Shown in pieces: positions 1 to 64,000 of a stretch of DNA of 64,000 nucleotides. The notes beneath the pieces were generated by a model that saw only the letters and a program-made list of their open reading frames with translations, did not search any database and was not told where the DNA came from. Position 1 is the stretch's first letter. Each line of letters starts with the position of its first letter. The DNA is taken from contig NZ_CP088285.1 in assembly GCF_011516645.4 (NCBI RefSeq), positions 6,218,501-6,282,500 of the forward strand, written 5' to 3'. Source of the stretch: Bradyrhizobium septentrionale (GTDB taxonomy: Bacteria; Pseudomonadota; Alphaproteobacteria; Rhizobiales; Xanthobacteraceae). A program made the position numbers and the translations under genes.

Positions 1-788
1 TTGATGTGCGGGGCGTATTTGGTCGGCGCCTTGAACAGGCCGGCGAGCATCGCGGCTTCTGCGAGGTTCACGTCGCGCACTGACTTGTTGAAGTAGAAAT
101 GCGCCGCGCCGTCGACGCCGAAAGTGCCGCCGCCCATATAGGCGCGGTCGAGATAGAGCTTCAGGATTTCGTTCTTGGTGAGGCGCGTCTCCAGCCAGAT
201 CGCGAGGAAGGCTTCCTTCACCTTGCGCTCGATGGTGCGCTCGTTGTTCAGGAACAGGTTCTTGGCGAGCTGCTGGGTGATCGACGAACCGCCCTGGCGG
301 ACGCCGCCGGCTTGCGCGTTGGTGACGAGCGCGCGCGCGAGGCCCGGAAAGTCGATGCCGAAATGGTCGTAGAAGCGGCGGTCTTCGGTCGCCAGCGTCG
401 CCTTGATCAGATTGTCCGGAAAATCTTCCAGCGGGATCGAGTCGTTATGCTTGATGCCGCGGCTGCCGATCGGGTTGCCGTAGCGGTCGAGGAAGGTCAC
501 CGCGAGATCGGACTTCTTCAGCCAATCCTCGTCGGCGGTCTCGCGGAAGGCGGGGATCGCGAGCGTCAGCATCAGGATCATGCCGCCGAGCCCGATGGTC
601 GCGGCCTCCGACAGCGGCTCGATGAACACCCAGCGCTTCCAGCGGCCGACATAGAAGCGGTCCATGAAGGTGGAATAGCGCTCGTAAAGCTCGCGCAGGC
701 CCTTGCCCGACGAGAACAGCGTCGAGTCGATACGCGCATCGAGGTCCAGGAAGAAGTTCCGGACCCTCTGTTTCCAATGCGACGGCAT
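1..788 (-). CDS. Penicillin-binding protein 1A, class A (5' part, runs off window start)
   Basis: Bifunctional peptidoglycan synthase; only the N-terminal 262 codons are inside the window. Read on the minus strand, the protein has a cytoplasmic head, one membrane segment (around GGMILMLTLAIPAF), then the GT51 glycosyltransferase domain with the hallmark motifs ATEDRRFYDHFGID, GGSSITQQLAKNLFL, RKVKEAFLAIWLE and NEILKLYLDRAYMGGG. The second catalytic (transpeptidase) domain must lie upstream of base 1. I chose the ATG at 788 (MPSHWKQRVRNFF); a TTG 16 codons further upstream (LGRRSAVELIKGP) is an alternative, since the frame stays open to a TAG near 923. The gene is divergent from the YcgN-like gene. 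Family assignment is secure; the exact start is not. Confidence 0.9.
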   Translation of the reverse strand, partial: MPSHWKQRVRNFFLDLDARIDSTLFSSGKGLRELYERYSTFMDRFYVGRWKRWVFIEPLSEAATIGLGGMILMLTLAIPAFRETADEDWLKKSDLAVTFLDRYGNPIGSRGIKHNDSIPLEDFPDNLIKATLATEDRRFYDHFGIDFPGLARALVTNAQAGGVRQGGSSITQQLAKNLFLNNERTIERKVKEAFLAIWLETRLTKNEILKLYLDRAYMGGGTFGVDGAAHFYFNKSVRDVNLAEAAMLAGLFKAPTKYAPHI

Positions 789-1075
789 GATCTGGCGGAC
801 CGGACCCTTGATCAGTTCGACAGCGCTGCGCCTGCCCAAAACGGGCCCAGGCCAGCGTCTTGCTTCGATGTTGCGGCAATCCCAAGGCGCTTTTGCGTCG
901 TTGGGGACTCGTTCGTTGTTCTATCCGAGCGGCTGCCATAAACCAATGGCGCGGCTGGTGAATTTAATGAAAGCCCTAACGCTGCCCACCGGCTTTTGCG
1001 ACCCCGCAGGATCACCCCCTTGCGAAGCCGGCGCCGGCATCCCAAGAAGAGCTGCACCGCCATGTCAGGGATATC

Positions 1076-1612
1076 ATGACCGCACCGCCCAAGCGCCCGT
1101 CGGACCAGGAGGGATTCTTCTGGAAAACCAAGACGTTGGAAGAGATGTCCAACGCTGAATGGGAGAGCCTGTGTGACGGCTGCGCACGTTGCTGCCTGGA
1201 GAAGCTCGAGGACGAGGACACCGGCAGGATCTACTTCACCCATATCTCCTGCAAGCTGCTCGATGCCGGCCTGTGCACCTGCAAGGACTACCCGAACCGC
1301 TCCGACCAGGTTCCAGATTGCGTCCGCCTGACGCCGGAAAACGTCCGGACCCTGAACTGGCTGCCGCCGAGCTGCGGCTACCGGCTCGTGGCGGAGGGGC
1401 GGGACCTCTATTGGTGGCATCCTTTGATCTCGGGCGATCCCAACACCGTTCATGAAGCCGGGGTCTCGGTGCGCGGGCGGGTGCAGGGCACCGAGATCGA
1501 CGTCAACGACGCCGATCTCGAGGATCATATCGTGCGCTGGCCGGGATTGTTGCCGAAGCAAGCACGGCTGAAGAAGCGGCCGAAAGCGCTCGGCAAGACG
1601 ACCAAGGCGTGA
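1076..1612 (+). CDS. YcgN/UPF0260-family cysteine-cluster protein
   Basis: A 178-residue protein with the conserved N-terminal cysteine cluster [11 protein letters not shown] at about residues 34-44, followed by further cysteines in [20 protein letters not shown] and VPDC. This arrangement is typical of the YcgN/YkgJ family of putative metal (Zn or Fe-S) binding proteins, whose reaction is unknown. Length and the W-rich middle ([11 protein letters not shown]) match the family. The ATG start follows a short stretch with the weak signal AGGGATATC. It stands alone, divergent from the penicillin-binding protein and followed by the efflux pump gene after about 160 bases. Cytoplasmic, with no signal peptide. 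Confidence 0.88.
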
Positions 1613-1771
1613 CGTCGCAACGAGCGCTGCGATCACGTCATCGCGAGACCACTGCTGTGGGATGCACCCATGCGCTGGGGTGCCTGCCTCAGCATCGATT
1701 TGCTGCATAAATTGCGAAGCAGAGAATGATTCCATCGCGGGATCAGCCCGCGCAGCAGCATTACGCCTCAA

Positions 1772-3367
1772 ATGAACAAGTATGAACGGCAGAGCCGGAT
1801 TCCTGCCGACCAAGCGACATTGCCCGACGACATTGCCGAAGAGCTGTCCCGCCTCCCGAGCGAGGTGATCGAACTCAGCGACGCACCGCCGCTGGCGCCG
1901 CCGGCACCGCTCAATCCGGATGAAGTCCGCACCATCGTGATCAGCCTGATGCTGACGATGTTCCTGGCCGCGCTCGACCAGACCATCGTCGCGACCGCGC
2001 TGCCGACGATCGGACGCCAGTTTCACGACGTCACTAATCTGTCCTGGGTGATCACGGCCTATCTGCTCGCCTCCACCGCGGTGGCGCCGGTGTTCGGCAC
2101 GCTGAGCGACATCTATGGCCGCCGCGTCATGATCATCACCTCGCTCAGCCTGTTCGTGGTCGGCTCGGTGCTGTGCGCGATCGCGCCCAGCATGACCATG
2201 CTGATCGTTGCCCGCGGCCTGCAGGGGCTTGGCGGCGGCGGCATCATGCCGGTTGTCCAGACCGTGATCTCCGACGTGGTGACCCCGCGCGAGCGCGGCC
2301 GCTATCAGGCCTATTTCTCCAGCGTCTGGATGGCCGGCGGCATTCTCGGCCCGGTCGTCGGCGGCGTGTTCGCCGAGCATCTGCACTGGTCGATGATCTT
2401 CTGGATCAACCTGCCGCTCGCGGCGGCGGCACTGGCGCTGCTGCTGCCGAAGATGAACAAGATCCCGGTGTTCCACCGCAAGCGCAAGGTTGACTGGCTC
2501 GGCGGCGTGCTGCTGATGGCCTCGGCCGTCGTGCTGATGCTGGTGCTGACCTGGGGCGGCACCCGTCTGTCCTGGCTGTCGCCGACCATCACGGCGATGA
2601 TCGGCGCCTCGATCGCGCTCGCCGGCGCCTTCGTCTGGCATGCGCGCCGCGCCGACGAGCCGTTCCTGCCGCTGTCGCTGCTCGGTGGCTCGGTGGTGCC
2701 GTTCGCGATGGGGGCCGGCGGCTGTGCGCTCGGCGCCATGGTCGGGCTCACCGTGCACCTGCCGCTGTATTACGAGGTGGTCTATCACCTCACCGCCAGC
2801 GAGGCCGGCCTCGCGTTGATCCCGCTCGCGGCGATCTCGACCTTTGGTGCAGCAATCGCCGGCCGGACCATGGCGAAGGCCAAGCACTACAAGCGGGTCG
2901 CCATCGTCGGCACCTCGGTCGCCGCGATCTGTGCCGTCGGCATGGCGGTGACGACGCTGCCGCTGTGGGGATTGCTGCTGTTGATGAGCGTGTTCGCGCT
3001 CGGGCTCGGCACCACGTTCCCGATCAGCGTGGTGTCGCTGCAGAACGCGGTAGCGCGTCCGCAGGTCGGCACCGTGACCGGCGCGATGAACTTCTTCCGC
3101 GCGATGATGGCTTCCTTCACGGTCGCCGCCTTCACCACCATCCTGCTGATGACCTTGGGTCCCGATATTTCGCTCAACGGCGAGCATCATGCTGCGGCCG
3201 CAGGCAGCGTGAGCGCGATCCCGATGGCCGACATGATCACGGCGTTCCGCTACGTGTTCGGCGCCGCCGCCGTGCTGCTGACCACGGCGTCGATCTGCAT
3301 GATCACGATGGAAGAGCGCCCGCTCGCCGGCCCCGCCGCGCGGCCGCCGGCGGAGATGGCGGAGTAG
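1772..3367 (+). CDS. MFS multidrug efflux transporter, DHA2 (EmrB/QacA) family
   Basis: A 531-residue inner-membrane protein with about 14 predicted membrane segments. It has a ~50-residue cytoplasmic N-terminus, then LMLTMFLAALDQTIVATALP, the motif typical of the first helix of DHA2 drug:proton antiporters. The MFS motif A is present as GTLSDIYGRRVM and motif C as GILGPVVGGVF. It probably exports hydrophobic drugs or metabolites using the proton gradient. No membrane-fusion partner or TetR-type regulator gene lies next to it, so the substrate cannot be inferred. A run of repeats follows the stop codon. Confidence 0.92.
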   Translation: MNKYERQSRIPADQATLPDDIAEELSRLPSEVIELSDAPPLAPPAPLNPDEVRTIVISLMLTMFLAALDQTIVATALPTIGRQFHDVTNLSWVITAYLLASTAVAPVFGTLSDIYGRRVMIITSLSLFVVGSVLCAIAPSMTMLIVARGLQGLGGGGIMPVVQTVISDVVTPRERGRYQAYFSSVWMAGGILGPVVGGVFAEHLHWSMIFWINLPLAAAALALLLPKMNKIPVFHRKRKVDWLGGVLLMASAVVLMLVLTWGGTRLSWLSPTITAMIGASIALAGAFVWHARRADEPFLPLSLLGGSVVPFAMGAGGCALGAMVGLTVHLPLYYEVVYHLTASEAGLALIPLAAISTFGAAIAGRTMAKAKHYKRVAIVGTSVAAICAVGMAVTTLPLWGLLLLMSVFALGLGTTFPISVVSLQNAVARPQVGTVTGAMNFFRAMMASFTVAAFTTILLMTLGPDISLNGEHHAAAAGSVSAIPMADMITAFRYVFGAAAVLLTTASICMITMEERPLAGPAARPPAEMAE

Positions 3368-3435
3368 GGCGGGAGCCGTCGCTCCGGCGAATGCCGGAAT
3401 CAGATTCTCGATGTGCGTCAACCAGCAAGGTGTCA

Positions 3436-4060
3436 TCACCCGCGCATGCGGGTGATCCAGTATTCCAGAGACGCCAGTGCTTGAGCCGAGAGGCCGCGGC
3501 GTACTGGATCGCCCGGTCCCGTCTACGCCAAGGCTTCGACGAGGCCTGGATGCTCAGGCGCGCCGTAGCTTTAGCGGAGGCGGCGAGCCGGGCGATGACA
3601 GTGTGGGTGGGCACGCAGCTTCGCGTTCTCGCGACATGATTTGTCCGAGCTTTGCTCTTCGTTCCGCCCTCTCTCGATCAGAGGGCGCAGGGAAAGCCGG
3701 GTGCCGATCGCACCCATGGGCCCCGAGCAAAGGTAGAAAGCTCGGGGGTAGGACCACAGGTGAAACCGAACAATCCGGCTTTCCCTGCGCGATGGGTTAC
3801 GGCTTACTTCGTGCTCTCCCCGGCGAGACTGGGCTTGCTTGTCACCGCCTTCGCAAAACGCGTTCGCGTGTTGCGACGAGACACCTGCCGCTAGGGCGTC
3901 AGGACCACACGACTTCACCGTCCGCTTCGCGTGCGCTCGTCAGTCACACGCTCCGCGTCCACCGCATCCCACACCGCGTTCGTGACGACCGCGAAGCGCC
4001 CCTCGATCGGGTGAGACGGGCGGATTCATACACCGAGTTGCATTTCTGATAAAGCGAATT
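3436..4060. repeat. Intergenic mosaic repeat with nested inverted repeats
   Basis: A non-coding block between the efflux gene and the IS481 element. It begins with a palindrome around 3436-3460 (9-base arms ATCACCCGC / GCGGGTGAT). In the middle is an exact 15-base inverted pair, CGCAGGGAAAGCCGG at 3686-3700 and CCGGCTTTCCCTGCG at 3775-3789. The 75-base loop between them contains a second exact hairpin, CCCCGAGC 3721-3728 with GCTCGGGG 3740-3747. Reading frames cross the block on both strands but none has a ribosome site or domain, and I regard them as spurious. The layout is like the high-copy palindromic elements of rhizobial genomes; copy number cannot be seen here. Confidence 0.6.
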
Positions 4061-4136
4061 ATTTTTGCGCGAGGGTCTTGCGCCGTCGGGCAACTCAGTG
4101 GCACGCGCGCGTGAGCGCGCCACCGGCGGAAGGGTT

Positions 4137-4172
4137 CCCTCTCCCCTTGTGGGAGAGGGTTAGGGAGAGGGG
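4137..4172 (+). repeat. REP-like palindromic repeat (left copy)
   Basis: CCCTCTCCCC followed by TTGTGGGAGAGGG and AGGGAGAGGGG forms a short hairpin-capable repeat. A copy in the opposite orientation lies at 5638-5671, on the other side of the IS481 element. Such CTCTCCC/GGGAGAG repeats are common between genes in alphaproteobacteria. Confidence 0.65.
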
Positions 4173-4270
4173 TGCCACACGACGTGCTCTCTCCGTATCG
4201 CTGCAACGAACGAAGATTGCGAGAGCAATGCTCTCACCGATCATCTCGCCCGGGGCCACCCCTCTTGAGC

Positions 4271-5633
4271 AACCGGCGACATGGGTAACGGTTCAGACCG
4301 ACGACATGGGTAACACAATTCTCGTTTCGTTCAGGTCTGTTGTTGGGGCTGTGGACCCTGAGGGCAACGCGTAGCGTTGTCCTCAAGTCCACAGCCTTTT
4401 GCCTTGCGTTTGGGTCTGCGGAGTTGGTCACCGCGATGGGCGATCGTGCCGAGCACGATCGGGCCATAGCTGACGGTCCAGCCGTCCGGGTCCTCGGCCA
4501 AGCCGACGGGCTCACCGATCAGCGCTTCGCTGATATAGATCGTGTTGCCCAACCACTTGATCTCTCCGTTGTGCCGGACCGAGCGGACGTCCTGACCGTC
4601 AGCGTATTCCGGCTTGCGCAAGACACCGTCGAAGCGGCGCGAGGAGGCCTGGTAACGGTCGGCTGGCGTGGCGTTGTCGAGCGATTGGTGAGGACGCTCT
4701 TCGTTGTAGAGATGCTGGAAGCTGTGCAAGCGCTTGAGCTGCTCGCGCATGGTGGGAGCCGGCGGATTGGCAACGTCTTGCAGCAGCGTCAGATGCATCC
4801 GCTCATGGCGGCCGTTCTGCTGAGGTTTGCCCGGTGCAATGCGCTCCGGCGTCACGCCGGCTTTGATCAGCTTGACCGACAGTCGTGACAATCCTCCGGC
4901 GCCGCGCGAGGCAAACGGCGAGCCGTTGTCCGAGCGCATGTAGAGTGGCAACCCAAACTCGCGCAACGCAGCGTCCAGCACAGGCCAGACATGATCCGTG
5001 TCGGTGCGTGCCAAGGCCTGGCAGCGCAGCAGATAGCGGCTATAGGCATCGGTGAGCGTCAGCGGTTCGCAGCGCATGCCGTCCCCGGTCAGGAACCAGC
5101 CCTTGAAGTCGATGCACCAGACGTCGTTGGCCGCCTCGCAACCGGCAAAGGGCGCGCTCGAGGGCGGCCCGCGCCGGCGCAGCTTGCGCTTCACCGTCAG
5201 CCCCTCACGATCGAACAGCTCGCCGATCGTGCTTGCCGCGGGCCATGCCGTCCGAGGTGACTTCCGTTCGAGAAAGGCCAGCACCTTGATCGGCCCCCAG
5301 CTAGGATGCGCCCGACGCACCTCAAGGCAGCGCTCAGCGATCTTCTCCGCAACGCTTTGTGGACGATGCAGCGGAGCTCGCGGACGATCGAACAGTCCGG
5401 CCGCGCCTTCTTCCTCGAACCGTGCAAGCCATTTGTAGCCCACCCGACGGCTCACTCCGAACCGCCGGCACACCGCCGCAAACGACTCCTCGTGCTTTTG
5501 TGCCGCCACCACAAACCGCATCCGTTCATCCACAGCACAGGTCTCCATCCACCCCATCGGCAAGTTCCTCCTTGCCGATCAGTTGACCCGTTACCTATGT
5601 CGCCGGTCTATTCTGTTACCTATGTAGCCGGTT
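4271..5633 (-). mobile_element. IS481-family insertion sequence, apparently complete
   Basis: The element is bounded by inverted ends: AACCGGCGACATGGGTAAC at 4271-4289 and, on the other strand, AACCGGCTACATAGGTAAC at 5633-5615 (17 of 19 match). Each end carries a second copy of the same motif 25 bases inward (4296-4314 and 5608-5590), giving two tandem binding-site-like units per end. It holds one intact transposase gene on the minus strand. I could not find a convincing target-site duplication, so the outer limits may be off by a few bases. Length is about 1.36 kb. Confidence 0.8.
4331..5563 (-). CDS. IS481-family DDE transposase
   Basis: A 410-residue transposase. It has an N-terminal helix-turn-helix (FAAVCRRFGVSRRVGYKWLARF, about residues 28-50) and an rve-type integrase core. 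The acidic triad is visible as the D in VWCIDFKG, the D in MRSDNGSPF and the E in QQNGRHERMHL. The motif ERPHQSLDNATPADRY near the C-terminal part is characteristic of IS481/IS3 relatives. The frame is uninterrupted, so the enzyme may be active. The C-terminus runs nearly to the left inverted end. Confidence 0.93.
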   Translation of the reverse strand: MPMGWMETCAVDERMRFVVAAQKHEESFAAVCRRFGVSRRVGYKWLARFEEEGAAGLFDRPRAPLHRPQSVAEKIAERCLEVRRAHPSWGPIKVLAFLERKSPRTAWPAASTIGELFDREGLTVKRKLRRRGPPSSAPFAGCEAANDVWCIDFKGWFLTGDGMRCEPLTLTDAYSRYLLRCQALARTDTDHVWPVLDAALREFGLPLYMRSDNGSPFASRGAGGLSRLSVKLIKAGVTPERIAPGKPQQNGRHERMHLTLLQDVANPPAPTMREQLKRLHSFQHLYNEERPHQSLDNATPADRYQASSRRFDGVLRKPEYADGQDVRSVRHNGEIKWLGNTIYISEALIGEPVGLAEDPDGWTVSYGPIVLGTIAHRGDQLRRPKRKAKGCGLEDNATRCPQGPQPQQQT

Positions 5634-5637
5634 AGGA

Positions 5638-5671
5638 CCCTCTCCCCACCCTCTCCCACAAGGGGAGAGGG
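5638..5671 (-). repeat. REP-like palindromic repeat (right copy, inverted)
   Basis: Inverted relative of the repeat at 4137-4172; it starts 5 bases after the right end of the IS481 element. The rest of the 5634-5912 gap shows only the leader of the following transport operon, with AAGAGGAG at about 5896-5903 as its ribosome site. Confidence 0.6.
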
Positions 5672-5912
5672 AGCCTGAGCAACGTGCTCACCTCACTGTC
5701 TTTGCGATGACGATCTGAGTGATTGGCGCCCCGCGCTCTTATTCCCGCACTGCCTCATCTTTGTTCAGCCTGAAGGCGCCGACCCACTACTTTAGTTGCC
5801 GTCGATGCATGGCGATCTGCGCGCAGTTTCACTTGCTGCGCATTTTGTCGCAGCTATAGTCCCGCCCCAAGAGCTCGAAGCGGCCGAAGAAGAACAAGAG
5901 GAGTGAAACAGG

Positions 5913-7169
5913 GTGAAAACAACATCGCGACTGCCTTTTCATGCGATGCAGCAACTTGCCGGAGCGGCCGTGTTGGGCCTTCTGGCCGCGGCGCCGAGCG
6001 GAGCGCAGGCCGCCGATACCCTCAAGATCGGCGTGATCGCCGAAGCGCAGGCGATCGCGGGGGCGTCGATCCCGCAGGCGGCGCAGCTGGCCGCCGACGA
6101 GATCAACGCCAAGGGCGGCATCGACAGCCGCAAGATCGAAATCGTCTCTTACGATAATCACTCATCCTCGGCGGATTCGGTGCGCGCATTCCAGCGCGCG
6201 GTCAACGAGGACAAGGTCAACGTCGTCATCTCGAGCTATATCAGCGAAGTGGTGCTGGCGCTCGAGCCGTGGGCCTCGCGCCTGAAGACGCCGTTCGTCA
6301 CGCCCGGCGCCGCCTCCAACGAGATCAGCAAGAGCGTCCACGCCGATTACGAGAAGAACAAGTACACCTTCCACGGCTACCTGACCTCGGCGGCGCTGGC
6401 GCTGTCGGTGTGCGATGCCGCCAAGGATCTTTTGGTCGATCAGAAGCACATGAAGACCGCGGTCATCATGAGCGAGGACGCGGCGTGGACCAAGCCGCTC
6501 GATGTCGGCTATGAAGAGTGCCTGCCGAAGATCGGGCTCAAGGTCGTCGACCATATCCGCTTCTCGCCCGATACCACCGACTTCACGCCGATCTTCAACA
6601 AGGTCGAAGCCGCGAAGCCCGACGTGATCATCACCGGCATCTCCCATGTCGGCGTGCAGCCGACGGTGCAGTGGAAGAACCAGCAGGTGCCGATCCCGAT
6701 GTTCGGCATCTCCTCGCAGGCGACCAACGAGACCTTCGGCAAGGACACCAACGATGCGGCGGAAGGCGTGCTGTATCAGGGCGTGTCGGGCCCGAACGTC
6801 GCGGTGACGCCGAAGTCGGTGCCGTTCGCGGAAGGATTCAAGAAGCGCTACGGCAACTATCCGTCCTACGCGGGCTACACCGCCTATGACGAAGTCTACT
6901 ACATCGCCGATGCGGTGAAGCGTGCCGGCTCGGTCGAGGCCGACAAGATGGTCGATGCGCTGGAGAAGACCGACTGGGAAGGCACCATCGGACGCGTCCA
7001 GTTCTACGGCAAGGACGACCCGTTCACCCATTCGATCAAGTACGGCAAGGGCCTGATCACCGGACTGATGCTGCAGTGGCAGGGCGGCAAGCAGGTCGCG
7101 GTCTGGCCGAAGGAGGTCGCCAAGAGCGATCTCAAGTTCCCGAGCTTCGTCAAGGTCCCCACGAACTGA
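5913..7169 (+). CDS. ABC transporter periplasmic substrate-binding protein, branched-chain amino acid type (copy 1)
   Basis: A 418-residue type I periplasmic binding protein of the LivJ/LivK (HAAT) family. GTG start, preceded by AAGAGGAG at about 9 bases. Residues 1-33 form a signal peptide ending AAPSGAQA; the mature part starts ADTLKIGVIAE, followed by the family pattern QLAADEINAKGGI. It delivers a substrate to the membrane components encoded just downstream; the real ligand (amino acid, amide, aromatic acid or other) cannot be read from the sequence. By eye about three quarters of the protein is identical to the second binding protein at 10589-11833, so the operon is bracketed by a duplicated pair. 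First gene of a five-gene operon. Confidence 0.92.
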   Translation: MKTTSRLPFHAMQQLAGAAVLGLLAAAPSGAQAADTLKIGVIAEAQAIAGASIPQAAQLAADEINAKGGIDSRKIEIVSYDNHSSSADSVRAFQRAVNEDKVNVVISSYISEVVLALEPWASRLKTPFVTPGAASNEISKSVHADYEKNKYTFHGYLTSAALALSVCDAAKDLLVDQKHMKTAVIMSEDAAWTKPLDVGYEECLPKIGLKVVDHIRFSPDTTDFTPIFNKVEAAKPDVIITGISHVGVQPTVQWKNQQVPIPMFGISSQATNETFGKDTNDAAEGVLYQGVSGPNVAVTPKSVPFAEGFKKRYGNYPSYAGYTAYDEVYYIADAVKRAGSVEADKMVDALEKTDWEGTIGRVQFYGKDDPFTHSIKYGKGLITGLMLQWQGGKQVAVWPKEVAKSDLKFPSFVKVPTN

Positions 7170-7262
7170 CCGATCAGTATGCTCCCAGGTCCCTCCCGGG
7201 AGCATCGGTTTCGGTTTCGCGTCCTCCACAACAGGCAGCCTTGCTGCCGCGGCCAATCTGAG

Positions 7263-8138
7263 ATGCTCGCCTTACAAATCCTGATCGATGGCTTTGCCAT
7301 CAGTGCGCTCTATGCGCTCGGCGCGACCGGCTTCACCTTGATCTTCGGTGTCTCCGGCGTTCTCAACCTCTCCCACGGCGCCATCATGGTGGCCGCAGCG
7401 GTCGCGGCCTGGGCCGCGGCCAGCGTGCTGCACCTCGACATCTACACCGGCGCGTTGTTCGGTGTCGGCGTTGCGCTGATCGTGTCGTTCGCGACCTATT
7501 TCGCGGTCGTGAAGCCGATCCAGAATTCCAGGCGGATCCCGAACGAGGAAAAGGAAATCTTCGTCCTCACCGGCACCTTGCTTTGGGGCATCATGATCCA
7601 GGAGCTGATCGCCTATTTCTTCACCAACAACGCCAAGACGGTGCTGCCGATCGTCGAGGGCGTCGTCGACATCTTCGGCAACCGCACGCCGCGCAACAAC
7701 ATCTTCACCGCGCTGGTGTGCTGCCTCGTGATCGGTCTGCTCTGGCTCCTGGTGAACCGCACCCGCACCGGCAAGGCGGTGCTGGCGGCCTCGATGAACC
7801 CGCGCGGCGTCACGCTGCTCGGGCTCGAGCTCACCCAGATCTATATCGTGGTGTGGGGCATCTACGGCATTCTGGCCGGCATCGCCGGCGTGCTGCTCGG
7901 CATGTTCCTCGGCGTCAGCTCCTACAGTGTCGGGCCGCTGACCGCGAGCGCGTTCTCGATCGTGGTGCTCGGTGGCCTCGGCAGCGTCTCGGGCTCGCTG
8001 ATCGCGGCCTTCGTCGTCGGCTATCTCGAGACCATCACGGCCTACATGATCTCGCCGGCCTACCGCACCATTCCAGCGCTGCTGCTCCTCGTGTTCGTGA
8101 TGTATATCCGGCCCCAGGGCCTGCTCGGGAGGCGCTGA
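7263..8138 (+). CDS. livH: Branched-chain amino acid-type ABC transporter permease LivH
   Basis: A 291-residue inner-membrane permease. The sequence begins MLALQILIDGFAISALYALGA and continues with GFTLIFGVSGVLNLSHGA, the classic LivH start, and ends in a hydrophobic stretch closing with MYIRPQGLLGRR, also typical. The frame is open further upstream to 7179, but the upstream residues are unlike the family and rich in Arg/Cys, so I place the start at the ATG at 7263. It forms the translocation pore with the LivM-type protein that begins 2 bases after its stop. Confidence 0.93.
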   Translation: MLALQILIDGFAISALYALGATGFTLIFGVSGVLNLSHGAIMVAAAVAAWAAASVLHLDIYTGALFGVGVALIVSFATYFAVVKPIQNSRRIPNEEKEIFVLTGTLLWGIMIQELIAYFFTNNAKTVLPIVEGVVDIFGNRTPRNNIFTALVCCLVIGLLWLLVNRTRTGKAVLAASMNPRGVTLLGLELTQIYIVVWGIYGILAGIAGVLLGMFLGVSSYSVGPLTASAFSIVVLGGLGSVSGSLIAAFVVGYLETITAYMISPAYRTIPALLLLVFVMYIRPQGLLGRR

Positions 8139-8139
8139 C

Positions 8140-9066
8140 ATGGCCAATTTCTTCACGTCGCGCCTGTTCTTCGTTTCGGTAGTCTGCGTGGTGATTGCCG
8201 CGACCCTGCCGTTCTACGTCTCGGGCTACATCCTCGGGCTGCTCACTGTCGCGTTCTATTTCGGCGTGTTCGCGATGGCCTGGGACCTGCTGTTCGGCTT
8301 TGCCGGCGAGGTCAATTTCGGCCCGACCTTCCTGATCGGCACCGGCGCCTACACCGCGGGCATTCTCAACAACCAGTTCGGCTGGTCGGTCTATCTCTGC
8401 ATCCTGCTTGGCGCGCTGGCCTCGGTCGTCGCGGGCTTCGTGCTGGCGCTGCCGGCGCTGCGGGTGAGGGGACCGTATTTCGGCCTGACCACGCTCGTTG
8501 CAGTGCTGATGCTGCAGAACTTCATCGTGGTGTTCGCTGACCTGACCGGCGGCGAGATCGGGCTCACCATCCCTGATGTCATCACCATCAATGCCGGCGC
8601 CAATTACTGGATCGCGCTCGGCTTCATGACCATCAGCGCGGCCATCCTCTATGGGTTGTCGCAATCGCCTGTCGGCCTGGTGCTGCAGGCGAGCGGGCAG
8701 GACCCGGTGCAGGCCGGCGCGCTCGGATTCAACATCGTCAAGCACAAGCTCGCGGCGTTCATCGTCAGCGCGTTCTTCTCGGGACTATCGGGGGCGCTGC
8801 TGGTGTTCTACTTCGGCACCGCCTCGGTCGGCACCGTGGTCGACGTCGCGGTCGGCGTGAACGTGATCGTCTCCGCTGTGCTCGGCGGCCGGCGCACGGT
8901 GCTCGGTGCGGCGTTAGGTGCGATCTTCCTGATCGTCGCCGGCGAATTCCTGCGCCCGACCGGCGAGCTTGCGACCTTCATCGTCTCGGCGGTGGCGCTG
9001 CTTGTCGTGCTGTTCTTCCCCGGCGGTTTCCTCGGAGCGGCCCTGTCACGCGAGGCGCGCTCCTGA
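8140..9066 (+). CDS. livM: Branched-chain amino acid-type ABC transporter permease LivM
   Basis: A 308-residue permease with about 8-10 membrane segments. The family signature is visible in AMAWDLLFGFAGEVNFGPTF and RVRGPYFGLTTLVAVLMLQN. The start ATG lies directly after the LivH stop, and the stop overlaps the start of the ATPase gene by one base (TGATG), indicating translational coupling. Partner of LivH in the membrane. Confidence 0.93.
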   Translation: MANFFTSRLFFVSVVCVVIAATLPFYVSGYILGLLTVAFYFGVFAMAWDLLFGFAGEVNFGPTFLIGTGAYTAGILNNQFGWSVYLCILLGALASVVAGFVLALPALRVRGPYFGLTTLVAVLMLQNFIVVFADLTGGEIGLTIPDVITINAGANYWIALGFMTISAAILYGLSQSPVGLVLQASGQDPVQAGALGFNIVKHKLAAFIVSAFFSGLSGALLVFYFGTASVGTVVDVAVGVNVIVSAVLGGRRTVLGAALGAIFLIVAGEFLRPTGELATFIVSAVALLVVLFFPGGFLGAALSREARS

Positions 9067-10547
9067 TGGACCAGACTGTGATCACCACTCCGACGCTCGC
9101 GGTACGCGGCCTGACCAAGCGGTTCGGCGGCCTGACCGCGGTGAAGAATCTAAGCTTCGAGCTGCGCCCCGGCGAGATCCTCGGTCTGATCGGGCCGAAC
9201 GGTTCGGGCAAGTCGACCGCGATGAAGAGCGTGATGGGCATCGAGCGCCCGACCGCGGGCGAGGTGCTGTTCGAGGGCGAGAACGTGGCCGGGCTGCCTG
9301 CGCACAAGATCGCGCGCAAGGGCTTTGGCATGGTGTTCCAGCACTCGCGGCCGCTGAACCGGCAGACCGTGCTGGAAAACATCATGGTCGCGCTACTGCC
9401 CGACAGCCTGTTCATGCTGTTTCCCGACAAGGCGCTGACCGAGCGCGCCAAATGGATCGCCGACCGCGTCGGGCTTGGGGCGGTGATGAACCGCCGTCCG
9501 CCGACATTGCCGTTCGCCGATCTGCGCCGGCTGGAGCTGGCGAAAGCAATCGCGCGCGATCCAAAAGTCGTGCTGGTCGACGAGCCCTTCGCCGGCCTCA
9601 CCAGCACCGAGGTCGGGACGTTCTCGCAATTGATCCGCAGCTTCCGCGACGAGGGTCGCGCGGTGATGCTGGTCGATCACAACGTCAAGAGCGTTGCAGC
9701 CCTGGTCGACCGCGTGCTTGCGATGTATCTCGGCGAAGAGATCACGACCGGCCGCGCCGACGAGGTGATGAAGAACGAGACCGTGCGGCGGGTCTATCTC
9801 GGCGGCGCGATCGAAACCCATGCGCGGCCCGAGACCTCGTTCAAGGACAAGGTGCCGCTGCTGCAGGTCGAGAATGTCAGCGTGCATTACGGCAAGGCGC
9901 AGGCGCTGGAGAACGTCTCGATTCACGTCCATGAGGGCGAGTTCGTCTCCATCGTCGGGCTGAACGGCGCCGGCAAGACCACGCTGTTCAACACCATCTC
10001 GGGCTTCCTGCCCTATACCGGCGAGATCCTGCGCGGCGGCGAGAAGTTGCGCGGCACGGGGCCGGCGAAGATTGCCCGCTCGGGCCTCGTACAGTGCCCG
10101 GAATCGCGCGAACTGTTCGGCGAGATGACGGTGCGGGAAAATCTCGATCTCGGCGGCCAGCATCTCGACGACGCGGCGCGGGCCAAGCAGCTCGCCTGGC
10201 TGTTCGAGCTGTTCCCGATCCTGAAAGAGCGTCAGGGCCAGATGGCGCAGACATTGTCCGGCGGCGAGCAGCAGATGCTGGCGATCGGTCGCGCGCTGAT
10301 GATGCAGCCGCAGATCCTGATCCTGGACGAGCCGACGCTTGGACTTGCGCCGGTCATCCTCGAACTGCTGTCGAAGGCGCTGGAGAAGCTGCGCCAAACC
10401 ACCAGGATCACGGTGCTGCTCGGCGAGCAGAACGTGACGTTTGCGCTTCCGCATGCCGACCGCGTCTATGTGCTGGAGCACGCGCGGATCGTGTGGGAGG
10501 GCGACCCGGGCCGGTTCGCCGCGGAGGCCGGCAAAGACTTTCTCTGA
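9066..10547 (+). CDS. Fused LivG-LivF type ABC ATPase (two nucleotide-binding domains in one chain)
   Basis: A 493-residue protein with two ABC domains joined head to tail; in most operons of this family LivG and LivF are separate. Domain 1 (about residues 10-255) has Walker A GPNGSGKST (about 43-51) and Walker B VVLVDEPFAGL. Its signature region reads LPFADLRRLELAKAIA, so the usual LSGGQ/GQQR signature is degenerate. Domain 2 (about 265-490) has Walker A GLNGAGKTT, an intact LSGGEQQMLAIGRAL signature and ILILDEPTLGLAP. The frame is continuous with normal codon use throughout, so this is a true fusion and not a missed stop. It powers the LivH-LivM channel from the cytoplasmic side. One site may hydrolyse ATP more weakly, by analogy with asymmetric ABC pairs; that is inference. 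Confidence 0.92.
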   Translation: MDQTVITTPTLAVRGLTKRFGGLTAVKNLSFELRPGEILGLIGPNGSGKSTAMKSVMGIERPTAGEVLFEGENVAGLPAHKIARKGFGMVFQHSRPLNRQTVLENIMVALLPDSLFMLFPDKALTERAKWIADRVGLGAVMNRRPPTLPFADLRRLELAKAIARDPKVVLVDEPFAGLTSTEVGTFSQLIRSFRDEGRAVMLVDHNVKSVAALVDRVLAMYLGEEITTGRADEVMKNETVRRVYLGGAIETHARPETSFKDKVPLLQVENVSVHYGKAQALENVSIHVHEGEFVSIVGLNGAGKTTLFNTISGFLPYTGEILRGGEKLRGTGPAKIARSGLVQCPESRELFGEMTVRENLDLGGQHLDDAARAKQLAWLFELFPILKERQGQMAQTLSGGEQQMLAIGRALMMQPQILILDEPTLGLAPVILELLSKALEKLRQTTRITVLLGEQNVTFALPHADRVYVLEHARIVWEGDPGRFAAEAGKDFL

Positions 10548-10588
10548 CGTTCGAAAATTTCAAACAAGAAAGCAAAGCAAGGGAGATC

Positions 10589-11833
10589 ATGATGACACGA
10601 TATTCAACCGCCACCCGCGTGAGTTTTTTGGCCTCCGCACTCGCGCTCTGCCTCGCGGCGCCGGCCTATGCGCAGTCCAACGATCCGATCAAGATCGGTG
10701 TCATCGCCGAGGTGCAGTCGATAGCGGGTGCGGCGACCCCGGGCGGCGCGCAGATCGCGGCCGACGAGATCAACGCCAAGGGCGGCGTGATGGGCCGCAA
10801 GATCGAGATCGTCACCTACGACAACAAGAGCTCGTCGGCGGACTCGGTGCGCGCCTTCCAGCGCGCGGTGAGCGAGGACAAGGTCTCGGCCGTGATCGCA
10901 AGCTACATCAGCGAGGTCGTGCTGGCGCTGGAGCCGTGGGCCTCGCGGCTGAAGATGCCGCTGATCACGCCGGGCGCCGCCTCGAACGAGATCACCAAGG
11001 CGGTTCATAACGACTACGAGAAGAACAAGTACACGTTCCACGGCTATCTGACCTCGGCAGCCCAAGCGCAGCTGGTTTGCGACGCCGCCAAGGAGCTGCT
11101 GGTCGACCAGCTCAAGATGAAGACCGTTGCGATCATGAGCGAGGACGCGGCCTGGACCAAGCCGCTCGACGTCGGCTACGAGGCCTGCCTGCCGAAGGCC
11201 GGGTTGAAGGTGGTCGAGCACATCCGCTTCTCGCCCGATACCACCGACTTCACGCCGATCTTCAACAAGATGGAGAGCGCAAAGCCCGACGTCATCGTCA
11301 CCGGCATCTCCCATGTCGGCGTGCAGCCGACTGTGCAGTGGAAGAACCAGCAGGTGCCGATCCCGATGTTCGGCATCAGCGCGCAGGCGCTGAGCCCGTC
11401 GTTCTGGGGCGACACCAACGGCGCGGCGGAAGGCGTGCCCTCGCTCGCGGTGGCGACGCCCGACGTCGCGGTGACGCCGAAGACAAAGCCGTTCGCGGCC
11501 GCCTTCAAGGCCAAGTTCGGCACGCCGCCGGCGTATACCGGCTACACCGCCTATGACGAGGTCTACATCATCGCGGAGGCGATCCAACGCGCCGGCTCGA
11601 CCGATCCGGACAAGATGGTCACCGAGCTCGAGAAGACGGACTTCGACGGCACCATCGGCAAGATCCAGTTCTACGGCAAGAACGACGAGTTCACCCACGG
11701 CATCAAGTCGGGCCCGGGCGCCGTCACCGGCCTCGTGTTCCAGTGGCAAGGCGGCAAGCAGATCACGGTCTGGCCGAAAGCGATCGCCGAGGGCAAGCTG
11801 AAGTTTCCGAACTTTGTGAAGCTGTCGCAGTAA
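10589..11833 (+). CDS. ABC transporter periplasmic substrate-binding protein, branched-chain amino acid type (copy 2)
   Basis: A 414-residue paralogue of the first gene of the operon. ATG at 10589 after GGGAGA; a second ATG follows immediately. Residues 1-28 form a signal peptide ending APAYA, and the mature part continues DPIKIGVIAEVQSIAGAATP. Long identical blocks with copy 1 include SEDAAWTKPLDVGYE and HVGVQPTVQWKNQQVPIPMF; divergence is concentrated in the C-terminal half. The two copies may present different ligands to one transporter. A hairpin follows the stop codon. Confidence 0.92.
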   Translation: MMTRYSTATRVSFLASALALCLAAPAYAQSNDPIKIGVIAEVQSIAGAATPGGAQIAADEINAKGGVMGRKIEIVTYDNKSSSADSVRAFQRAVSEDKVSAVIASYISEVVLALEPWASRLKMPLITPGAASNEITKAVHNDYEKNKYTFHGYLTSAAQAQLVCDAAKELLVDQLKMKTVAIMSEDAAWTKPLDVGYEACLPKAGLKVVEHIRFSPDTTDFTPIFNKMESAKPDVIVTGISHVGVQPTVQWKNQQVPIPMFGISAQALSPSFWGDTNGAAEGVPSLAVATPDVAVTPKTKPFAAAFKAKFGTPPAYTGYTAYDEVYIIAEAIQRAGSTDPDKMVTELEKTDFDGTIGKIQFYGKNDEFTHGIKSGPGAVTGLVFQWQGGKQITVWPKAIAEGKLKFPNFVKLSQ

Positions 11834-11858
11834 TCGCGCGAGCATCAAGACAAAAGAG

Positions 11859-11887
11859 GGGCGGTCACACGGTGGCCGCCCTTCTTA
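11859..11887. terminator. Hairpin between convergent genes, probable bidirectional terminator
   Basis: GGGCGGTCA (11859-11867), loop CACGG, then TGGCCGCCC (11873-11881), with one G-T pair. It is followed by TTCTTA on the plus strand and by CTCTTTTG on the minus strand. It lies between the ABC operon and the convergent flavoprotein gene. Confidence 0.65.
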
Positions 11888-13099
11888 CTTGCGCGTCGGC
11901 GGCGCCGCCTGGATCGTCGGCGCCGCTGCCGCGAGCAACGCGGCGCGGTCGCCGTTGCGCGGCGGATAGATGCGTTGCTGGTTGATGGTCTGCTTGGTGA
12001 GTTTTGCGGCGGCGCCCGTCGTGTGCACCTCGCGGTCCCAGCCGGTGGTGTAGAGCGCGCCCCAGGCGCCGAGATCGAGCACCGTCACATACCAGTCGAT
12101 GGTGAGCGGCAGCAGCTTCTCGCCGAACAGATCCGCCATCACATTGTGGCCGGCAAAGCGGCCCATCGGCCGCGCGAACTGGCAGGACATCACGGTCGGA
12201 TGCTCGCCGTCGATCAGGCAGGCGGCGACGTCGCCGGCGGCGAAGACATCAGCCAAGCCCTCGGCGCGCATGTAATGGTCCACCGTCAGTCGCCCGAGCG
12301 CGTCGCGCTTGACCGGCAGCGTTGCGGCGAGCGCACTCGCGCGCATGCCGCCGCACCACACCACGGTCTCCGTCGGAACGATTTCGCCCGAGCTTAGCGT
12401 GATGCTGGCGGCGTCGACGGCGCTGACCCTGACATTCAGCCGCGTCTCGACGCCGAGCGCGGACAGCGCCTCGTTGATGACGGGACGGCCATGCGCGCCG
12501 AAGGTCGCGCCGACCACGGGATTGGGATCGACGAGAATAATGCGGCGGTCGCCGGTGATGCCGGCGTGAGCAAGCTTGGCCGGCATCTCGGCCGCGACCT
12601 CGATCCCGGTGAAGCCGGCGCCGACGACCACGACCGTCGCGCCGGCCTGCGACGGCGGCTGCTTGCCGAGCGCGGCCAGATGCGCGTCGAGCTTGGTGGC
12701 GGCTTCATACGTGTCGACATCGAAGCCGTGCGCGGCAAGGCCGGGAATTGCAGGGCGGACGAGTTCGCTGCCGGTGGTCAGAACCAGCCGGTCATAGGTC
12801 ACGCGCTCGGTGCCCGCGGCCGTCTTGACCGTGACCTCGCGCTTCGCCGGATCGATCGCCGCGACATCGGCCACCCTGTGCCTGACGCCGACCGGATCGA
12901 GCAGGTCCTTGAGCGGCAGCGCGACGTCGGCGAGATCGACCTCGTAATTGCGCACCCGGATGTTGTGGTAGGCGTTGCGATCGACGACGAGGATCTCGCT
13001 GTCCGCCGCCCGCGCGCCGATCTCGTCGCGCTTGCGGGCCGCACCAAGCGCCGCCCACAGCCCGGCAAAGCCGGCTCCCAACACCAGGATGCGCGCCAT
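11885..13099 (-). CDS. NDH-2-like FAD/NAD(P)-dependent oxidoreductase
   Basis: A 404-residue flavoprotein of the pyridine nucleotide-disulphide fold. The FAD-binding Rossmann motif is at residues 7-13 (LGAGFAGLW) and the NAD(P)H motif at about 158-165 (VVGAGFTGIEVAAEMP). A further FAD contact, FAAGDVAAC, is seen about 100 residues before the end. The overall layout resembles type II NADH dehydrogenases that pass electrons to quinone. No clear membrane anchor is visible, so another acceptor is possible. A strong ribosome site GGAGGGAGAG precedes the ATG. It is convergent with the ABC operon and about 90 bases upstream, in the same direction, lies the stop of the TPP enzyme gene. Confidence 0.87.
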   Translation of the reverse strand: MARILVLGAGFAGLWAALGAARKRDEIGARAADSEILVVDRNAYHNIRVRNYEVDLADVALPLKDLLDPVGVRHRVADVAAIDPAKREVTVKTAAGTERVTYDRLVLTTGSELVRPAIPGLAAHGFDVDTYEAATKLDAHLAALGKQPPSQAGATVVVVGAGFTGIEVAAEMPAKLAHAGITGDRRIILVDPNPVVGATFGAHGRPVINEALSALGVETRLNVRVSAVDAASITLSSGEIVPTETVVWCGGMRASALAATLPVKRDALGRLTVDHYMRAEGLADVFAAGDVAACLIDGEHPTVMSCQFARPMGRFAGHNVMADLFGEKLLPLTIDWYVTVLDLGAWGALYTTGWDREVHTTGAAAKLTKQTINQQRIYPPRNGDRAALLAAAAPTIQAAPPTRK

Positions 13100-13191
13100 C
13101 TCTCCCTCCGATCTTCTGTCGGAGGGAGCTTGCCCGCCTAAGCAAGGTCAAATCAAGTGGGCGAAGTGCGGAAGAGGCCGAGTGCGGCGCC

Positions 13192-14826
13192 TCACGTCCC
13201 CGGCCGCGACACCTCGGTCTCCTTGCTGGTGATGAATTCCAGGAGCACCGGCACGCCTTCTTTGGTTTTCTGGATGCCGCGCTTGATCGCGGGGATGATG
13301 TCCTCCGGCCTGGTCACCCGCTCGCCGTAGCCGCCGAAGGCGCGGGCCATCGCGGCGTAATCGCCGGAGATGTCGGTCGAGCGGTATTTCTCGGTCGAGA
13401 TCGGCATCACCTTCAGTTCGATCGCCATCGAGAAATTGTTGAGCAGGATCGACATGATCGGAATCCGCTCGCGCACCGCCGTCTCGAAATCCATCCCCGT
13501 GAAGCCGATCGCGGCGTCGCCCCAGACATTGATGCAGAGCTTGTCCGGTTTTGCCAGTTTGGCGCCCATCGCGAGCCCCAGGCCGTAGCCGAGCTGCGTG
13601 GTCTTGCCCCAGCCGATATAGGACAGCGGCTCGATCGATTTCCAGAACGGCGAGAGCTGGTCGCGCGGGCTGCCGGCGTCGTGGGTGATGATGGTGTTGT
13701 GGATGTCGACGGTGTGCTGCAGGTCCCACAGCACGCGGTAGGGATTGAGCGGCGCGTCGTTGTGCGTCAGCTTCGGCATCCATTTGGCGAGCCACTCCTT
13801 GTGGGACGCGGCGATCTCCTCGGCAACGGCGCTCGCGTTGCGGTCGGAGGTCACGGTCTTGCCGATCTCCTCCAGCAGCGCGTCGAGCACGAGCCCGGCG
13901 TCACCGACCAGACCGATCCTGGCCTCGACATCCTTGTTGATGTGGTTCGGATCGAGCGTCGAATGGATGATGGTCTTGCCCTTCGGCATCGCGATGCCGA
14001 AGGACGTCTCGGTGAAGGAGCAGCCGATGCCGAAGATCAAATCGGCCTCGGCGAGGAATTTCGGCACCGCGCGCGGCACCGCCAGGCCGCCGGAGCCGAG
14101 CGACAGCGGATGCGTCTCCGGGAACGACGACTTGCCGCCGAGGCTCGTGGTGACGGGGATCGCGAGCCGCTCCGCGAGCCGCTTCAGCTGCGGCCAGGCC
14201 TTTGCGTAGTGCACGCCCTGGCCGGCATAGATCACCGGACGCTTGGCGTTGACGAGCAGGGCGGCGGCTTCCTTGATGTGGACAGGGTCGGCGCCGTAGC
14301 GGGTGCGCAGCACCGGCGTGTAGTTCAAGGGCTCCGGCACCTCCTCGTTCCACATGTCGGCGGGGATCTCGACGATCACGGGTCCGCCGCGGCCGTTCTT
14401 CAATTTGGTGAAGGCGCGGCGGAAGATGTTGCAGACCTCCGCGGCGATGTTGATCGGCTCGGACGACTTCGAGAACGCCTTCATCGCCTGGCTGGAATTG
14501 AAGTTCGGGTCGATATTGGCAAGCCTGCGCGCATAACCCATCGGCAGCACCAGCACCGGCACGGATTCGCCATAGCACTGCGCGACACCGCCCATCGCGT
14601 TCTCGGCGCCCGGGCCGTGCTGCATGCAGAAGGCGCCGATCTTCTCACCCGAGGTGACGCGGGAGATCGCGTCCGCCATGTGCATGCCGATGCGCTCCTG
14701 GCGCACCATCACCGGGCGGATGTCGGCACTGGCGGCGTATTCGATCAGGTGGTTGACCGGGTAGCCCGTGAGGATCTCGATGCCCTCGCGCTTCATGATT
14801 TCCGCGATCGCGGTGCCGAGCTTCAT
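13192..14826 (-). CDS. Thiamine pyrophosphate-requiring enzyme, acetolactate synthase-like
   Basis: A 544-residue three-domain TPP enzyme. The N-terminal pyrimidine-binding domain contains RQERIGMHMADAISRVTSG with the expected glutamate. The central domain binds in the acetolactate-synthase manner (IYAGQGVHYAKAWPQ). The C-terminal domain carries the TPP/Mg motif beginning GDAAIGFTGMDFETA and ending about 28 residues later in LLNN (about residues 433-461). I set the start at the ATG at 14826, 9 bases after GAGGGAG; upstream codons are unlike the family. No small regulatory subunit lies nearby and the conserved features fit several decarboxylases and ligases, so the exact substrate is unknown. 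Confidence 0.85.
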   Translation of the reverse strand: MKLGTAIAEIMKREGIEILTGYPVNHLIEYAASADIRPVMVRQERIGMHMADAISRVTSGEKIGAFCMQHGPGAENAMGGVAQCYGESVPVLVLPMGYARRLANIDPNFNSSQAMKAFSKSSEPINIAAEVCNIFRRAFTKLKNGRGGPVIVEIPADMWNEEVPEPLNYTPVLRTRYGADPVHIKEAAALLVNAKRPVIYAGQGVHYAKAWPQLKRLAERLAIPVTTSLGGKSSFPETHPLSLGSGGLAVPRAVPKFLAEADLIFGIGCSFTETSFGIAMPKGKTIIHSTLDPNHINKDVEARIGLVGDAGLVLDALLEEIGKTVTSDRNASAVAEEIAASHKEWLAKWMPKLTHNDAPLNPYRVLWDLQHTVDIHNTIITHDAGSPRDQLSPFWKSIEPLSYIGWGKTTQLGYGLGLAMGAKLAKPDKLCINVWGDAAIGFTGMDFETAVRERIPIMSILLNNFSMAIELKVMPISTEKYRSTDISGDYAAMARAFGGYGERVTRPEDIIPAIKRGIQKTKEGVPVLLEFITSKETEVSRPGT

Positions 14827-15149
14827 GACGGTCACTCCCTCTGGATGCGGCCAGTTTGGTCCGGCCTCGTTGTCGTCCTGTCCGATAAAGGAACAGGATT
14901 CCGCTGGCCGGTAAAGCGCGGCCGGGGCCGGATCAGGTAGTTCTGATATGCGTTTACGCCCAATCGCGGCTTGGCGCCGTGCCGGCTGGTGGGAAGCTGC
15001 AGGCAGAACTAGCATCCAGATTCTGTGCAACCTTTAAGCGACCGTTCATCCTGTCCCTCAACGGGCCGTCAACCAATGTGACCTAGTTTTGCTGGCATAT
15101 TACTACGGCGCGGGAGAAAAAAGCCGCGAGCGTCGGACAGGAGCTTTTC

Positions 15150-15314
15150 ATGCGCGCGTTGCTTGCAAGATTTCTGCGTGATGAGGTCGGCGCGACGGCG
15201 ATCGAATACGCCATCATTGCCGGCGGCATCAGCATCGTAATCGTCGCCGGCGTCAGGGGCATCGGCACCAGTGTGAGCGGCCAATTCAACGCCGTCAGTT
15301 CGGCCTTCAAGTAA
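15150..15314 (+). CDS. Flp/Fap-type pilin precursor (type IVb), orphan
   Basis: A 54-residue protein: short basic leader MRALLARFLRDEVG, then ATAIEYAIIAGGISIVIVAG, the typical Flp core with the invariant E and Y after the prepilin cleavage site. It would be processed by a TadV/CpaA-type peptidase and built into a Flp pilus. None of the tad/cpa assembly genes is nearby, so it is an isolated pilin gene. AGGAG precedes the ATG by 5 bases. The gap to the following gene (15315-15526) shows nothing recognisable. Confidence 0.88.
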   Translation: MRALLARFLRDEVGATAIEYAIIAGGISIVIVAGVRGIGTSVSGQFNAVSSAFK

Positions 15315-15526
15315 GCGCAGCCGGAAACGCTTCGCATTCTTCCGGATTCAATCGTCCCCGTTCAACGCGCGCAACATCGCGATATGCGCGAACATCAGCC
15401 AGCCCCTCATTGCGCCGCGTTGATCAGATGCTCGGCCGCGATCTGCCAGCGTGCCTCCTGCCGGGCGTCTTCCGATAATCTCATGATGTAGCCGGCGGCC
15501 TGTTGCTATCGCCGGGTGACGCCCGC

Positions 15527-16504
15527 TCAGCCCGCCTTCTTGCGCGCCGCGGTGCCCTGCGCGCGCGCTGGCTTCTCGGCCTTCTTCGGCTCGGGCTTGA
15601 CCGCCTCCTTGGGCTCGCGCTTGCCGCTGCCCGAGATCGGCAACAGCATCTCGCGCTGGCCCTCGATGCGCTTCTTCGGCTTCTTGCCCTTCGCCGCCTT
15701 CGCCTCCGCCTTGGCCGGAGCGGCCTGCTTCTCGTTGGCGAGGCTCTTCTTCAGCGCGTCCATCAGGTTGATGACGTTGCCGCCGGTCTTCGCCGCGGGC
15801 TTGGTGATCTTGATGCCGTTGCGCTTCTGGTTGATCAGATCGATCAGCGCCTGCTCGTAGCGGTCCTCGAAATCCTCCGGATCGAACTCGGCAGACTTCT
15901 GCTCGACGATATGCTTGGCGAGGTCGAGCATGTCCTTGGTGATCTTCACATCCTGGATGTCGTCGAAATACTCCTTCTCGCTGCGCACCTCATAGGGGTA
16001 GCGCAGCAGGGTGCCCATCAGCCCGTTGTCGAGCGGCTCGAGCGCGATGATGTGCTCGCGGTTGGTCAGCACCACGCGGCCGATCGCGACCTTGTTCAAG
16101 CTGCGGATGGTCTCGCGGATCACCGCAAAGGCGTCGTGGCCGACCTTGCCGTCGGGAATGAGGTAATAGGGGCGGATCAGATAGCGGCTGTCGATTTCGG
16201 ACCGCGGCACGAATTCGTCGATCTCGATGGTGCGGGTCGAATCCAGCGCGATGTCGTCGAGCTCTTCCTTGGTGACCTCGATGTAGGTGTCGGTGTCGAC
16301 CTTGTAGCCCTTCATGATGTCGTCGGTGGCCACTTCCTCGCCGGTCTCCGCGTCGACCTTGGCGTATTTGATCCGGTGGCCGGTCTTGCGGTTGATCTGG
16401 TTGAAGGAGACCTTTTCGGTATCCGAGGTCGCCGGGTACAGGGCAACCGGGCAGGTCACGAGCGAAAGGCGCAAAAAGCCCTTCCAGTTGGCGCGGGGGG
16501 CCAT
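15527..16504 (-). CDS. ku: Non-homologous end-joining protein Ku
   Basis: A 325-residue bacterial Ku. Start ATG at 16504 gives MAPRANWKGFLRLSLVTCPV, the standard beginning; the frame is open 24 codons further up but those residues are not family-like. Typical Ku features follow: FNQINRKTGHRIKYAKVDAETGEEV, YYLIPDGK, LNKVAIGRVVL. After about residue 255 comes a long Lys/Ala/Pro-rich tail ending in RKKAG, as in many rhizobial Ku proteins, which may bind DNA. Ku rings bind DNA ends and recruit ligase LigD. No ligD is adjacent, so its partner is encoded elsewhere. Confidence 0.95.
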   Translation of the reverse strand: MAPRANWKGFLRLSLVTCPVALYPATSDTEKVSFNQINRKTGHRIKYAKVDAETGEEVATDDIMKGYKVDTDTYIEVTKEELDDIALDSTRTIEIDEFVPRSEIDSRYLIRPYYLIPDGKVGHDAFAVIRETIRSLNKVAIGRVVLTNREHIIALEPLDNGLMGTLLRYPYEVRSEKEYFDDIQDVKITKDMLDLAKHIVEQKSAEFDPEDFEDRYEQALIDLINQKRNGIKITKPAAKTGGNVINLMDALKKSLANEKQAAPAKAEAKAAKGKKPKKRIEGQREMLLPISGSGKREPKEAVKPEPKKAEKPARAQGTAARKKAG

Positions 16505-16761
16505 AGGCAAAACTCCGATAACGCAACCGACGGAACGGTCAAGGATAACACCGGGAACCCCAGTTTGAAACAACACGGTCCGGTGAATCTCGCAACGGCG
16601 TTAACCGTGGCTTCGACCTGCGCCGGTTTGACGCGGTGCGCGGCGCGAGTGCCGGGCTAACGCCGTCAAACGGCCCGGAACATCGCTCCCGATCAGGCGT
16701 TGGCTTTTCGAAGGGGAGCAGCAACCGCCGGAATTACAGGCACTTAAGCAAAGAGGTCGCC

Positions 16762-16914
16762 ATGGCAACGGAACGACACGGTCAGATCGTCGAAACCCCG
16801 ACCGAGGCGCGCCAGGCTGAGCCCGGACCTTCGGTTCTCGCGCTGCTCACGGCCTCGACAGGGCTCGCGGTCCTGATCCTCGGCATCGTCTGGTTCGTCT
16901 TCTTCCGCGTCTGA
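16762..16914 (+). CDS. Small membrane protein of unknown function
   Basis: A 50-residue protein with a polar N-terminal half (MATERHGQIVETPTEARQAE) and one C-terminal membrane helix (VLALLTASTGLAVLILGIVW). AAGAGG precedes the ATG by 5 bases, and the gene is divergent from Ku. Not recognised; the combination of good ribosome site and clean topology supports a real gene. Confidence 0.6.
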   Translation: MATERHGQIVETPTEARQAEPGPSVLALLTASTGLAVLILGIVWFVFFRV

Positions 16915-17267
16915 AGCCCTTATCGTTAACTGCGCAGGTGAGGCTCATTGTTAACTGACGTGCGGCGGAACGTTCTACCCGCAACACGCGCACCTGGTCC
17001 TCTGCAAGTCGTCTGAGCGGGAAAGATCGCTGCGCAGAGGCGTGCGGTCGATCACGGCCGCTGCAGTCCAACCGCGGATCATGTCGAGTAGAATTTTCTT
17101 GAGCCAAGCACATTTTTTTTCTTGAGCGACGGCTCGCGGCTCGCGGTCTCACAAAATTCAATGACGATCAGTGATGCGCAGGGCGCGAATAGCTGCCTCG
17201 CGCCGCGTCACGAGATCATCGAAATTGACTGCTAGCTGATTTGAATCGGATCTGCCTCGAGCTTGAG
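16915..17267. other. Non-coding stretch
   Basis: No supported gene. It has two direct copies of GTTAACTG (16925-16932 and 16950-16957, 25 bases apart) and a T-rich run near 17110. These could belong to the promoter of the small gene that follows. Confidence 0.4.
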
Positions 17268-17426
17268 ATGTTCTATCAACAAGAAGAAAAAACCTCGCTG
17301 CTGGCGCGCTTCAAGGAGAAAAGCGTTTCGGGCGCGTTCGTCGGATTGACGGTCCTGGCGATGGCGGGGTGGATCTATCTTCTCAGCTCGATGTTCCTGA
17401 AATTCATGCTCTGGTGGTTTTCCTGA
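17268..17426 (+). CDS. Small membrane protein of unknown function
   Basis: A 52-residue protein with a charged N-terminus (MFYQQEEKTSLLARFKEKS) and a hydrophobic helix continuing to the end (FVGLTVLAMAGWIYLLSSMF). The frame is open upstream to a TTG at 17241, but the ATG at 17268 gives the more natural start. Not recognised. Confidence 0.5.
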   Translation: MFYQQEEKTSLLARFKEKSVSGAFVGLTVLAMAGWIYLLSSMFLKFMLWWFS

Positions 17427-17601
17427 GACGTCGCTGCCGAGAACGCTTCTCTCTCGACAACACTTGTCTCTCGCCAACACTTGTCGCGCGAGAACACCTG
17501 GCGTCGGCGCCTGATTATTGTCGCGCCGTTCCGTTGCACAAAAATTTCGGCCGCTGAACAATCTTTCGGCGCGCCCAATCATGATGTCGTCACAACTCGG
17601 A

Positions 17602-17614
17602 ATGTTAATAACAT
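17602..17614. promoter_or_regulatory. TAACAT-type palindrome, candidate operator
   Basis: ATGTTAATAACAT is a perfect 13-base palindrome, 15 bases upstream of the ATG at 17629. It matches the motif that recurs in the EPS and secretion gene intergenic regions of this window. Confidence 0.4.
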
Positions 17615-17628
17615 CGGGGCGAACGTGG

Positions 17629-17835
17629 ATGACTGTGATGCTTTCTTCTGTTGTTATTCTCGCGGCGGTGTTCGTCGCAGGCTTTTTCGCCGGTTTCGCC
17701 GCGCGTTCGTGGCGATCGCACAAGCGCCGCGCGCGGTACCGGATCTATGCGCCGTATGTGGCGCCGTCAGCCGCTAGATCGTCGAGACCGAAGCAGCCGG
17801 TCACCGCGTTCGGCCACATGCGTCGCGCGTTCTAA
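17629..17835 (+). CDS. Small single-span membrane protein of unknown function
   Basis: A 68-residue protein: MTVMLSSVVILAAVFVAGFF is a signal-anchor helix, followed by a very basic segment RSWRSHKRRARYRIYAPYV. The ATG at 17629 has a GGGG stretch about 9 bases upstream; an earlier in-frame ATG at 17581 would add 16 residues. A perfect palindrome ATGTTAATAACAT (17602-17614) sits just before the start, as expected for an operator if 17629 is right. A palindromic repeat begins right at the stop codon. Confidence 0.5.
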   Translation: MTVMLSSVVILAAVFVAGFFAGFAARSWRSHKRRARYRIYAPYVAPSAARSSRPKQPVTAFGHMRRAF

Positions 17836-17884
17836 AGCATGATCCGGAAAGGTGCGGAGCGGTTTTCCGAAGGGATCGTGCTTA
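17835..17884. repeat. Palindromic intergenic repeat
   Basis: Left arm AAGCATGATCCGGAAA (17835-17850) pairs with TTTCCGAAGGGATCGTGCTT (17865-17884) with a small bulge and one mismatch. The motif is of the sort found many times between genes in Bradyrhizobium-like genomes. It begins at the stop codon of the preceding small gene and may end its transcript. Confidence 0.6.
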
Positions 17885-18047
17885 AAAACGGGCTAGTTCG
17901 ATCGAGGTAGCGCGACGTTGTGGTGAGTTGGGGTTGGCGGGCGACATGCAATCGGTCATCCTGTCTTCGTTGCGGCAGCCGGGCTCGGTTCGCGTGCCGG
18001 CCTCTTGTCGCCGTTGGCCCTGCGCATCGTGAGGGAACTTGCACAGC

Positions 18048-18314
18048 ATGAGTGATCTCAGGGGTCATTCGCCGAGGCGGTATGTCGTCGATGTCAGTGG
18101 CCGGCGCGTGCTGGTCGGTCTTACGCTCGAAGAGACGTCGGAATTCGAGGGGTTGGACACTTCCCTGCCGCAGCTGCCGGACCGGGGAGAGCAGGGTGCA
18201 TCGGCCGTCGAGGGACGATGGCTTGAGCTCTACGACAAGCACGACAAGGCCTGGATCAAGTGGAAGGCCGACCTGAGGGCGGGGCAGCAGGGCAATTCAC
18301 CCTTTTTTAACTAA
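18048..18314 (+). CDS. Conserved-looking hypothetical protein
   Basis: An 88-residue soluble protein with no recognised domain. The N-terminal part RYVVDVSGRRVLVGLTLEET and the C-terminal WLELYDKHDKAWIKWKADLR are rich in charged and aromatic residues. An in-frame TTG at 18039 is an alternative start. It precedes another unknown gene in the same direction by 55 bases. Confidence 0.55.
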   Translation: MSDLRGHSPRRYVVDVSGRRVLVGLTLEETSEFEGLDTSLPQLPDRGEQGASAVEGRWLELYDKHDKAWIKWKADLRAGQQGNSPFFN

Positions 18315-18369
18315 GACCGGGCGATTTTGATCTATGCCGCCTGAATGGGCCCGAACCGGATACTGACAG

Positions 18370-18786
18370 ATGTTTCAGCTGTTTCTGCGGGCTCGCGCGC
18401 ACGACCTGGTCAGGTCGCGGCGTGGCGAGGAAGGCTTCAAGGCACGCTCGGCCGAGCGGGATGCCGAGACCGATCGTGCCCGGATCGGATCGATCATGGC
18501 TGCCATCGAGGCCGCGCTACAGGCCGCCGAAAGCGAGCAATCCGGCCTTGGCCGCCGTGTCGATGATGTGCTGGCCCGCGCCGCGGTGACACTTGGCAAC
18601 GGCACCGACGAATATCTGGAACGCGAGGCGCTTGACAACCATCATCAAGACCTGTTTGACGCCGAGATCTTGAACGGCCAGCGCCGGCTGAAGGAACTGG
18701 CGACCGAGATTGCGCACTTCAAGTTCGTGAAGGCCGCAGTCCTGAGCCGCTTTCCGGACTACAAGGCTCCGGCCGCCAGCAACTGA
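18370..18786 (+). CDS. Hypothetical coiled-coil/helical protein
   Basis: A 138-residue, highly charged, mostly helical protein (SAERDAETDRARIGSIMAAI; NGQRRLKELATEIAHFKFVK). No signal peptide or known motif. Same direction as the preceding gene and the epimerase gene that begins about 110 bases later. Function unknown. Confidence 0.6.
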   Translation: MFQLFLRARAHDLVRSRRGEEGFKARSAERDAETDRARIGSIMAAIEAALQAAESEQSGLGRRVDDVLARAAVTLGNGTDEYLEREALDNHHQDLFDAEILNGQRRLKELATEIAHFKFVKAAVLSRFPDYKAPAASN

Positions 18787-18894
18787 CGCGCCAACCGAGG
18801 CGCCTTGCGGCCGGAACGCCAAGCCAGTCGCTGCGGCCTCGTTTGACGCCGTATCCGGCCGGCTCCGGCGCAAGGCGAAAGGCACAGGCAGGAC

Positions 18895-19923
18895 GTGGTG
18901 ATCGCAGGCAATCTACTCGTCACGGGCTGCGCCGGCTTTATCGGCTTCCATCTGGCAGAGCACCTGCTGCGGGCGGGGCAGCCGGTCATCGGCATCGACA
19001 ATCTGAACGATTATTATGACCCGGCGCTGAAGCGCGCGCGGCTCGACCTGCTCAAGCAGCACCGTGGCTTCACCTTCCAGCAACTCGACCTCGCCGACCG
19101 CGCCGGGATGAAGGCGCTGTTCGAGCGCTATCGCTTCGAGGTCGTGGTGCATCTCGCCGCCCAGGCCGGCGTGCGCTACTCGCTGCAAAACCCCCATGCC
19201 TACGCGGATTCCAATCTGGAAGGGTTCATCAATGTGCTGGAGGGCTGCCGGCATACCGCGTGCCGGCACCTGCTGTTTGCCTCCTCATCGTCGGTCTACG
19301 GCGCCAATACCAAGCTGCCGTTTTCGATCCACGACAATGTCGATCATCCGGTCAGCCTGTACGCCGCGACCAAGAAGGCCAACGAACTGCTCGCCCATTC
19401 CTACAGCCACCTCTATCGCATCCCGACGACCGGGCTACGCTTCTTCACCGTCTATGGGACGTGGTATCGGCCGGACATGGCGCTCTATGCCTTCGCGGAC
19501 GCGATCACCAAGGGGAAGCCGATCCAGTTGTTTAACAACGGCCAGATGCGGCGCGACTTCACCTATGTCGATGACGTGGTCGAGGCGATGCTGCGGCTGA
19601 TCGGCCGCGCGCCCGAGGGCGACGCCAACTGGTCGGGCGCGCATCCCGATCCGGGCTCGAGCAGGGCGCCCTGGCGGGTCTACAATATCGGCAACTCCAG
19701 GCCGGAAGAACTGATGCATGTGGTGGGGCTGCTGGAGCAGGGCTTCGGCCGGCAGGCGGAAAAGCAGTTGCTGCCGATGCAACCTGGGGATGTTCTGGAG
19801 ACGGCAGCCGATGTCTCCGATCTTGAGCGCGAAATCGGCTTTCGGCCGCAGACGCGGATCGAGGACGGCATCGCCAGATTTGTCGATTGGTATCGGGCCT
19901 ATCACAACGTCGATCGGACGTAG
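18895..19923 (+). CDS. NAD-dependent epimerase, UDP-glucuronate 4-epimerase type
   Basis: A 342-residue extended short-chain dehydrogenase. The NAD-binding GxxGxxG is G11-CAGFI-G17, the catalytic pair is Y156 and K160 (SLYAATKKANEL), and the upstream serine run is FASSSSVYG. DNLNDYYDPALKRARL and FFTVYGTWYRPDMAL are close to UDP-glucuronate epimerases that make UDP-galacturonate. It starts at one of two adjacent GTG codons after GGCAGGA. It would supply a uronic sugar donor for the polysaccharide locus that starts 3.4 kb downstream. UDP-glucose 4-epimerase activity is the main alternative. Confidence 0.87.
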   Translation: MVIAGNLLVTGCAGFIGFHLAEHLLRAGQPVIGIDNLNDYYDPALKRARLDLLKQHRGFTFQQLDLADRAGMKALFERYRFEVVVHLAAQAGVRYSLQNPHAYADSNLEGFINVLEGCRHTACRHLLFASSSSVYGANTKLPFSIHDNVDHPVSLYAATKKANELLAHSYSHLYRIPTTGLRFFTVYGTWYRPDMALYAFADAITKGKPIQLFNNGQMRRDFTYVDDVVEAMLRLIGRAPEGDANWSGAHPDPGSSRAPWRVYNIGNSRPEELMHVVGLLEQGFGRQAEKQLLPMQPGDVLETAADVSDLEREIGFRPQTRIEDGIARFVDWYRAYHNVDRT

Positions 19924-19984
19924 TGCGCTGCTTGCGAATCCGAGCGCGAGAAAAAGCCGGTTCGGCGTGGAACGGAGTTTCACA

Positions 19985-20242
19985 ATGAGAGTTATCATCG
20001 GTTTTGCCGTCGCTTCGGCCGTGACCATCGCCTCCAGCGCAATCGTTCCGGCGCGCGCGATCGACGTCAAGGTGGCACGCGCCTGCGATGCGCTGGTGGC
20101 GAAGGCATTTCCGCCCCGGCAGCCGGGCAATCCGGCATCCAGCAGCGCGAACGGCAATGCGAAGGTCCAGCGCGACTACTTCAACAAGTGCGTCGCCAAT
20201 GGCGGGAAGATGGACGACGCCGCCGCTGCCAAATCGAAATAG
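19985..20242 (+). CDS. Small exported protein of unknown function
   Basis: An 85-residue protein with a signal peptide of about 25 residues (MRVIIGFAVASAVTIASSAI, cleavage near PARA-ID) and a short mature part with two cysteines (ARACDAL and YFNKCVANGGKM) that could pair. The ending resembles small periplasmic proteins common in Bradyrhizobium; no function is known to me. Confidence 0.65.
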   Translation: MRVIIGFAVASAVTIASSAIVPARAIDVKVARACDALVAKAFPPRQPGNPASSSANGNAKVQRDYFNKCVANGGKMDDAAAAKSK

Positions 20243-21084
20243 CGCGCGATCGCGACGCGGTTGCGAATTAGCGATGCTTATGGCGGTTGGCGCACGATTG
20301 CCGCTCGTCGCGATGATCGTGCCATGCGCCAATGCGGGGACGAAGCGCGAAGGCGCTCGCTCGATCCGTCCAGGCCGAAAACGCATCGATGCCATCTATC
20401 TCGAATTGGAATAGCATTGTCGCGTTCGGCTCCGGTTCGAGGCGAATATTGTCCGTGGCCGGACGTCGCGCGTTGAAAGCTTCCGCCGCATCGTCAGAGC
20501 CGATCAGAACGGATCAAATCAGACGATGTCTCACTATCCGTAATGGATCGAAACATTCTGCGATCCGTGCAGATGGCGGCGCTCGCAGCCCACATCCATG
20601 CTGCTCAGTTCAACCTGTTATGCGCAGAGCGAGTCCGATCAATCGGCAGCAGCAGATTTAGTGTGTGCACGCTGCCTTTGGTGGAATATCTGGTCCGGCG
20701 TCGGAACTCCTCTTCAAGGCGCGAGCCTTTGACGCGGCGACATTGTGGTTGCCCGAACGCGCGCCTCCGGTTTCAACAACCATCGCTGCAATCAACGATC
20801 GCCGAATGATTTCATGCGCTTGGTTGCGTTCAACGCTTGGCGCGACCTGCGCCGTTTCGCCGCGCGTCTCATCGCTGCCGCTGACTTCCCATCGCGACGA
20901 CACAATACGGTCATCGATTAAATGTTTCGCGATCCGGTTGTGGAACCTGAGTGGGAAAATTTCTGTCAGAGCCATGTTGGTCGCAAACCTGCCCCATTAA
21001 TTTCCTTCCATGTGCGTGATCAGCTTTGTCATTCAAACTTCAATCACATCGCTCATACCCGTAACCGCAGAGCGAGGGCGCGCC
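20243..21084. other. Gene-poor stretch
   Basis: About 840 bases. Frames are open on both strands around 20658-21000, but neither has a ribosome site or a recognisable domain. Base composition is lower in GC than the flanks. It may hold decayed coding sequence; I cannot support a gene. Confidence 0.4.
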
Positions 21085-21294
21085 ATGAAGCAGCACAAGA
21101 TTCAACATTTGCATCAGCCGATCGAAGAGGCGTTGCTCGCGACCAATCGATCGCTGCGCGACGAGGTCGTTGCGCTGATGCTGGATATCGCTGAGTTGCG
21201 TGAGCTGCACGAAGGCCCGGTTGCGTCTCGTTCGTTCGGTGCATCCTGTGAACAGACCCGCCCGCGCGTCGCGTTGCGCCGGGTTCATCGCTGA
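21085..21294 (+). CDS. Small helical hypothetical protein (paralogue of 21488-21676)
   Basis: A 69-residue protein starting at the ATG after GCGAGGGCGCGCC. Its core EEALLATNRSLRDEVVALML followed by DIAELRE shares spacing of L, N, LR, V, L, L and LRE with the core of the minus-strand small protein at 21488-21676. The C-terminal third is basic. Function unknown. Confidence 0.45.
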   Translation: MKQHKIQHLHQPIEEALLATNRSLRDEVVALMLDIAELRELHEGPVASRSFGASCEQTRPRVALRRVHR

Positions 21295-21487
21295 CATTCG
21301 TCCGCGAATTCCTCCCCCAGCAGTTGCGTCTAGTCTGCGCCGGCGCTAGCAAAGGCCGCCGGCTCGCATATGGTTGCGGGTGATTCAATCTATAGTTGAA
21401 GAGTATTTGGCCCTCTCCGCAATGCGGCCGGGCCCCCTGACGGCTTTTCCCGGCAAGTCCGCGTAAGAGGGAGGGCAGCTGGAGCGG

Positions 21488-21676
21488 TCAGTGCTCTTGC
21501 GGCACGGACTTGTGCGCCCCGACATCGGACAAACGCTCGCGCAGGATCCAAGTCTGCAGGACCAGCTCGACGGCGGTATGTCGGAGTTCGAAATTCTCCG
21601 CGACGAGCCGTTCCAGGGCGTCGGTCGCATCGCTGGAAGCGGATTGGTTCCCCTCGAAGACCTTGAGACGCGCCAT
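21488..21676 (-). CDS. Small helical hypothetical protein
   Basis: A 62-residue protein: MARLKVFEGNQSAS, then ALERLVAENFELRHTAVELV, then LQTWILRERLSD. The ATG is preceded by GCGAGGA at 8 bases, a convincing ribosome site. The frame is open further upstream, but the residues there are Cys/Arg-rich and unlikely. Probably a short helical hairpin or coiled coil. Faces the similar plus-strand gene at 21085-21294. Confidence 0.5.
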   Translation of the reverse strand: MARLKVFEGNQSASSDATDALERLVAENFELRHTAVELVLQTWILRERLSDVGAHKSVPQEH

Positions 21677-22344
21677 AGTGTCGATCCTCGCAAGAATGTT
21701 GATCAGAGACGGGCTCCGACAGGCGTCAGCACAGAATAGTTCGCAGGCTCTCAGGCGGTCGTGGTTCCGCCTGATCGCCAAGGGTGGGAAAGCGCTTAAT
21801 CGTTAATTTGTGGGTCGAGCGATCAACGTTAGGTTCCGTGAAAACAATCCTCAAATATGTTGAAACCCTCATGACACCCAATGCATTCGTACGTACCGCT
21901 GCGCGTGCGCGCCCGCAAGCCGCCGGACGCGAAGGCCGAGAGATTAATTTGTTAGGATTTTGTGAAAGTCTTGCTTGACTGGCCGCGCGGATATCACAGA
22001 GGGGCATGGTGCACTCACAATCTGTCGAGGGACCGATTGGGTATTTCTCATTTGCTTCTCACTTGGGAATGCAAACGGTGCGCCAGTTATCGAGATCAAA
22101 TTCTCATACGTAGAAAGTCGTATAACTTTTTCTCCCTGATGCCTTTTGCGAGGGAATATTGCGTACTTATTCCGGGTAAATCCCTTGCAGCTTCGACGTT
22201 TCTTCGCACAATGCGTCGCTGCCGACGGCAAGTTCGAGGCTCCCGAAGGTCCCCCGGGATATCCTCAATTTGAATTTCCTGTTGCATTTACATAGCTTAT
22301 AGGCCATGCGATTATTGCTAATCTAGGGGGCAACGAGATGACCA
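21677..22344. other. Non-coding stretch before the EPS locus
   Basis: About 670 bases with lower GC than the flanks and no gene I can support. The last part (22260-22344) is AT-rich and probably contains the promoter of the HTH gene at 22345. Confidence 0.4.
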
Positions 22345-22719
22345 ATGAGGCGTCATTCTACTGACGAGATCACTTCCAAGGTCAAACAGGCCGAGGAACT
22401 CATGGCGCGGGGGCAGTCACAAGCCCAAGCGTGCAAGGTGCTGGGCGTTAGCGTGATGACATTTCATCGCTGGCGCAAGCAGGAGGCCGCACGCGGCCAC
22501 CATGCGAACGGTACTGTTACCGAGCTCGCCGCTCGCACCGATGATCGAGATGGAATCCCCCCTGTCCGCAACCGTATTGACGAATTGCGGCTGGAAAATG
22601 AACGGCTGCGTCGGATTGTAACCGACCTACTGCTCGAGAAAATGAAGATTGAGGAGAAGCTTGCGCTCAGGTCCAGCGGCGGCAGCGGTTTGTCCCGCCG
22701 TGGTGAAGTCCAGAGCTAA
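22345..22719 (+). CDS. Orphan transposase-OrfA-like helix-turn-helix/coiled-coil protein
   Basis: A 124-residue protein. Residues about 5-50 form an IS3-OrfA-type helix-turn-helix (QAQACKVLGVSVMTFHRWRK), and residues about 75-112 a leucine-zipper-like coiled coil (RIDELRLENERLRRIVTDLL). Both are normal parts of an IS3/IS911 OrfA. However, no orfB, frameshift signal or inverted ends follow, and the next gene on the opposite strand begins its 3' end 14 bases later. Either a remnant of an IS or a domesticated DNA-binding protein at the edge of the EPS locus. Confidence 0.6.
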   Translation: MRRHSTDEITSKVKQAEELMARGQSQAQACKVLGVSVMTFHRWRKQEAARGHHANGTVTELAARTDDRDGIPPVRNRIDELRLENERLRRIVTDLLLEKMKIEEKLALRSSGGSGLSRRGEVQS

Positions 22720-22733
22720 CGTAAGCTGATCCG

Positions 22734-23039
22734 TTAATGGATACGTGAGGGCCTGGGCGCCAGCAGCAGCTGGTCGCTCAGATGCGCTTTTTCAGATCGT
22801 GCGCGCAGCTCCTCGAAGATCGGACGTAGTCTGGCCTGCGCCAGGTCCAGACCTCCGACAATGTCCTGATTCGGCATTTCCGCCGGGAATCGGGCCGCTC
22901 GCAGCCTTGTTTCGATTGCCTTGACCAGCACCTCGACATCGTCGCGATGCTGGCCCGCGACCAACTCGGCGCCCATCAGGCGGATCAAGTGAAGGAGGGC
23001 CACCAGTGCGGCCTCGGTTTCGCCAGCTGACGAGCTCAT
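22734..23039 (-). CDS. Hypothetical protein
   Basis: A 101-residue protein, mostly helical (MSSSAGETEAALVALLHLIR; VEVLVKAIETRLRAARFPAE). I chose the ATG at 23039; the frame is open upstream but crosses the intergenic dyad. Its start region is shared with the divergent sugar transferase gene, so both may be controlled together. Function unknown. Confidence 0.55.
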   Translation of the reverse strand: MSSSAGETEAALVALLHLIRLMGAELVAGQHRDDVEVLVKAIETRLRAARFPAEMPNQDIVGGLDLAQARLRPIFEELRARSEKAHLSDQLLLAPRPSRIH

Positions 23040-23112
23040 GGTCGTTCTCTGCCCGATATGTGCGGCAGGTCTTGCGAGCTTATCACCTGCCTGATAAGAG
23101 AGATATGAATTG

Positions 23113-23128
23113 TTAACACGAATGTTAA
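23113..23128. promoter_or_regulatory. TTAACA-CGAA-TGTTAA dyad, candidate operator
   Basis: A perfect 6-base inverted repeat with a 4-base spacer, 6 bases before the ATG of the initiating sugar transferase and about 75 bases from the divergent gene start. It occupies the position where a ribosome site would be expected, and no Shine-Dalgarno sequence is visible there. Confidence 0.45.
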
Positions 23129-23134
23129 TTCCCG

Positions 23135-24577
23135 ATGACCGACCTTTCGGACGCTCGATTAGCGAAGGCACCGGTTAGCTTCGGCGCCTTTTCATTCGCT
23201 TTTGCCTCTCTCGAGGCGTTCGCAGTCACCTTCGAGATGATCATCGTCGTGCTGTCCAGCATCATCGGCGGCGCGGCCTATCATCTGTTTTACTACCACA
23301 CGGTTTATAGCAACAGCTTCGAGGGTTTTCTAGGGATCGGCGTCCTCGCCGCGATCCTTCACATGTTCGTCGCCAAGTCGCAGGGCCTCTACAATGCGCA
23401 GGTGCTGGCCGGCCTCGACCGGCGCTGGAGCAGCCTGCTTGGCGGGTGGCTGCTGGTCGTCCTGCTGATGACCCTGATCATCTTCCTCTTGAAGGTGGGT
23501 TCCGGCGTCTCGCGCGGCTCGGTGATGTCGTTCGGGCTGATCGGCGGCCTCGGGCTGGTGACCGGACGGATGCTGCTCCAGGCGCCGCTGCAACGCGCGA
23601 TCGACCGCGGCATGCTGGCGACGCGCCGCGCCGTCGTGGTCGGGATGGCGGAGGAATTGTCCCGGGTGCGGCAATCGAGCCTGCTGCGCGATTTCGGTCT
23701 CAGCGAGGTGCGACGGGCGCAGCTTTCCGGTATGTCGGACGACGACGGCGACCGGGCGGCGGTCGCGTCAGCCATTCGCGCCGCGCGGGAGTGCGGCGCC
23801 GACGAGATCGTCCTGGCGATGCCATGGCAGCAGGAGCCGCGCATCCAGTTCGTGTGCGACCTGCTGCGGGCGTCGCCGCTGCCGGTGCGGCTCTTGCCCG
23901 ACCGGACGGCTGAACGGTTCCTGGCGCTGCGGATGGTGGCGTCTGGCCCGATCCCGACGCTGGAAATGCAGCGCTCGCCGCTCACTTCGTTCGAGCGCGC
24001 CGGCAAGCGGCTGTTCGACATCGTGGCGTCCAGCGGCCTGCTGCTGCTGTTCGCGCCGCTGCTGATCGGGACGGCGATTGCGATCAAGCTCGACTCACGA
24101 GGGCCGGTGCTGTTCCGGCAGCGCCGCAACGGGTTTGACGGCAAGCAATTCCACATCCTCAAATTCCGCTCCATGCATGTGCTCGAGGATGGCGATGTCA
24201 TCACGCAGGCCCGTCCGAACGATCCGCGGCTGACCGGGATCGGCGCGACGCTGCGCCGCCGCAGCATCGACGAGCTGCCGCAGCTGGTGAACGTGCTGCG
24301 CGGCGACATGTCGCTGGTCGGGCCGCGGCCGCACGCGCTGGCGCATGACGACAAATATTCCAAGCTGATCGCGAGCTATGCGCAACGCCAGCACGTCAAG
24401 CCGGGCATCACCGGTCTTGCGCAGGTGCAGGGCCTGCGCGGCGCGACGCCCGCGATCGAGGATATGCAGCTGCGCGTCGCCCACGACCTCGTCTACATCA
24501 AGAGCTGGAGCTTCATGCTGGACCTGCGCATCCTGTTGCGCACGATCGGTGCGGTGCTGCGGCACACGGGCGTTTGA
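23135..24577 (+). CDS. Polyprenyl-phosphate sugar-1-phosphate transferase (EPS-initiating, WcaJ/ExoY type)
   Basis: A 480-residue polyisoprenyl-phosphate hexose-1-phosphate transferase. The first ~150 residues contain four membrane helices, followed by a soluble middle domain (VVVGMAEELSRV; ADEIVLAMPWQQ). The catalytic PssA-type domain occupies about residues 285-480 and starts with the membrane helix RLFDIVASSGLLLLFAPLL. Its conserved motifs are RQRRNGFDGKQF, FRSMHV, RRRSIDELPQL, MSLVGPRPHA and KPGITGLAQVQG. It attaches the first sugar to undecaprenyl phosphate and so starts each EPS repeat unit at the inner membrane. The sugar is often glucose or galactose in this family but is not readable here. 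Confidence 0.93.
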   Translation: MTDLSDARLAKAPVSFGAFSFAFASLEAFAVTFEMIIVVLSSIIGGAAYHLFYYHTVYSNSFEGFLGIGVLAAILHMFVAKSQGLYNAQVLAGLDRRWSSLLGGWLLVVLLMTLIIFLLKVGSGVSRGSVMSFGLIGGLGLVTGRMLLQAPLQRAIDRGMLATRRAVVVGMAEELSRVRQSSLLRDFGLSEVRRAQLSGMSDDDGDRAAVASAIRAARECGADEIVLAMPWQQEPRIQFVCDLLRASPLPVRLLPDRTAERFLALRMVASGPIPTLEMQRSPLTSFERAGKRLFDIVASSGLLLLFAPLLIGTAIAIKLDSRGPVLFRQRRNGFDGKQFHILKFRSMHVLEDGDVITQARPNDPRLTGIGATLRRRSIDELPQLVNVLRGDMSLVGPRPHALAHDDKYSKLIASYAQRQHVKPGITGLAQVQGLRGATPAIEDMQLRVAHDLVYIKSWSFMLDLRILLRTIGAVLRHTGV

Positions 24578-24635
24578 AGGTTGGGTGTTTGAAGGTTGGG
24601 CGTCCGACGGCTGGCCGGCTGCTCGCGCTTGCGCG

Positions 24636-25244
24636 CTACTGCGGAATGCTTTGATTGGCGTCCCTGAATTCCTGCTGGATGATGCGCCGGTTGGCGTCAT
24701 CAGCCACGCGATAGGCCTGGCCGATCGCGCCCTTGAGCTCCGGCGCGCGGGTGAGGATCAGGCGGATCTGCCGCCGCAACAGATCGACCAGCTCGACATC
24801 GCGCGTCGTGTCGACCTGCGCCAGCAGGATCAGGCGCGGGCCGATCAGATCGCTGCGGTTGAAGCCGGTATAGTAGGACATCTTCAGCGCCCGCGACGCG
24901 GTCGGTTTCAGCCAGTCGAACCGGCCGGTCGCCGAGGCGAGGCCGAACCAGGCGCCGGCGTCCATCGGCGAGAGCCGAAGCGCGCGCGTGAAGGCGGCTT
25001 CGGCCGCCTCCGGCGATGCCGGCAATTCGCTCCAGCCGTCGGCGAGCCACAGCTCGCTTCTGACCACACCGATCTCGGCAGCGAGCCCAGGCTTGCCGCG
25101 CAACGCATCGGCGGCGAGCCACCAGGCCGACAGCGCCAGCGTCGCAGCACCGATTGCCACTGCGGCCGGCAGGAAAGCCGGCGACAGGCGCCGCGCGTGC
25201 CGGCCGACCGCGTCAGCCATTGTGTTAGTCATCGTATTGGCCAT
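24636..25244 (-). CDS. Hypothetical membrane-anchored protein of the EPS locus
   Basis: A 202-residue protein with an N-terminal membrane helix (LSPAFLPAAVAIGAATLALS) and a TPR-like helical soluble part (EAAFTRALRLSPMDAGAWFG). Three closely spaced in-frame ATGs (25244, 25232, 25220) are possible starts; the first overlaps the end of the phosphatase gene by 20 bases, suggesting coupled translation. Its place in an EPS block suggests a periplasmic helper role, but no activity is recognisable. Confidence 0.7.
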   Translation of the reverse strand: MANTMTNTMADAVGRHARRLSPAFLPAAVAIGAATLALSAWWLAADALRGKPGLAAEIGVVRSELWLADGWSELPASPEAAEAAFTRALRLSPMDAGAWFGLASATGRFDWLKPTASRALKMSYYTGFNRSDLIGPRLILLAQVDTTRDVELVDLLRRQIRLILTRAPELKGAIGQAYRVADDANRRIIQQEFRDANQSIPQ

Positions 25245-26013
25245 GGCGCGCTGCCCGGTTGCCGGTCATCAGCAGGGTTCGCCGCGTTCCCTCCAGCTTG
25301 ACGCAGGTCAGGCGGCCGGTGGCGTAGGCGCCGGTGTCGACATTGATGCGGTTGCGCAGCAGTTCGGCCTCACGCACCGGCGTATGGCCGTGGACGACGA
25401 CCTTGCCGAAATCATCTTCCGACACCAGGAAGTCGTCGCGGATCCACAGCAGGTCCTCCTTGCGCTGTTGCTTGAGCGCGATGCCGGGCCGGACGCCGGC
25501 ATGCACGAAGAAGTAACGGCCGTAGGAAAAGGTGATCGGCAGCGCGCGCAGGAAGGCGAGATGCGCCGGCGGCATCTGACGGATCAATTGTTGCGCCAGC
25601 GCCCTGCGTTCGGCGGCGTCGGGATTGGGCGAGGGCGACAAGCCGTAGGACATCAGCGTTTGCAGACCACCGAACTGCCGCCATTGCGCGAGCATGTCGG
25701 GATTGACGAGAAACTCCAGCAGGCAGGCCTCGTGGTTGCCGAGCAGGCAGACCACGCTGTGGGTTCGGCGGCGTTGATCGAGCATCGCGATCACATCGCG
25801 CGAATCCGGTCCGCGATCGATGTAGTCGCCGAGGAACACCTGGATTGGTCGTGCTGGCCGGAACTTGCGGATATCGGCATCGATGCGTGCGCAGATCTCG
25901 TGCAGCAGCTCGGCGTGTCCGTGGATGTCGCCGACGGCGTAGATGCAGGTCTCGTCGCCCTCATGTTCGAGGTCGCCGGGCTGGCCGACAAGGCGCCGGA
26001 GGAGACTGCGCAT
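25225..26013 (-). CDS. PPP-family metallophosphatase (serine/threonine/tyrosine phosphatase type)
   Basis: A 262-residue phosphoesterase. The three metal-binding signatures of PPP enzymes are complete: GDIHGH at residues 28-33, GDYIDRG at 62-68 and GNHE at 92-95, with later histidines in YFFVHAG and KVVVHGHTPV. Cytoplasmic. It is in the same minus-strand block as an O-antigen-ligase-like protein, about 9 kb from the BY-type tyrosine kinase. Dephosphorylation of an EPS regulator is therefore possible, but bis-nucleotide (ApaH-like) hydrolysis is an equal alternative. Confidence 0.87.
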   Translation of the reverse strand: MRSLLRRLVGQPGDLEHEGDETCIYAVGDIHGHAELLHEICARIDADIRKFRPARPIQVFLGDYIDRGPDSRDVIAMLDQRRRTHSVVCLLGNHEACLLEFLVNPDMLAQWRQFGGLQTLMSYGLSPSPNPDAAERRALAQQLIRQMPPAHLAFLRALPITFSYGRYFFVHAGVRPGIALKQQRKEDLLWIRDDFLVSEDDFGKVVVHGHTPVREAELLRNRINVDTGAYATGRLTCVKLEGTRRTLLMTGNRAARHGQYDD

Positions 26014-26020
26014 ATTTGGT

Positions 26021-27358
26021 CTAACCCGCCTGCAACCGTGAACGGCTGATCCGCTGTGCCAGTCCTGTTCCGATCACGGCTCCCAACACGATCACTCCGG
26101 GCAGCGCCGGCAATTCCGGCAAGGTGAAGGCGGCGAGCAGCAGCGTCAGCAGGACGGCTGCAGCGGATGCGGGATAGGACCAGTCGCGGCCGCGATTGCG
26201 CGCACCGGCCGTGAAGGCAGCGATGCAAGCGACCGTAACCGCGAGTAAAGTCCAGAACATGGCGGAACCGAACTGGGCGATCAAGGCGGCCGCGCTGGTC
26301 GCCACCACGGGGCGCGTGGCTGCGCCTTGCCAGTCCATATAGGTCGACGCCAGCGTTGCGGTGGTGCCGCCGCCGCTGCCGAGCGCGGGCAGGTCGGCGA
26401 GCAGAGTGTGGGTCGACTGCACGAGGTCGGCCGGGGCGTCAGTGAAGGCGATGGCAAAGGCCACGTCGGGATGACGGTTGGCGATCGCCGTCGCCAGCGC
26501 GATCAGCGCGACCGCCGTGGCCGCGCCGGCGCTGCTCCAGCGATGCAGATGAAGCTTTCGCGCGGCGAAGGTCATCAGGACGAGCGCGATGCCCGCAGCG
26601 AGTGCGATCGCGGCGCCGCGATGCCCGTACCAGCAGGCGCTCGCGGCGCAGAACAGCGCGCTCGCGGCGAACAGCGCGCGCAGCTGCGCGAGCCGGGCCG
26701 CGCTGCGGCCATCAGCGTGGCCGCCGATGTCGAGCGCGCGCGCGAGGCCGAGTGGAACGCCGACGAGAACGAGCATCAGAAATCCGTTTGCTGTCTCATC
26801 GCGCGCAGCTCCGGCTGCGCCAAGCCAGGCCTTGAGCGGATCGCTGTGCAGCACGAGGATCAGTGCGGCGACCACGGCCGTTGCCCCAATGCTGCGGCTC
26901 ATCATATCGGCGCGGCGGGCGTCGATCGCGATCGCGGCGGCGGCGAGCATCACCGAGAGCAGCGACAGCCAGAGCAGCAGCGCGCCAAGGCTTGCGCCGG
27001 TGTCGACCGTGATGCTGCCGCTGAACGGCACACCCAGTGTTTCGCCGGCGAACTTCCACACCGGATGCGCCCAGAACGATAGCGGCAGCATCTGCAGGGT
27101 GATCCAGACCGCCGGCACCAGCGCCGCCGCAACCGCGGGGCCGGCAATTTGTTTCAGGAAGGACAGTTCACCCGGACGGATCGCGGTCAGGCTTGCCAGC
27201 AGGCCAAGCGACGTCACTGTGCCGACGAGACCGGTGGCGAGCGAGGCGTCGAGCAGACCCGCCGGAATCGACGCCCCGATCAAGATGCAGATGAAAGCTG
27301 TGACGTTCCACACGAGAGGGATAAGTCCTGGAGAGGATGTTCCTGCGGAAGATGACAA
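26021..27358 (-). CDS. O-antigen ligase/polymerase-like multispanning membrane protein
   Basis: A 445-residue very hydrophobic protein with about 11-12 membrane segments. A large periplasmic loop lies in the last third (DAPADLVQSTHTLLADLPAL, GTTATLASTYMDWQGA). The topology and its place in an EPS operon point to a WaaL/Wzy-like protein, but the conserved residues are weaker than in the two plus-strand relatives at 31108 and 38410. It ends 7 bases before the phosphatase start, in the same operon. Confidence 0.65.
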   Translation of the reverse strand: MSSSAGTSSPGLIPLVWNVTAFICILIGASIPAGLLDASLATGLVGTVTSLGLLASLTAIRPGELSFLKQIAGPAVAAALVPAVWITLQMLPLSFWAHPVWKFAGETLGVPFSGSITVDTGASLGALLLWLSLLSVMLAAAAIAIDARRADMMSRSIGATAVVAALILVLHSDPLKAWLGAAGAARDETANGFLMLVLVGVPLGLARALDIGGHADGRSAARLAQLRALFAASALFCAASACWYGHRGAAIALAAGIALVLMTFAARKLHLHRWSSAGAATAVALIALATAIANRHPDVAFAIAFTDAPADLVQSTHTLLADLPALGSGGGTTATLASTYMDWQGAATRPVVATSAAALIAQFGSAMFWTLLAVTVACIAAFTAGARNRGRDWSYPASAAAVLLTLLLAAFTLPELPALPGVIVLGAVIGTGLAQRISRSRLQAG

Positions 27359-27441
27359 CGCAAGGCAGCGGGATGCCCCGGGCTCGTCGCGAGGTCAACG
27401 GAAATCGGGCGCGCCAACTGAGGCAGCGTTATGCCGCGTTG

Positions 27442-27476
27442 GAGCTTCGGTTCTGATTGAATCAGAACCGAAGCTC
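27442..27476. repeat. Long perfect palindrome in an intergenic repeat
   Basis: GAGCTTCGGTTCTGATT (27442-27458), one base, then AATCAGAACCGAAGCTC (27460-27476): 17-base perfect arms. It is followed to about 27545 by a second structured block containing CGTTTTC / GAAAACG. The combination resembles widespread rhizobial intergenic mosaic elements and may terminate transcription. Confidence 0.65.
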
Positions 27477-27538
27477 TAGCTTTTTGTTTTGACGCGTTTT
27501 CTTCACGCGAACCGGGGTCCACTTCGCTCGAAAACGCT

Positions 27539-27817
27539 CTAATGCGGGCGGCGTAGGGCGAGGACAGGGATACGCGGGCGGGACCAGAGCAGTGGGGCGA
27601 ACGTGCTCGCAAGATATCCGCCTTGCAGCGATACGATGGCGATGACCATGAGCAGCATGGTCTCCGACCACGTGCCTCCGATGGCGGCCAGCAGCGCCAG
27701 TTCCGCGAGCGTCACCGGCACCAGCACCAGGCAGTGCTGGCGCAGCCCGAGAACGCCGCCGCCGATCAAATTGCCAAGAAAGACAAATAACATAACCAAA
27801 CCCTGTGCCCGCATCAT
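27539..27817 (-). CDS. Small multispanning membrane protein of unknown function
   Basis: A 92-residue protein with about three membrane helices (LVMLFVFLGNLIGGGVLGL; VLVPVTLAELALLAAIGG; TMLLMVIAIVSLQGGYLAS). Good coding character. It sits between the ligase-like gene and a small secreted protein on the same strand. Function unknown. Confidence 0.6.
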   Translation of the reverse strand: MMRAQGLVMLFVFLGNLIGGGVLGLRQHCLVLVPVTLAELALLAAIGGTWSETMLLMVIAIVSLQGGYLASTFAPLLWSRPRIPVLALRRPH

Positions 27818-27902
27818 ATCGGGCCGGGTCCTAAGCCGGGGTTAATCCGATCGCCGCAAACCGCCGGCGTGATGCCGGCCGGCGCTCGAATGACGGTCTG
27901 TT

Positions 27903-27920
27903 ATGTTAGTCGATTAACAT
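27903..27920. promoter_or_regulatory. ATGTTA-N6-TAACAT dyad
   Basis: ATGTTAGTCGATTAACAT is an inverted repeat with 6-base arms, located between the stop of the small secreted protein gene and the start of the membrane protein gene at 27817. It belongs to the set of TAACAT dyads in this locus. Confidence 0.4.
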
Positions 27921-28220
27921 TCAGAACGGGCGCAGGTCGCCGTAACTGTAGGCGGCCCAATAGTCGCGGCCGCCATAGGGTCCGTAGGCGCCGTAGAGCG
28001 GGGCGCAGGAGTAGCGGTCGGGACAGCCGTGCCAGCAAACCCGTTTCCACTGGCAGACGTCGCCTTGGCAATATTGCAGCCGCTGGCAGTGGCCGCCGAC
28101 GCGCTCGACGGCGCGCGGGGCTTTGGTAATGCTCAATTCCGCGGCATTTGCGCCCGATCCGCCAAGCAGGACCACAGAGGTTGCCAGCGCGATTGCCAGG
28201 GGCTTCAGGCGGGTCATCAC
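27921..28220 (-). CDS. Small cysteine-rich exported protein
   Basis: A 99-residue protein with a signal peptide (LAIALATSVVLLGGSGANAA) and a mature domain with six cysteines in CQRLQYCQGDVCQWKRVCWH and CPDRYSCAP, then a Gly/Tyr-rich tail. The cysteine spacing suggests a disulphide-bonded periplasmic or surface protein. Divergent from the export lipoprotein gene; the 223-base gap between them contains CTAACATT at 28355-28362. No known function. Confidence 0.7.
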   Translation of the reverse strand: MMTRLKPLAIALATSVVLLGGSGANAAELSITKAPRAVERVGGHCQRLQYCQGDVCQWKRVCWHGCPDRYSCAPLYGAYGPYGGRDYWAAYSYGDLRPF

Positions 28221-28833
28221 ACCCTCAATCAGTTAACTCAAACCATCTCATTCAGAGATAACGGGGACATCACACGAAAGCAAAGCCGGAGTGGCGTCAT
28301 GCGGAGCTTTGTCCCGCGATGATGTTGCCGGTGTCGCCGAATTGCCTCACCTTGCTAACATTCTCTATCAATTGCATCGCAATATATCACCGAACCTTGT
28401 GATTTCGATAGTCGGCATGTTACGGCACGGTCGGAGTATTTAGATGTCGCGTGCGAATTTCATTCGAGCAATGTTATTGCTTGCGGCCGCCGGATCGGTC
28501 AGCGGTTGCCATTACATGCCGACCAATGGTCCGACGAGTTCTGATGTCGTGGCCGGGCAGAAGGATCCGGAAAGCCTGCCCTATGCGATGGTCAAGATCA
28601 CGCCGCAGGTCGAGAACGTGCTGGCGTCGTTCGCGCCGCAGCTCGCCGGAGGCATTCAGGGCCCGCCGCCCAAGGACATCCACTTCGGCATCGGCGACGT
28701 CGTCAGCGTCACGATCTTCGAGGCCGCCGCCGGCGGTCTGTTCATTCCGGTCGAGGCCGGCGTGCGCCCCGGCAATTACATCACGCTGCCGAACCAGAAC
28801 GTCGATACCGACGGCAACATCTCGGTGCCCTAT

Positions 28834-30276
28834 GAGCTTGTCTGGATAGTCGCTGTTCAAATCTGGTCGGGTCTGATTCAACATTGGGCGATGAGCAAGT
28901 ATTTTCGGCCTTGGAACATCGATCAGACGCTGCTTCTGCCGCCGAATGTGCAGGACTTCGTGCCGAAAGGCCATGTCTCGCGGTTTATGGTTGATCTGGT
29001 GCGGGAGAGCCTCGATCTCAGGGAGATCATGGGCAGCTATGTGAGCGGGCTTGGGCAGCCGCCGTTTGATCCGCGGATGATGGTGGCGCTGCTGCTGCAT
29101 AGCTATGCGAGTGGGCTGTATTCGTCGCGTCGGATTGCCAAGGCCTGCCGGGAGCGGAACGATTTTGTGATGATCGTGGCGCTGGATGCGCCGGATTTTC
29201 GGACGATCAGCGACTTTCGCAAGCGACATTTGAAGGCGCTCGGCGCGCTATTCGTGCAGGTTCTGAAGTTGTGCGAGACGGCCGGGCTGGTCAAGCTCGG
29301 TCATGTCGCGCTGGATGGTACGAAGATCAAGGCGAACGCGTCGAAACACAAGGCGATGAGTTATGAGCGCATGAAGAAGCGCGAGGCGGAATTGAAGGCC
29401 GAGGTCGCTCGCATGCTGGCGGCCGCCGAGGCGGCGGATGCCTCGGAGGATGAGACTTTCGGCAACAGCGACGAACTGCCGGACTGGACCGTCGACAAGC
29501 AGAAACGGCTGGCGAAGATCCAGCAAGCGATGGCGGCGCTGGAAGCGGACGCCAAACTGGCGGCGGAGGAAGAGCGCCGCATCGAGGCCGAAAAGGAACA
29601 GCAGCGCCAGGCCGAAGGCCGCAAGAAGCCGGGCAAACCGGCGGCGCTGCCATCGGAGGAACCCAATCCCAAGGCGCAACGCAACTTCACCGATCCGGAA
29701 AGCCGCATCATGAAGTCGAAGGATGGCTTCGTTCAGGCCTATAATGCCCAGGCGGCCGTCGATGCACATGCCCAGATCATTGTCGCGCAAGAACTGACCC
29801 AGCACGGCAGCGATCAGGGCCAGTTGGTGCCCCTGATCGAGGCCATCGAGAGCAATCTTGGCCGCAAGCCGCGGCAGGCCTCAGCGGATTCCGGCTACTG
29901 CAGCGAAGCCAATCTCGAAGCGCTCGACACACGCAGCATCGATGGCTATGTCGCGCCCGGACGCGCCAAACACCCGACAGTAGCGAACGGAAAAGTCGGC
30001 GGCCCGCTGACACAGGCCATGCGAAAGAAGATCGACGATGGCGGCTTCGAAACACCCTACCGATTGCGAAAGCAAGTGGTGGAGCCGGTGTTCGGGCAGA
30101 TCAAACAGGCAAGAGGCTTCCGCCAGTTCCTGTTGCGGGGCATCGAGAAAGTGCGCGCCGAGTGGACAATGATCTGCACCGTCCATAACCTCCTCAAGCT
30201 GTTCAACCTCGCAAACGCAGCCTGAGCCTGCTACTCTACAACAAATGCCCGTCACGAAAACATATCTGGACGGGCT
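28834..30276 (+). mobile_element. IS1182-family insertion sequence inside the export gene
   Basis: A 1443-base element bounded by CCTAT direct repeats (28829-28833 and 30277-30281). The imperfect inverted ends start GAGCTTGTCTGGATA on the left and GAGCCCGTCCAGATA on the right, read inward, with 11 of 15 matching. The duplication could be read as six bases (CCTATG), shifting the ends by one. It encodes one intact transposase in the same direction as the interrupted gene. Confidence 0.9.
28891..30225 (+). CDS. IS1182-family (DUF772) transposase
   Basis: A 444-residue DDE transposase. The N-terminal DUF772-type domain is visible in MSKYFRPWNIDQTLLLPPNV and FDPRMMVALLLHSYASGLYS. The acidic residues are in VALDGTKIKANAS, SADSGYCSEANL and VEPVFGQIKQARGF; a charged coiled-coil insertion lies at about residues 165-255. 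The frame is fully open and continues upstream into the truncated export gene with no stop between, so a lipoprotein-transposase chimera could be read; I take the ATG at 28891 as the native start. Confidence 0.92.
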   Translation: MSKYFRPWNIDQTLLLPPNVQDFVPKGHVSRFMVDLVRESLDLREIMGSYVSGLGQPPFDPRMMVALLLHSYASGLYSSRRIAKACRERNDFVMIVALDAPDFRTISDFRKRHLKALGALFVQVLKLCETAGLVKLGHVALDGTKIKANASKHKAMSYERMKKREAELKAEVARMLAAAEAADASEDETFGNSDELPDWTVDKQKRLAKIQQAMAALEADAKLAAEEERRIEAEKEQQRQAEGRKKPGKPAALPSEEPNPKAQRNFTDPESRIMKSKDGFVQAYNAQAAVDAHAQIIVAQELTQHGSDQGQLVPLIEAIESNLGRKPRQASADSGYCSEANLEALDTRSIDGYVAPGRAKHPTVANGKVGGPLTQAMRKKIDDGGFETPYRLRKQVVEPVFGQIKQARGFRQFLLRGIEKVRAEWTMICTVHNLLKLFNLANAA

Positions 30277-31107
30277 CCTATGCCGGCGCGATCCGCGCCA
30301 AGAACCGCACCCCGACCGAAGTGCAGCGCTCGATCGTCGATGCGCTGAAGAATCGCGCGATCGAGCCGCAGGCCGTGGTCGCCCTGATCGAGCAGCGCAC
30401 CTCGCTGATCTCTGTGCTCGGCGAGGTCAATACGCCGAACCGCTTCCCCGCCAATGCCGCAGGCGAGCGCGTGCTCGACTCGATCACGCGCGCCGGCGGC
30501 CCGAAAGGGCAGGGCTTCGATACCTGGGTGATGCTCGAGCGCGACGGCAAGCGCACCACGGTGCCGTTCGGCCAGCTGGTCTACGAGCCCAAGAGCAACA
30601 TCTACGCGCATCCCGGCGACACCATATATGTCTACCGCGAGCCGCAGACCTTCGTCGCCTTCGGCGCCTCGGGCGCGCAGGGCCAATTCAACTTCGAGGC
30701 CTGGCGCATCTCGCTCGCCGAAGCGGTCGCCAAGGCCGGCGGCCTGAACGATTCATCGGCCGATCCGGCCTCGGTTTTCGTCTATCGCGGCGAGCTGCCG
30801 GAAGTCGCCGCCAAGCTCGGCGTCGACGTCAGCAAATATTCAGGGCCGATCATCCCGGTCGTCTACAACATCAATTTCCGCGATCCGGCGGGCTATTTCC
30901 TGGCCACGCGTTTCCAGCTGCGCAACAAGGACGTACTGTATGCGTCGAATGCGGCGTCGGTCGAAGATGCCAAGGTCATGCAGCAGATCCGCCTCGTGAC
31001 CGCAACGGTGAACGATCCGATCGTGGCCGCCTACAACGCAACCTTACTTCGCAATTCGATCAAGCTTGCGCCCTGATTTCGGGGCGTGAGCCGGCCCGCC
31101 CGGCTTC

Positions 31108-32610
31108 ATGACAAATTCACGATTAGCTTCCGGCTCGCGCGAGGCGACGGCATTGCCGTGGCCGGTGCGATGGTCGTCGTGGCTGTTCTGCGCCGTCGTC
31201 GCGCTGGCCCCGCTGCCGCTCGGCTCGGTCGGTGTCACAGCGCCCGCGATCTGGTCGATCCTGCTCGCCATTGCGCTGCTCGGGGCATTGCCGATGCGCC
31301 TGCGCGACAGCCAGCTCGCAATCCTCGCGGTGACGGCGCTGCTGACGGCGCTCGCCCTGCTGGTGTTGCACGAGCAGTCGGCGGTCCACCCCTGGCTCGG
31401 TGCAGCGCCGAACGCGCTCTGGGCGGACGCCGGCAAATTGTTGCCCGCCGAACTGCCGCCGATCGCGTCGATCGCACGCCATCAGCCATTTTATTCCGCC
31501 GGCCTTGGAATCGTCTGCCTGCTCTCTTTTGCGATCGGTGTCGTGCTCGGTGCCGACCGCGCCATAGCGCGCAGGCTGTTGCGGACAGTGGCCGCGGCCG
31601 GCCTCGTCTATGCGATCGCCGGTATCGTCACGTTCGCGATCGATCCCACGCGGATTTTCCTGCTCCATGAGAAGGAGGCGCATCTGACGTGGCTGACGTC
31701 GCCCTTCGTCAACCGCAACACCGCGGGCATTTACTACGGCTGCTGCGCGCTGATCTGGCTGCTGTTTGGCTGCGAGCTGATCGAGCGCAACTGGCCGCCG
31801 CGGCGTTTCAGCCCGTCGCGCCTGCTGGCGCGCCTTGATGGGCCGGCACGGCGCCGGCTCGCCGGCCATGCGCTGGGCTGGCTGGTCTGCCTGCTGGCCA
31901 TGTTTCTGACCGGATCGCGCGGCGGCGTCGGGATCTCGCTGCTCGCCGCGGTCGTCGCGGTCGCGATCTTCTTCCGCAAGCGGATGCCGCCGCGCTACGG
32001 CTTGATCATGGCGCTTTGCGTCGGCAGCCTGGTCGCGCTCGCCCTGCTGCAGCTTCTCGGCGGCGGCGTCGGCGCGCGCTTCAGCACGATGGGGCTGTCG
32101 GACGAGGGCCGGTTCTCGACCTATCGCGCGACGCTGCGGATGATCTTTGACCATCCCTGGCTCGGCGATGGTTTCGGGAGCTTCGAATGGGTCTATCCGG
32201 CCTATCGGACCGATGACATCTCGCTGCGCGGGACCTGGAACCGGGCGCACAACAGCTGGCTCGAACTGGCGTCCGACGGCGGAATGTTAATGGCCGGCGC
32301 CGTCATCGTCGCGCTGCTCGCAGCGTTCAGTGTGCTCGCGCATGGCGTACGGAGCCGCCGCCGCGACGTGATCGTGCCGCTTGCGGCGCTGTGCGCGTCG
32401 GCCGCCGGTGCCATCCATTCGATGATCGATTTCTCGCTCCAGATCACCGGCTACGCGGTTGTCATCGCGGCCTTGCTCGGGGCGGGACTGTCACAATCCT
32501 TCCGCTCCGGGCCGGGCAACGGCCGCGGCGGTGCCAATGTTATGGCGGGGCCGCCGGTTAACGTTGATTTCGCTGGGCATGCCGGGGCCGCGGCCGGCGA
32601 GGCTATTTAA
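31108..32610 (+). CDS. O-antigen ligase/EPS polymerase (Wzy-like) membrane protein
   Basis: A 500-residue protein with about 12 membrane helices. The Wzy_C signature region is clear: LTSPFVNRNTAGIYYGCC, MFLTGSRGGVGISLLAA, then the periplasmic loop GRFSTYRATLRMIFDHPWLGDGFGSF and RGTWNRAHNSWLELASDGG. The N-R-N, S-R-G-G and H-N-x-W/Y residues are those conserved in ligase/polymerase enzymes. It probably polymerises lipid-linked repeat units in the periplasm. It starts 31 bases after the disrupted export gene, so its expression may be affected by the IS insertion. Confidence 0.88.
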   Translation: MTNSRLASGSREATALPWPVRWSSWLFCAVVALAPLPLGSVGVTAPAIWSILLAIALLGALPMRLRDSQLAILAVTALLTALALLVLHEQSAVHPWLGAAPNALWADAGKLLPAELPPIASIARHQPFYSAGLGIVCLLSFAIGVVLGADRAIARRLLRTVAAAGLVYAIAGIVTFAIDPTRIFLLHEKEAHLTWLTSPFVNRNTAGIYYGCCALIWLLFGCELIERNWPPRRFSPSRLLARLDGPARRRLAGHALGWLVCLLAMFLTGSRGGVGISLLAAVVAVAIFFRKRMPPRYGLIMALCVGSLVALALLQLLGGGVGARFSTMGLSDEGRFSTYRATLRMIFDHPWLGDGFGSFEWVYPAYRTDDISLRGTWNRAHNSWLELASDGGMLMAGAVIVALLAAFSVLAHGVRSRRRDVIVPLAALCASAAGAIHSMIDFSLQITGYAVVIAALLGAGLSQSFRSGPGNGRGGANVMAGPPVNVDFAGHAGAAAGEAI

Positions 32611-32633
32611 TTGGCGCGATAACTCCGATTATG

Positions 32634-32648
32634 CTAACAAACTGTTAG
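32634..32648. promoter_or_regulatory. CTAACA-AAC-TGTTAG dyad, candidate operator
   Basis: A perfect 6-base inverted repeat with a 3-base spacer, ending 20 bases before the GTG start of the glycine-rich secreted protein. Confidence 0.45.
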
Positions 32649-32668
32649 TATTCGTTAGGGAGATAGCA

Positions 32669-33310
32669 GTGTTCACATTCGAGCGATCCAGCGGCTTTTC
32701 CGCCTCGCGCGTGGCGGTGTTGATGATGTTGGCGCTCGCGGCGCCCGGCGGTGAAGCATTGGCGCAAGCCGCCGGCGGGCAGAGCCAGCTCTCTCAGGCG
32801 ATCACGAATTTCAAGGGCTCTCCTGAGCAACTGCTGACCCAGTATCCGAACGCGGGGGTGGAATTGACCTCGCGGGCGCGCGATTTCGTCACCAACGATC
32901 CGACGACGCTGGATGTGATCATCGGGCTGCTGGCCAAGGCGAGCAAGGACCAGAAGACCGCGATCGCCGCCGGTCTCGCCCAGGCCGCTCGCATCGTGGT
33001 GCGCAGCAACCAGCCCTACGCGACGCGCATCCAGCAGGCGATTGCCGACACCAAGGACCTCGATACCGTGATGGCGTTTGCCGCGGCGTCGGGTGATAGC
33101 GGCACTGCTGCGACGGGTGGCGGCGGCGCGGGCAGCGCCGGTGCATCCGGCGGCCAGACCGGCGCCCTCGGCGCCGGCGGCGCAGGAGGGGGCGGCGCGC
33201 TCGAGGCCATCAACGGCAACAGCGTCAACACCGGCATTTTCAGCTTCACCTCATCGGTCACCGGATCGGGCAACGGGACGACCACACTTCTTACGACAGT
33301 TACTCCCTGA
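32669..33310 (+). CDS. Secreted glycine-rich protein of the EPS locus
   Basis: A 213-residue protein starting with GTG after AGGGAGA; the signal peptide covers about residues 1-32 (AVLMMLALAAPGGEALAQAA). The middle is helical (FKGSPEQLLTQYPNAGVELT; GLLAKASKDQKTAIAAGLAQ). The last third is a Gly/Ala-rich low-complexity tract followed by FSFTSSVTGSGNGTTTL. Similar small secreted proteins occur in rhizobial EPS clusters, but no function is known to me. A dyad operator candidate lies just upstream. Confidence 0.7.
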   Translation: MFTFERSSGFSASRVAVLMMLALAAPGGEALAQAAGGQSQLSQAITNFKGSPEQLLTQYPNAGVELTSRARDFVTNDPTTLDVIIGLLAKASKDQKTAIAAGLAQAARIVVRSNQPYATRIQQAIADTKDLDTVMAFAAASGDSGTAATGGGGAGSAGASGGQTGALGAGGAGGGGALEAINGNSVNTGIFSFTSSVTGSGNGTTTLLTTVTP

Positions 33311-33439
33311 GCCGGCTTCCGATCGTCAATGGCGAACTCTCTGCAGCAATGCGCTTCGGTGTCGGCGGCGGGACGCTTCCCGGTTTCATTGGAGGGCGCG
33401 AGGGCAGGCTCCGGCCTGCCGGCGCGGCGATAGGACGAG

Positions 33440-35713
33440 ATGCTTCAGCGTAACCAGATTTCGCCGTCCGTCGATCTGAGAAATCGCTCGGCCGAACTGC
33501 CGTCGCTGGCGGAAACATTCGACGCGTTCGTCACCTATCTGCTCCGGCAGTACTGGGTCATCCTCGGGACCGCCGCGCTCTGCTTGTTCGGCGGCATCTG
33601 CTATTTGGCGACTGCGGCGCCGAGCTATACCGCGCTTGCCACGATGATCATCGACACGCGCAAATTCCAGGTCTTCCAGCAGCAATCGCCGGTCAGTGAC
33701 GTCCCGGTGGATTCCTCCGCGGTCGAGAGCCAGGTCGAAATCCTGAAGTCGGAGAACGTGGCGCTCGCGGTGATCCGGGACCTCAAGCTCACCGACGATC
33801 CGGAATTCGTCGGCTCCAAGGTCGGCGCGGCGGGAGCGGTGCTGGATTTCGTGACCGGCCTGTTCACGGGCAGCGGGCCGCCCAACGAGTTCGACCGGAC
33901 CCGGCGCGCGGTCCGCACCTTCCAGAAGCAGCTCGAGGTCCGCCGCCGCGGCATGACCTATGTGATCGAGGTCTCCTTCCGCTCGCTCGATCCCGAGCGC
34001 GCCGCGCAGATCGCCAACGCCGTCGCCGACGCCTACATCGTCGACCAGCTCGATTCCAAGTTCCAGGCGACGCGCCGCGCCAGCGTCTGGCTGCAGGACC
34101 GCATCCAGGAGCTGCGCTCGCAGGCATCCAGTGCCGAGCGTGCGGTGCTCGACTACAAGAAGACCAACAACATCGTCACCTCCAGCGGCAAGTTGATGAA
34201 CGAGCAGCAGCTCGGCGAACTCAACACGCAGCTGCTTCACGTGAAGTCGCAGGTCACCGACGCCAAGGCCAAGCTCGACCGCATCGAGGCGGTGGTGAAG
34301 AGCGGCGTCCCCGATGCGACGGTCGCCGATACCCTGAACAACCAGGTCATCACCAAGCTGCGCTCGCAATATCTCGAGCTTGCCAACCGCGAGGCCGACT
34401 GGTCGTCGCGCTATGGCTACAATCATCTGGCCGCCGTCAATCTGCGCAACCAGATGCGCGAGATCCAGTCGTCGATCATGGATGAGCTGAAGCGGCTCGC
34501 CGAAAGCTACAAGAGCGACTATGCGATCGCCCTGCAGCGCCAGAGCGAGATCGAGCGCGCCGTGAACGATTCGGTGTCGCAGTCGCAGTCCACCAACCAG
34601 GCGCAGGTGACGCTGCGCGAGCTCGAGAGCTCCGCGCAGACCTATCGCTCGCTGTACGACAATTTCCTGCAGCGCTACATGGAAAATGTGCAGCAGCAGT
34701 CGTTCCCGGTCAGCGAGGCGCGGGTGATCACCCGTGCCTCGCGTCCGCTCGGCAAGAGCCACCCGCAGACCTTCGTCGTGCTGGCGCTCTCGATGCTCGG
34801 CGGCCTGATTGCCGGGCTCGGGCTCGGCGTGTTGCGCGACCTCTACGACCGGGTGTTCCGCACCGCCGAGATGGTCGAGACGATCCTCGACACGGATTGC
34901 GTCGCCATCGTTCCCCGCGTGCCGGCAGGCCAGATCAAGGCCGCGGTTGCCGTCCGCCCCAATCTGCCGGCCGGTCCGCGGACGATCCGGTGCGGCGACG
35001 AACCGGTGCTGTGGGCGGCGATCGATTCGCCATTCTCGCGGTTCTCGGAAGCGATCCGCTCGATCAAGGTCAATGCCGACCTCAACGTCACCAAGCCGTC
35101 AAAGATCCTTGGCCTGACCTCGGCGCTGCCCAACGAGGGCAAATCGACGCTGGCCTTCGTGTTCGCGCAACTGGTGGCGCAGAGCGGTGCGCGCGTGCTG
35201 TTGATCGATTGCGATCTGCGCAATCCCTCGCTCAGCCGCAAGGTCGCGGCCAATGCCGAGCGCGGCATCCTCGACGTGCTGTCGAACAATGCAACATTGC
35301 AGGACACGATATGGCGCGATCCCGAGACCGGGCTTGCCTTCCTGCCGGGCGCCACACGATCGCGCATCGCGCATTCGCACGAGGTTTTGGCCTCCGACCA
35401 GATGAAGGACTTCATCGACGCGGCCCGCAGCCAATATGACTACGTGATCGTTGATTTCCCGCCGTTGACGCCGGTGGTCGACGTCCGCATCACCGCGCAC
35501 TTCGTCGATTCCTTCGTCTTCATCGTGGAGTGGGGCAAGACCCAAGTGCAGGTGGTCGAACGGGCGCTGCGCAGCGCCCGTGCCGTCAACGAGAACCTGC
35601 TCGGCGTCGTGCTGAACAAGGCCGATATCGCCGCGATGAGCCGCTACAGCGGTTATGGCGGCAAGAACTACTATTACAACTCGCACTATGGACGATATGG
35701 CTACACCGAGTGA
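33440..35713 (+). CDS. BY-type tyrosine kinase / chain-length determinant (ExoP/Wzc-like)
   Basis: A 757-residue inner-membrane co-polymerase fused to a tyrosine autokinase. It has the first membrane helix at about 35-60 (YWVILGTAALCLFGGICYLA), a long Wzz periplasmic domain with coiled coils (about 60-430), and a second helix (FVVLALSMLGGLIAGLGLGV, about 435-455). The cytoplasmic kinase carries Walker A TSALPNEGKSTLA (about 558), Walker A' VLLIDCDLRNPSL and Walker B YDYVIVDFPPL (about 664). The C-terminal end is a tyrosine cluster, YSGYGGKNYYYNSHYGRYGY, expected to be autophosphorylated. It controls polymer length and couples to the Wza-type export channel, which is disrupted in this strain. 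Confidence 0.93.
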   Translation: MLQRNQISPSVDLRNRSAELPSLAETFDAFVTYLLRQYWVILGTAALCLFGGICYLATAAPSYTALATMIIDTRKFQVFQQQSPVSDVPVDSSAVESQVEILKSENVALAVIRDLKLTDDPEFVGSKVGAAGAVLDFVTGLFTGSGPPNEFDRTRRAVRTFQKQLEVRRRGMTYVIEVSFRSLDPERAAQIANAVADAYIVDQLDSKFQATRRASVWLQDRIQELRSQASSAERAVLDYKKTNNIVTSSGKLMNEQQLGELNTQLLHVKSQVTDAKAKLDRIEAVVKSGVPDATVADTLNNQVITKLRSQYLELANREADWSSRYGYNHLAAVNLRNQMREIQSSIMDELKRLAESYKSDYAIALQRQSEIERAVNDSVSQSQSTNQAQVTLRELESSAQTYRSLYDNFLQRYMENVQQQSFPVSEARVITRASRPLGKSHPQTFVVLALSMLGGLIAGLGLGVLRDLYDRVFRTAEMVETILDTDCVAIVPRVPAGQIKAAVAVRPNLPAGPRTIRCGDEPVLWAAIDSPFSRFSEAIRSIKVNADLNVTKPSKILGLTSALPNEGKSTLAFVFAQLVAQSGARVLLIDCDLRNPSLSRKVAANAERGILDVLSNNATLQDTIWRDPETGLAFLPGATRSRIAHSHEVLASDQMKDFIDAARSQYDYVIVDFPPLTPVVDVRITAHFVDSFVFIVEWGKTQVQVVERALRSARAVNENLLGVVLNKADIAAMSRYSGYGGKNYYYNSHYGRYGYTE

Positions 35714-36539
35714 GCCGCGTGGTGAGGCGATCAGGCGTGCAGGCGTCTGGCTCGCGCGCGGCTTGCTGGCCGCGGCCGCGTGCTCGTCCGTCGCCTGGGG
35801 CGCGACCACCTTGCCTGACTTTGTCGACCAGACCCGGCTGGATGGCGCCAGGGACGTGATCCTGCGCAACGTACCGATCAGCGATGCCGAGCTCGATGCG
35901 CTGGGTCCGGCCCTCGCGCGTGCCGCAGCACGATCGGATTGTATGCCGGCCATCGATCGCAGCACGGCGGTGATCCGGCTGCGGCTTGCCGAGAACGCGC
36001 TCGCATCGGGCGATCGGGTGGACGCTCGGATGGGCGAGCTCGACGCGGCCATTCACAAGTCGCTCGGCTGTGCGCCGGCTGACCCTTACCTCTGGCTCGT
36101 GCTGTTCTGGCTCCGCAATATCAGGCAGGGCCTGACCGACGCGAATTTCGACCTGCTGCGCATGTCGTACCGGCTCGGCCCCAATGAGGGCTGGATCGTG
36201 GTCAAGCGCAGCGCCATGGCGCTCGCGATGTTCGATGCCCTGCCGCCCGACCTCTCGGGTGCGGTCGTTGCCGAGTTCGCGCGTCTTGTGAAGACGGAGC
36301 TGTATACCGAGGCCATCGACCTATTGAAGGGACCTGGATGGGCGCATCGGGAGAAGTTGCTGGCCGGCCTCGCAACTGTCCCCAAACGGAACGTCGACAT
36401 CCTGACCCGCACAATGGCCGACATCGGATACGATCTCGATCGCCGCTCCCCGGCGGAACGGCGCAGCCTGGAGCGCGAACCAAATTTCGGACGTGACGAG
36501 CTTGCCCGAATGCCATCAGGAGCTGTGGCGAGACCATGA
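35697..36539 (+). CDS. Hypothetical exported protein of the EPS operon
   Basis: A 280-residue protein beginning inside the kinase gene by 17 bases. ATG 35697 is chosen; 35688 is also possible. Residues about 12-37 form a signal peptide or anchor (ARGLLAAAACSSVAWGA). The rest is helical, with TPR-like patterns (AVIRLRLAENALASGDRVDA; LYTEAIDLLKGPGWAHREKL). Overlaps at both ends (the next start lies within its stop) show tight translational coupling. Not recognised. Confidence 0.72.
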   Translation: MATPSEPRGEAIRRAGVWLARGLLAAAACSSVAWGATTLPDFVDQTRLDGARDVILRNVPISDAELDALGPALARAAARSDCMPAIDRSTAVIRLRLAENALASGDRVDARMGELDAAIHKSLGCAPADPYLWLVLFWLRNIRQGLTDANFDLLRMSYRLGPNEGWIVVKRSAMALAMFDALPPDLSGAVVAEFARLVKTELYTEAIDLLKGPGWAHREKLLAGLATVPKRNVDILTRTMADIGYDLDRRSPAERRSLEREPNFGRDELARMPSGAVARP

Positions 36540-37294
36540 CGATGGAATTCAGCGTCGGACAGCACAATGCGCATTATGAGGGTGTCTATTCGGCACGCGA
36601 GCGCGACTGGCGGCGCGTCTGTGCGGTCGACAAGGCCGATCATATCGCGGACTTGCTGGGCCGCTCCGCCACTGGAATCGGCAACGTGCTCGAGGTCGGC
36701 TGCGGCACCGGCGCCGTGCTGGCCCGGCTGTCTGCGATCGGCATCGGCCGCGATTGCACCGGGATCGACGTCATCGATCCCGCGACCAATCTGGAGACCG
36801 ACGGCGCGGCGGCGGTCCCGTTCCACTGGTTGAGCTATGACGGTGTGACGATCCCGTTCGCGGACGGATCGTTCGATCTCGTCTATGCCAGCCATGTCCT
36901 GGAGCATGTGCCTGAGCCGCGCGCATTCCTGCACGAGCTTGCCCGCGTCGCGCGGGGTTTGATCTATGTCGAGGTACCCTGCGAACTGCACGCGCGCACC
37001 AGCCGCCGGGCGCTGCAATCCACGCTCGACATCGGCCACATCAATTTCTACACGCCCGGCACGTTTCGCCTGGTGCTGGAGACTGCGGGACTCAAGGTCA
37101 TGGGCTTCGGCACCTATGACCACAGCCTGCCGGTGCACGCATTCCATTCGTCACCCGCGAAGGGGCTCGCCAAGAGCATCGTGCGGAAGACGCTGTTGTC
37201 GGCCAGCCCGGAGCTGGCGACCCGGCTTGCGACCTATCATTGCGGGGCGCTCTGCCGGCGCGACGAGGCGCCGCCGCTGCCGCAGGACCGCTGA
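36536..37294 (+). CDS. Class I SAM-dependent methyltransferase
   Basis: A 252-residue methyltransferase. SAM-binding motif I is VLEVGCGTGAVLARL (about 50-64); later motifs are FADGSFDLVYASHVLEHVPE and ARGLIYVEVPCELH. It probably methylates a sugar of the repeat unit or a lipid-linked intermediate. Starts 4 bases before the stop of the preceding gene (ATGA overlap). Confidence 0.85.
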   Translation: MTMEFSVGQHNAHYEGVYSARERDWRRVCAVDKADHIADLLGRSATGIGNVLEVGCGTGAVLARLSAIGIGRDCTGIDVIDPATNLETDGAAAVPFHWLSYDGVTIPFADGSFDLVYASHVLEHVPEPRAFLHELARVARGLIYVEVPCELHARTSRRALQSTLDIGHINFYTPGTFRLVLETAGLKVMGFGTYDHSLPVHAFHSSPAKGLAKSIVRKTLLSASPELATRLATYHCGALCRRDEAPPLPQDR

Positions 37295-37297
37295 GCC

Positions 37298-38413
37298 ATG
37301 GCGCCGCGCGTGGTCGTCTTCAACAACATGATCACACCCTACACCAACCGTCTCTACAACGAGCTGGTCAGTCGTGGGCTGGATCTCGCCGTGCTGTCCT
37401 GCACCGCGCAGGAGGCCGACCGCTCCTGGGCCGGCTCCTTCACGCCGCGTTACACGACGCGGACGGTGCCCGGCATCTCGATCCCGCTGTCGCGGTCGCG
37501 GCACACCCATGTCAATGTCGGGATCGCGCGCGCCTTGAAGAGGCTCGCGCCCGACCTGCTGTTCGTCAACGGCCTCTATCCGTCCATGCTTGCCGGCGCC
37601 GCGTGGGCACGCGCCAACGGCAAGCCGCTTGCGCTGACGATCGACGGCTGGCGTGAGACAATGCCCAATACCGCCTATCATCGTCTGGCGCGGCCCTGGC
37701 TGCTGCGCCAGTGCGGCGCGGTCGTGTGCTGCAGCGACAAGGGCAGGGCTTATTTCAGCGGCGAGGGCGTCCACGACGCGGATCTGTTCGTGGTGCCGCT
37801 GGTGCCGGCATGGGATCCGCCGAAAACTGTGCCTGATTTTCAGGAACGTCCGTTTCATCTGCTGTGGTGCGCCCGCATCAACGATGACGCCAAGAACGCG
37901 ATCTTCTTCGAGAACGTCGCGATCGCGCTCGGCCGCATCCTGCCCGCCTTGAAGGTCCGCGTGGTCGGGTCCGGCGTCGCCGAACAGCGCATGCTGACGC
38001 GGCTTGCCGCCGCCGGGATCGAGGTCCGGCACGATAGCTATGTGCCGTGGCCATCGATCTCGGAGGTCTATCTGCAATCACGGCTGCTGCTGCTGCCTTC
38101 GCTGCTGGAACCGTGGGGGCTGGTGTGCAACGAGGCCTTGCAGTGCGGGGTTCCTTGCCTGGTATCGCCCCATGTCGGGGCCGCCGGCGAGCTGGTGCGC
38201 GACCACGACAATGGCCTTGTTTGCGCGCTCGATGAACAGGCGTGGGTCGATGCGGCGCGCGCCTTGCTGGACCAGCCCGCGCGCTGGCGGACGATGTCGC
38301 AGCAGGCCCGGCAAAGCGTGCGAAGCGATGCGCTTCAGGACGCGGCTTCGCGTTTCATCGCCGCTGTCGATCATCTTGTGGACGCACCAGGGCGACAGGA
38401 AGCCGTGCAATGA
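37298..38413 (+). CDS. GT4-family glycosyltransferase
   Basis: A 371-residue GT-B enzyme. The N-terminal domain begins VVVFNNMITPYTNRLYNEL; the C-terminal donor-binding domain contains PFHLLWCARINDDAKN and the GT4 motif LLPSLLEPWGLVCNEALQCG with its two glutamates. It adds a sugar from a nucleotide donor during repeat-unit assembly on the cytoplasmic face. Stop overlaps the start of the next gene (ATGA). Confidence 0.87.
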   Translation: MAPRVVVFNNMITPYTNRLYNELVSRGLDLAVLSCTAQEADRSWAGSFTPRYTTRTVPGISIPLSRSRHTHVNVGIARALKRLAPDLLFVNGLYPSMLAGAAWARANGKPLALTIDGWRETMPNTAYHRLARPWLLRQCGAVVCCSDKGRAYFSGEGVHDADLFVVPLVPAWDPPKTVPDFQERPFHLLWCARINDDAKNAIFFENVAIALGRILPALKVRVVGSGVAEQRMLTRLAAAGIEVRHDSYVPWPSISEVYLQSRLLLLPSLLEPWGLVCNEALQCGVPCLVSPHVGAAGELVRDHDNGLVCALDEQAWVDAARALLDQPARWRTMSQQARQSVRSDALQDAASRFIAAVDHLVDAPGRQEAVQ

Positions 38414-39702
38414 TCGGCAGATGGTGGTCGCGAACCGACGTCTTCCTGCACGCCTATCTGGTGATGGTGCTCGGCTGCATCTATTTCCTGTTCAATTTCG
38501 TCGAGGGGATCTCGTTCGCGGAACGGGCCGGCGAATCCACCTTGTTTCGCGGCGCGTGGCTGCTGCTCTACATCCTCCTGATGCTGCATATCGCGGTCGA
38601 CCGGACGCGCTTCGGCCTGCTGCTGCTGCATTCGCATCTCTATCTGGCATTCGTGGCCTTTGCCGCCGTCTCGCTCGCCTTGAGCGCCGACCCCGCCGGC
38701 TCGTCGATCAAGTTCGCGATGTACGTGCTGACCACGATGTTCTCGGCGTGGGTCGTGATCAGCTGCCCGGTCGATCGCCTCGTCGACACGCTGTTCCGGA
38801 TCGGGATCGTGGTGCTGATCGTCCATGTCCTGCTGTTTCCGGTGATCGGCTCGGAATGGAACTACGATGCGCTGAATCGGCCGACGGTGCTCGGGACCCA
38901 GGCCTATGCCGGCGTGTTCGGCCACAAGAATCTCGCGGGTGCCTTCTTCGGGCTCATGGTGCTGATCTGCTTCGTACGCATGCTGGCAGGGCCGCGACGG
39001 CAATTCGGCTGGTCGCTGCTGCTGATGGGATGCCATTTTGTTGCGCTCGCCGCGGCCGGCTCCGCAGGACCCCTGATCAGCATGTTGACGACGGTCGCGG
39101 TCACCTTCGGGCTGTTACTGGTGGTGCTCGGGCGCCGCGGGGCCGCGTCGATCTACTGGCTTGGGCTCGCGTCCTTTGCACTGGTCGTGCTCGTCGTACC
39201 CAGCGACTACCTCTATGCGCTGGTCGGCCGCAGCGGAAACCTGACCGGACGCTCGTTCCTCTGGTCGGTGTGGCCGCACTTCTTCTGGCAGCATCCCTGG
39301 CTCGGCTACGGGTTCTCCGGATTCTTCAACGAGCTGCCGAACTCGCCCGCCAACGAGCTGACGAGCATGGCGCCATGGAACACGGAGTTCGGCTCGTTCG
39401 AAAATTCCTATCTCGACGCCTTCCTCCAGTTCGGTCTGCTCGGCGGCGCGCTCTATGTGCTGCTGCTGGCACGGGCGTTGTGGAACAGCATCGTCTTCAC
39501 ATTCGAGCGGCGCGGGATGTATTGGCTGGCGCCGTTCGCGATGCTGCTGTTCGTTGTGATCGCGTCGGCCAACGACTCCAGCCAGCTGCTGCACAATTAT
39601 TTCGGCTGCGTGCTGGTGTTCTGGTGCTATTTCGGCCCGGAGGCCAGGCTGCAGGCGGCGCCGCGGCGGGCGTTCACCAGACTGCGTGCGAGTGAGGCGT
39701 GA
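38410..39702 (+). CDS. O-antigen ligase/polymerase-like membrane protein
   Basis: A 430-residue protein with about 11 membrane helices. The Wzy_C-type loop is visible as GRSGNLTGRSFLWSVWPHFF, WQHPWLGYGFSGFFNEL and FGSFENSYLDAFLQFGLLGG; FGHKNLAGAFFGLM is the family's N/K motif. I start at the ATG at 38410, which overlaps the previous stop; the open frame upstream is a shadow of the GT4 gene. Third ligase-like gene in the locus. Confidence 0.86.
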   Translation: MIGRWWSRTDVFLHAYLVMVLGCIYFLFNFVEGISFAERAGESTLFRGAWLLLYILLMLHIAVDRTRFGLLLLHSHLYLAFVAFAAVSLALSADPAGSSIKFAMYVLTTMFSAWVVISCPVDRLVDTLFRIGIVVLIVHVLLFPVIGSEWNYDALNRPTVLGTQAYAGVFGHKNLAGAFFGLMVLICFVRMLAGPRRQFGWSLLLMGCHFVALAAAGSAGPLISMLTTVAVTFGLLLVVLGRRGAASIYWLGLASFALVVLVVPSDYLYALVGRSGNLTGRSFLWSVWPHFFWQHPWLGYGFSGFFNELPNSPANELTSMAPWNTEFGSFENSYLDAFLQFGLLGGALYVLLLARALWNSIVFTFERRGMYWLAPFAMLLFVVIASANDSSQLLHNYFGCVLVFWCYFGPEARLQAAPRRAFTRLRASEA

Positions 39703-41018
39703 GTGCATTGACCGACAGGCTGGACCGCGTGGCGGCCCAAAGGCGGGTCGCCGGCGCCGTGCGCGGATCGCTCCGCCGGCTGCGGCGCGCCGGGGGCAAT
39801 GTCGCGCTCGGCCTGGTCGATCAGGCGCTGCTCAGCGGCTCGGCCTTCGTGCTGACAATCGTGCTCGCCAATGTGCTCGATGTCAGTTCGTTCGGCAGCT
39901 TCAGCGTCGCCTGGTCGTTCTCGATCCTGATCGAGGCGGTGTTTTTGCGCGGACTGTTCGACGACGGGCTGCCGGCGGCCGCGCATCGGATTCCGACATC
40001 GTTGTGGCCGCAGCTTCGGCTTGGCCTCTATCTGTCGTCGTTGCTGGTCTCGGCTGCGCTCGGCCTCCTGCTGGTGATCGCGGGCCTTGTGATCGTTGTG
40101 ATCGGCGGGGGCGCCGGCGGGCTCGTGATCGCAACCGGGCTCGCGATCCCGGCGGTGCGTTTGCAAAGCATGTTCCGCCGCATCTGCTATCTCGACGGCC
40201 GGCTGCCGCGCGCTACGGCGTCATCGCTGACCTACTGCTTGGCGCTGGCCGTCTCGGCCGGGCTGATGATCGCCTTCAAGCTCGCCGGCGCTGCGGCGGC
40301 GATGGCGTGCATCGCGATATCGGCGGCGCTCGCAGCCAGCCTTTTGCTTGCCCACACCAGCGAGCTCGCCTGGCCGCAAGCCAGGATCTTCCGCAGCTCG
40401 CTGCGGCGGCTGTTCAGGAACGGCCGCTGGTTCGTCGCGAACTCGCTCACCTACTGGATCGGCAGCATCGGGCTGATCCCGGTGTGCGGCCTGCTGATCG
40501 GGCTGGAGGCGAGCGCGTCGCTGCGCATCCTGCTCCTGGTGTTCGCGCCGCTCAGCCAGTTCTGCGCGACGATGTTCTCGGTCCGCCTGCCGGAAATCGC
40601 GGCCGAGCTGCGCGCGGGCAGGCGCAGCGCAGTCGCCGCCGCCGCGCGCGAAAACGCGCTGCTGCTCGGGTCGATCGCAGTCGCCTATGGTGCGGTGATC
40701 GTGTTGCTTGGCCAGCGCATTCTCGCGCTTGTCATCCACGGACAGAGTTACGAGATCGGTGCCGGCAGCCTCGGCCTGATGGCGGCTGCGATGGCGCTCG
40801 ATGCCGTGTGGCTCGGCCTCGCGCTGCCGCTGTTTGCGACCGGCAAGCCGCAGCGGTTCATGCTGAGCCGGATCGCGGGCCTCGCCGCGCTGTGCTGCGT
40901 TCTGCCGTTCGCGGCTCAGGCCTGGCAGGTGACGGGCGCGGTTGCGGCGATGGTCGCCTCCAGCGCAGCGTCGGTGGTCACAGTGGTGCTGACCAATTCG
41001 GTGCGGGAGCGGACATGA
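39699..41018 (+). CDS. Polysaccharide flippase (Wzx-like, MOP superfamily)
   Basis: A 439-residue protein with 12-14 predicted membrane segments and the usual beginning NVALGLVDQALLSGSAFVLT followed by LDVSSFGSFSVAWSFSIL. It starts with GTG overlapping the previous stop (GTGA). It probably moves undecaprenyl-linked repeat units across the inner membrane to the polymerase. Confidence 0.85.
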   Translation: MSALTDRLDRVAAQRRVAGAVRGSLRRLRRAGGNVALGLVDQALLSGSAFVLTIVLANVLDVSSFGSFSVAWSFSILIEAVFLRGLFDDGLPAAAHRIPTSLWPQLRLGLYLSSLLVSAALGLLLVIAGLVIVVIGGGAGGLVIATGLAIPAVRLQSMFRRICYLDGRLPRATASSLTYCLALAVSAGLMIAFKLAGAAAAMACIAISAALAASLLLAHTSELAWPQARIFRSSLRRLFRNGRWFVANSLTYWIGSIGLIPVCGLLIGLEASASLRILLLVFAPLSQFCATMFSVRLPEIAAELRAGRRSAVAAAARENALLLGSIAVAYGAVIVLLGQRILALVIHGQSYEIGAGSLGLMAAAMALDAVWLGLALPLFATGKPQRFMLSRIAGLAALCCVLPFAAQAWQVTGAVAAMVASSAASVVTVVLTNSVRERT

Positions 41019-41641
41019 CCGACGACACAGCCGGCCGCGCGCTATCCAAGTTGCATATCGGTGCCTTCAATTGCGGTATCGAGGGCTGGATCAACACCGA
41101 CATCACCACGCATCTGTGGATCGCGCGGGTACCGTTTGCGGCGAGGGCGCTGCATCTCGCCGGCCTGCTCAGCGATGCCCGCTATGCCGAGCACCGCCAG
41201 GGCAAGTTTGCCGGGCTGCGCTACATGGATCTGACAAAACCGCTGCCATTCGCGGACGGCAGTCTCTCGGCGGTGTTCAGCGCCCACGTCTTCGAGCATC
41301 TGTTTCCCGATGAGGTCGAGCGGCTGGCGCGCGAGATCGCACGGGTGCTGGCGCCGGGCGGGGTGTGCCGCATTGTCGTTCCGGACATGGAAAGGATCGT
41401 CGCGCTCTACGATCCGGTCGCGCCGCAGGCCTTCCTCAAGGGTGTATTCGAGATCGAGCGGCGCTCCGAGGTCGCGTTCGCGCATCACTGGGGTTATACC
41501 CGTGCGTCGCTCGCAACACTGTTCCGCGCCGCGGGGTGTTCAGAGACCCATACAAGGGCCTACCGGGAGGGCGTCTGTCCCGATATCGACCGGCTCGACA
41601 ACCGGCCGGATGAGTCGATCTTCTTCGAGGCGATCAAGTAA
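41015..41641 (+). CDS. Methyltransferase-like protein (class I, short N-terminus)
   Basis: A 208-residue protein. The beginning LHIGAFNCGIEGWINTDITT replaces the classical glycine-rich SAM loop, a form seen in small EPS-cluster methyltransferase-like proteins. The middle, PLPFADGSLSAVFSAHVFEH, followed by EIARVLAPGGVCRIVVPDME, is typical methyltransferase. ATG overlaps the flippase stop. Catalytic activity is probable but not certain because motif I is atypical. Confidence 0.8.
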   Translation: MTDDTAGRALSKLHIGAFNCGIEGWINTDITTHLWIARVPFAARALHLAGLLSDARYAEHRQGKFAGLRYMDLTKPLPFADGSLSAVFSAHVFEHLFPDEVERLAREIARVLAPGGVCRIVVPDMERIVALYDPVAPQAFLKGVFEIERRSEVAFAHHWGYTRASLATLFRAAGCSETHTRAYREGVCPDIDRLDNRPDESIFFEAIK

Positions 41642-41656
41642 GGCAGGAGACTGACA

Positions 41657-42328
41657 TTGCTGGGCGCAATTCAAGCCCGATTTTCCAGTGCAGCGCGCAA
41701 GCGGCGCGGCGAATTCCTCGTTCGCACCGTGAACCTGCCGCTGGATGCGAAAATCCTCGATCTCGGCGGCGGGACCGGCCGGCATATTCGCGCGATCCTG
41801 CCCCGCCATCGCAACATCACGGTGTGCGACATCTCGGCCGACGACCTCAAGGCCGCGCGCGAGCGTTTTGGCTTCAAGACCGTGCTGCTGCAGGAAACCG
41901 AGCGCCTGCCGTTCGACGATCAGGCGTTCGACTTCTGCTTCTGCTCGTCGGTGATCGAGCACGTCACCGGGCCGAAGCAGGAGGTCGTGACGATCGAGGA
42001 CGGGGCGGCATTCCTGAGTATCGCGCGTCAGCACCAGAACCGCTTTGCCGGCGAAATCTCGCGGGTGGCAAAGTCGTTTTACGTGCAGACGCCGTACCGT
42101 TACTTTCCGATCGAGAGCCACACCTGGCTGCCCGGCATCGTCGTCCTGTTGCCGAGACGGCTGCAGATCGCGCTGATCGGTGTGTTCAACCGCTTCTGGT
42201 TCAAGCGGACCGCGCCCGACTGGCACCTGTTCGACTGGCGCGAGATGACGGAGACGTTTCCGGACGCGACAATCTATCGCGAGCGATATCTCGGCATGAC
42301 CAAGTCGCTGATGGCGGTCAAGACGTGA
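41657..42328 (+). CDS. Class I SAM-dependent methyltransferase
   Basis: A 223-residue enzyme starting at TTG; AGGAGA lies 6 bases upstream, which decides the start. Motif I is ILDLGGGTGRHIRAIL (about 32-47), followed by LPFDDQAFDFCFCSSVIEHV. The C-terminal part is hydrophobic (SHTWLPGIVVLLPRRLQIAL) and may touch the membrane, consistent with action on a lipid-linked glycan. Last gene of the plus-strand block. Confidence 0.82.
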   Translation: MLGAIQARFSSAARKRRGEFLVRTVNLPLDAKILDLGGGTGRHIRAILPRHRNITVCDISADDLKAARERFGFKTVLLQETERLPFDDQAFDFCFCSSVIEHVTGPKQEVVTIEDGAAFLSIARQHQNRFAGEISRVAKSFYVQTPYRYFPIESHTWLPGIVVLLPRRLQIALIGVFNRFWFKRTAPDWHLFDWREMTETFPDATIYRERYLGMTKSLMAVKT

Positions 42329-42349
42329 GCCAGGTGTCCGCTGGCCGCG

Positions 42350-43066
42350 TCAATCGTCGCGCCGGGCCAGGATATTGATCAGCGTGCCCAGTGCGGGCCG
42401 GCGATCGAGCGCCGGCGGGAGCGGGGAGCCGGCAAAGCTCGTGCGGAGCATCGTGAGGCCGTGTTGCCGCAGCAGGTCCTGCATGGCGGCCGGCGAGGCG
42501 TCGAATTTGGAGAAGGCGAGGTAGCGGAACAGCGGCCGCGCCGACAGGCGCGCGGAGGCCGCGTGCGCGAGCTTGTAGCCCTGGCGCAGCAGCGATCCGC
42601 GGTTGGGGATCGAGACCAGCAACAGCCCGCCGGGCTTGAGCACGCGATGGATCTGGGCGAGGCACTGCGCCACGTCGGGAACATATTCCAGCACGCTCGC
42701 GCAGAGCACGCCGTCGAAGGATCGATCGGCAAACGGCAGGCTTGCGATCGTCGGGATCTGCTGGAAGGAGAGCCGTCCGGCCGGTGCATCATCGGCGGAG
42801 CGGCCGCGTGCCGCCGCGATCATCTCCGACGACGCGTCGACCCCGGTGACGTCGCAGCCGCGCGCGGCGAGCAGGCGGGACAGTGTTCCGGTGCCGCAAC
42901 CGGCGTCGAGCCAATGCTGCCCGGCAAGGTCCGCCTTGCCGAGCAGATCGAACATCGCGGCGGTGCGCGCCTTGAAGGTGCGGCTCTGATGCAGCGCCTC
43001 CCACCCCGACGAAATCTCGTCGTGAAAGCGGATTTCAGGTCGGTCGATCTGGCCCATGGCGGCCAT
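42350..43066 (-). CDS. Class I SAM-dependent methyltransferase
   Basis: A 238-residue methyltransferase with motif I WLDAGCGTGTLSRLLAARGC (about 51-70), then DVTGVDASSEMIAAA, FADRSFDGVLCASVLEYV and RVLKPGGLLLVSIPN. It ends convergently with the previous methyltransferase gene and starts 8 bases after the stop of the nucleotide-sugar dehydrogenase, so the two form an operon. Confidence 0.86.
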   Translation of the reverse strand: MAAMGQIDRPEIRFHDEISSGWEALHQSRTFKARTAAMFDLLGKADLAGQHWLDAGCGTGTLSRLLAARGCDVTGVDASSEMIAAARGRSADDAPAGRLSFQQIPTIASLPFADRSFDGVLCASVLEYVPDVAQCLAQIHRVLKPGGLLLVSIPNRGSLLRQGYKLAHAASARLSARPLFRYLAFSKFDASPAAMQDLLRQHGLTMLRTSFAGSPLPPALDRRPALGTLINILARRDD

Positions 43067-43074
43067 GCTGTTCC

Positions 43075-44385
43075 CTACCAGTGGAAGCCGCTCACTCTGG
43101 CGCGCACCTCTTCGGGCAATCCGATATCAGACAGTTCGAGCACGATTTGGTCAGGGCGCGTTGTCGTCAGCGCCGCGACGAAGCGCGGATCAGGCGTCAT
43201 CAGCACGATAATGTCGGCCCATTCGATGGTCGCGGTGACATCGTCGTGCAACAGGCCAACCAGCTCCGGGTTGCGCATCAAAAAGTCCCGGTTAGCGCCG
43301 ATCAGCTGCGACAGCCGCACATTGGGGTCGTAGATCCGGATGTCGCGCTGCTCGCCGCGCAAGCTCTTCACCAGTTCCACGAACGGGCTGTCGCGGACAT
43401 CGTCGGTGCCGGCCTTGAAGCTGATGCCGAGGAAGGCAATGCGGCGGCCGTCATGCGACAGGATCCAGTCGGCACCGCGCGACATGATCATGTCGTTGCT
43501 GGGCAGGATGCTCTCGAGCACCGGCGTCGACAGCCCGCGGCTGTGCGCCAGATGTTTCAGTGCCTTGACGTCCTTGGGCAGGCACGAGCCGCCGAAGGCA
43601 AAACCCGGCCGCAGATAGGCCGGCGAGATGTTGAGCCTTGTGTCCTGCAGGAAGATGTTCATGACGTCGCGGCCGTCGATGCCGAGCGTCTTTGCGATCG
43701 TCCCGATCTCGTTGGCGAAGCTGACCTTCAGCGCGTGCCAGCTGTTGTCGACATATTTGACCAGTTCGGCGGTCTCGACCGGCGGCGTGATCTTGGCGCC
43801 CGGCAGATCCTTGTAGAGCGCCATGACGCGATCGGCGGTCTCCTGGTTGAAGGCGCCGACCACGGTCTTGGAGGGTGCGTTGAAATCCGCAATGGCGCTG
43901 CCTTCGCGCAGGAATTCCGGATTGAAGGCGAGGTCGAAATCGCGGCCGATCCGGTTGCCGGAGGCTTCCTCGATCAGCGGTCCGACGGTGCCGCGGGTGG
44001 TGCCGGGCAGCACGGTGGAGCGGATCGTCACGGTATGCGGCGCGTTCTTCGCGCGCAGTCCGCGGCCGATCTCGATCGCGACCTGTCGGATCGCGGTCAG
44101 GTCGAGGTTGCCGTTGCCGGACGAGGGCGTGCCGACGCAAACCATCGATATGTCGCTGTTGACGATCGCCTCGGTGGCGTCGGTGGTCGCGGTCAGCTGA
44201 CCCGTGGCAACCGCGCGCGCCACCTTGTCCGAGATACCCGGTTCGATCACCGGCGATCTGCCTTCGCGGATCAGGTCGACCTTGGCAACGCTCTTGTCGA
44301 CGCCGATGATCTGATGGCCGAGGTCGGTGAAGCAGGCGGCGCAGACCGTTCCGACATAGCCGAGGCCGAAAATGCTCACATTCAT
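43075..44385 (-). CDS. AlgD-like nucleotide-sugar dehydrogenase (GDP-mannose 6-dehydrogenase type)
   Basis: A 436-residue four-electron-oxidising dehydrogenase that makes a nucleotide-linked uronic acid. It starts MNVSIFGLGYVGTVCAACF (NAD Rossmann motif), and the active-site segment is YLRPGFAFGGSCLPKDVKAL with the catalytic cysteine at residue 268, the position I know for Pseudomonas AlgD. Further AlgD-like blocks are NPEFLREGSAIADF and SWHALKVSFANEIGTIAK. GDP-mannose to GDP-mannuronate is therefore the most likely reaction; UDP-glucose dehydrogenase is the alternative. ATG at 44385; the open frame further upstream is not family-like. Confidence 0.88.
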   Translation of the reverse strand: MNVSIFGLGYVGTVCAACFTDLGHQIIGVDKSVAKVDLIREGRSPVIEPGISDKVARAVATGQLTATTDATEAIVNSDISMVCVGTPSSGNGNLDLTAIRQVAIEIGRGLRAKNAPHTVTIRSTVLPGTTRGTVGPLIEEASGNRIGRDFDLAFNPEFLREGSAIADFNAPSKTVVGAFNQETADRVMALYKDLPGAKITPPVETAELVKYVDNSWHALKVSFANEIGTIAKTLGIDGRDVMNIFLQDTRLNISPAYLRPGFAFGGSCLPKDVKALKHLAHSRGLSTPVLESILPSNDMIMSRGADWILSHDGRRIAFLGISFKAGTDDVRDSPFVELVKSLRGEQRDIRIYDPNVRLSQLIGANRDFLMRNPELVGLLHDDVTATIEWADIIVLMTPDPRFVAALTTTRPDQIVLELSDIGLPEEVRARVSGFHW

Positions 44386-44464
44386 GCTTCGACCTTCAAT
44401 AACCTTGGGACCTGCGCGTGACCGCGGCGGCGTTGCGGTCGACGTGAGTGAAGCGGCATGGCGT

Positions 44465-45766
44465 TCAAGACGATGCCCGCCCGGCGGCAGCGTTCGCGCT
44501 GGAATGCGAGGTTGACCGCTCGGCGGTCGGATTTGCGCGCGGCGCAGGGCGTTGCGCGGGGGCTTTCGCGGCGAACAGAGCCTCATAGGCCGCAAGCAGC
44601 TTCGGCTCCTCATGCGTCCAGGACAGCGCGCGCTCGACGCGACTGCGGCCGAATGCCCCCATCGTCTGCCGCAACGACGGATCGTCGATCAAAGTAATGA
44701 TCTTGCTGGCAAAATCCTTCGGGTCGTTCTTCGCCGCATAGAGCGAGGCGTCGAGCGCCGAGCGGCGGCCTTCGCGGACGTCGAACTGAACGATCGGCCG
44801 TCCCAGCGCCATGTACTCCATGATCTTGTTCATGGTGGAGATGTCGTTCATCGGCGTGACGCGGTCCGGATTGACGCAGACCTCCGCGGTCGAGAGCATC
44901 GTGAACAGCGGCTCATCCGCGACCGCGCCGGTGAAATTGACGTAGTCGGAGAGCCGCATCTCCTCGCAGAGCTTGACGACCGCGTTCCACTCCGGCCCGG
45001 TGCCGGCGATGTTGAACTGGATGTCGGTGCGTCCGAGATCGTGCACGATGTGGCCGATCGACTGCAGCAACAGATCGATGCCTTCCGACTGGCCGATCAC
45101 GCCGACATAGCCGACGCTGTAGCGCCGGCCATTGCGCCAGGCCGGATCGGCCGGGCGGGCGCGCACCCGCTCGAGATTGGGGCCCGAACGCACCACGAAG
45201 ACCCGGTCGGCCGGCATGCGACCGCGCCTGATCGCGATCTCGCGGTAGGACTCATTGGTCGCAATCGAGATGCTCGCCGTCTTGAAGGTGAGATATTCGA
45301 CCAGCCGCAGCAGCTGCCAGAACATGTCGCGGCGGCCGAACTTCGCTTCATAAAGCTCGGGGTTGACGTCGTGATGGTCGAACACGAAGCGCTTGCCGCC
45401 GAGCCTGAACAAGAGGCCGATCAGGAAGATCAGGTCGGGCGGATTGCAGCCTTGGATCACGTCGAAGCCGTGCTTCCACGCCACCTTGATCGAAAGCCAC
45501 ATCTCCCAGAACAGCGCGACCGGATATTCGATCAGGTAGGCGGCGATCCCGCGCGCTTCCACCGGCATCGGATGGCGGTAGATGTGAATGCCCTCGAGGC
45601 ATTCGTAAGACGCGTCATGGCCGCGGCCCTTCGGGCAGATCACCGAGACCTCGTAGCCTGCCTTGCGCAGCGACGTTGCTTCGCACCACACCCTGCGATC
45701 GAAAGGAACCGGAAGGTTCTCGACGATAATCAGGATCCGCCGCGGTGATGGTTCAGCTCTCGACAT
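44465..45766 (-). CDS. GT4-family glycosyltransferase
   Basis: A 433-residue GT-B enzyme. It starts RRILIIVENLPVPFDRRVWC, has a middle block HHDVNPELYEAKFG and a donor-binding part with VGYVGVIGQSEGIDLLLQSI and NDISTMNKIMEYMALGRPIV, the region carrying the conserved glutamate. The protein is like WbuB/ExoE-type transferases. Start at ATG 45766; a further ATG 11 codons upstream is possible. Divergent from the glycoside hydrolase gene. Confidence 0.86.
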   Translation of the reverse strand: MSRAEPSPRRILIIVENLPVPFDRRVWCEATSLRKAGYEVSVICPKGRGHDASYECLEGIHIYRHPMPVEARGIAAYLIEYPVALFWEMWLSIKVAWKHGFDVIQGCNPPDLIFLIGLLFRLGGKRFVFDHHDVNPELYEAKFGRRDMFWQLLRLVEYLTFKTASISIATNESYREIAIRRGRMPADRVFVVRSGPNLERVRARPADPAWRNGRRYSVGYVGVIGQSEGIDLLLQSIGHIVHDLGRTDIQFNIAGTGPEWNAVVKLCEEMRLSDYVNFTGAVADEPLFTMLSTAEVCVNPDRVTPMNDISTMNKIMEYMALGRPIVQFDVREGRRSALDASLYAAKNDPKDFASKIITLIDDPSLRQTMGAFGRSRVERALSWTHEEPKLLAAYEALFAAKAPAQRPAPRANPTAERSTSHSSANAAAGRASS

Positions 45767-45789
45767 CTGCGATGATCTATACCATTGAC

Positions 45790-45828
45790 CTAACAACATC
45801 ACAATCTGACTAACATCGGCATTAACAT
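45790..45828. promoter_or_regulatory. Three TAACA(T) motifs in a divergent promoter region
   Basis: CTAACA at 45790, CTAACAT at 45810 and TTAACAT at 45822 lie as direct copies between the divergent glycosyltransferase and glycoside hydrolase starts. Same motif as the dyads elsewhere in the locus. Confidence 0.4.
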
Positions 45829-45883
45829 GCGCGGCTTGCACTATGCAATCCCGGCACCGATGTGACGGCGACGAGACGCGGAC

Positions 45884-47128
45884 ATGGCAGGCAAAGCGAG
45901 GGATTGGGGCCACAGGGCATTGATTGCCCTGATTTTGAGCGCAGTGGTGCCGCTGGCCCACAAATGGCCGCTGCAGTGGGGTGGTGCGTCGGCAAACGAT
46001 GCGCTGAATGCGAGCCGCGAGAATGTCGTGATCCCGCTGACGCTGTTCGGCATGACGGTCAACGCGATCGGGCAGTCGCAGTCGCAGCCTTGGCCCGAGC
46101 TCAAATTCGACGGCGTTCGGCTGTGGGGCGCGATCTATTGGGCGCAGGTCAATCCGGCGCCCGGCATCTTTAACTGGGCGCGCTTCGACGCCATCCTCGC
46201 GGCGGCCGAGCGCGAGCATGTCGATATCGTTCTCAACCTCGCCTACACGCCGCGTTGGGCCGCGTCGGTGAAGGATGCGCCGCCGGCGTTCACGCCGGGC
46301 GCAAGCTCGCCGCCCGGTGATCTCACGTCATGGGATGACTGGGTGCGCGCAGCGGTGGCGCGCGCTGCGGGGCGCATCAAATATTGGGAAATCTGGAACG
46401 AGCCCGAGGATCCCAAATATTACTCGGGCGATATCGCCACCATGGTCCAGATGCAGAAGCGGGCCTATCAGATCATCAAGGCCAGCGATCCCGGCCTGAT
46501 GGTGCTGACGCCGCCGTCCAACGGCACGCCGGACGGCTATCGCTGGCAACAGGCTTTCATGGCGCAGGGCGGCGGACAATATGCCGATATCTTTGCCTTC
46601 CACGGCTACACGAGCGAACCGGAAGCCGTGATCGGGATCATTGCGCGCTTCAGGCAGATCCTCGCCGCGCACGATCTGTCCGCAAGGCCGATCTGGGACA
46701 CCGAGGCCGGCTGGTCGTCCTACGAGGCCAATCCGGATGGCTGTCTGGCGCGGGCCTATATCCTGAAATGGATCAATGGTGTCGACCGCTTCTATTGGTA
46801 TGAATTTGCCGGCGGGGGTAGCGATTTTGGAAAATTATGGGACCCGGCGCGCGGGCTGCTTCCGGGTGGCGTAGCCTACCGCACGGTCCAGTCATGGCTG
46901 GTCGGCGCACGCATCGTGACCGCCATCCGGACCTCGCCGTCGACCTGGCGCGTCGCGCTTCATATGCAGGATGGCCGCGACGGCTTGATCCTGTGGACCA
47001 CCAAGGGGCGGTCGGTTTACCGGGTCGACCCGCGCTTTAGCCGCTATCAGGGCCTCGACGGCGGAGAAGGACCTGTCGCCAACGGCGAGGTCGAGATCTC
47101 GCCAAAACCGATCCTGTTGCTCGAATGA
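45884..47128 (+). CDS. Clan GH-A glycoside hydrolase (GH39/GH5-like), exported
   Basis: A 414-residue protein with an N-terminal signal or anchor (ALIALILSAVVPLAHKWPL) and a TIM-barrel glycosidase domain. The acid/base glutamate is in YWEIWNEPEDPKYY (about residue 173) and the probable nucleophile in IWDTEAGWSS (about 273), the two ends of the clan-A pattern. GVRLWGAIYWAQVNPAPGIF is a typical early barrel strand. It may trim or release the polymer in the periplasm. Substrate unknown. Confidence 0.84.
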   Translation: MAGKARDWGHRALIALILSAVVPLAHKWPLQWGGASANDALNASRENVVIPLTLFGMTVNAIGQSQSQPWPELKFDGVRLWGAIYWAQVNPAPGIFNWARFDAILAAAEREHVDIVLNLAYTPRWAASVKDAPPAFTPGASSPPGDLTSWDDWVRAAVARAAGRIKYWEIWNEPEDPKYYSGDIATMVQMQKRAYQIIKASDPGLMVLTPPSNGTPDGYRWQQAFMAQGGGQYADIFAFHGYTSEPEAVIGIIARFRQILAAHDLSARPIWDTEAGWSSYEANPDGCLARAYILKWINGVDRFYWYEFAGGGSDFGKLWDPARGLLPGGVAYRTVQSWLVGARIVTAIRTSPSTWRVALHMQDGRDGLILWTTKGRSVYRVDPRFSRYQGLDGGEGPVANGEVEISPKPILLLE

Positions 47129-47238
47129 TACGATGTTAATTCACGAACAACAGGATAACTATGATGATGTTCCTGGCTTCATTGCGGGCGGTAGGCGCGA
47201 TACAAGGAGCGCTGTTAACGTGAGGCGGTTGACCGACT

Positions 47239-49425
47239 GTGAAGCAGATCGCGCAGAACTATAAGAGCGGCGAACTCAAGCTGATCGATGTGCCGTCGCC
47301 ACGTTGCCGCCCCGGCGGCGTTTTGGTGCGCACGGCGTTCTCCGCGGTGTCGACCGGCACCGAGATGATGAAGTTCACGGAAGGGCGCCTGTCGCTGCTC
47401 GGCAAGGCGCGCGCGCGACCCGACCAGGTCGCCAAGGTGGCGCGCTCGGTCCGCCAGCAGGGATTGCTTGCGACCTATCAGAAGGTGATGAACCGCCTCG
47501 ATTCCTACACGCCGCTCGGCTACTCGCTGTCGGGCACCGTCGTGGAAGTGGGCGACGGCGTCGGCGGCTTCTCGGTCGGGCAGCGCGTCTGCTGCGGCGG
47601 CAATCAATATGCGACCCACGCCGAATATAATTGGGTGCCGGTGAATCTCTGCGTGCCGGTGCCGGACAGTGCGGCACTCGACCAGGCTGCCTTCACCACG
47701 ATCGCCTCGATCGCGCTGCAGGCGATGCGTCAGTCGGAGATCCGTTTCGGTGAGACCGCCTGCGTGATCGGCCTCGGCCTGATCGGGCAGATCATGGTGC
47801 GCCTGCTGCGCAGCGCCGGCGTCGTGGTGGTCGGGCTCGATCGGCTTGAAGCACGCTGCCGCCAGGCCGAGGCCGCGGGCGCAGCAGTCTGCGCGGTTGC
47901 ATCGGACGATGCCGCGGCCGAATTTCGCGCCCGGATCGACCAGCTGACCGCGGGCAGCGGCGTCGATTGCGTGTTCATCACGGCGGGCAGCGACGATCCC
48001 GATCTCGCATCGCGTTCGGCAGCATTGCTGCGCGACCGCGGCCGCATCGTCGACATCGGCAAATGCACGCTGAACCTGCCGTGGAATGAATTCTATGACA
48101 AGGAGCTCGACGTTCGCTTCTCGCGCTCCTACGGCCCCGGCCGCTACGATCCGCTCTACGAGGAGGGCGGTATCGATTACCCGATCGGTCATGTGCGCTG
48201 GACCGAGAAGCGCAACATGGAGGCGATCGTCGCGCTGCTTGCCGACGGACGGCTCGATTTCTCGTCGCTGATCTCAGAAGTGGTGCCGCTGGAGCAGGCG
48301 ACGTCGGCCTTCGAGCGCATGAGCCGCGGCGAGGTCGGCCTCGGCATGGTGTTCGCCTATCCCGACGCCGCTCCCCGCGCGCTGCAGATGATTTATCGCC
48401 CGGTCGCCGCCCTGCGCAGCGGCCGGGTGCGGCTCGGCGTCATCGGCGCCGGCAATTATGCCTCCAGCATGCTGTTGCCGCAGCTTGCGAACAACCAGCG
48501 CGTCGATCTCGTCGAGGTCGTCACCAATACCGGCCTGAGCGGCGCGACCGCCGTGCGCAAGTTCGGCTTCGCGCGCGCCTCGACAGAAGCGGCCTCGGTG
48601 CTCGAGGCCGACGATATCGATGCCGTGCTGATCGCGACACGCCATGCCTCTCATGCGGACCTTGCGGCGCGCGCGCTGCGCGCCGGCAAGGCGGTGTTCG
48701 TCGAAAAGCCCCTGGCGATCGACACGGATGCGCTCGATCAGCTGGAACTGACCATCCGCGAGACCGGCAATAACAGGCTGATGGTCGGTTTCAACCGTCG
48801 CTTCTCGCCGCTGCTGCAAGGCATGCGCACGGCGTTCGCGCCGGCCGGGCCGCAGACCCTGCAATATCGGGTCATCGCCGGCCCGCTGGAGAAATCATCC
48901 TGGTATCTGCAGGCGGAGACCGAAGGCAGCCGCTTCGTCGGCGAGGGCGGGCATTTCATCGACGTGTTGTCCTGGTGGCTCGGCGCCGAGCCCGTGCGTG
49001 TCTCCGCCAGTACCGCCGGCAAGGACGTCGACAATCTGGTCGCGACCTTCGACTTTGCCGACGGCTCGGTCGCGAGCCTCAGCTATCTCACCGGTGGCGA
49101 TCCGCGCGTGCCGAAGGAAGCGCTCGAAGTATCGGCAACCACCGGCTTTGCCGCCTTCGACAATTTCTCGCGCTTCGAGATCTGGCACGCCGGACAGCGG
49201 ACGGCGCAGAAAGCGCGGCTCGACAAGGGCCAGCGGCCGATGCTGGATGCCTTCATTGCGGCGGTTGCATCGGGGGCCGCGATGCCGATTGCGCTCGACT
49301 CGCTGCTTGCGACCACCCGCGCAACGCTTGCCGTGCAGGAAAGCGCGGCCGCCGGGACGCCGGTCGATCTGGCGATCGGCGCAGCGGGGCATGGCGCTGT
49401 GCGCGCCGCGACCGGCGCGAGATGA
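47239..49425 (+). CDS. Two-domain oxidoreductase: zinc-type alcohol dehydrogenase fused to Gfo/Idh/MocA domain
   Basis: A 728-residue fusion. Residues 1-375 are an MDR (alcohol-dehydrogenase-like) domain with ACVIGLGLIGQIMVRLLRSA. Residues about 395-715 are a Gfo/Idh/MocA domain, with VRLGVIGAGNYASSMLLPQL, the catalytic-region EKPLAI and NNRLMVGFNRRFSPLLQGM. This fusion is known next to heparinase-like genes in several polysaccharide loci, as here. It may oxidise/reduce a sugar, perhaps a nucleotide-sugar intermediate, but the substrate is unknown. GTG start; the stop overlaps the next start (ATGA). Confidence 0.88.
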   Translation: MKQIAQNYKSGELKLIDVPSPRCRPGGVLVRTAFSAVSTGTEMMKFTEGRLSLLGKARARPDQVAKVARSVRQQGLLATYQKVMNRLDSYTPLGYSLSGTVVEVGDGVGGFSVGQRVCCGGNQYATHAEYNWVPVNLCVPVPDSAALDQAAFTTIASIALQAMRQSEIRFGETACVIGLGLIGQIMVRLLRSAGVVVVGLDRLEARCRQAEAAGAAVCAVASDDAAAEFRARIDQLTAGSGVDCVFITAGSDDPDLASRSAALLRDRGRIVDIGKCTLNLPWNEFYDKELDVRFSRSYGPGRYDPLYEEGGIDYPIGHVRWTEKRNMEAIVALLADGRLDFSSLISEVVPLEQATSAFERMSRGEVGLGMVFAYPDAAPRALQMIYRPVAALRSGRVRLGVIGAGNYASSMLLPQLANNQRVDLVEVVTNTGLSGATAVRKFGFARASTEAASVLEADDIDAVLIATRHASHADLAARALRAGKAVFVEKPLAIDTDALDQLELTIRETGNNRLMVGFNRRFSPLLQGMRTAFAPAGPQTLQYRVIAGPLEKSSWYLQAETEGSRFVGEGGHFIDVLSWWLGAEPVRVSASTAGKDVDNLVATFDFADGSVASLSYLTGGDPRVPKEALEVSATTGFAAFDNFSRFEIWHAGQRTAQKARLDKGQRPMLDAFIAAVASGAAMPIALDSLLATTRATLAVQESAAAGTPVDLAIGAAGHGAVRAATGAR

Positions 49426-51419
49426 ATCCGGCCTGGTATCTGCGCAGACTGCAGCGCATGGAGCCGTCCGAGCTTGCCGGACGGGTGAACGACCAGGCGC
49501 TGCGCCTGCTCTGGCGGATCGCTCCGCCCGACATCGCGCGGCGCGCGGGCGCCAGGCTGATGGCGGGCGCGCGGCAGCCGCGCCTGAAGCCGCTGCCCTT
49601 GTCCGCCAATGCCCCAAAACACGCTGCCGAGCGGCTGATCCATAGCGCCGATCAGATTCTCGCCGGACGCTGGCGTGTTTTCGCCAGAGATCATCAGGCG
49701 TTCGGCGAACAGCCGGACTGGTTCGTCGATGTCCGCAGCGGCAAGCGGGCGCCGGGCGACAGGTACGCGTTTGCGGTTCCCTATCGCGACGAAGCGGCGG
49801 TCGGAAACATCAAATACATCTGGGAGCCGTCGCGTCACCACCATCTTACCGTGCTCGCGTCGGCCTATTACCTGACCTCGGACGAACGGTACGCCCGGCG
49901 CGTGGCCGAGCATCTCACCAGCTGGTGGCGCGAAAATCCATTCCCGCGCGGCCCGCACTGGATCAGCGGCATCGAGCTTGGCGTACGACTGATCTCCTGG
50001 AGCTGGGTGCGCCAGCTGCTGCAGAACTGGACCGGCGCGCCCGCATTGTTCGAGGACAATGAGCGCTTCGTGACGCAGCTCCATGCCCATCAATACTGGC
50101 TGTCGCGGTTTCCGAGCCGCGGCTCGTCCGCCAACAACCACGTCATCGCTGAGGCTGCCGGGCAGTTCGTCGCGGCCTGTGCGTTTCCTTTCTTCCGCGA
50201 CAGCGCGCGATGGCGCCAGGATGCAGCCAGCACGCTGGCACACCAAGCCATCGCGCAAACCCTCGCCTGCGGCAGCAACGGCGAGCTCGCGACCGATTAT
50301 CACGGCTTTGTCCTCGAACTCCTGCTGGCGGCGGCGGTACAGGGCGAAGCCTCGGGACACCCGCTTGACGATGCGGTCTGGACCACGATGTGCCGCATGA
50401 GCGATGTCATTGCCGCGATGCTCGACGATCGCGCGCGTCCGCCGCGTCAGGGCGATGGCGATGACGGCATTGGCCTCTTGCTCGACGATCACGGCGGCAA
50501 TCGCTGGCTTGGCCTGCTCAGCACCGGCGCGCGCCTGTTCGGCGGTCTGCCCTGGTGGCCCAGTTTGCCGGAGTTTGATCTGCGCACGTTTGTGCTGACC
50601 GACGGCATCAAGCCGCGTGCGATCGCCGCGCGGCCCGCCCGCCGCCCGCATTTGCTTGATAAGGCGGGGCAGACTTTTCTCGTCGATACTGAGCGAGCAG
50701 TGTGGTGCCGCTGCGACCATGGCCCGCACGGCTTGGGCCGGATTGCGGCGCACGCCCATGCGGATGCGCTGTCGATCGAATGCCGGATCGGCGGCGTCGA
50801 GATCTTCGCCGACCCCGGCACCTATTGCTATCATGGCGATCCGCGATGGCGGGCCTACTTCCGCTCCACGCTGGCCCACAACACGCTCTGCCTGTTCGCG
50901 CGCGATCAGTCGGTGTCGGGCGGGCCTTTCCTCTGGACACGGCATGCGCAGAGCCGGCTTGTCGCATCCAGCGGCCTCGACGAGCGTGATGCAGACGCAG
51001 ACGCAGACTGGGTCGCCGAGCACGCGGGATATCAGGGCGGCGCAGGCCTCGTGCATCGCCGTTCGGTGCAATTGCAGCGTCGGGCGGCGCGGCTCGTCGT
51101 CACCGATATTGTGCGTGGCGATGAAGGGCTTACCGCTCCGGCGAGCCTCAGCTGGCATCTCGGTCCTGAGGTCGAATGCAAGCTCGATGGGCACACGGCG
51201 CTGCTGTCGTGGCCTGGCGGGCGAGGCGAGCTCGATCTGCCGGCAGAGCTCAGCTGGATGTCGTATCACGGTGACGAGACCCTGCCTGCCGGCTGGTATT
51301 CGCCGTCGTTCGATCTCAAGGTGCCGGCGACGACCTTGATCGGCTCCGGTACGCTTGCCGCCAGGCAAAATCTGGTGACGGAGTTGCGCTGGTTCTCAGA
51401 CCCGGCACGCCGGTCATGA
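49422..51419 (+). CDS. Heparinase II/III-family protein (alginate-lyase-like)
   Basis: A 665-residue polysaccharide lyase-like enzyme. The N-terminal half is an alpha/alpha toroid (YDLTSDERYARR region; HWISGIELGVRLISWSWVRQ; SSANNHVIAEAAGQFVAACA). The C-terminal beta domain contains the Heparinase_II_III hallmark IAAHAHADALSIECRIGGVE and FADPGTYCYHGDPRWRAYF. In EPS loci such proteins act on uronic-acid-containing polymers; the AlgD-like gene 5 kb away fits that. The start is the ATG at 49422. No clear signal peptide, so export is uncertain. Confidence 0.87.
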   Translation: MNPAWYLRRLQRMEPSELAGRVNDQALRLLWRIAPPDIARRAGARLMAGARQPRLKPLPLSANAPKHAAERLIHSADQILAGRWRVFARDHQAFGEQPDWFVDVRSGKRAPGDRYAFAVPYRDEAAVGNIKYIWEPSRHHHLTVLASAYYLTSDERYARRVAEHLTSWWRENPFPRGPHWISGIELGVRLISWSWVRQLLQNWTGAPALFEDNERFVTQLHAHQYWLSRFPSRGSSANNHVIAEAAGQFVAACAFPFFRDSARWRQDAASTLAHQAIAQTLACGSNGELATDYHGFVLELLLAAAVQGEASGHPLDDAVWTTMCRMSDVIAAMLDDRARPPRQGDGDDGIGLLLDDHGGNRWLGLLSTGARLFGGLPWWPSLPEFDLRTFVLTDGIKPRAIAARPARRPHLLDKAGQTFLVDTERAVWCRCDHGPHGLGRIAAHAHADALSIECRIGGVEIFADPGTYCYHGDPRWRAYFRSTLAHNTLCLFARDQSVSGGPFLWTRHAQSRLVASSGLDERDADADADWVAEHAGYQGGAGLVHRRSVQLQRRAARLVVTDIVRGDEGLTAPASLSWHLGPEVECKLDGHTALLSWPGGRGELDLPAELSWMSYHGDETLPAGWYSPSFDLKVPATTLIGSGTLAARQNLVTELRWFSDPARRS

Positions 51420-52570
51420 AGATTCTGGTCGCGCACAACAGGTATCAGGGACGCGGCGGCGAGGACGTCGTCTTCGAAGCGGAGGTCGACCTGCTGCGCA
51501 ACGCAGGCCACAGCGTCGAAACGCTCACCGTGAGCAACGAGGCGATCAATTCGCTGGTCGCGCGCATCGCGACGACGCTGTCGATCGCCGACAATGCGGA
51601 GGGAAAGCGGCGCGTGGCGGAGGCGATCGATCGCTTCCGCCCCGACATCGTCCACGTCCACAATTTCTTCCCGCTGCTCTCGCCGGCGGTGTTCGATCTG
51701 TGCCGGCAAAAGCGCGTGCCGGCCGTGGTCACGCTGCACAATTATCGCACCATCTGCACCGGCGGCATGCTGCTGCGCGACGGCCGCATTTGCCACAAGT
51801 GCCTGGATGGCGGCCATCTGTGGGGCGTCGTGCATCGCTGCTACCGCGGATCGCTGCCGGGTTCGCTGGCTTCAGCCTACATGATCGCGCAGCACCAGCG
51901 CCGCGGCACCTGGACGCGTCCCGGCCTGCGCCTGATCGCGTTGACGCAGTTTGCCCGAAATCTGTTCACGCAGGCCGGCTTCGACACCGGCCGGATCGAC
52001 GTGAAGCCGAATTTCATGGCCGATCCGGGGGCACCTGATCCGGCGGCACCGCGCGCCGGGCTGCTCTATGTCGGACGGCTGAGCCGCGAGAAGGGCGTCG
52101 CCGTGCTGCTCGAGGCCGTTGCGGGCACGGCCGTGCCGTTGCGGATTGCGGGGGAGGGGCCGGAGGCGGCCGCGCTGAAGGCCCGGGCGAGCGGCAACGT
52201 CACGTTCCTCGGCGCCATCTCGCGCGAGGAGGTGTTTGCGGAAATGGCCAAAGCGCGGGCGCTGGTCGTGCCGTCGCTGTGGTACGAGGGATTTCCCATG
52301 GTTGTGGTCGAGGCCTTCGCGCGCGGGACGCCGTTGATTGCGTCCGAGATCGGCGGGCTTGCCGAGGTGGTGAGCGACGGCGGAACGGGCGCGCTGGTCC
52401 CGCCGGGCGACGCGGCCGCGCTCCGGCAGCAAATCGCTGACGTTGTCGGCGCCCCCGATCTGGCGGCGGCATGGGGACGGGCCGCACGGGCCGCCTATCT
52501 CGAACTCTATGCGCCGGACGAGAACCGCCGGCTGCTCGAGGCGATCTACGCGCGTACCGTCGGCGGATGA
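51416..52570 (+). CDS. GT4-family glycosyltransferase
   Basis: A 384-residue GT-B enzyme. The N-terminal domain begins KILVAHNRYQGRGGEDVVFE, continues with IVHVHNFFPLLSPAVFDLCR and CHKCLDGGHLWGVVHRCYR. The C-terminal GT4 part has GLLYVGRLSREKGVAVLLEA and VPSLWYEGFPMVVVEAFARG with the E-x7-E pattern. Last gene of the oxidoreductase-heparinase-glycosyltransferase operon; ATG overlaps the heparinase stop. Confidence 0.88.
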   Translation: MKILVAHNRYQGRGGEDVVFEAEVDLLRNAGHSVETLTVSNEAINSLVARIATTLSIADNAEGKRRVAEAIDRFRPDIVHVHNFFPLLSPAVFDLCRQKRVPAVVTLHNYRTICTGGMLLRDGRICHKCLDGGHLWGVVHRCYRGSLPGSLASAYMIAQHQRRGTWTRPGLRLIALTQFARNLFTQAGFDTGRIDVKPNFMADPGAPDPAAPRAGLLYVGRLSREKGVAVLLEAVAGTAVPLRIAGEGPEAAALKARASGNVTFLGAISREEVFAEMAKARALVVPSLWYEGFPMVVVEAFARGTPLIASEIGGLAEVVSDGGTGALVPPGDAAALRQQIADVVGAPDLAAAWGRAARAAYLELYAPDENRRLLEAIYARTVGG

Positions 52571-53241
52571 TCGCCGCAAATCGGCGCTCCGCGCGTGATC
52601 GGGCATCGTCGCTCCGTTTCCACGCCGGCGTCGCTAACACATTGCGGCAAATCTGGCGTTAATTTGTTATATCGCGGCGTCGGGCGGACGGCACGCCAGG
52701 TTTGGCCTGGTGGTCGAGCGGCCCTGATTCTGCGGCTGATTCCACGATTTTCGCCCGATTGAAGCTCACAATCTGCAACCAGGCAGCGTCATAACACTTG
52801 GCTGGCAGCCCGCCGGTTGTGAAGTTTGACGCTTTTTTGGAAAAGCTCTCACGCGGTGCAGAAATATTTTTTCAGAACAGAAAATCGCGTCGAAGCGCGC
52901 ACAACATCTGCGAAATTCGGTGCGCTCGCGCCAACCCGAGCCCCCGTGAAACCCCGTATAATTGCTACCCTTTTTTGCGCCGCGGCTAACATTGGCGGCT
53001 TGCCTGCGCTGAATGTTAGCGCTCGCCTGAAATTGCGTTAAGTCTCGCAAAAGCCTCATGGAACCAGACGTTAATAGCGCATTGCTGATTGACTCCCGGA
53101 TACCGCGGACTTAACAATGGACTTAACAAGTTCGTAACGTGTGTCCACATTTGAGCTGCGTCGCAACAAACGAGTTGTGATTCAACAGCTTACGTGTGGG
53201 CGAGCGGCTTGAATCCTCGTATCCCAGCAGGGGCTACCTCG
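52571..53241. promoter_or_regulatory. Long AT-rich leader/promoter region of the first RTX gene
   Basis: A 671-base gap, lower in GC than the flanking genes, without a supported gene. It contains an exact 9-base inverted pair GCTAACATT (52985-52993) and AATGTTAGC (53012-53020), 18 bases apart. It also has an exact 11-base direct repeat GGACTTAACAA (53107-53117 and 53119-53129), 113 bases before the ATG. Both are candidate regulator sites; no clear -35/-10 pair could be fixed. Confidence 0.5.
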
Positions 53242-54513
53242 ATGGCGACTTACAATCTCGACCAAACCGACCTCAAACACGCGATCAACTCGACGATCGA
53301 TCACGCGACCCAGCAACAGATCATTGACTATTTGATCAATGCAGGGGTCGGCTACACCAGCCCCGATGACGGAACGGAGATCCCGGTCCAGGTCGGCGCC
53401 GGAATCTCCAACCCGGATCCGGCTGCCAATGTTCTCGTCGAAACCAACGCCAATAACGTTGTTAACACTGACGCCAACCTGAAGGCGATCATCGAGGCCA
53501 CCAGCCAAGATGTCACGCTGACGGTCAACGGCAGCACCCCGGTGCTGGTCGCGACCGGCGACGGCAACGATCAGGTCTTCATCAACAACACCGGCGATAC
53601 GACGGTTCTCACCGGCGCCGGCAATGACACCGTCTTCGGCGGGTCGGGGCACGATTCAATCAGTGGTGGCGCCGGCAATGACGTGCTCGTCGACAATGCC
53701 TCCGGTCACAGCACGCTGGACGGCGGCACAGGCAACGATCTGCTGTTCGGCTCTGGTTCCGATACGCTGCTCGGCGGCTCCGGCAACGACACGCTCTACG
53801 GCGGTACCTCGTCTGATCTGGTCGGCGGTCGCGGCAACGACGTGCTGGTCGGCGGCACGGGCAACAATCTGCTCTCGGGCGGCGCCGGCAACGACGCGCT
53901 CTACTCGAACTCGGATGCGTCGCACGCCTCGGTCCTCAGGGGTGGTGACGGTGCCGACTCGCTCTACGGTGGTGCCGGCGCCGATACGCTGTATGGCGGC
54001 AACGGCAACGACCTGTTCGTTGGCGGTACGGGGACTGCTGCGGAGTATGGCGGCAACGGTAACGACATCCTCTACTCCGGCAGCGATGCATCGCACGCGA
54101 CGGCGGTCTACGGCGGCAACGGCAACGACTCGCTTTACGGCGGTGCCGGCAACGACACGCTGTATGGTGGCAGTGGCAGCGACACGCTGGTCGCCGGTTC
54201 GGGCACGCAGACGCTCATCGGCGGCAACGGCAGCGACTCGTTCGTCGGCTCCGCCACCGGTACGGCCTCGATGGTCGGCGGCAATGGTCAGGACTACTTC
54301 TACCTGTCCAACGCCACCAGCAGCGACACCATCGACGGCGGTGCCAGCAACAAGGACTCCCTGACCTTCCTCGATCACGCCTCGACCGACGTGACCGACA
54401 TCAGCGCCGGATCGAACGGCTCTCTGGACATCACCTTCAGCAGTGGCCAGGTGACCCAGATCAGCAACATCGAATACCTGATCTTCAACGATGGTCACTC
54501 GACCAAGCTGTAA
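53242..54513 (+). CDS. RTX-type calcium-binding repeat protein 1, probable type I secretion substrate
   Basis: A 423-residue protein. Residues 1-110 are a non-repeat head ([40 protein letters not shown]). From about 115 to 350 come many GGxGxDxLx nonapeptides ([21 protein letters not shown]), which bind calcium as a parallel beta roll. The last 70 residues, ending [18 protein letters not shown], likely carry the secretion signal. No N-terminal signal peptide, in line with type I export by the ATPase/adaptor pair encoded 3-6 kb downstream. ATG 53242 chosen; the open frame starts 16 codons earlier. Confidence 0.88.
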
Positions 54514-54553
54514 GATCTCAGGTCTTCACAAACTAGGTCTTCACTAAACGAAG

Positions 54554-54589
54554 GCGCCGCCTCAACCCTGGTTGAGGCGGCGCTTTTTT
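54554..54589 (+). terminator. Rho-independent terminator after RTX gene 1
   Basis: GCGCCGCCTCAACC (54554-54567), a 2-base loop, GGTTGAGGCGGCGC (54570-54583), then TTTTTT: a perfect 14-bp stem with a T run. Confidence 0.92.
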
Positions 54590-54723
54590 GCGATTGCAGG
54601 TGGTGTTCTGAAATGCTGTCTGATAATCTCGGAGTGTTGCAGCCTGCTCCAATTGTGAGTCATCGAGATAATTTAAGCGTTTGCTTAGCGATGATGTAGC
54701 GCGTCGAAGCAGGAGCTCCATCG

Positions 54724-56268
54724 ATGGTGACGCAAAACCTGAACCAGACGGGGCTCAAGGCCGCGATCGGCTCCACGATCGATCACGCAACCCGGCAAAA
54801 GATCCTCGACTATCTGATCACGGCGGGGATCGGGTACAACAGCCCGGATAACGGCAGCACGATCCCGGTGCAGGAGGGCGCTGGGATCAGCAACCCGGAT
54901 CCGGACGCCAATGTCCTGATCGAAACGAACGCCAACAATACGATCAAGCTTGACGCAAAGCTGAAGGCGATCATCGAAGCCACCAAGAGCGACGTGACGC
55001 TGAGCGTGAACGGCGCCGCCCCGGTGCTGGTCGCGACCGGCGACGGCAACGACGTTGTCACCTTCAACAACAACCGCGGGACGACGGTCCTCGTCGGTGC
55101 CGGCAACGACACGGTGTACGGCGGTGGCGTGGGTCACGAAACGATGGACGGCGGCGCCGGCAACGACTGGCTTTGGGGCGGTAGCTCAGCGCAACTGTTT
55201 GGCGGTAGCGGCGACGACACGCTGCTGTCCGGCGGCCCGGTGTTCGATACGAGCGTTTCCAGTGTGCTTTACGGCGGTAGCGGCAACGATGTGCTGTTCG
55301 GTGGCTGGGGCAACGATCAACTGTTTGGTGGCGCCGGTGACGACTGGTTGAGCGCGGGTTTCAGCAACGAGATTCTCGACGGCGGCGCGGGCAATGACAC
55401 GCTGGTCGCAGGCATGGACAGCTGTCAGCTCTACGGTGGCGCCGGCGACGACATACTCTACGCGGACCTGTTTGCGTCGCAGGGCTCGATGCTGTCGGGC
55501 GGTGACGGCAACGACACGCTGGAGGGTGGTGCCAGCGCCGCTGCCGACACGCTGGATGGCGGCGCCGGTGACGACCTGCTGAAGGGCGGCATCGGGACTG
55601 CTGCGGAGTACGGTGGCAGCGGTAACGACGTTCTCCAGTCAGGCGCCGGTTATGGGCTCGGCACGTTGCTCGATGGCGGTGCGGGCGACGACACGCTGGT
55701 TGCCGGTGCGGGGTATAACCCTGCCAATATCGGTTCCGACACGCTGGACGGCGGTGCCGGCAACGACCTGCTGACCGGCGCTCCCGGAACTGTTGCGGAG
55801 TATGGTGGCAGCGGCAACGACGCGCTCTACTCGCACTCGGATGCATCGCACGGTTCGCTTCTCGACGGTGGTGCCGGCAACGACTCGGTGTATGGCGGTG
55901 CGGGTGCCGACACCCTCTACGGCGGCTCCGGCAGCGACACGCTGGTCGCCGGTTCGGGCACGCAGACGCTGATCGGCGGCAACGGCAGCGACTCGTTCGT
56001 CGGCTCCGCCACCGGTACGGCCTCGATGGTCGGCGGCAATGGTCAGGACTACTTCTACCTGAAGAACGCCACCAGCAGCGACAGCATCGACGGCGGTGGC
56101 GGCAGCAAGGATTCGCTGACCTTCCTCGATCACGCCTCGACCGACGTGACCGACATCAGTTCCGGATCGAGCGGCTCTCTGGACATCACCTTCAGCAACG
56201 GCCAGGTGACCCAGATCAGCAACATCGAATACCTGATCTTCAACGATGGTCACTGGACCAAGCTGTAG
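54724..56268 (+). CDS. RTX-type calcium-binding repeat protein 2
   Basis: A 514-residue paralogue of the preceding gene. The head (NLNQTGLKAAIGSTIDHATR; YNSPDNGSTIPVQEGAGISN) is clearly homologous. The middle has more and more irregular GGxGxD repeats, making it 91 residues longer. The last ~125 residues differ from protein 1 by only about ten positions. CAGGAGCT lies 9 bases before the ATG. It probably has the same exporter. The two proteins may form matrix or adhesive surface layers; that is inference from family behaviour. Confidence 0.88.
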   Translation: MVTQNLNQTGLKAAIGSTIDHATRQKILDYLITAGIGYNSPDNGSTIPVQEGAGISNPDPDANVLIETNANNTIKLDAKLKAIIEATKSDVTLSVNGAAPVLVATGDGNDVVTFNNNRGTTVLVGAGNDTVYGGGVGHETMDGGAGNDWLWGGSSAQLFGGSGDDTLLSGGPVFDTSVSSVLYGGSGNDVLFGGWGNDQLFGGAGDDWLSAGFSNEILDGGAGNDTLVAGMDSCQLYGGAGDDILYADLFASQGSMLSGGDGNDTLEGGASAAADTLDGGAGDDLLKGGIGTAAEYGGSGNDVLQSGAGYGLGTLLDGGAGDDTLVAGAGYNPANIGSDTLDGGAGNDLLTGAPGTVAEYGGSGNDALYSHSDASHGSLLDGGAGNDSVYGGAGADTLYGGSGSDTLVAGSGTQTLIGGNGSDSFVGSATGTASMVGGNGQDYFYLKNATSSDSIDGGGGSKDSLTFLDHASTDVTDISSGSSGSLDITFSNGQVTQISNIEYLIFNDGHWTKL

Positions 56269-56294
56269 GATCCTGGGTCTGCACCAAACGACGA

Positions 56295-56335
56295 CGGCGC
56301 CTCAACCCTGGCCGAGGCGGCGCCTTACTTTTGCG
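56295..56335 (+). terminator. Degenerate copy of the RTX terminator
   Basis: GGCGCCTCAACCCTGGCC followed by GAGGCGGCGCC and TTACTTTT is homologous to the hairpin after RTX gene 1, but the stem has lost about 3 bases of pairing and the T run is broken, so termination may be leaky. Confidence 0.55.
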
Positions 56336-56590
56336 TCCGAACACGCTTTGTCGATCGACCCGCTCGAATGGCAGATCTGCATTACAAGTCCCGCGCCAGG
56401 CATTTCCGTCGACGGATGTTAGAAGTTACTTCGTCACATTCGGACCACGTAGCTTTTGTAAAGCCGGGAAGCTTGCTTGACCCGATGGAACTGTGGCCAA
56501 TAGCTTTCCGCGGCCTTGATAACATCAGTCAAGATAAGCGATCGCTGTAGAAATCAGCCGCTTAACGGACCAACGCGTGGAGCTCTCGAA
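56336..56590. other. Intergenic region before the methyltransferase-like gene
   Basis: No supported gene. GGAG at about 56579 is the likely ribosome site for the TTG start at 56591. Confidence 0.4.
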
Positions 56591-57217
56591 TTGGCCAAGA
56601 AGAAGATGCTGAATGCCGGTGCTGGATTGACGGTTGCCAAGCGGATCCAGCCGCTCCTGACATCGCCTGAGTGGGAAGAGATTCGATTGGATGTCGACGC
56701 AGAGGTGGATCCGGACATCGTCGGATCGATCACCGATCTCTCCGAACTGTTCCCGCCGGCCTCGTTCGACGCGATCTGGTGTTCCCACCTGATGGAGCAC
56801 CTCTATGCCCACGAGATTCACCCGACCTTTGTCCAGTTCCGCGAGGTCCTGAAGCCGGACGGATTCGCGCTGATCATGTCGCCCGATCTCGAGGCGGTGG
56901 CCCAACACATGTTGACTCAAGGTCTCGGTGCGATCGCCTATGTCTCGGCGGCCGGTCCGATCCGTCCATTGGACATGATCTACGGACATTCCGGCGCAAT
57001 CGAGCAGGGGCGCCATCATATGGCACACAAGACCGGCTTTTCGAGCGACCGGATGGGGAACCTGCTGCTCGGCGCCGGGTTTCCGACCGTCTCCGTGCGC
57101 AGCGGGAATTTCGAGATCTGCGCGTTGGCGCTGATGCCGGAGGCCGATGACGGGCGGATCCGGCCGCTCCTGGAGGCCTGCGGGTTCGACTTCCGGGAGA
57201 CCGTCAGCGCCGCCTGA
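56591..57217 (+). CDS. Methyltransferase-like protein of the secretion module
   Basis: A 208-residue protein starting at TTG (GGAG 8 bases upstream); an ATG 5 codons later is possible. AKKKMLNAGAGLTVAKRIQP has an altered SAM loop, while LFPPASFDAIWCSHLMEHLY and FREVLKPDGFALIMSPDLEA are typical class I methyltransferase motifs. It resembles the atypical protein at 41015 in layout. It lies between the RTX genes and their probable exporter, so it may modify a glycan linked to this system. Activity is likely but unproven. Confidence 0.75.
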   Translation: MAKKKMLNAGAGLTVAKRIQPLLTSPEWEEIRLDVDAEVDPDIVGSITDLSELFPPASFDAIWCSHLMEHLYAHEIHPTFVQFREVLKPDGFALIMSPDLEAVAQHMLTQGLGAIAYVSAAGPIRPLDMIYGHSGAIEQGRHHMAHKTGFSSDRMGNLLLGAGFPTVSVRSGNFEICALALMPEADDGRIRPLLEACGFDFRETVSAA

Positions 57218-57226
57218 CGGTTGTCG

Positions 57227-57355
57227 ATGTTAAACAATGTTATAAGGTTCCGTGGTTAAATCCGGTCCGCAGCAGTGTCGAGACAGGCTTCTCAAACCTT
57301 CTCGATACATATATTTTTGGCTGGCTTACTGAAAATGCTGCGTTAGCGAACTAAC
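57227..57355. promoter_or_regulatory. Operator-like motifs upstream of the type I secretion genes
   Basis: Two direct copies of ATGTTA (57227-57232 and 57237-57242, 10 bases apart) and the perfect dyad GTTAG-CGAA-CTAAC (57342-57355) lie between the methyltransferase-like gene and the exporter gene start at 57415. Confidence 0.45.
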
Positions 57356-57414
57356 AATGATAAGTTATAGTTCGCTGAGAACCGGATCTGCGCAGTCGAA
57401 ACTTCGAGGCATCC

Positions 57415-59649
57415 ATGACCACACACCTCTCGCTCGTCGGCGCTGCTTCGGTGGACGACCTGCCGCCCACCGGCCTCGCATGTCTCGTCATCGTGGCAAG
57501 ACAGCATGGTTTGCACCTCACCACGTCGCAGCTCATCCATGACAATCTCCTGCGCGACCAGGAAGTCACGCTCCCCGAGCTCCTGAAGTGTGCGAATTCG
57601 TCGGGCATGACGGCAAAGGCCGTCAAGCTGGACTGGAAGGGCCTCAGCCACCTCAAGCGGGCGCTGCCGGCAATCGTTCGCCTGCGCGACGGCAGCCACA
57701 TGGTGTTGCTGCGCCTCGAGGGCGATGAGAACAGCACCCGGGTGGTGTTGCGGGATCCGAACGCGAGCGAGGATGCCTTGCTCGTGATCGATCAGCCGCG
57801 CTTTGAGGACATCTGGTCGGGCGATGTCGTCATGGCCAAGCGCGATTACGAGATTTCCGACGAGACCCAGCCGTTCAGCTTGGGTTTTGTCGTCGCCTTG
57901 CTGTTCCGCGAACGGCGCATCCTGCGCGACGTCGCGATCGCGGCGCTGATCCTGGGCTTTATGGGCCTGGCGCCGATCATGTTCTGGCGGCTGCTCTCGG
58001 ACAAGGTCATTTTCTACAAGGCCTACAACACGTTCTACGTGCTGTGTGTTGCGATGTTCGTCGTCATCCTGTTCGAGGCGGCATTCACGTTCCTGCGGCA
58101 GTATCTGGTGCAGCGCCTGACGGCACGCATTGACGTCAAGCTGTCGACTTACGTGTTCGAGAAGGTCCTCAATCTGCCGATTGATTACTTCGAACAGAAC
58201 CCTGTCGGCCTGATTTCCCGGGACATCCGCGAAGTGTTCCGGATTCGTGGCTTTCTGACCGGGCAATTGTTCGGGACTGTTCTCGATTCGACGACGCTCT
58301 TTTTCTTCCTGCCCGTCATGTTCTTCTTCAGCCCGATCATGACGCTGATGGTTCTGGCTTTTGCTGGAGCGATCGTTACCTGGCTCGTCCTGATGCTGCC
58401 GGCCTACCGGAAGAAGTCCTCGGCAACTTTGGCGGCTGAGGGCGCGCAGGGCGCGTTTCTGATCCAGAGCCTGAACGGCATGAGGACCATCAAGTCGCTG
58501 GCGCTCGATACGCGGCAGCGGCACATGTGGGATGTGCTGGTGGCGCGCGTCGCCAAGGCGCGTCTTGCGGAAGGCTTGACCGGAACTGCGATCCAGACGC
58601 TGGTGCGTCCCTTGGAACGGCTGGCGGTGAGTGCTCCCTATGCGTTCGGTGTCTACCTGGCGGTGAGCAGCGGCGATCCGGTCTATGTCGGGGCGCTGTT
58701 TGCGTTTTTGATGCTGTCGCAACGTGTTGCCGGCCCGCTGATGCAGATGGCCCAGCTCATCAACCAGTATGACGAGGCGCGCACCGCTGTCACGATCGTC
58801 GGCCGGCTGGTGAATCAGCCGGCGGAAGAGGGACGTTCCGGCCATGGCGTGAGGGACCCGCTGAAGGGTTTGATCGAGTTCTCCGGTGTCACGTTCAAGT
58901 ACAAGGGCGCGGTGTCGCCGGCGTTGAACAATGTCTCCTTCGAGATTCCCCTCGGCACCACGCTCGGCGTGATGGGCAAGAGCGGCTCGGGCAAGACCAC
59001 GATCACCCGGCTGTTGCAGCGCCTGCACTCCGACTATGGTGGCTTGATCAAAGTCGACGGTATCGATGTCCGCGAATACGATGTCGATCATCTCCGGCGC
59101 AATGTGGGCGTCGTGCTGCAGGAGAACTTCCTGTTCAGCGGCACCATCCGCGAGAATATTTCCGCCGCAAAGCCGGATGCGACCTTCGACGACGTTGTCA
59201 GGGCGGCGCGAATGGCCGGCGCCGAGGAATTCATCGACAAGCTGCCGCGAGGCTACGAGACCTATATCTACGAGGGTTCCACCAACCTCTCCGGCGGCCA
59301 GCGTCAGCGGCTTGCGATCGCGCGTGCGCTGATCGTCAATCCCCCGATCCTGATCCTGGACGAAGCGACCAGCGCGCTCGATGCGGAGAGCGAGACCATC
59401 GTGAACGCGAACATTTCGCGGATTGCGCACGGCCGCACGCTGATCATCATCTCGCACCGCCTGTCGTCGCTCACCAAGGCGGATGCGATCCTCGTGCTCA
59501 ATCGCGGTGTGGTCAACGATATCGGACGCCATGACGAACTTCTGGAACGAAACGACATCTATAGCTCGCTCTGGTACCAGCAGAATACGCACCTTGTTCC
59601 GGCGGGCCGCAGCGACAAGAACTTCAGGAGTCCGACCCTTGTCTCCTAA
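57415..59649 (+). CDS. Type I secretion ABC permease/ATPase with degenerate C39-like domain
   Basis: A 744-residue HlyB/LapB-like exporter subunit. Residues about 1-130 are a C39-peptidase-like domain in which the catalytic cysteine region reads PPTGLACLVIV instead of DCGxAC, so it is probably non-proteolytic and serves substrate docking, as is usual for RTX exporters. Six membrane helices follow (about 160-430). The ATPase has Walker A GKSGSGKTTI (about 521), signature LSGGQRQRLAIARAL and Walker B PPILILDEATSALD. It forms the inner-membrane channel with the adaptor encoded next. A TolC-type outer-membrane partner is not in the window. Confidence 0.93.
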   Translation: MTTHLSLVGAASVDDLPPTGLACLVIVARQHGLHLTTSQLIHDNLLRDQEVTLPELLKCANSSGMTAKAVKLDWKGLSHLKRALPAIVRLRDGSHMVLLRLEGDENSTRVVLRDPNASEDALLVIDQPRFEDIWSGDVVMAKRDYEISDETQPFSLGFVVALLFRERRILRDVAIAALILGFMGLAPIMFWRLLSDKVIFYKAYNTFYVLCVAMFVVILFEAAFTFLRQYLVQRLTARIDVKLSTYVFEKVLNLPIDYFEQNPVGLISRDIREVFRIRGFLTGQLFGTVLDSTTLFFFLPVMFFFSPIMTLMVLAFAGAIVTWLVLMLPAYRKKSSATLAAEGAQGAFLIQSLNGMRTIKSLALDTRQRHMWDVLVARVAKARLAEGLTGTAIQTLVRPLERLAVSAPYAFGVYLAVSSGDPVYVGALFAFLMLSQRVAGPLMQMAQLINQYDEARTAVTIVGRLVNQPAEEGRSGHGVRDPLKGLIEFSGVTFKYKGAVSPALNNVSFEIPLGTTLGVMGKSGSGKTTITRLLQRLHSDYGGLIKVDGIDVREYDVDHLRRNVGVVLQENFLFSGTIRENISAAKPDATFDDVVRAARMAGAEEFIDKLPRGYETYIYEGSTNLSGGQRQRLAIARALIVNPPILILDEATSALDAESETIVNANISRIAHGRTLIIISHRLSSLTKADAILVLNRGVVNDIGRHDELLERNDIYSSLWYQQNTHLVPAGRSDKNFRSPTLVS

Positions 59650-60985
59650 CCAAGCTTCGCTCGCGACCGTTCGCCAGTTCCAGTCCGAGACCGACGCGAT
59701 CCGCGAGGCCGCCGAGCCGCTACTGGCCCGCGCGACGCTGTTCGTGCTGTCGGCGTTCCTGGTATCGCTTGTGGCGATCATGTGCCTCACGCGCCTCGAT
59801 CGGGTGATCACGAGCGTGGGCGGCAGGATCGTTCCCGTCGATTCGATCAACGTGCTGCAGGCGCTCGACGCGTCGATCATCAAGACGATCGATGTTCGGG
59901 ACGGTCAGCAGGTTGAGAAGGGGCAGTTGCTTGCGACCCTCGACTCGACCTTCACCGCGGCCGACGTCACGCAGTACAAGTCGCAGGTTGCGAGCCTTGA
60001 CGCGCAGGTCGCCCGTGACGAAGCCGAATTGTCCGGGAAGCCGCTGTCATTTCGCGAGACCAAGGATACTGAGGCGGCCAAGTACAACGCCTTGCAAAAG
60101 GCGCTCTACGACCAGCGCGTTGCCCAGTACAACGCGCAGGTGACCAGCTACGACTCCAAGATCAGCCAGACCGAAGCGACGATCCAGAAGGCGAAAAAGG
60201 ACGACGAGCGGTATGGTCAACGTGCCGAGATCGCTGGGAAGATCGAGGACATGCGCTCGACGCTCGCTGAAAGCGGCAGCGGCTCCAAGCTCAACCTTTA
60301 TCTATCGCAGGATACCCGTCTGGAGTTGTTGCGTCAGATCGACAACACGCACAACACCTTGCTGGAAGCGCAACACCAGCTGGACTCGCTGAAGGCGGAT
60401 CGCAAGGCTTTTATCGAGCAGTGGAACGCGCAGCTGAGCCAGGATCTGGTCACGACGCGCAACAGCCTCGATACGGCCCGCGCATCCTTTGACAAGGCCA
60501 CCAAGCATCAGGACCTCGTCCGGTGGACGGCGGCAGAGCCGTCGGTCGTGCTGACCCTCGCCAAGCTCTCGGTCGGATCGGTGCTGAAGCCGGGCGATCC
60601 CTTCATCACGCTGATGCCGCTGAAGACGCGGCTCGAGGCCGAGATCCAGATCCTGTCGCGCGATGTCGGCTTCGTTCGGCCGAACGACCCCTGCACGATG
60701 AAGGTCGATGCCTTCAATGCAGCCGAGCACGGTACGGCGCACGGCAAGATTCGCTGGATCAGCGAAGGCGCCTTCACGACCGATGATGACGGAAAGGCTG
60801 TCGATGCCTTCTACAAGGCGCGGTGCTCGGTCGACGAGACCAACTTCAAGGATGTTCCGAAGAACTTCCGCCTCATCCCCGGCATGACGCTGCAGGGCGA
60901 TGTCAATGTCGGCACCCGTTCGGTGGCGATGTATCTGCTCGGCGGCATGCTGCGCAGTGCCAAAGAAGCAATGCGTGAGCCATGA
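59639..60985 (+). CDS. Type I secretion membrane-fusion (HlyD-family) adaptor
   Basis: A 448-residue periplasmic adaptor. TTG start at 59639, 8 bases after CAGGAG and overlapping the ATPase gene by 11 bases; the open frame further upstream is a shadow. One membrane helix at about 32-51 (ATLFVLSAFLVSLVAIMCLT), a biotinyl-lipoyl half-motif (SIIKTIDVRDGQQVEKGQLL), a long coiled-coil hairpin, and a beta-barrel end (KNFRLIPGMTLQGDVNVGTR) define the family. It connects the ATPase to the outer-membrane channel. Confidence 0.92.
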   Translation: MSPNQASLATVRQFQSETDAIREAAEPLLARATLFVLSAFLVSLVAIMCLTRLDRVITSVGGRIVPVDSINVLQALDASIIKTIDVRDGQQVEKGQLLATLDSTFTAADVTQYKSQVASLDAQVARDEAELSGKPLSFRETKDTEAAKYNALQKALYDQRVAQYNAQVTSYDSKISQTEATIQKAKKDDERYGQRAEIAGKIEDMRSTLAESGSGSKLNLYLSQDTRLELLRQIDNTHNTLLEAQHQLDSLKADRKAFIEQWNAQLSQDLVTTRNSLDTARASFDKATKHQDLVRWTAAEPSVVLTLAKLSVGSVLKPGDPFITLMPLKTRLEAEIQILSRDVGFVRPNDPCTMKVDAFNAAEHGTAHGKIRWISEGAFTTDDDGKAVDAFYKARCSVDETNFKDVPKNFRLIPGMTLQGDVNVGTRSVAMYLLGGMLRSAKEAMREP

Positions 60986-63018
60986 CGGTATCGGCGCGAT
61001 CCCTGCTTGAGTTGTTCCGACCCGGTTCGTCCCGTTCAGAGTCACAGCCATTTGAACGGGGATTGGCGGCGTACGAGAACCGGCAATATCTCGAGGCGTT
61101 CCGCCTTTGGAGGCTTGCGTCGGAAGCGGGCAATCCGGAGGCGGATTACCGGATCGGACTGCTCTATGCCAAGAACGAGGGTGTTATCGGCAGCCTTCCG
61201 GACGCGGTCGCGTGGTATGACCGCGCCGCCCTGAGCGGACACATTGATGCGCAGTTCCAGCTTGGCTTGATCTACTTCCACGGCGTCCAGGCTGCCGTCG
61301 GGCCGAACAGGCCCGAGATGTGGCGGCAGTCCACTGCGGCGCGTCTGGGTGACAAGGCCGCCAGCGTCCACGATCTGGTGTTCCCGAACGGGACCGGCGT
61401 GCCCAGGGATCTCGACACCGCCTTCCTCTGGATGTCGGTGGCGGCGGAAGCCGGCAAGGCGGAGGCGCAAGCGATCCTTGGTGACATGTACGCCAACGGG
61501 CAAGGCTGCGCACGGGATCACGCGACTGCCCTGCGTTGGTACCAGGCCGCGGCTGAGCAGAACGCGGCGTCAGGTCAATTCGCACTCGGTGACGTGCATT
61601 ATCAAGGGCGCGGCGTTCCAGTTGATTTCGCGCAGGCCGCGGCCTGGTATCAGAAAGCTGCGGAGCAGGGGCATGTCCGCGCACAGGTTGCGCTCGCGTT
61701 CATGAGCCTCAAGGGCACCGGCCTCCCCGCGAACGCCGAAGAGGCCGCGCGGCTGTTCCAGAGTGCGGCTGCCCATGACGATACGATCGCGCTGTACAAC
61801 ATCGCGCTGTTGCGGCTGAGCGGCAAAGGGGCCGTCAAGGATCTGGACAAGGCCGAGACCGCGTTGCGCAAGGCGGCACGGAAGGACTACCTGCCGGCGA
61901 TCCAGGCGCTGGCCGAATTCTATGCGCTCGGCACTGCTGCGGAGCCGGATCTGCGCGAGGCGGCGTATTGGTACGAGAAGGCGGCCGAGCGCGGCGACGC
62001 GCAGGCGCAGTTCTTTACCGGGCGTTTCTATGCCACCGGCACCGGCGTTGCGCCCAGCATCCGCCAGGCCGCGAAGTGGTTCGAGCGTGCGGCCGAGAAC
62101 GGCCACGCCACGGCGGCCCACAACATCGCGGTGTTCTATCTCAACGGCAACGGCGTGACGCGCGACGTCGCGGCCGCGATCAAGTGGTTCGAGCGCGCCT
62201 CCGAGGGCGGCATCAGCGCCGCGGGTGTGCAACTCGGCCGGCTCTACTCGGCGGGCAACGGGGTGCCGCGCGACCAGGCGCGGGCAGCCGAATGGCTTAG
62301 CAAGGCGGCCGACGGCGGCGACGCCGATGCGAAGACGGCCTATGCCGTGTTTCTGATCCAGGATGACCCATCCGAAGCGCGTCTTGCGCAGGCACGCACG
62401 CTGCTGACCGACGCCGCTGAGGTCGGTCACTCCGCCGCGGCATTCCAGCTGGGCGGGCTTCACATGGGCAGATCAGGTGGTCCCGTCGATCTGCCGGCGG
62501 CGGCCCAATGGTTCAAGCGTGCGGCAAGTGCCGGCCATGTCGAGGCTCAGCACAGCCTGGCGCTGCTGTATTCCGATCCCAAGAGCAGCCTCAAGGATCC
62601 GCAGGCCGCCACAAGCTGGATCGTCAAGGCCGCCGAAGGCGGCAACGCCGCAGCGCAGTTCAAGCTTGCGGTGATGTATTGCACCGGGCAGGGCGTCGAG
62701 CAGGATCTTGCCCAGGGCGTCACGTGGTACGAGGCGGCGGCGCGCCAGGGCCACACGACGGCGCAATACAACCTTGCCGCGATGCTCGGGCGCGGACAGG
62801 GCCGCGAGGCCGATCCGGCGAAGGCGGCCGAATGGTTCAAGGCAGCTGCGGAGCAGGGCATGGTGGAAGCCCAGCTCGCGCTTGGCGATGCGCTGCGCGC
62901 CGGCAGCGGCGTCGCGCAGGACCGCGATTCCGCGCTGCGCTGGTATCGGCAAGCGGCACAGCAGAACAACGAAGGGGCGCTGCGCCGCCTGCAGGCGATG
63001 GGCGAGAGCGTCGGCTGA
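60982..63018 (+). CDS. Sel1-repeat protein coupled to the type I secretion genes
   Basis: A 678-residue protein made almost entirely of Sel1-like repeats of about 36 residues, roughly 16-17 copies from about residue 45 to the end (AEWFKAAAEQGMVEAQLALG; KWFERAAENGHATAAHNIAV). No signal peptide or membrane helix, so it should be a cytoplasmic solenoid scaffold. ATG overlaps the adaptor stop (ATGA), so it is translated with the exporter. It may recruit a substrate or regulator to the exporter; this is inference from position. Confidence 0.88.
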   Translation: MTVSARSLLELFRPGSSRSESQPFERGLAAYENRQYLEAFRLWRLASEAGNPEADYRIGLLYAKNEGVIGSLPDAVAWYDRAALSGHIDAQFQLGLIYFHGVQAAVGPNRPEMWRQSTAARLGDKAASVHDLVFPNGTGVPRDLDTAFLWMSVAAEAGKAEAQAILGDMYANGQGCARDHATALRWYQAAAEQNAASGQFALGDVHYQGRGVPVDFAQAAAWYQKAAEQGHVRAQVALAFMSLKGTGLPANAEEAARLFQSAAAHDDTIALYNIALLRLSGKGAVKDLDKAETALRKAARKDYLPAIQALAEFYALGTAAEPDLREAAYWYEKAAERGDAQAQFFTGRFYATGTGVAPSIRQAAKWFERAAENGHATAAHNIAVFYLNGNGVTRDVAAAIKWFERASEGGISAAGVQLGRLYSAGNGVPRDQARAAEWLSKAADGGDADAKTAYAVFLIQDDPSEARLAQARTLLTDAAEVGHSAAAFQLGGLHMGRSGGPVDLPAAAQWFKRAASAGHVEAQHSLALLYSDPKSSLKDPQAATSWIVKAAEGGNAAAQFKLAVMYCTGQGVEQDLAQGVTWYEAAARQGHTTAQYNLAAMLGRGQGREADPAKAAEWFKAAAEQGMVEAQLALGDALRAGSGVAQDRDSALRWYRQAAQQNNEGALRRLQAMGESVG

Positions 63019-63349
63019 TGTTGTTGCGCGAGTGCTTCTCGTCGCGCGCAGCTAAAGCAGAGACGGTCGGCGGCTTTGTTGTTGGGCGCGAAGGCACGGA
63101 AGCGGGCACGTCTGGATGACAATCTGGGCAAGACGAACGATGACTTTCATATCGACGACAGAGAGATTGCGTTAATGTTGCGGTCGCGGAGTAAACCTTC
63201 CATGTATCATTGGTTGTGTGAAGATGACCGATAGCACCGGGAGGTCATCGATCTTGGGTGCGCTTGAACAACAACGTGATCTCGGAATCGAACTTTTGGT
63301 TCACCGGGAAAGAACTGGGACCAACGTTAAACGTTGGCAGGAGATTGAG
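63019..63349. promoter_or_regulatory. Promoter region with palindrome before the WbsX-like gene
   Basis: About 330 non-coding bases. A perfect palindrome CCAACGTT-A-AACGTTGG (63322-63338) ends two bases before the GGAG ribosome site at 63341. GTTAATGTTG at 63171 resembles the TAACAT motif. Confidence 0.45.
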
Positions 63350-63355
63350 TGGCAA

Positions 63356-64000
63356 TGAACAAGATTGTTGAACGGAGCGTCAGGGACACAAGGGACATGC
63401 AGCCCGTTGCCAGTCCGGTTCAGCAGGACGATCATTCGCAGAGCGTGTTCCTGGATCCGGATGTAAGCGATCTTCAATCCGGACCAAGATTGCGCGGCGC
63501 GATCCTCGAGTATTCGGGGCGCGCGATTTCCGGCTGGATCGTGGATGCTCAGTCGCCTGCTGCGCCCGTTTCGATCGCGCTTTTTGTCGCCTCACACTGT
63601 GTCGAAGAGGGACGAACAGGCCGACCGGCGCCGGCCAGCATAGGTAAGCAGAGCGCGATCGGGCGTCCCGGATTTCGGATCAATCTATCGACGCGGGGCG
63701 TGCGCCGTCGCTTGGCACGCGCGCTGAGGAACGCGCTTGTCGAACCCAAGCATGCACAGATCTATCTCCGTGTCAGTCTGAACGACGGTGAGTACTACGA
63801 GATACCCCTGTTCGAAAACTTCGCGCCGAGCGAGGTCGTGGTTGCTCTCGGCTTCTCGACCGAAGACTACGACGATCTCCTGTTTCCGAACAACGACGGC
63901 AGGGTCGTTACCGGACTTGCGGAGGGCACCAGCAAGGAGGTGCGCTACATCTGCTTTTACTTGCCGCAATTCCATTCATTTGAAGAAAATGACAGGTGGT
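63356..64000 (+). CDS. WbsX/GH99-like glycan-synthesis protein (5' part, runs off window end)
   Basis: An open frame continuing past the window end; 215 codons are visible. The first ~170 residues are an uncharacterised beta-rich region (GAILEYSGRAISGWIVDAQS; IYLRVSLNDGEYYEIPLFEN). At the window end the sequence enters RYICFYLPQFHSFEENDRW, the unmistakable start of the WbsX (GH99-like, TIM-barrel) domain found in large glycan-synthesis proteins. ATG 63356 is taken; an in-frame GTG at 63350 lies closer to the GGAG site and is a good alternative. It may glycosylate a secreted product or build surface glycan. Confidence 0.85.

Follow-up and report, generated by a model that had tools for sequence, protein, structure and literature searches.

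A Wza-like export (OPX) gene of a Wzx/Wzy-type locus in Bradyrhizobium septentrionale has very probably been inactivated by the recent, chance transposition of an IS1182-family insertion sequence into an off-consensus target site. The split gene (28444..31076, plus strand) lies in the window, the whole 64,000-nucleotide stretch of DNA that was analyzed, which is part of a 9.80-Mb contig in a 10.41-Mb genome of 4 contigs. The bacterium presumably comes from Canadian soybean nodules, and a recent natural loss of such an exporter in a symbiont of this kind would help to establish whether the polymer has a role in symbiosis.

The export gene is recovered as two parts that flank the element at 28834-30277. 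The 5′ part (28444..28833, plus strand; 130 codons) encodes about half of a Poly_export domain, has a start that we take to be a lipoprotein signal, and is 95% identical to residues 1-131 of P0001, an intact polysaccharide export outer membrane protein of 394 amino acids from Bradyrhizobium brasilense. The 3′ part (30278..31076, plus strand; 264 codons after the duplication) has no signal-like start and is 98% identical to residues 129-394 of P0001. Because both parts show this level of identity to a single intact protein, they represent one gene rather than a chance association. A continuous open frame of 593 amino acids (28444..30225, plus strand) now joins the N-terminal part of the export gene in frame to the transposase. 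When searched alone, the 5′ part matches positions 2-41 of the 77-position Pfam profile PF02563 below its cut-off (21.2 bits against 28, E 3.4e-4), and no Pfam match was found for the 3′ part alone. P0001 contains PF02563, PF10531 and PF22461, so the intact gene encodes both Poly_export and SLBB domains. In alignments to E. coli Wza (2J58), P0001 covers Wza residues 47-338 (E 3.8e-19) and the 3′ part covers residues 112-346 of the chain (E 5e-13). The C-terminal outer-membrane segment of Wza is placed at residues 326-359 in the relevant section of PMC9603273, from which we drew the C-terminal-segment criterion for class 1 OPX proteins (at least 10 residues of this segment); the 3′ part extends to residue 346 and P0001 to residue 338. 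By its alignment to Wza, the intact gene would encode a class-1-like OPX protein; the intact homologue resembles E. coli Wza, whereas the split copy carried here cannot yield a full protein.

The interrupting element (28834..30277, plus strand) is 1444 bp long, with imperfect inverted repeats at its termini (11 of 15 bases agree) and one transposase gene (28891..30225, plus strand; 444 amino acids) that is open throughout and contains PF01609, PF05598 and PF13751. The transposase scores 365 bits against the NCBIfam family model NF033551 (cut-off 270), and the single open reading frame, the terminal inverted repeats and the 4-bp duplication are traits of the IS1182 family, to which an earlier note on this DNA had assigned the element. 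The observation at the heart of that note, a Wza-like export gene interrupted by an intact insertion sequence, is confirmed, with the element, the split gene and a duplication all at the places described. Its 5-bp CCTAT duplication (28829-28833 and 30277-30281) has to be corrected to a 4-bp CTAT (28830..28833 and 30278..30281), a conclusion drawn from other copies of the element and from the corresponding sites in relatives. In the 30 copies that were read with their flanks (the window copy included, from at least 47 left ends in the genome), the terminal C (C30277) is part of the element regardless of the base in front of the target, and the flanking 4 bp are always identical on both sides (29 CTAG and 1 CTAT), so the duplication is CTAT and the element is 1444 bp. 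The miscount arose because a native C precedes the site and matches the last base of the element; a native G likewise follows the site and matches the first base of the element, which extends the apparent direct repeat even to CCTATG. BLAST hits of the two gene parts share 4 bp in 9 of the 11 named close relatives, and in L036 and L038, where the site differs by one letter, the overlap is 3 bp. Past the transposase stop codon, the remainder of the element has no terminator-like site on the plus strand, and there were 0 Rfam matches in the window.

The site occurs once, in an uninterrupted gene, in all 11 named relatives (L034-L044; 9 with CTAT, 1 with CTAC and 1 with TTAT), and in each it falls at the same codons, in a stretch that encodes VPYAGA(I/V)RAK. 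Each of these relatives also matches P0001 over residues 1-394, which supports the 394-codon frame reconstructed in the earlier note, and together they provide the uninterrupted allele that the note had proposed to look for in related strains. A search for the insertion junction that allowed 3 mismatches over 27 bases found it in 1 of 265 genus genomes (one genome per species, own included), namely the window genome, and relatives that share the insertion in a further decayed gene, which the same note had named as evidence against its reading, are thus absent from this set. An ortholog of the 3′ part with at least 91% DNA identity is present in 14 of the 264 other genus genomes, and it is full length in the 4 of these that were seen.

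Sequence divergence of the two parts was compared across 12 relatives, comprising 10 of the 11 named ones (all but L043) together with G010 and G004, either of which might belong to a species already represented among the named relatives. The 3′ part differs from these by 1-5 nonsynonymous changes over 264 codons (dN/dS 0.005-0.042) and the 5′ part by 3-10.5 over 129 codons (dN/dS 0.053-0.157), while a control comparison of the intact genes of G010 and G004 gave dN/dS values of 0.048 (3′) and 0.158 (5′). By this measure, the broken parts look as though they are still under purifying selection, without decay. The surroundings are collinear with the named relatives (10 loci compared, L039 being too short to include). 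Apart from the element, collinearity extends over about 57 kb in G010 and G004. Because the junction is found in 1 of 265 genomes, the parts show no decay and the rest of the EPS block is unbroken, the insertion appears to be recent, at least on the scale of the species compared, as had been proposed.

The remaining genes of the EPS locus are open. They include an initiating sugar-phosphate transferase (23135..24577, plus strand; PF02397, E 5.5e-64) that is collinear with G010 and G004, a Wzy-like polymerase/ligase that begins 31 bp downstream of the OPX gene (31108..32610, plus strand; PF04932), and a Wzc/ExoP-like co-polymerase with a kinase domain (33440..35713, plus strand; TIGR01005 at 418.5 bits, cut-off 411.7; PF02706 and PF13614). 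These are followed by methyltransferases, a glycosyltransferase and a second Wzy-like protein (36536..42328, plus strand; assigned from Pfam and comparison with relatives), a region that also contains an open gene without a Pfam match (39699-41018, plus strand), and by a UDP-glucose/GDP-mannose dehydrogenase (43075..44613, minus strand; PF03721, E 1e-51), for which the coordinates are those of the listed open reading frame and the true start is not fixed. Inner stops are absent from 18 further genes of 22345-46219 (two stretches ended before a stop codon), and no flippase was identified among the open reading frames scanned at the locus, several of which have no Pfam match. A methylated uronic-acid polymer would be in keeping with the presence of a sugar dehydrogenase and of methyltransferases. 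At 47239-51419, the window also contains a fused dehydrogenase/oxidoreductase gene followed by a gene for a heparinase II/III-like protein that might have uronic-acid polymers as substrates.

Comparison with G010 and G004, together with the scan for inner stops, upholds the view that the EPS block carries no other lesion. For example, an apparent methyltransferase truncation at 41642 was rejected, as the gene at 41015-41641 is complete and the difference falls after its stop; relative to G010 and G004, the window lacks about 70 bp at this position, between a pair of methyltransferase genes that are both open. G010_33148_34347 (minus) was also discarded as a broken gene, since it lies on the wrong strand, as was G010_34820_35695 / G004_35373_36248 (minus), where three stops sit upstream of a gene for a 238-amino-acid protein. 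Outside the EPS block, stops or frame changes were seen in small or longer-start open reading frames (G010_10374_10868, G010_14917_15261, G010_15450_15758, G010_51645_53840, G004_200_1570, G004_11956_12375 and G004_12410_12808).

These features are best explained by a simple series of events in which one of about 47 IS1182-family copies recently transposed into the OPX gene, its transposase made a staggered cut at the 4-bp CTAT, and repair duplicated the site. Staggered target cutting is established for such elements. The break in the OPX gene falls after codon 130, within the Poly_export domain, and because the front part is now fused in frame to the transposase and the back part lacks a signal-like start, a Wza-type pore very probably cannot be made from this locus. 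Since the other genes of the locus are open and conserved, the outer membrane is probably the only step at which the pathway is blocked, provided that none of the three distant OPX proteins takes over, and the polymer of this locus probably does not leave the cell. As a point against loss of export, colonies of B. septentrionale 1S1T and B. quebecense 66S1MBT are given the same size in the description available from PMC8374602, and because the sizes are equal the published colonies do not have the look of an export-minus strain, 1S1T not necessarily being the strain of the window.

Export would be unaffected if another OPX protein served the locus, which we consider possible but unlikely. A family search identified three other Poly_export genes in the genome, and these encode proteins of 458 amino acids (L111 8663-10039; in its own cluster with an initiating transferase, a flippase and a nearby co-polymerase), 222 amino acids (L109 9720-10388; beside a co-polymerase and near an initiating transferase) and 249 amino acids (L110 9155-9904); the genome contains five Wzz-type genes in all. 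However, the L109 and L110 proteins are short, class-3-like and align only to the first half of Wza, and three such short class 3 OPX proteins are described in part of PMC9603273 as pairing with a separate β-barrel in Myxococcus. In addition, the L111 protein matches only a short solved OPX piece and belongs to its own cluster, and when P0001 was the query the two short proteins matched at 29-30% over about 100 residues while the 458-amino-acid protein was not listed. No second full-length Wza-like copy was found in the genome by family and protein searches, although the family search did not recover even the split gene of the window, and a copy that is likewise split, or very divergent, could escape it. 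The interpretation in the earlier note, which allowed for export through another channel or a second Wza-like gene, is supported in part: other Poly_export genes do exist, but none is full-length and Wza-like. Other polymers may still leave the cell via other exporters.

The choice of target by this element is the one mildly surprising aspect of what is otherwise an ordinary recent knockout by an insertion sequence. The left end of the element occurs 46 times exactly in its own genome and 47 times when 3 mismatches over 36 bases (target included) are allowed; all 46 exact left ends adjoin CTA plus one base, and CTAG is present at 46 of the 47, with CTAT only at the window copy. Judged against the composition of the window only (13 CTAG, 135 CTAT and 55 ATAG sites), CTAG is preferred per available site by several hundred-fold (46/13 against 1/190). 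Within 5796-63018, where the gene list used covers 86% of the bases, 9 of 11 CTAG sites lie outside genes; inside genes lie 112 of 122 CTAT sites and 29 of 45 ATAG sites. Coding-like frames were found on both sides of 5 of 30 copies, namely the window copy, an expected positive, and 4 of the 29 CTAG copies, in a test that covered 30 of the 47 copies, scored the flanks separately by open frame and GC3, and is a heuristic that may miss genes. The CTAG preference tends to spare genes, and the window copy is an exception.

Target repeats of GGCC are listed for ISPsy36, which is placed in IS1182, and of CTAG for ISPsy32 in the portion of PMC8027508 that treats them, and palindromic targets are noted for some IS1182 members in work cited in a section of PMC5678879, so a palindromic target is a trait of some members only and is not strictly defining. 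Against this family background, the preferred site of the element is the palindromic 4-bp CTAG, whereas the window copy sits in the non-palindromic CTAT, one letter away. These data put clear figures on the way in which site preference steers an abundant element largely clear of genes, and they overturn nothing that is known.

The same numbers bear on the proposal that the insertion was selected because losing polymer export helped the strain in the nodule, in soil or in culture, which strikes us as quite unlikely. Just 1 of 47 left ends is non-CTAG, CTAG is missing from 10 of the 11 intact export-gene homologues so that this gene could hardly be hit except off consensus, and the export gene is kept in close relatives, all of which would accord with selection. 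However, a single event cannot show selection, and off-consensus insertions would mostly fall in genes anyway, given the proportions of CTAT and ATAG sites that are genic. Moreover, a benefit of EPS loss is not obvious, because disruption of an EPS initiating-transferase gene in B. diazoefficiens USDA110 halved nodule number, according to the results cited from PMC8707904. We see only a slim chance that the rarity of CTAG in genes provides a safe harbour for the element, with the lone escape seen in this genome kept since losing polymer export was advantageous; if true, the CTAG specificity of the element would exploit this rarity. With a chance off-consensus transposition as the preferred reading, the rare event would have been kept so far by drift or selection.

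A reversible switch, in which precise excision restores export in part of the population, is very improbable. IS492 excises from an eps locus and offers a precedent, but it belongs to a family other than IS1182, and we know of no programmed excision for IS1182. The clean duplication and the undecayed gene would permit excision, and deletion between target duplications is described in a section of PMC5678879 as able to reverse ordinary transposition, but the assembly holds no other allele, the signal of purifying selection indicates no more than a young event, and nothing observed favors excision as a switch. Least probable is an assembly artefact in which a copy was misjoined into an intact gene: about 47 near-identical copies make misassembly conceivable, but the junctions sit in a 9.8-Mb contig and share the same 4-bp site, the native flanks are contiguous in relatives, and a chance misjoin would not yield a matched target duplication.

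The element is present in full length at 40 or more places in its own genome at about 100% identity; among the 40 listed, 25 share the top score and are 100% identical. Its best-scoring match in 99 other genomes is 72% identical, and the element is likely absent from these, with a maximum of 3 candidates scored per genome. In plasmids of other bradyrhizobia, 14 records match the element at 29 places in all; 12 of the 14 hold a near-full copy in which the best match (one place shown per record) runs through CTAG on both sides. Plasmid copies with at least 99% identity come from B. septentrionale, B. quebecense, B. barranii and other Bradyrhizobium. The flanks of two plasmid copies match a B. 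septentrionale plasmid, at 99.3% over the whole query (C4) and at 100% (C1), and plasmids of B. quebecense, B. barranii and others carry the C4 stretch minus the element at 99.3-99.7% similarity. A copy on C1 (L028; C1:225482-226924) has a left flank that matches a stretch annotated as a NEL-type E3 ubiquitin ligase in B. septentrionale. The adjoining 15 bases are the same on either side of copies L018 and L021, and on the right-hand side only of L024 and L030, which suggests duplicated segments or recombination between copies.

The genome is rich in insertion sequences, like those of the soybean bradyrhizobia B. septentrionale 1S1T (622 predicted), B. quebecense and strain NK6, each of which has hundreds according to the passages cited from PMC8374602. 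That paper deals with rearranged symbiosis genes, and the words exopolysaccharide and IS1182 are absent from its main text. In the window, an integrase-core open reading frame with an IS481-type leucine-zipper match (4331-5563) represents another mobile element. An ABC-transporter block (5913-11833) has related proteins at both ends, about 75% alike, encoded at 5913-7169 (a periplasmic binding protein) and 10589-11833. Adjoining the EPS locus is a type I secretion block (53242-63018), in which genes for RTX-repeat proteins (53242-54513 and 54724-56268) are followed by a methyltransferase-like gene and then by genes for a peptidase-C39 ABC transporter, an HlyD-type protein and a Sel1-repeat protein; at that place G004 has two RTX open reading frames and G010 has one, matching both.
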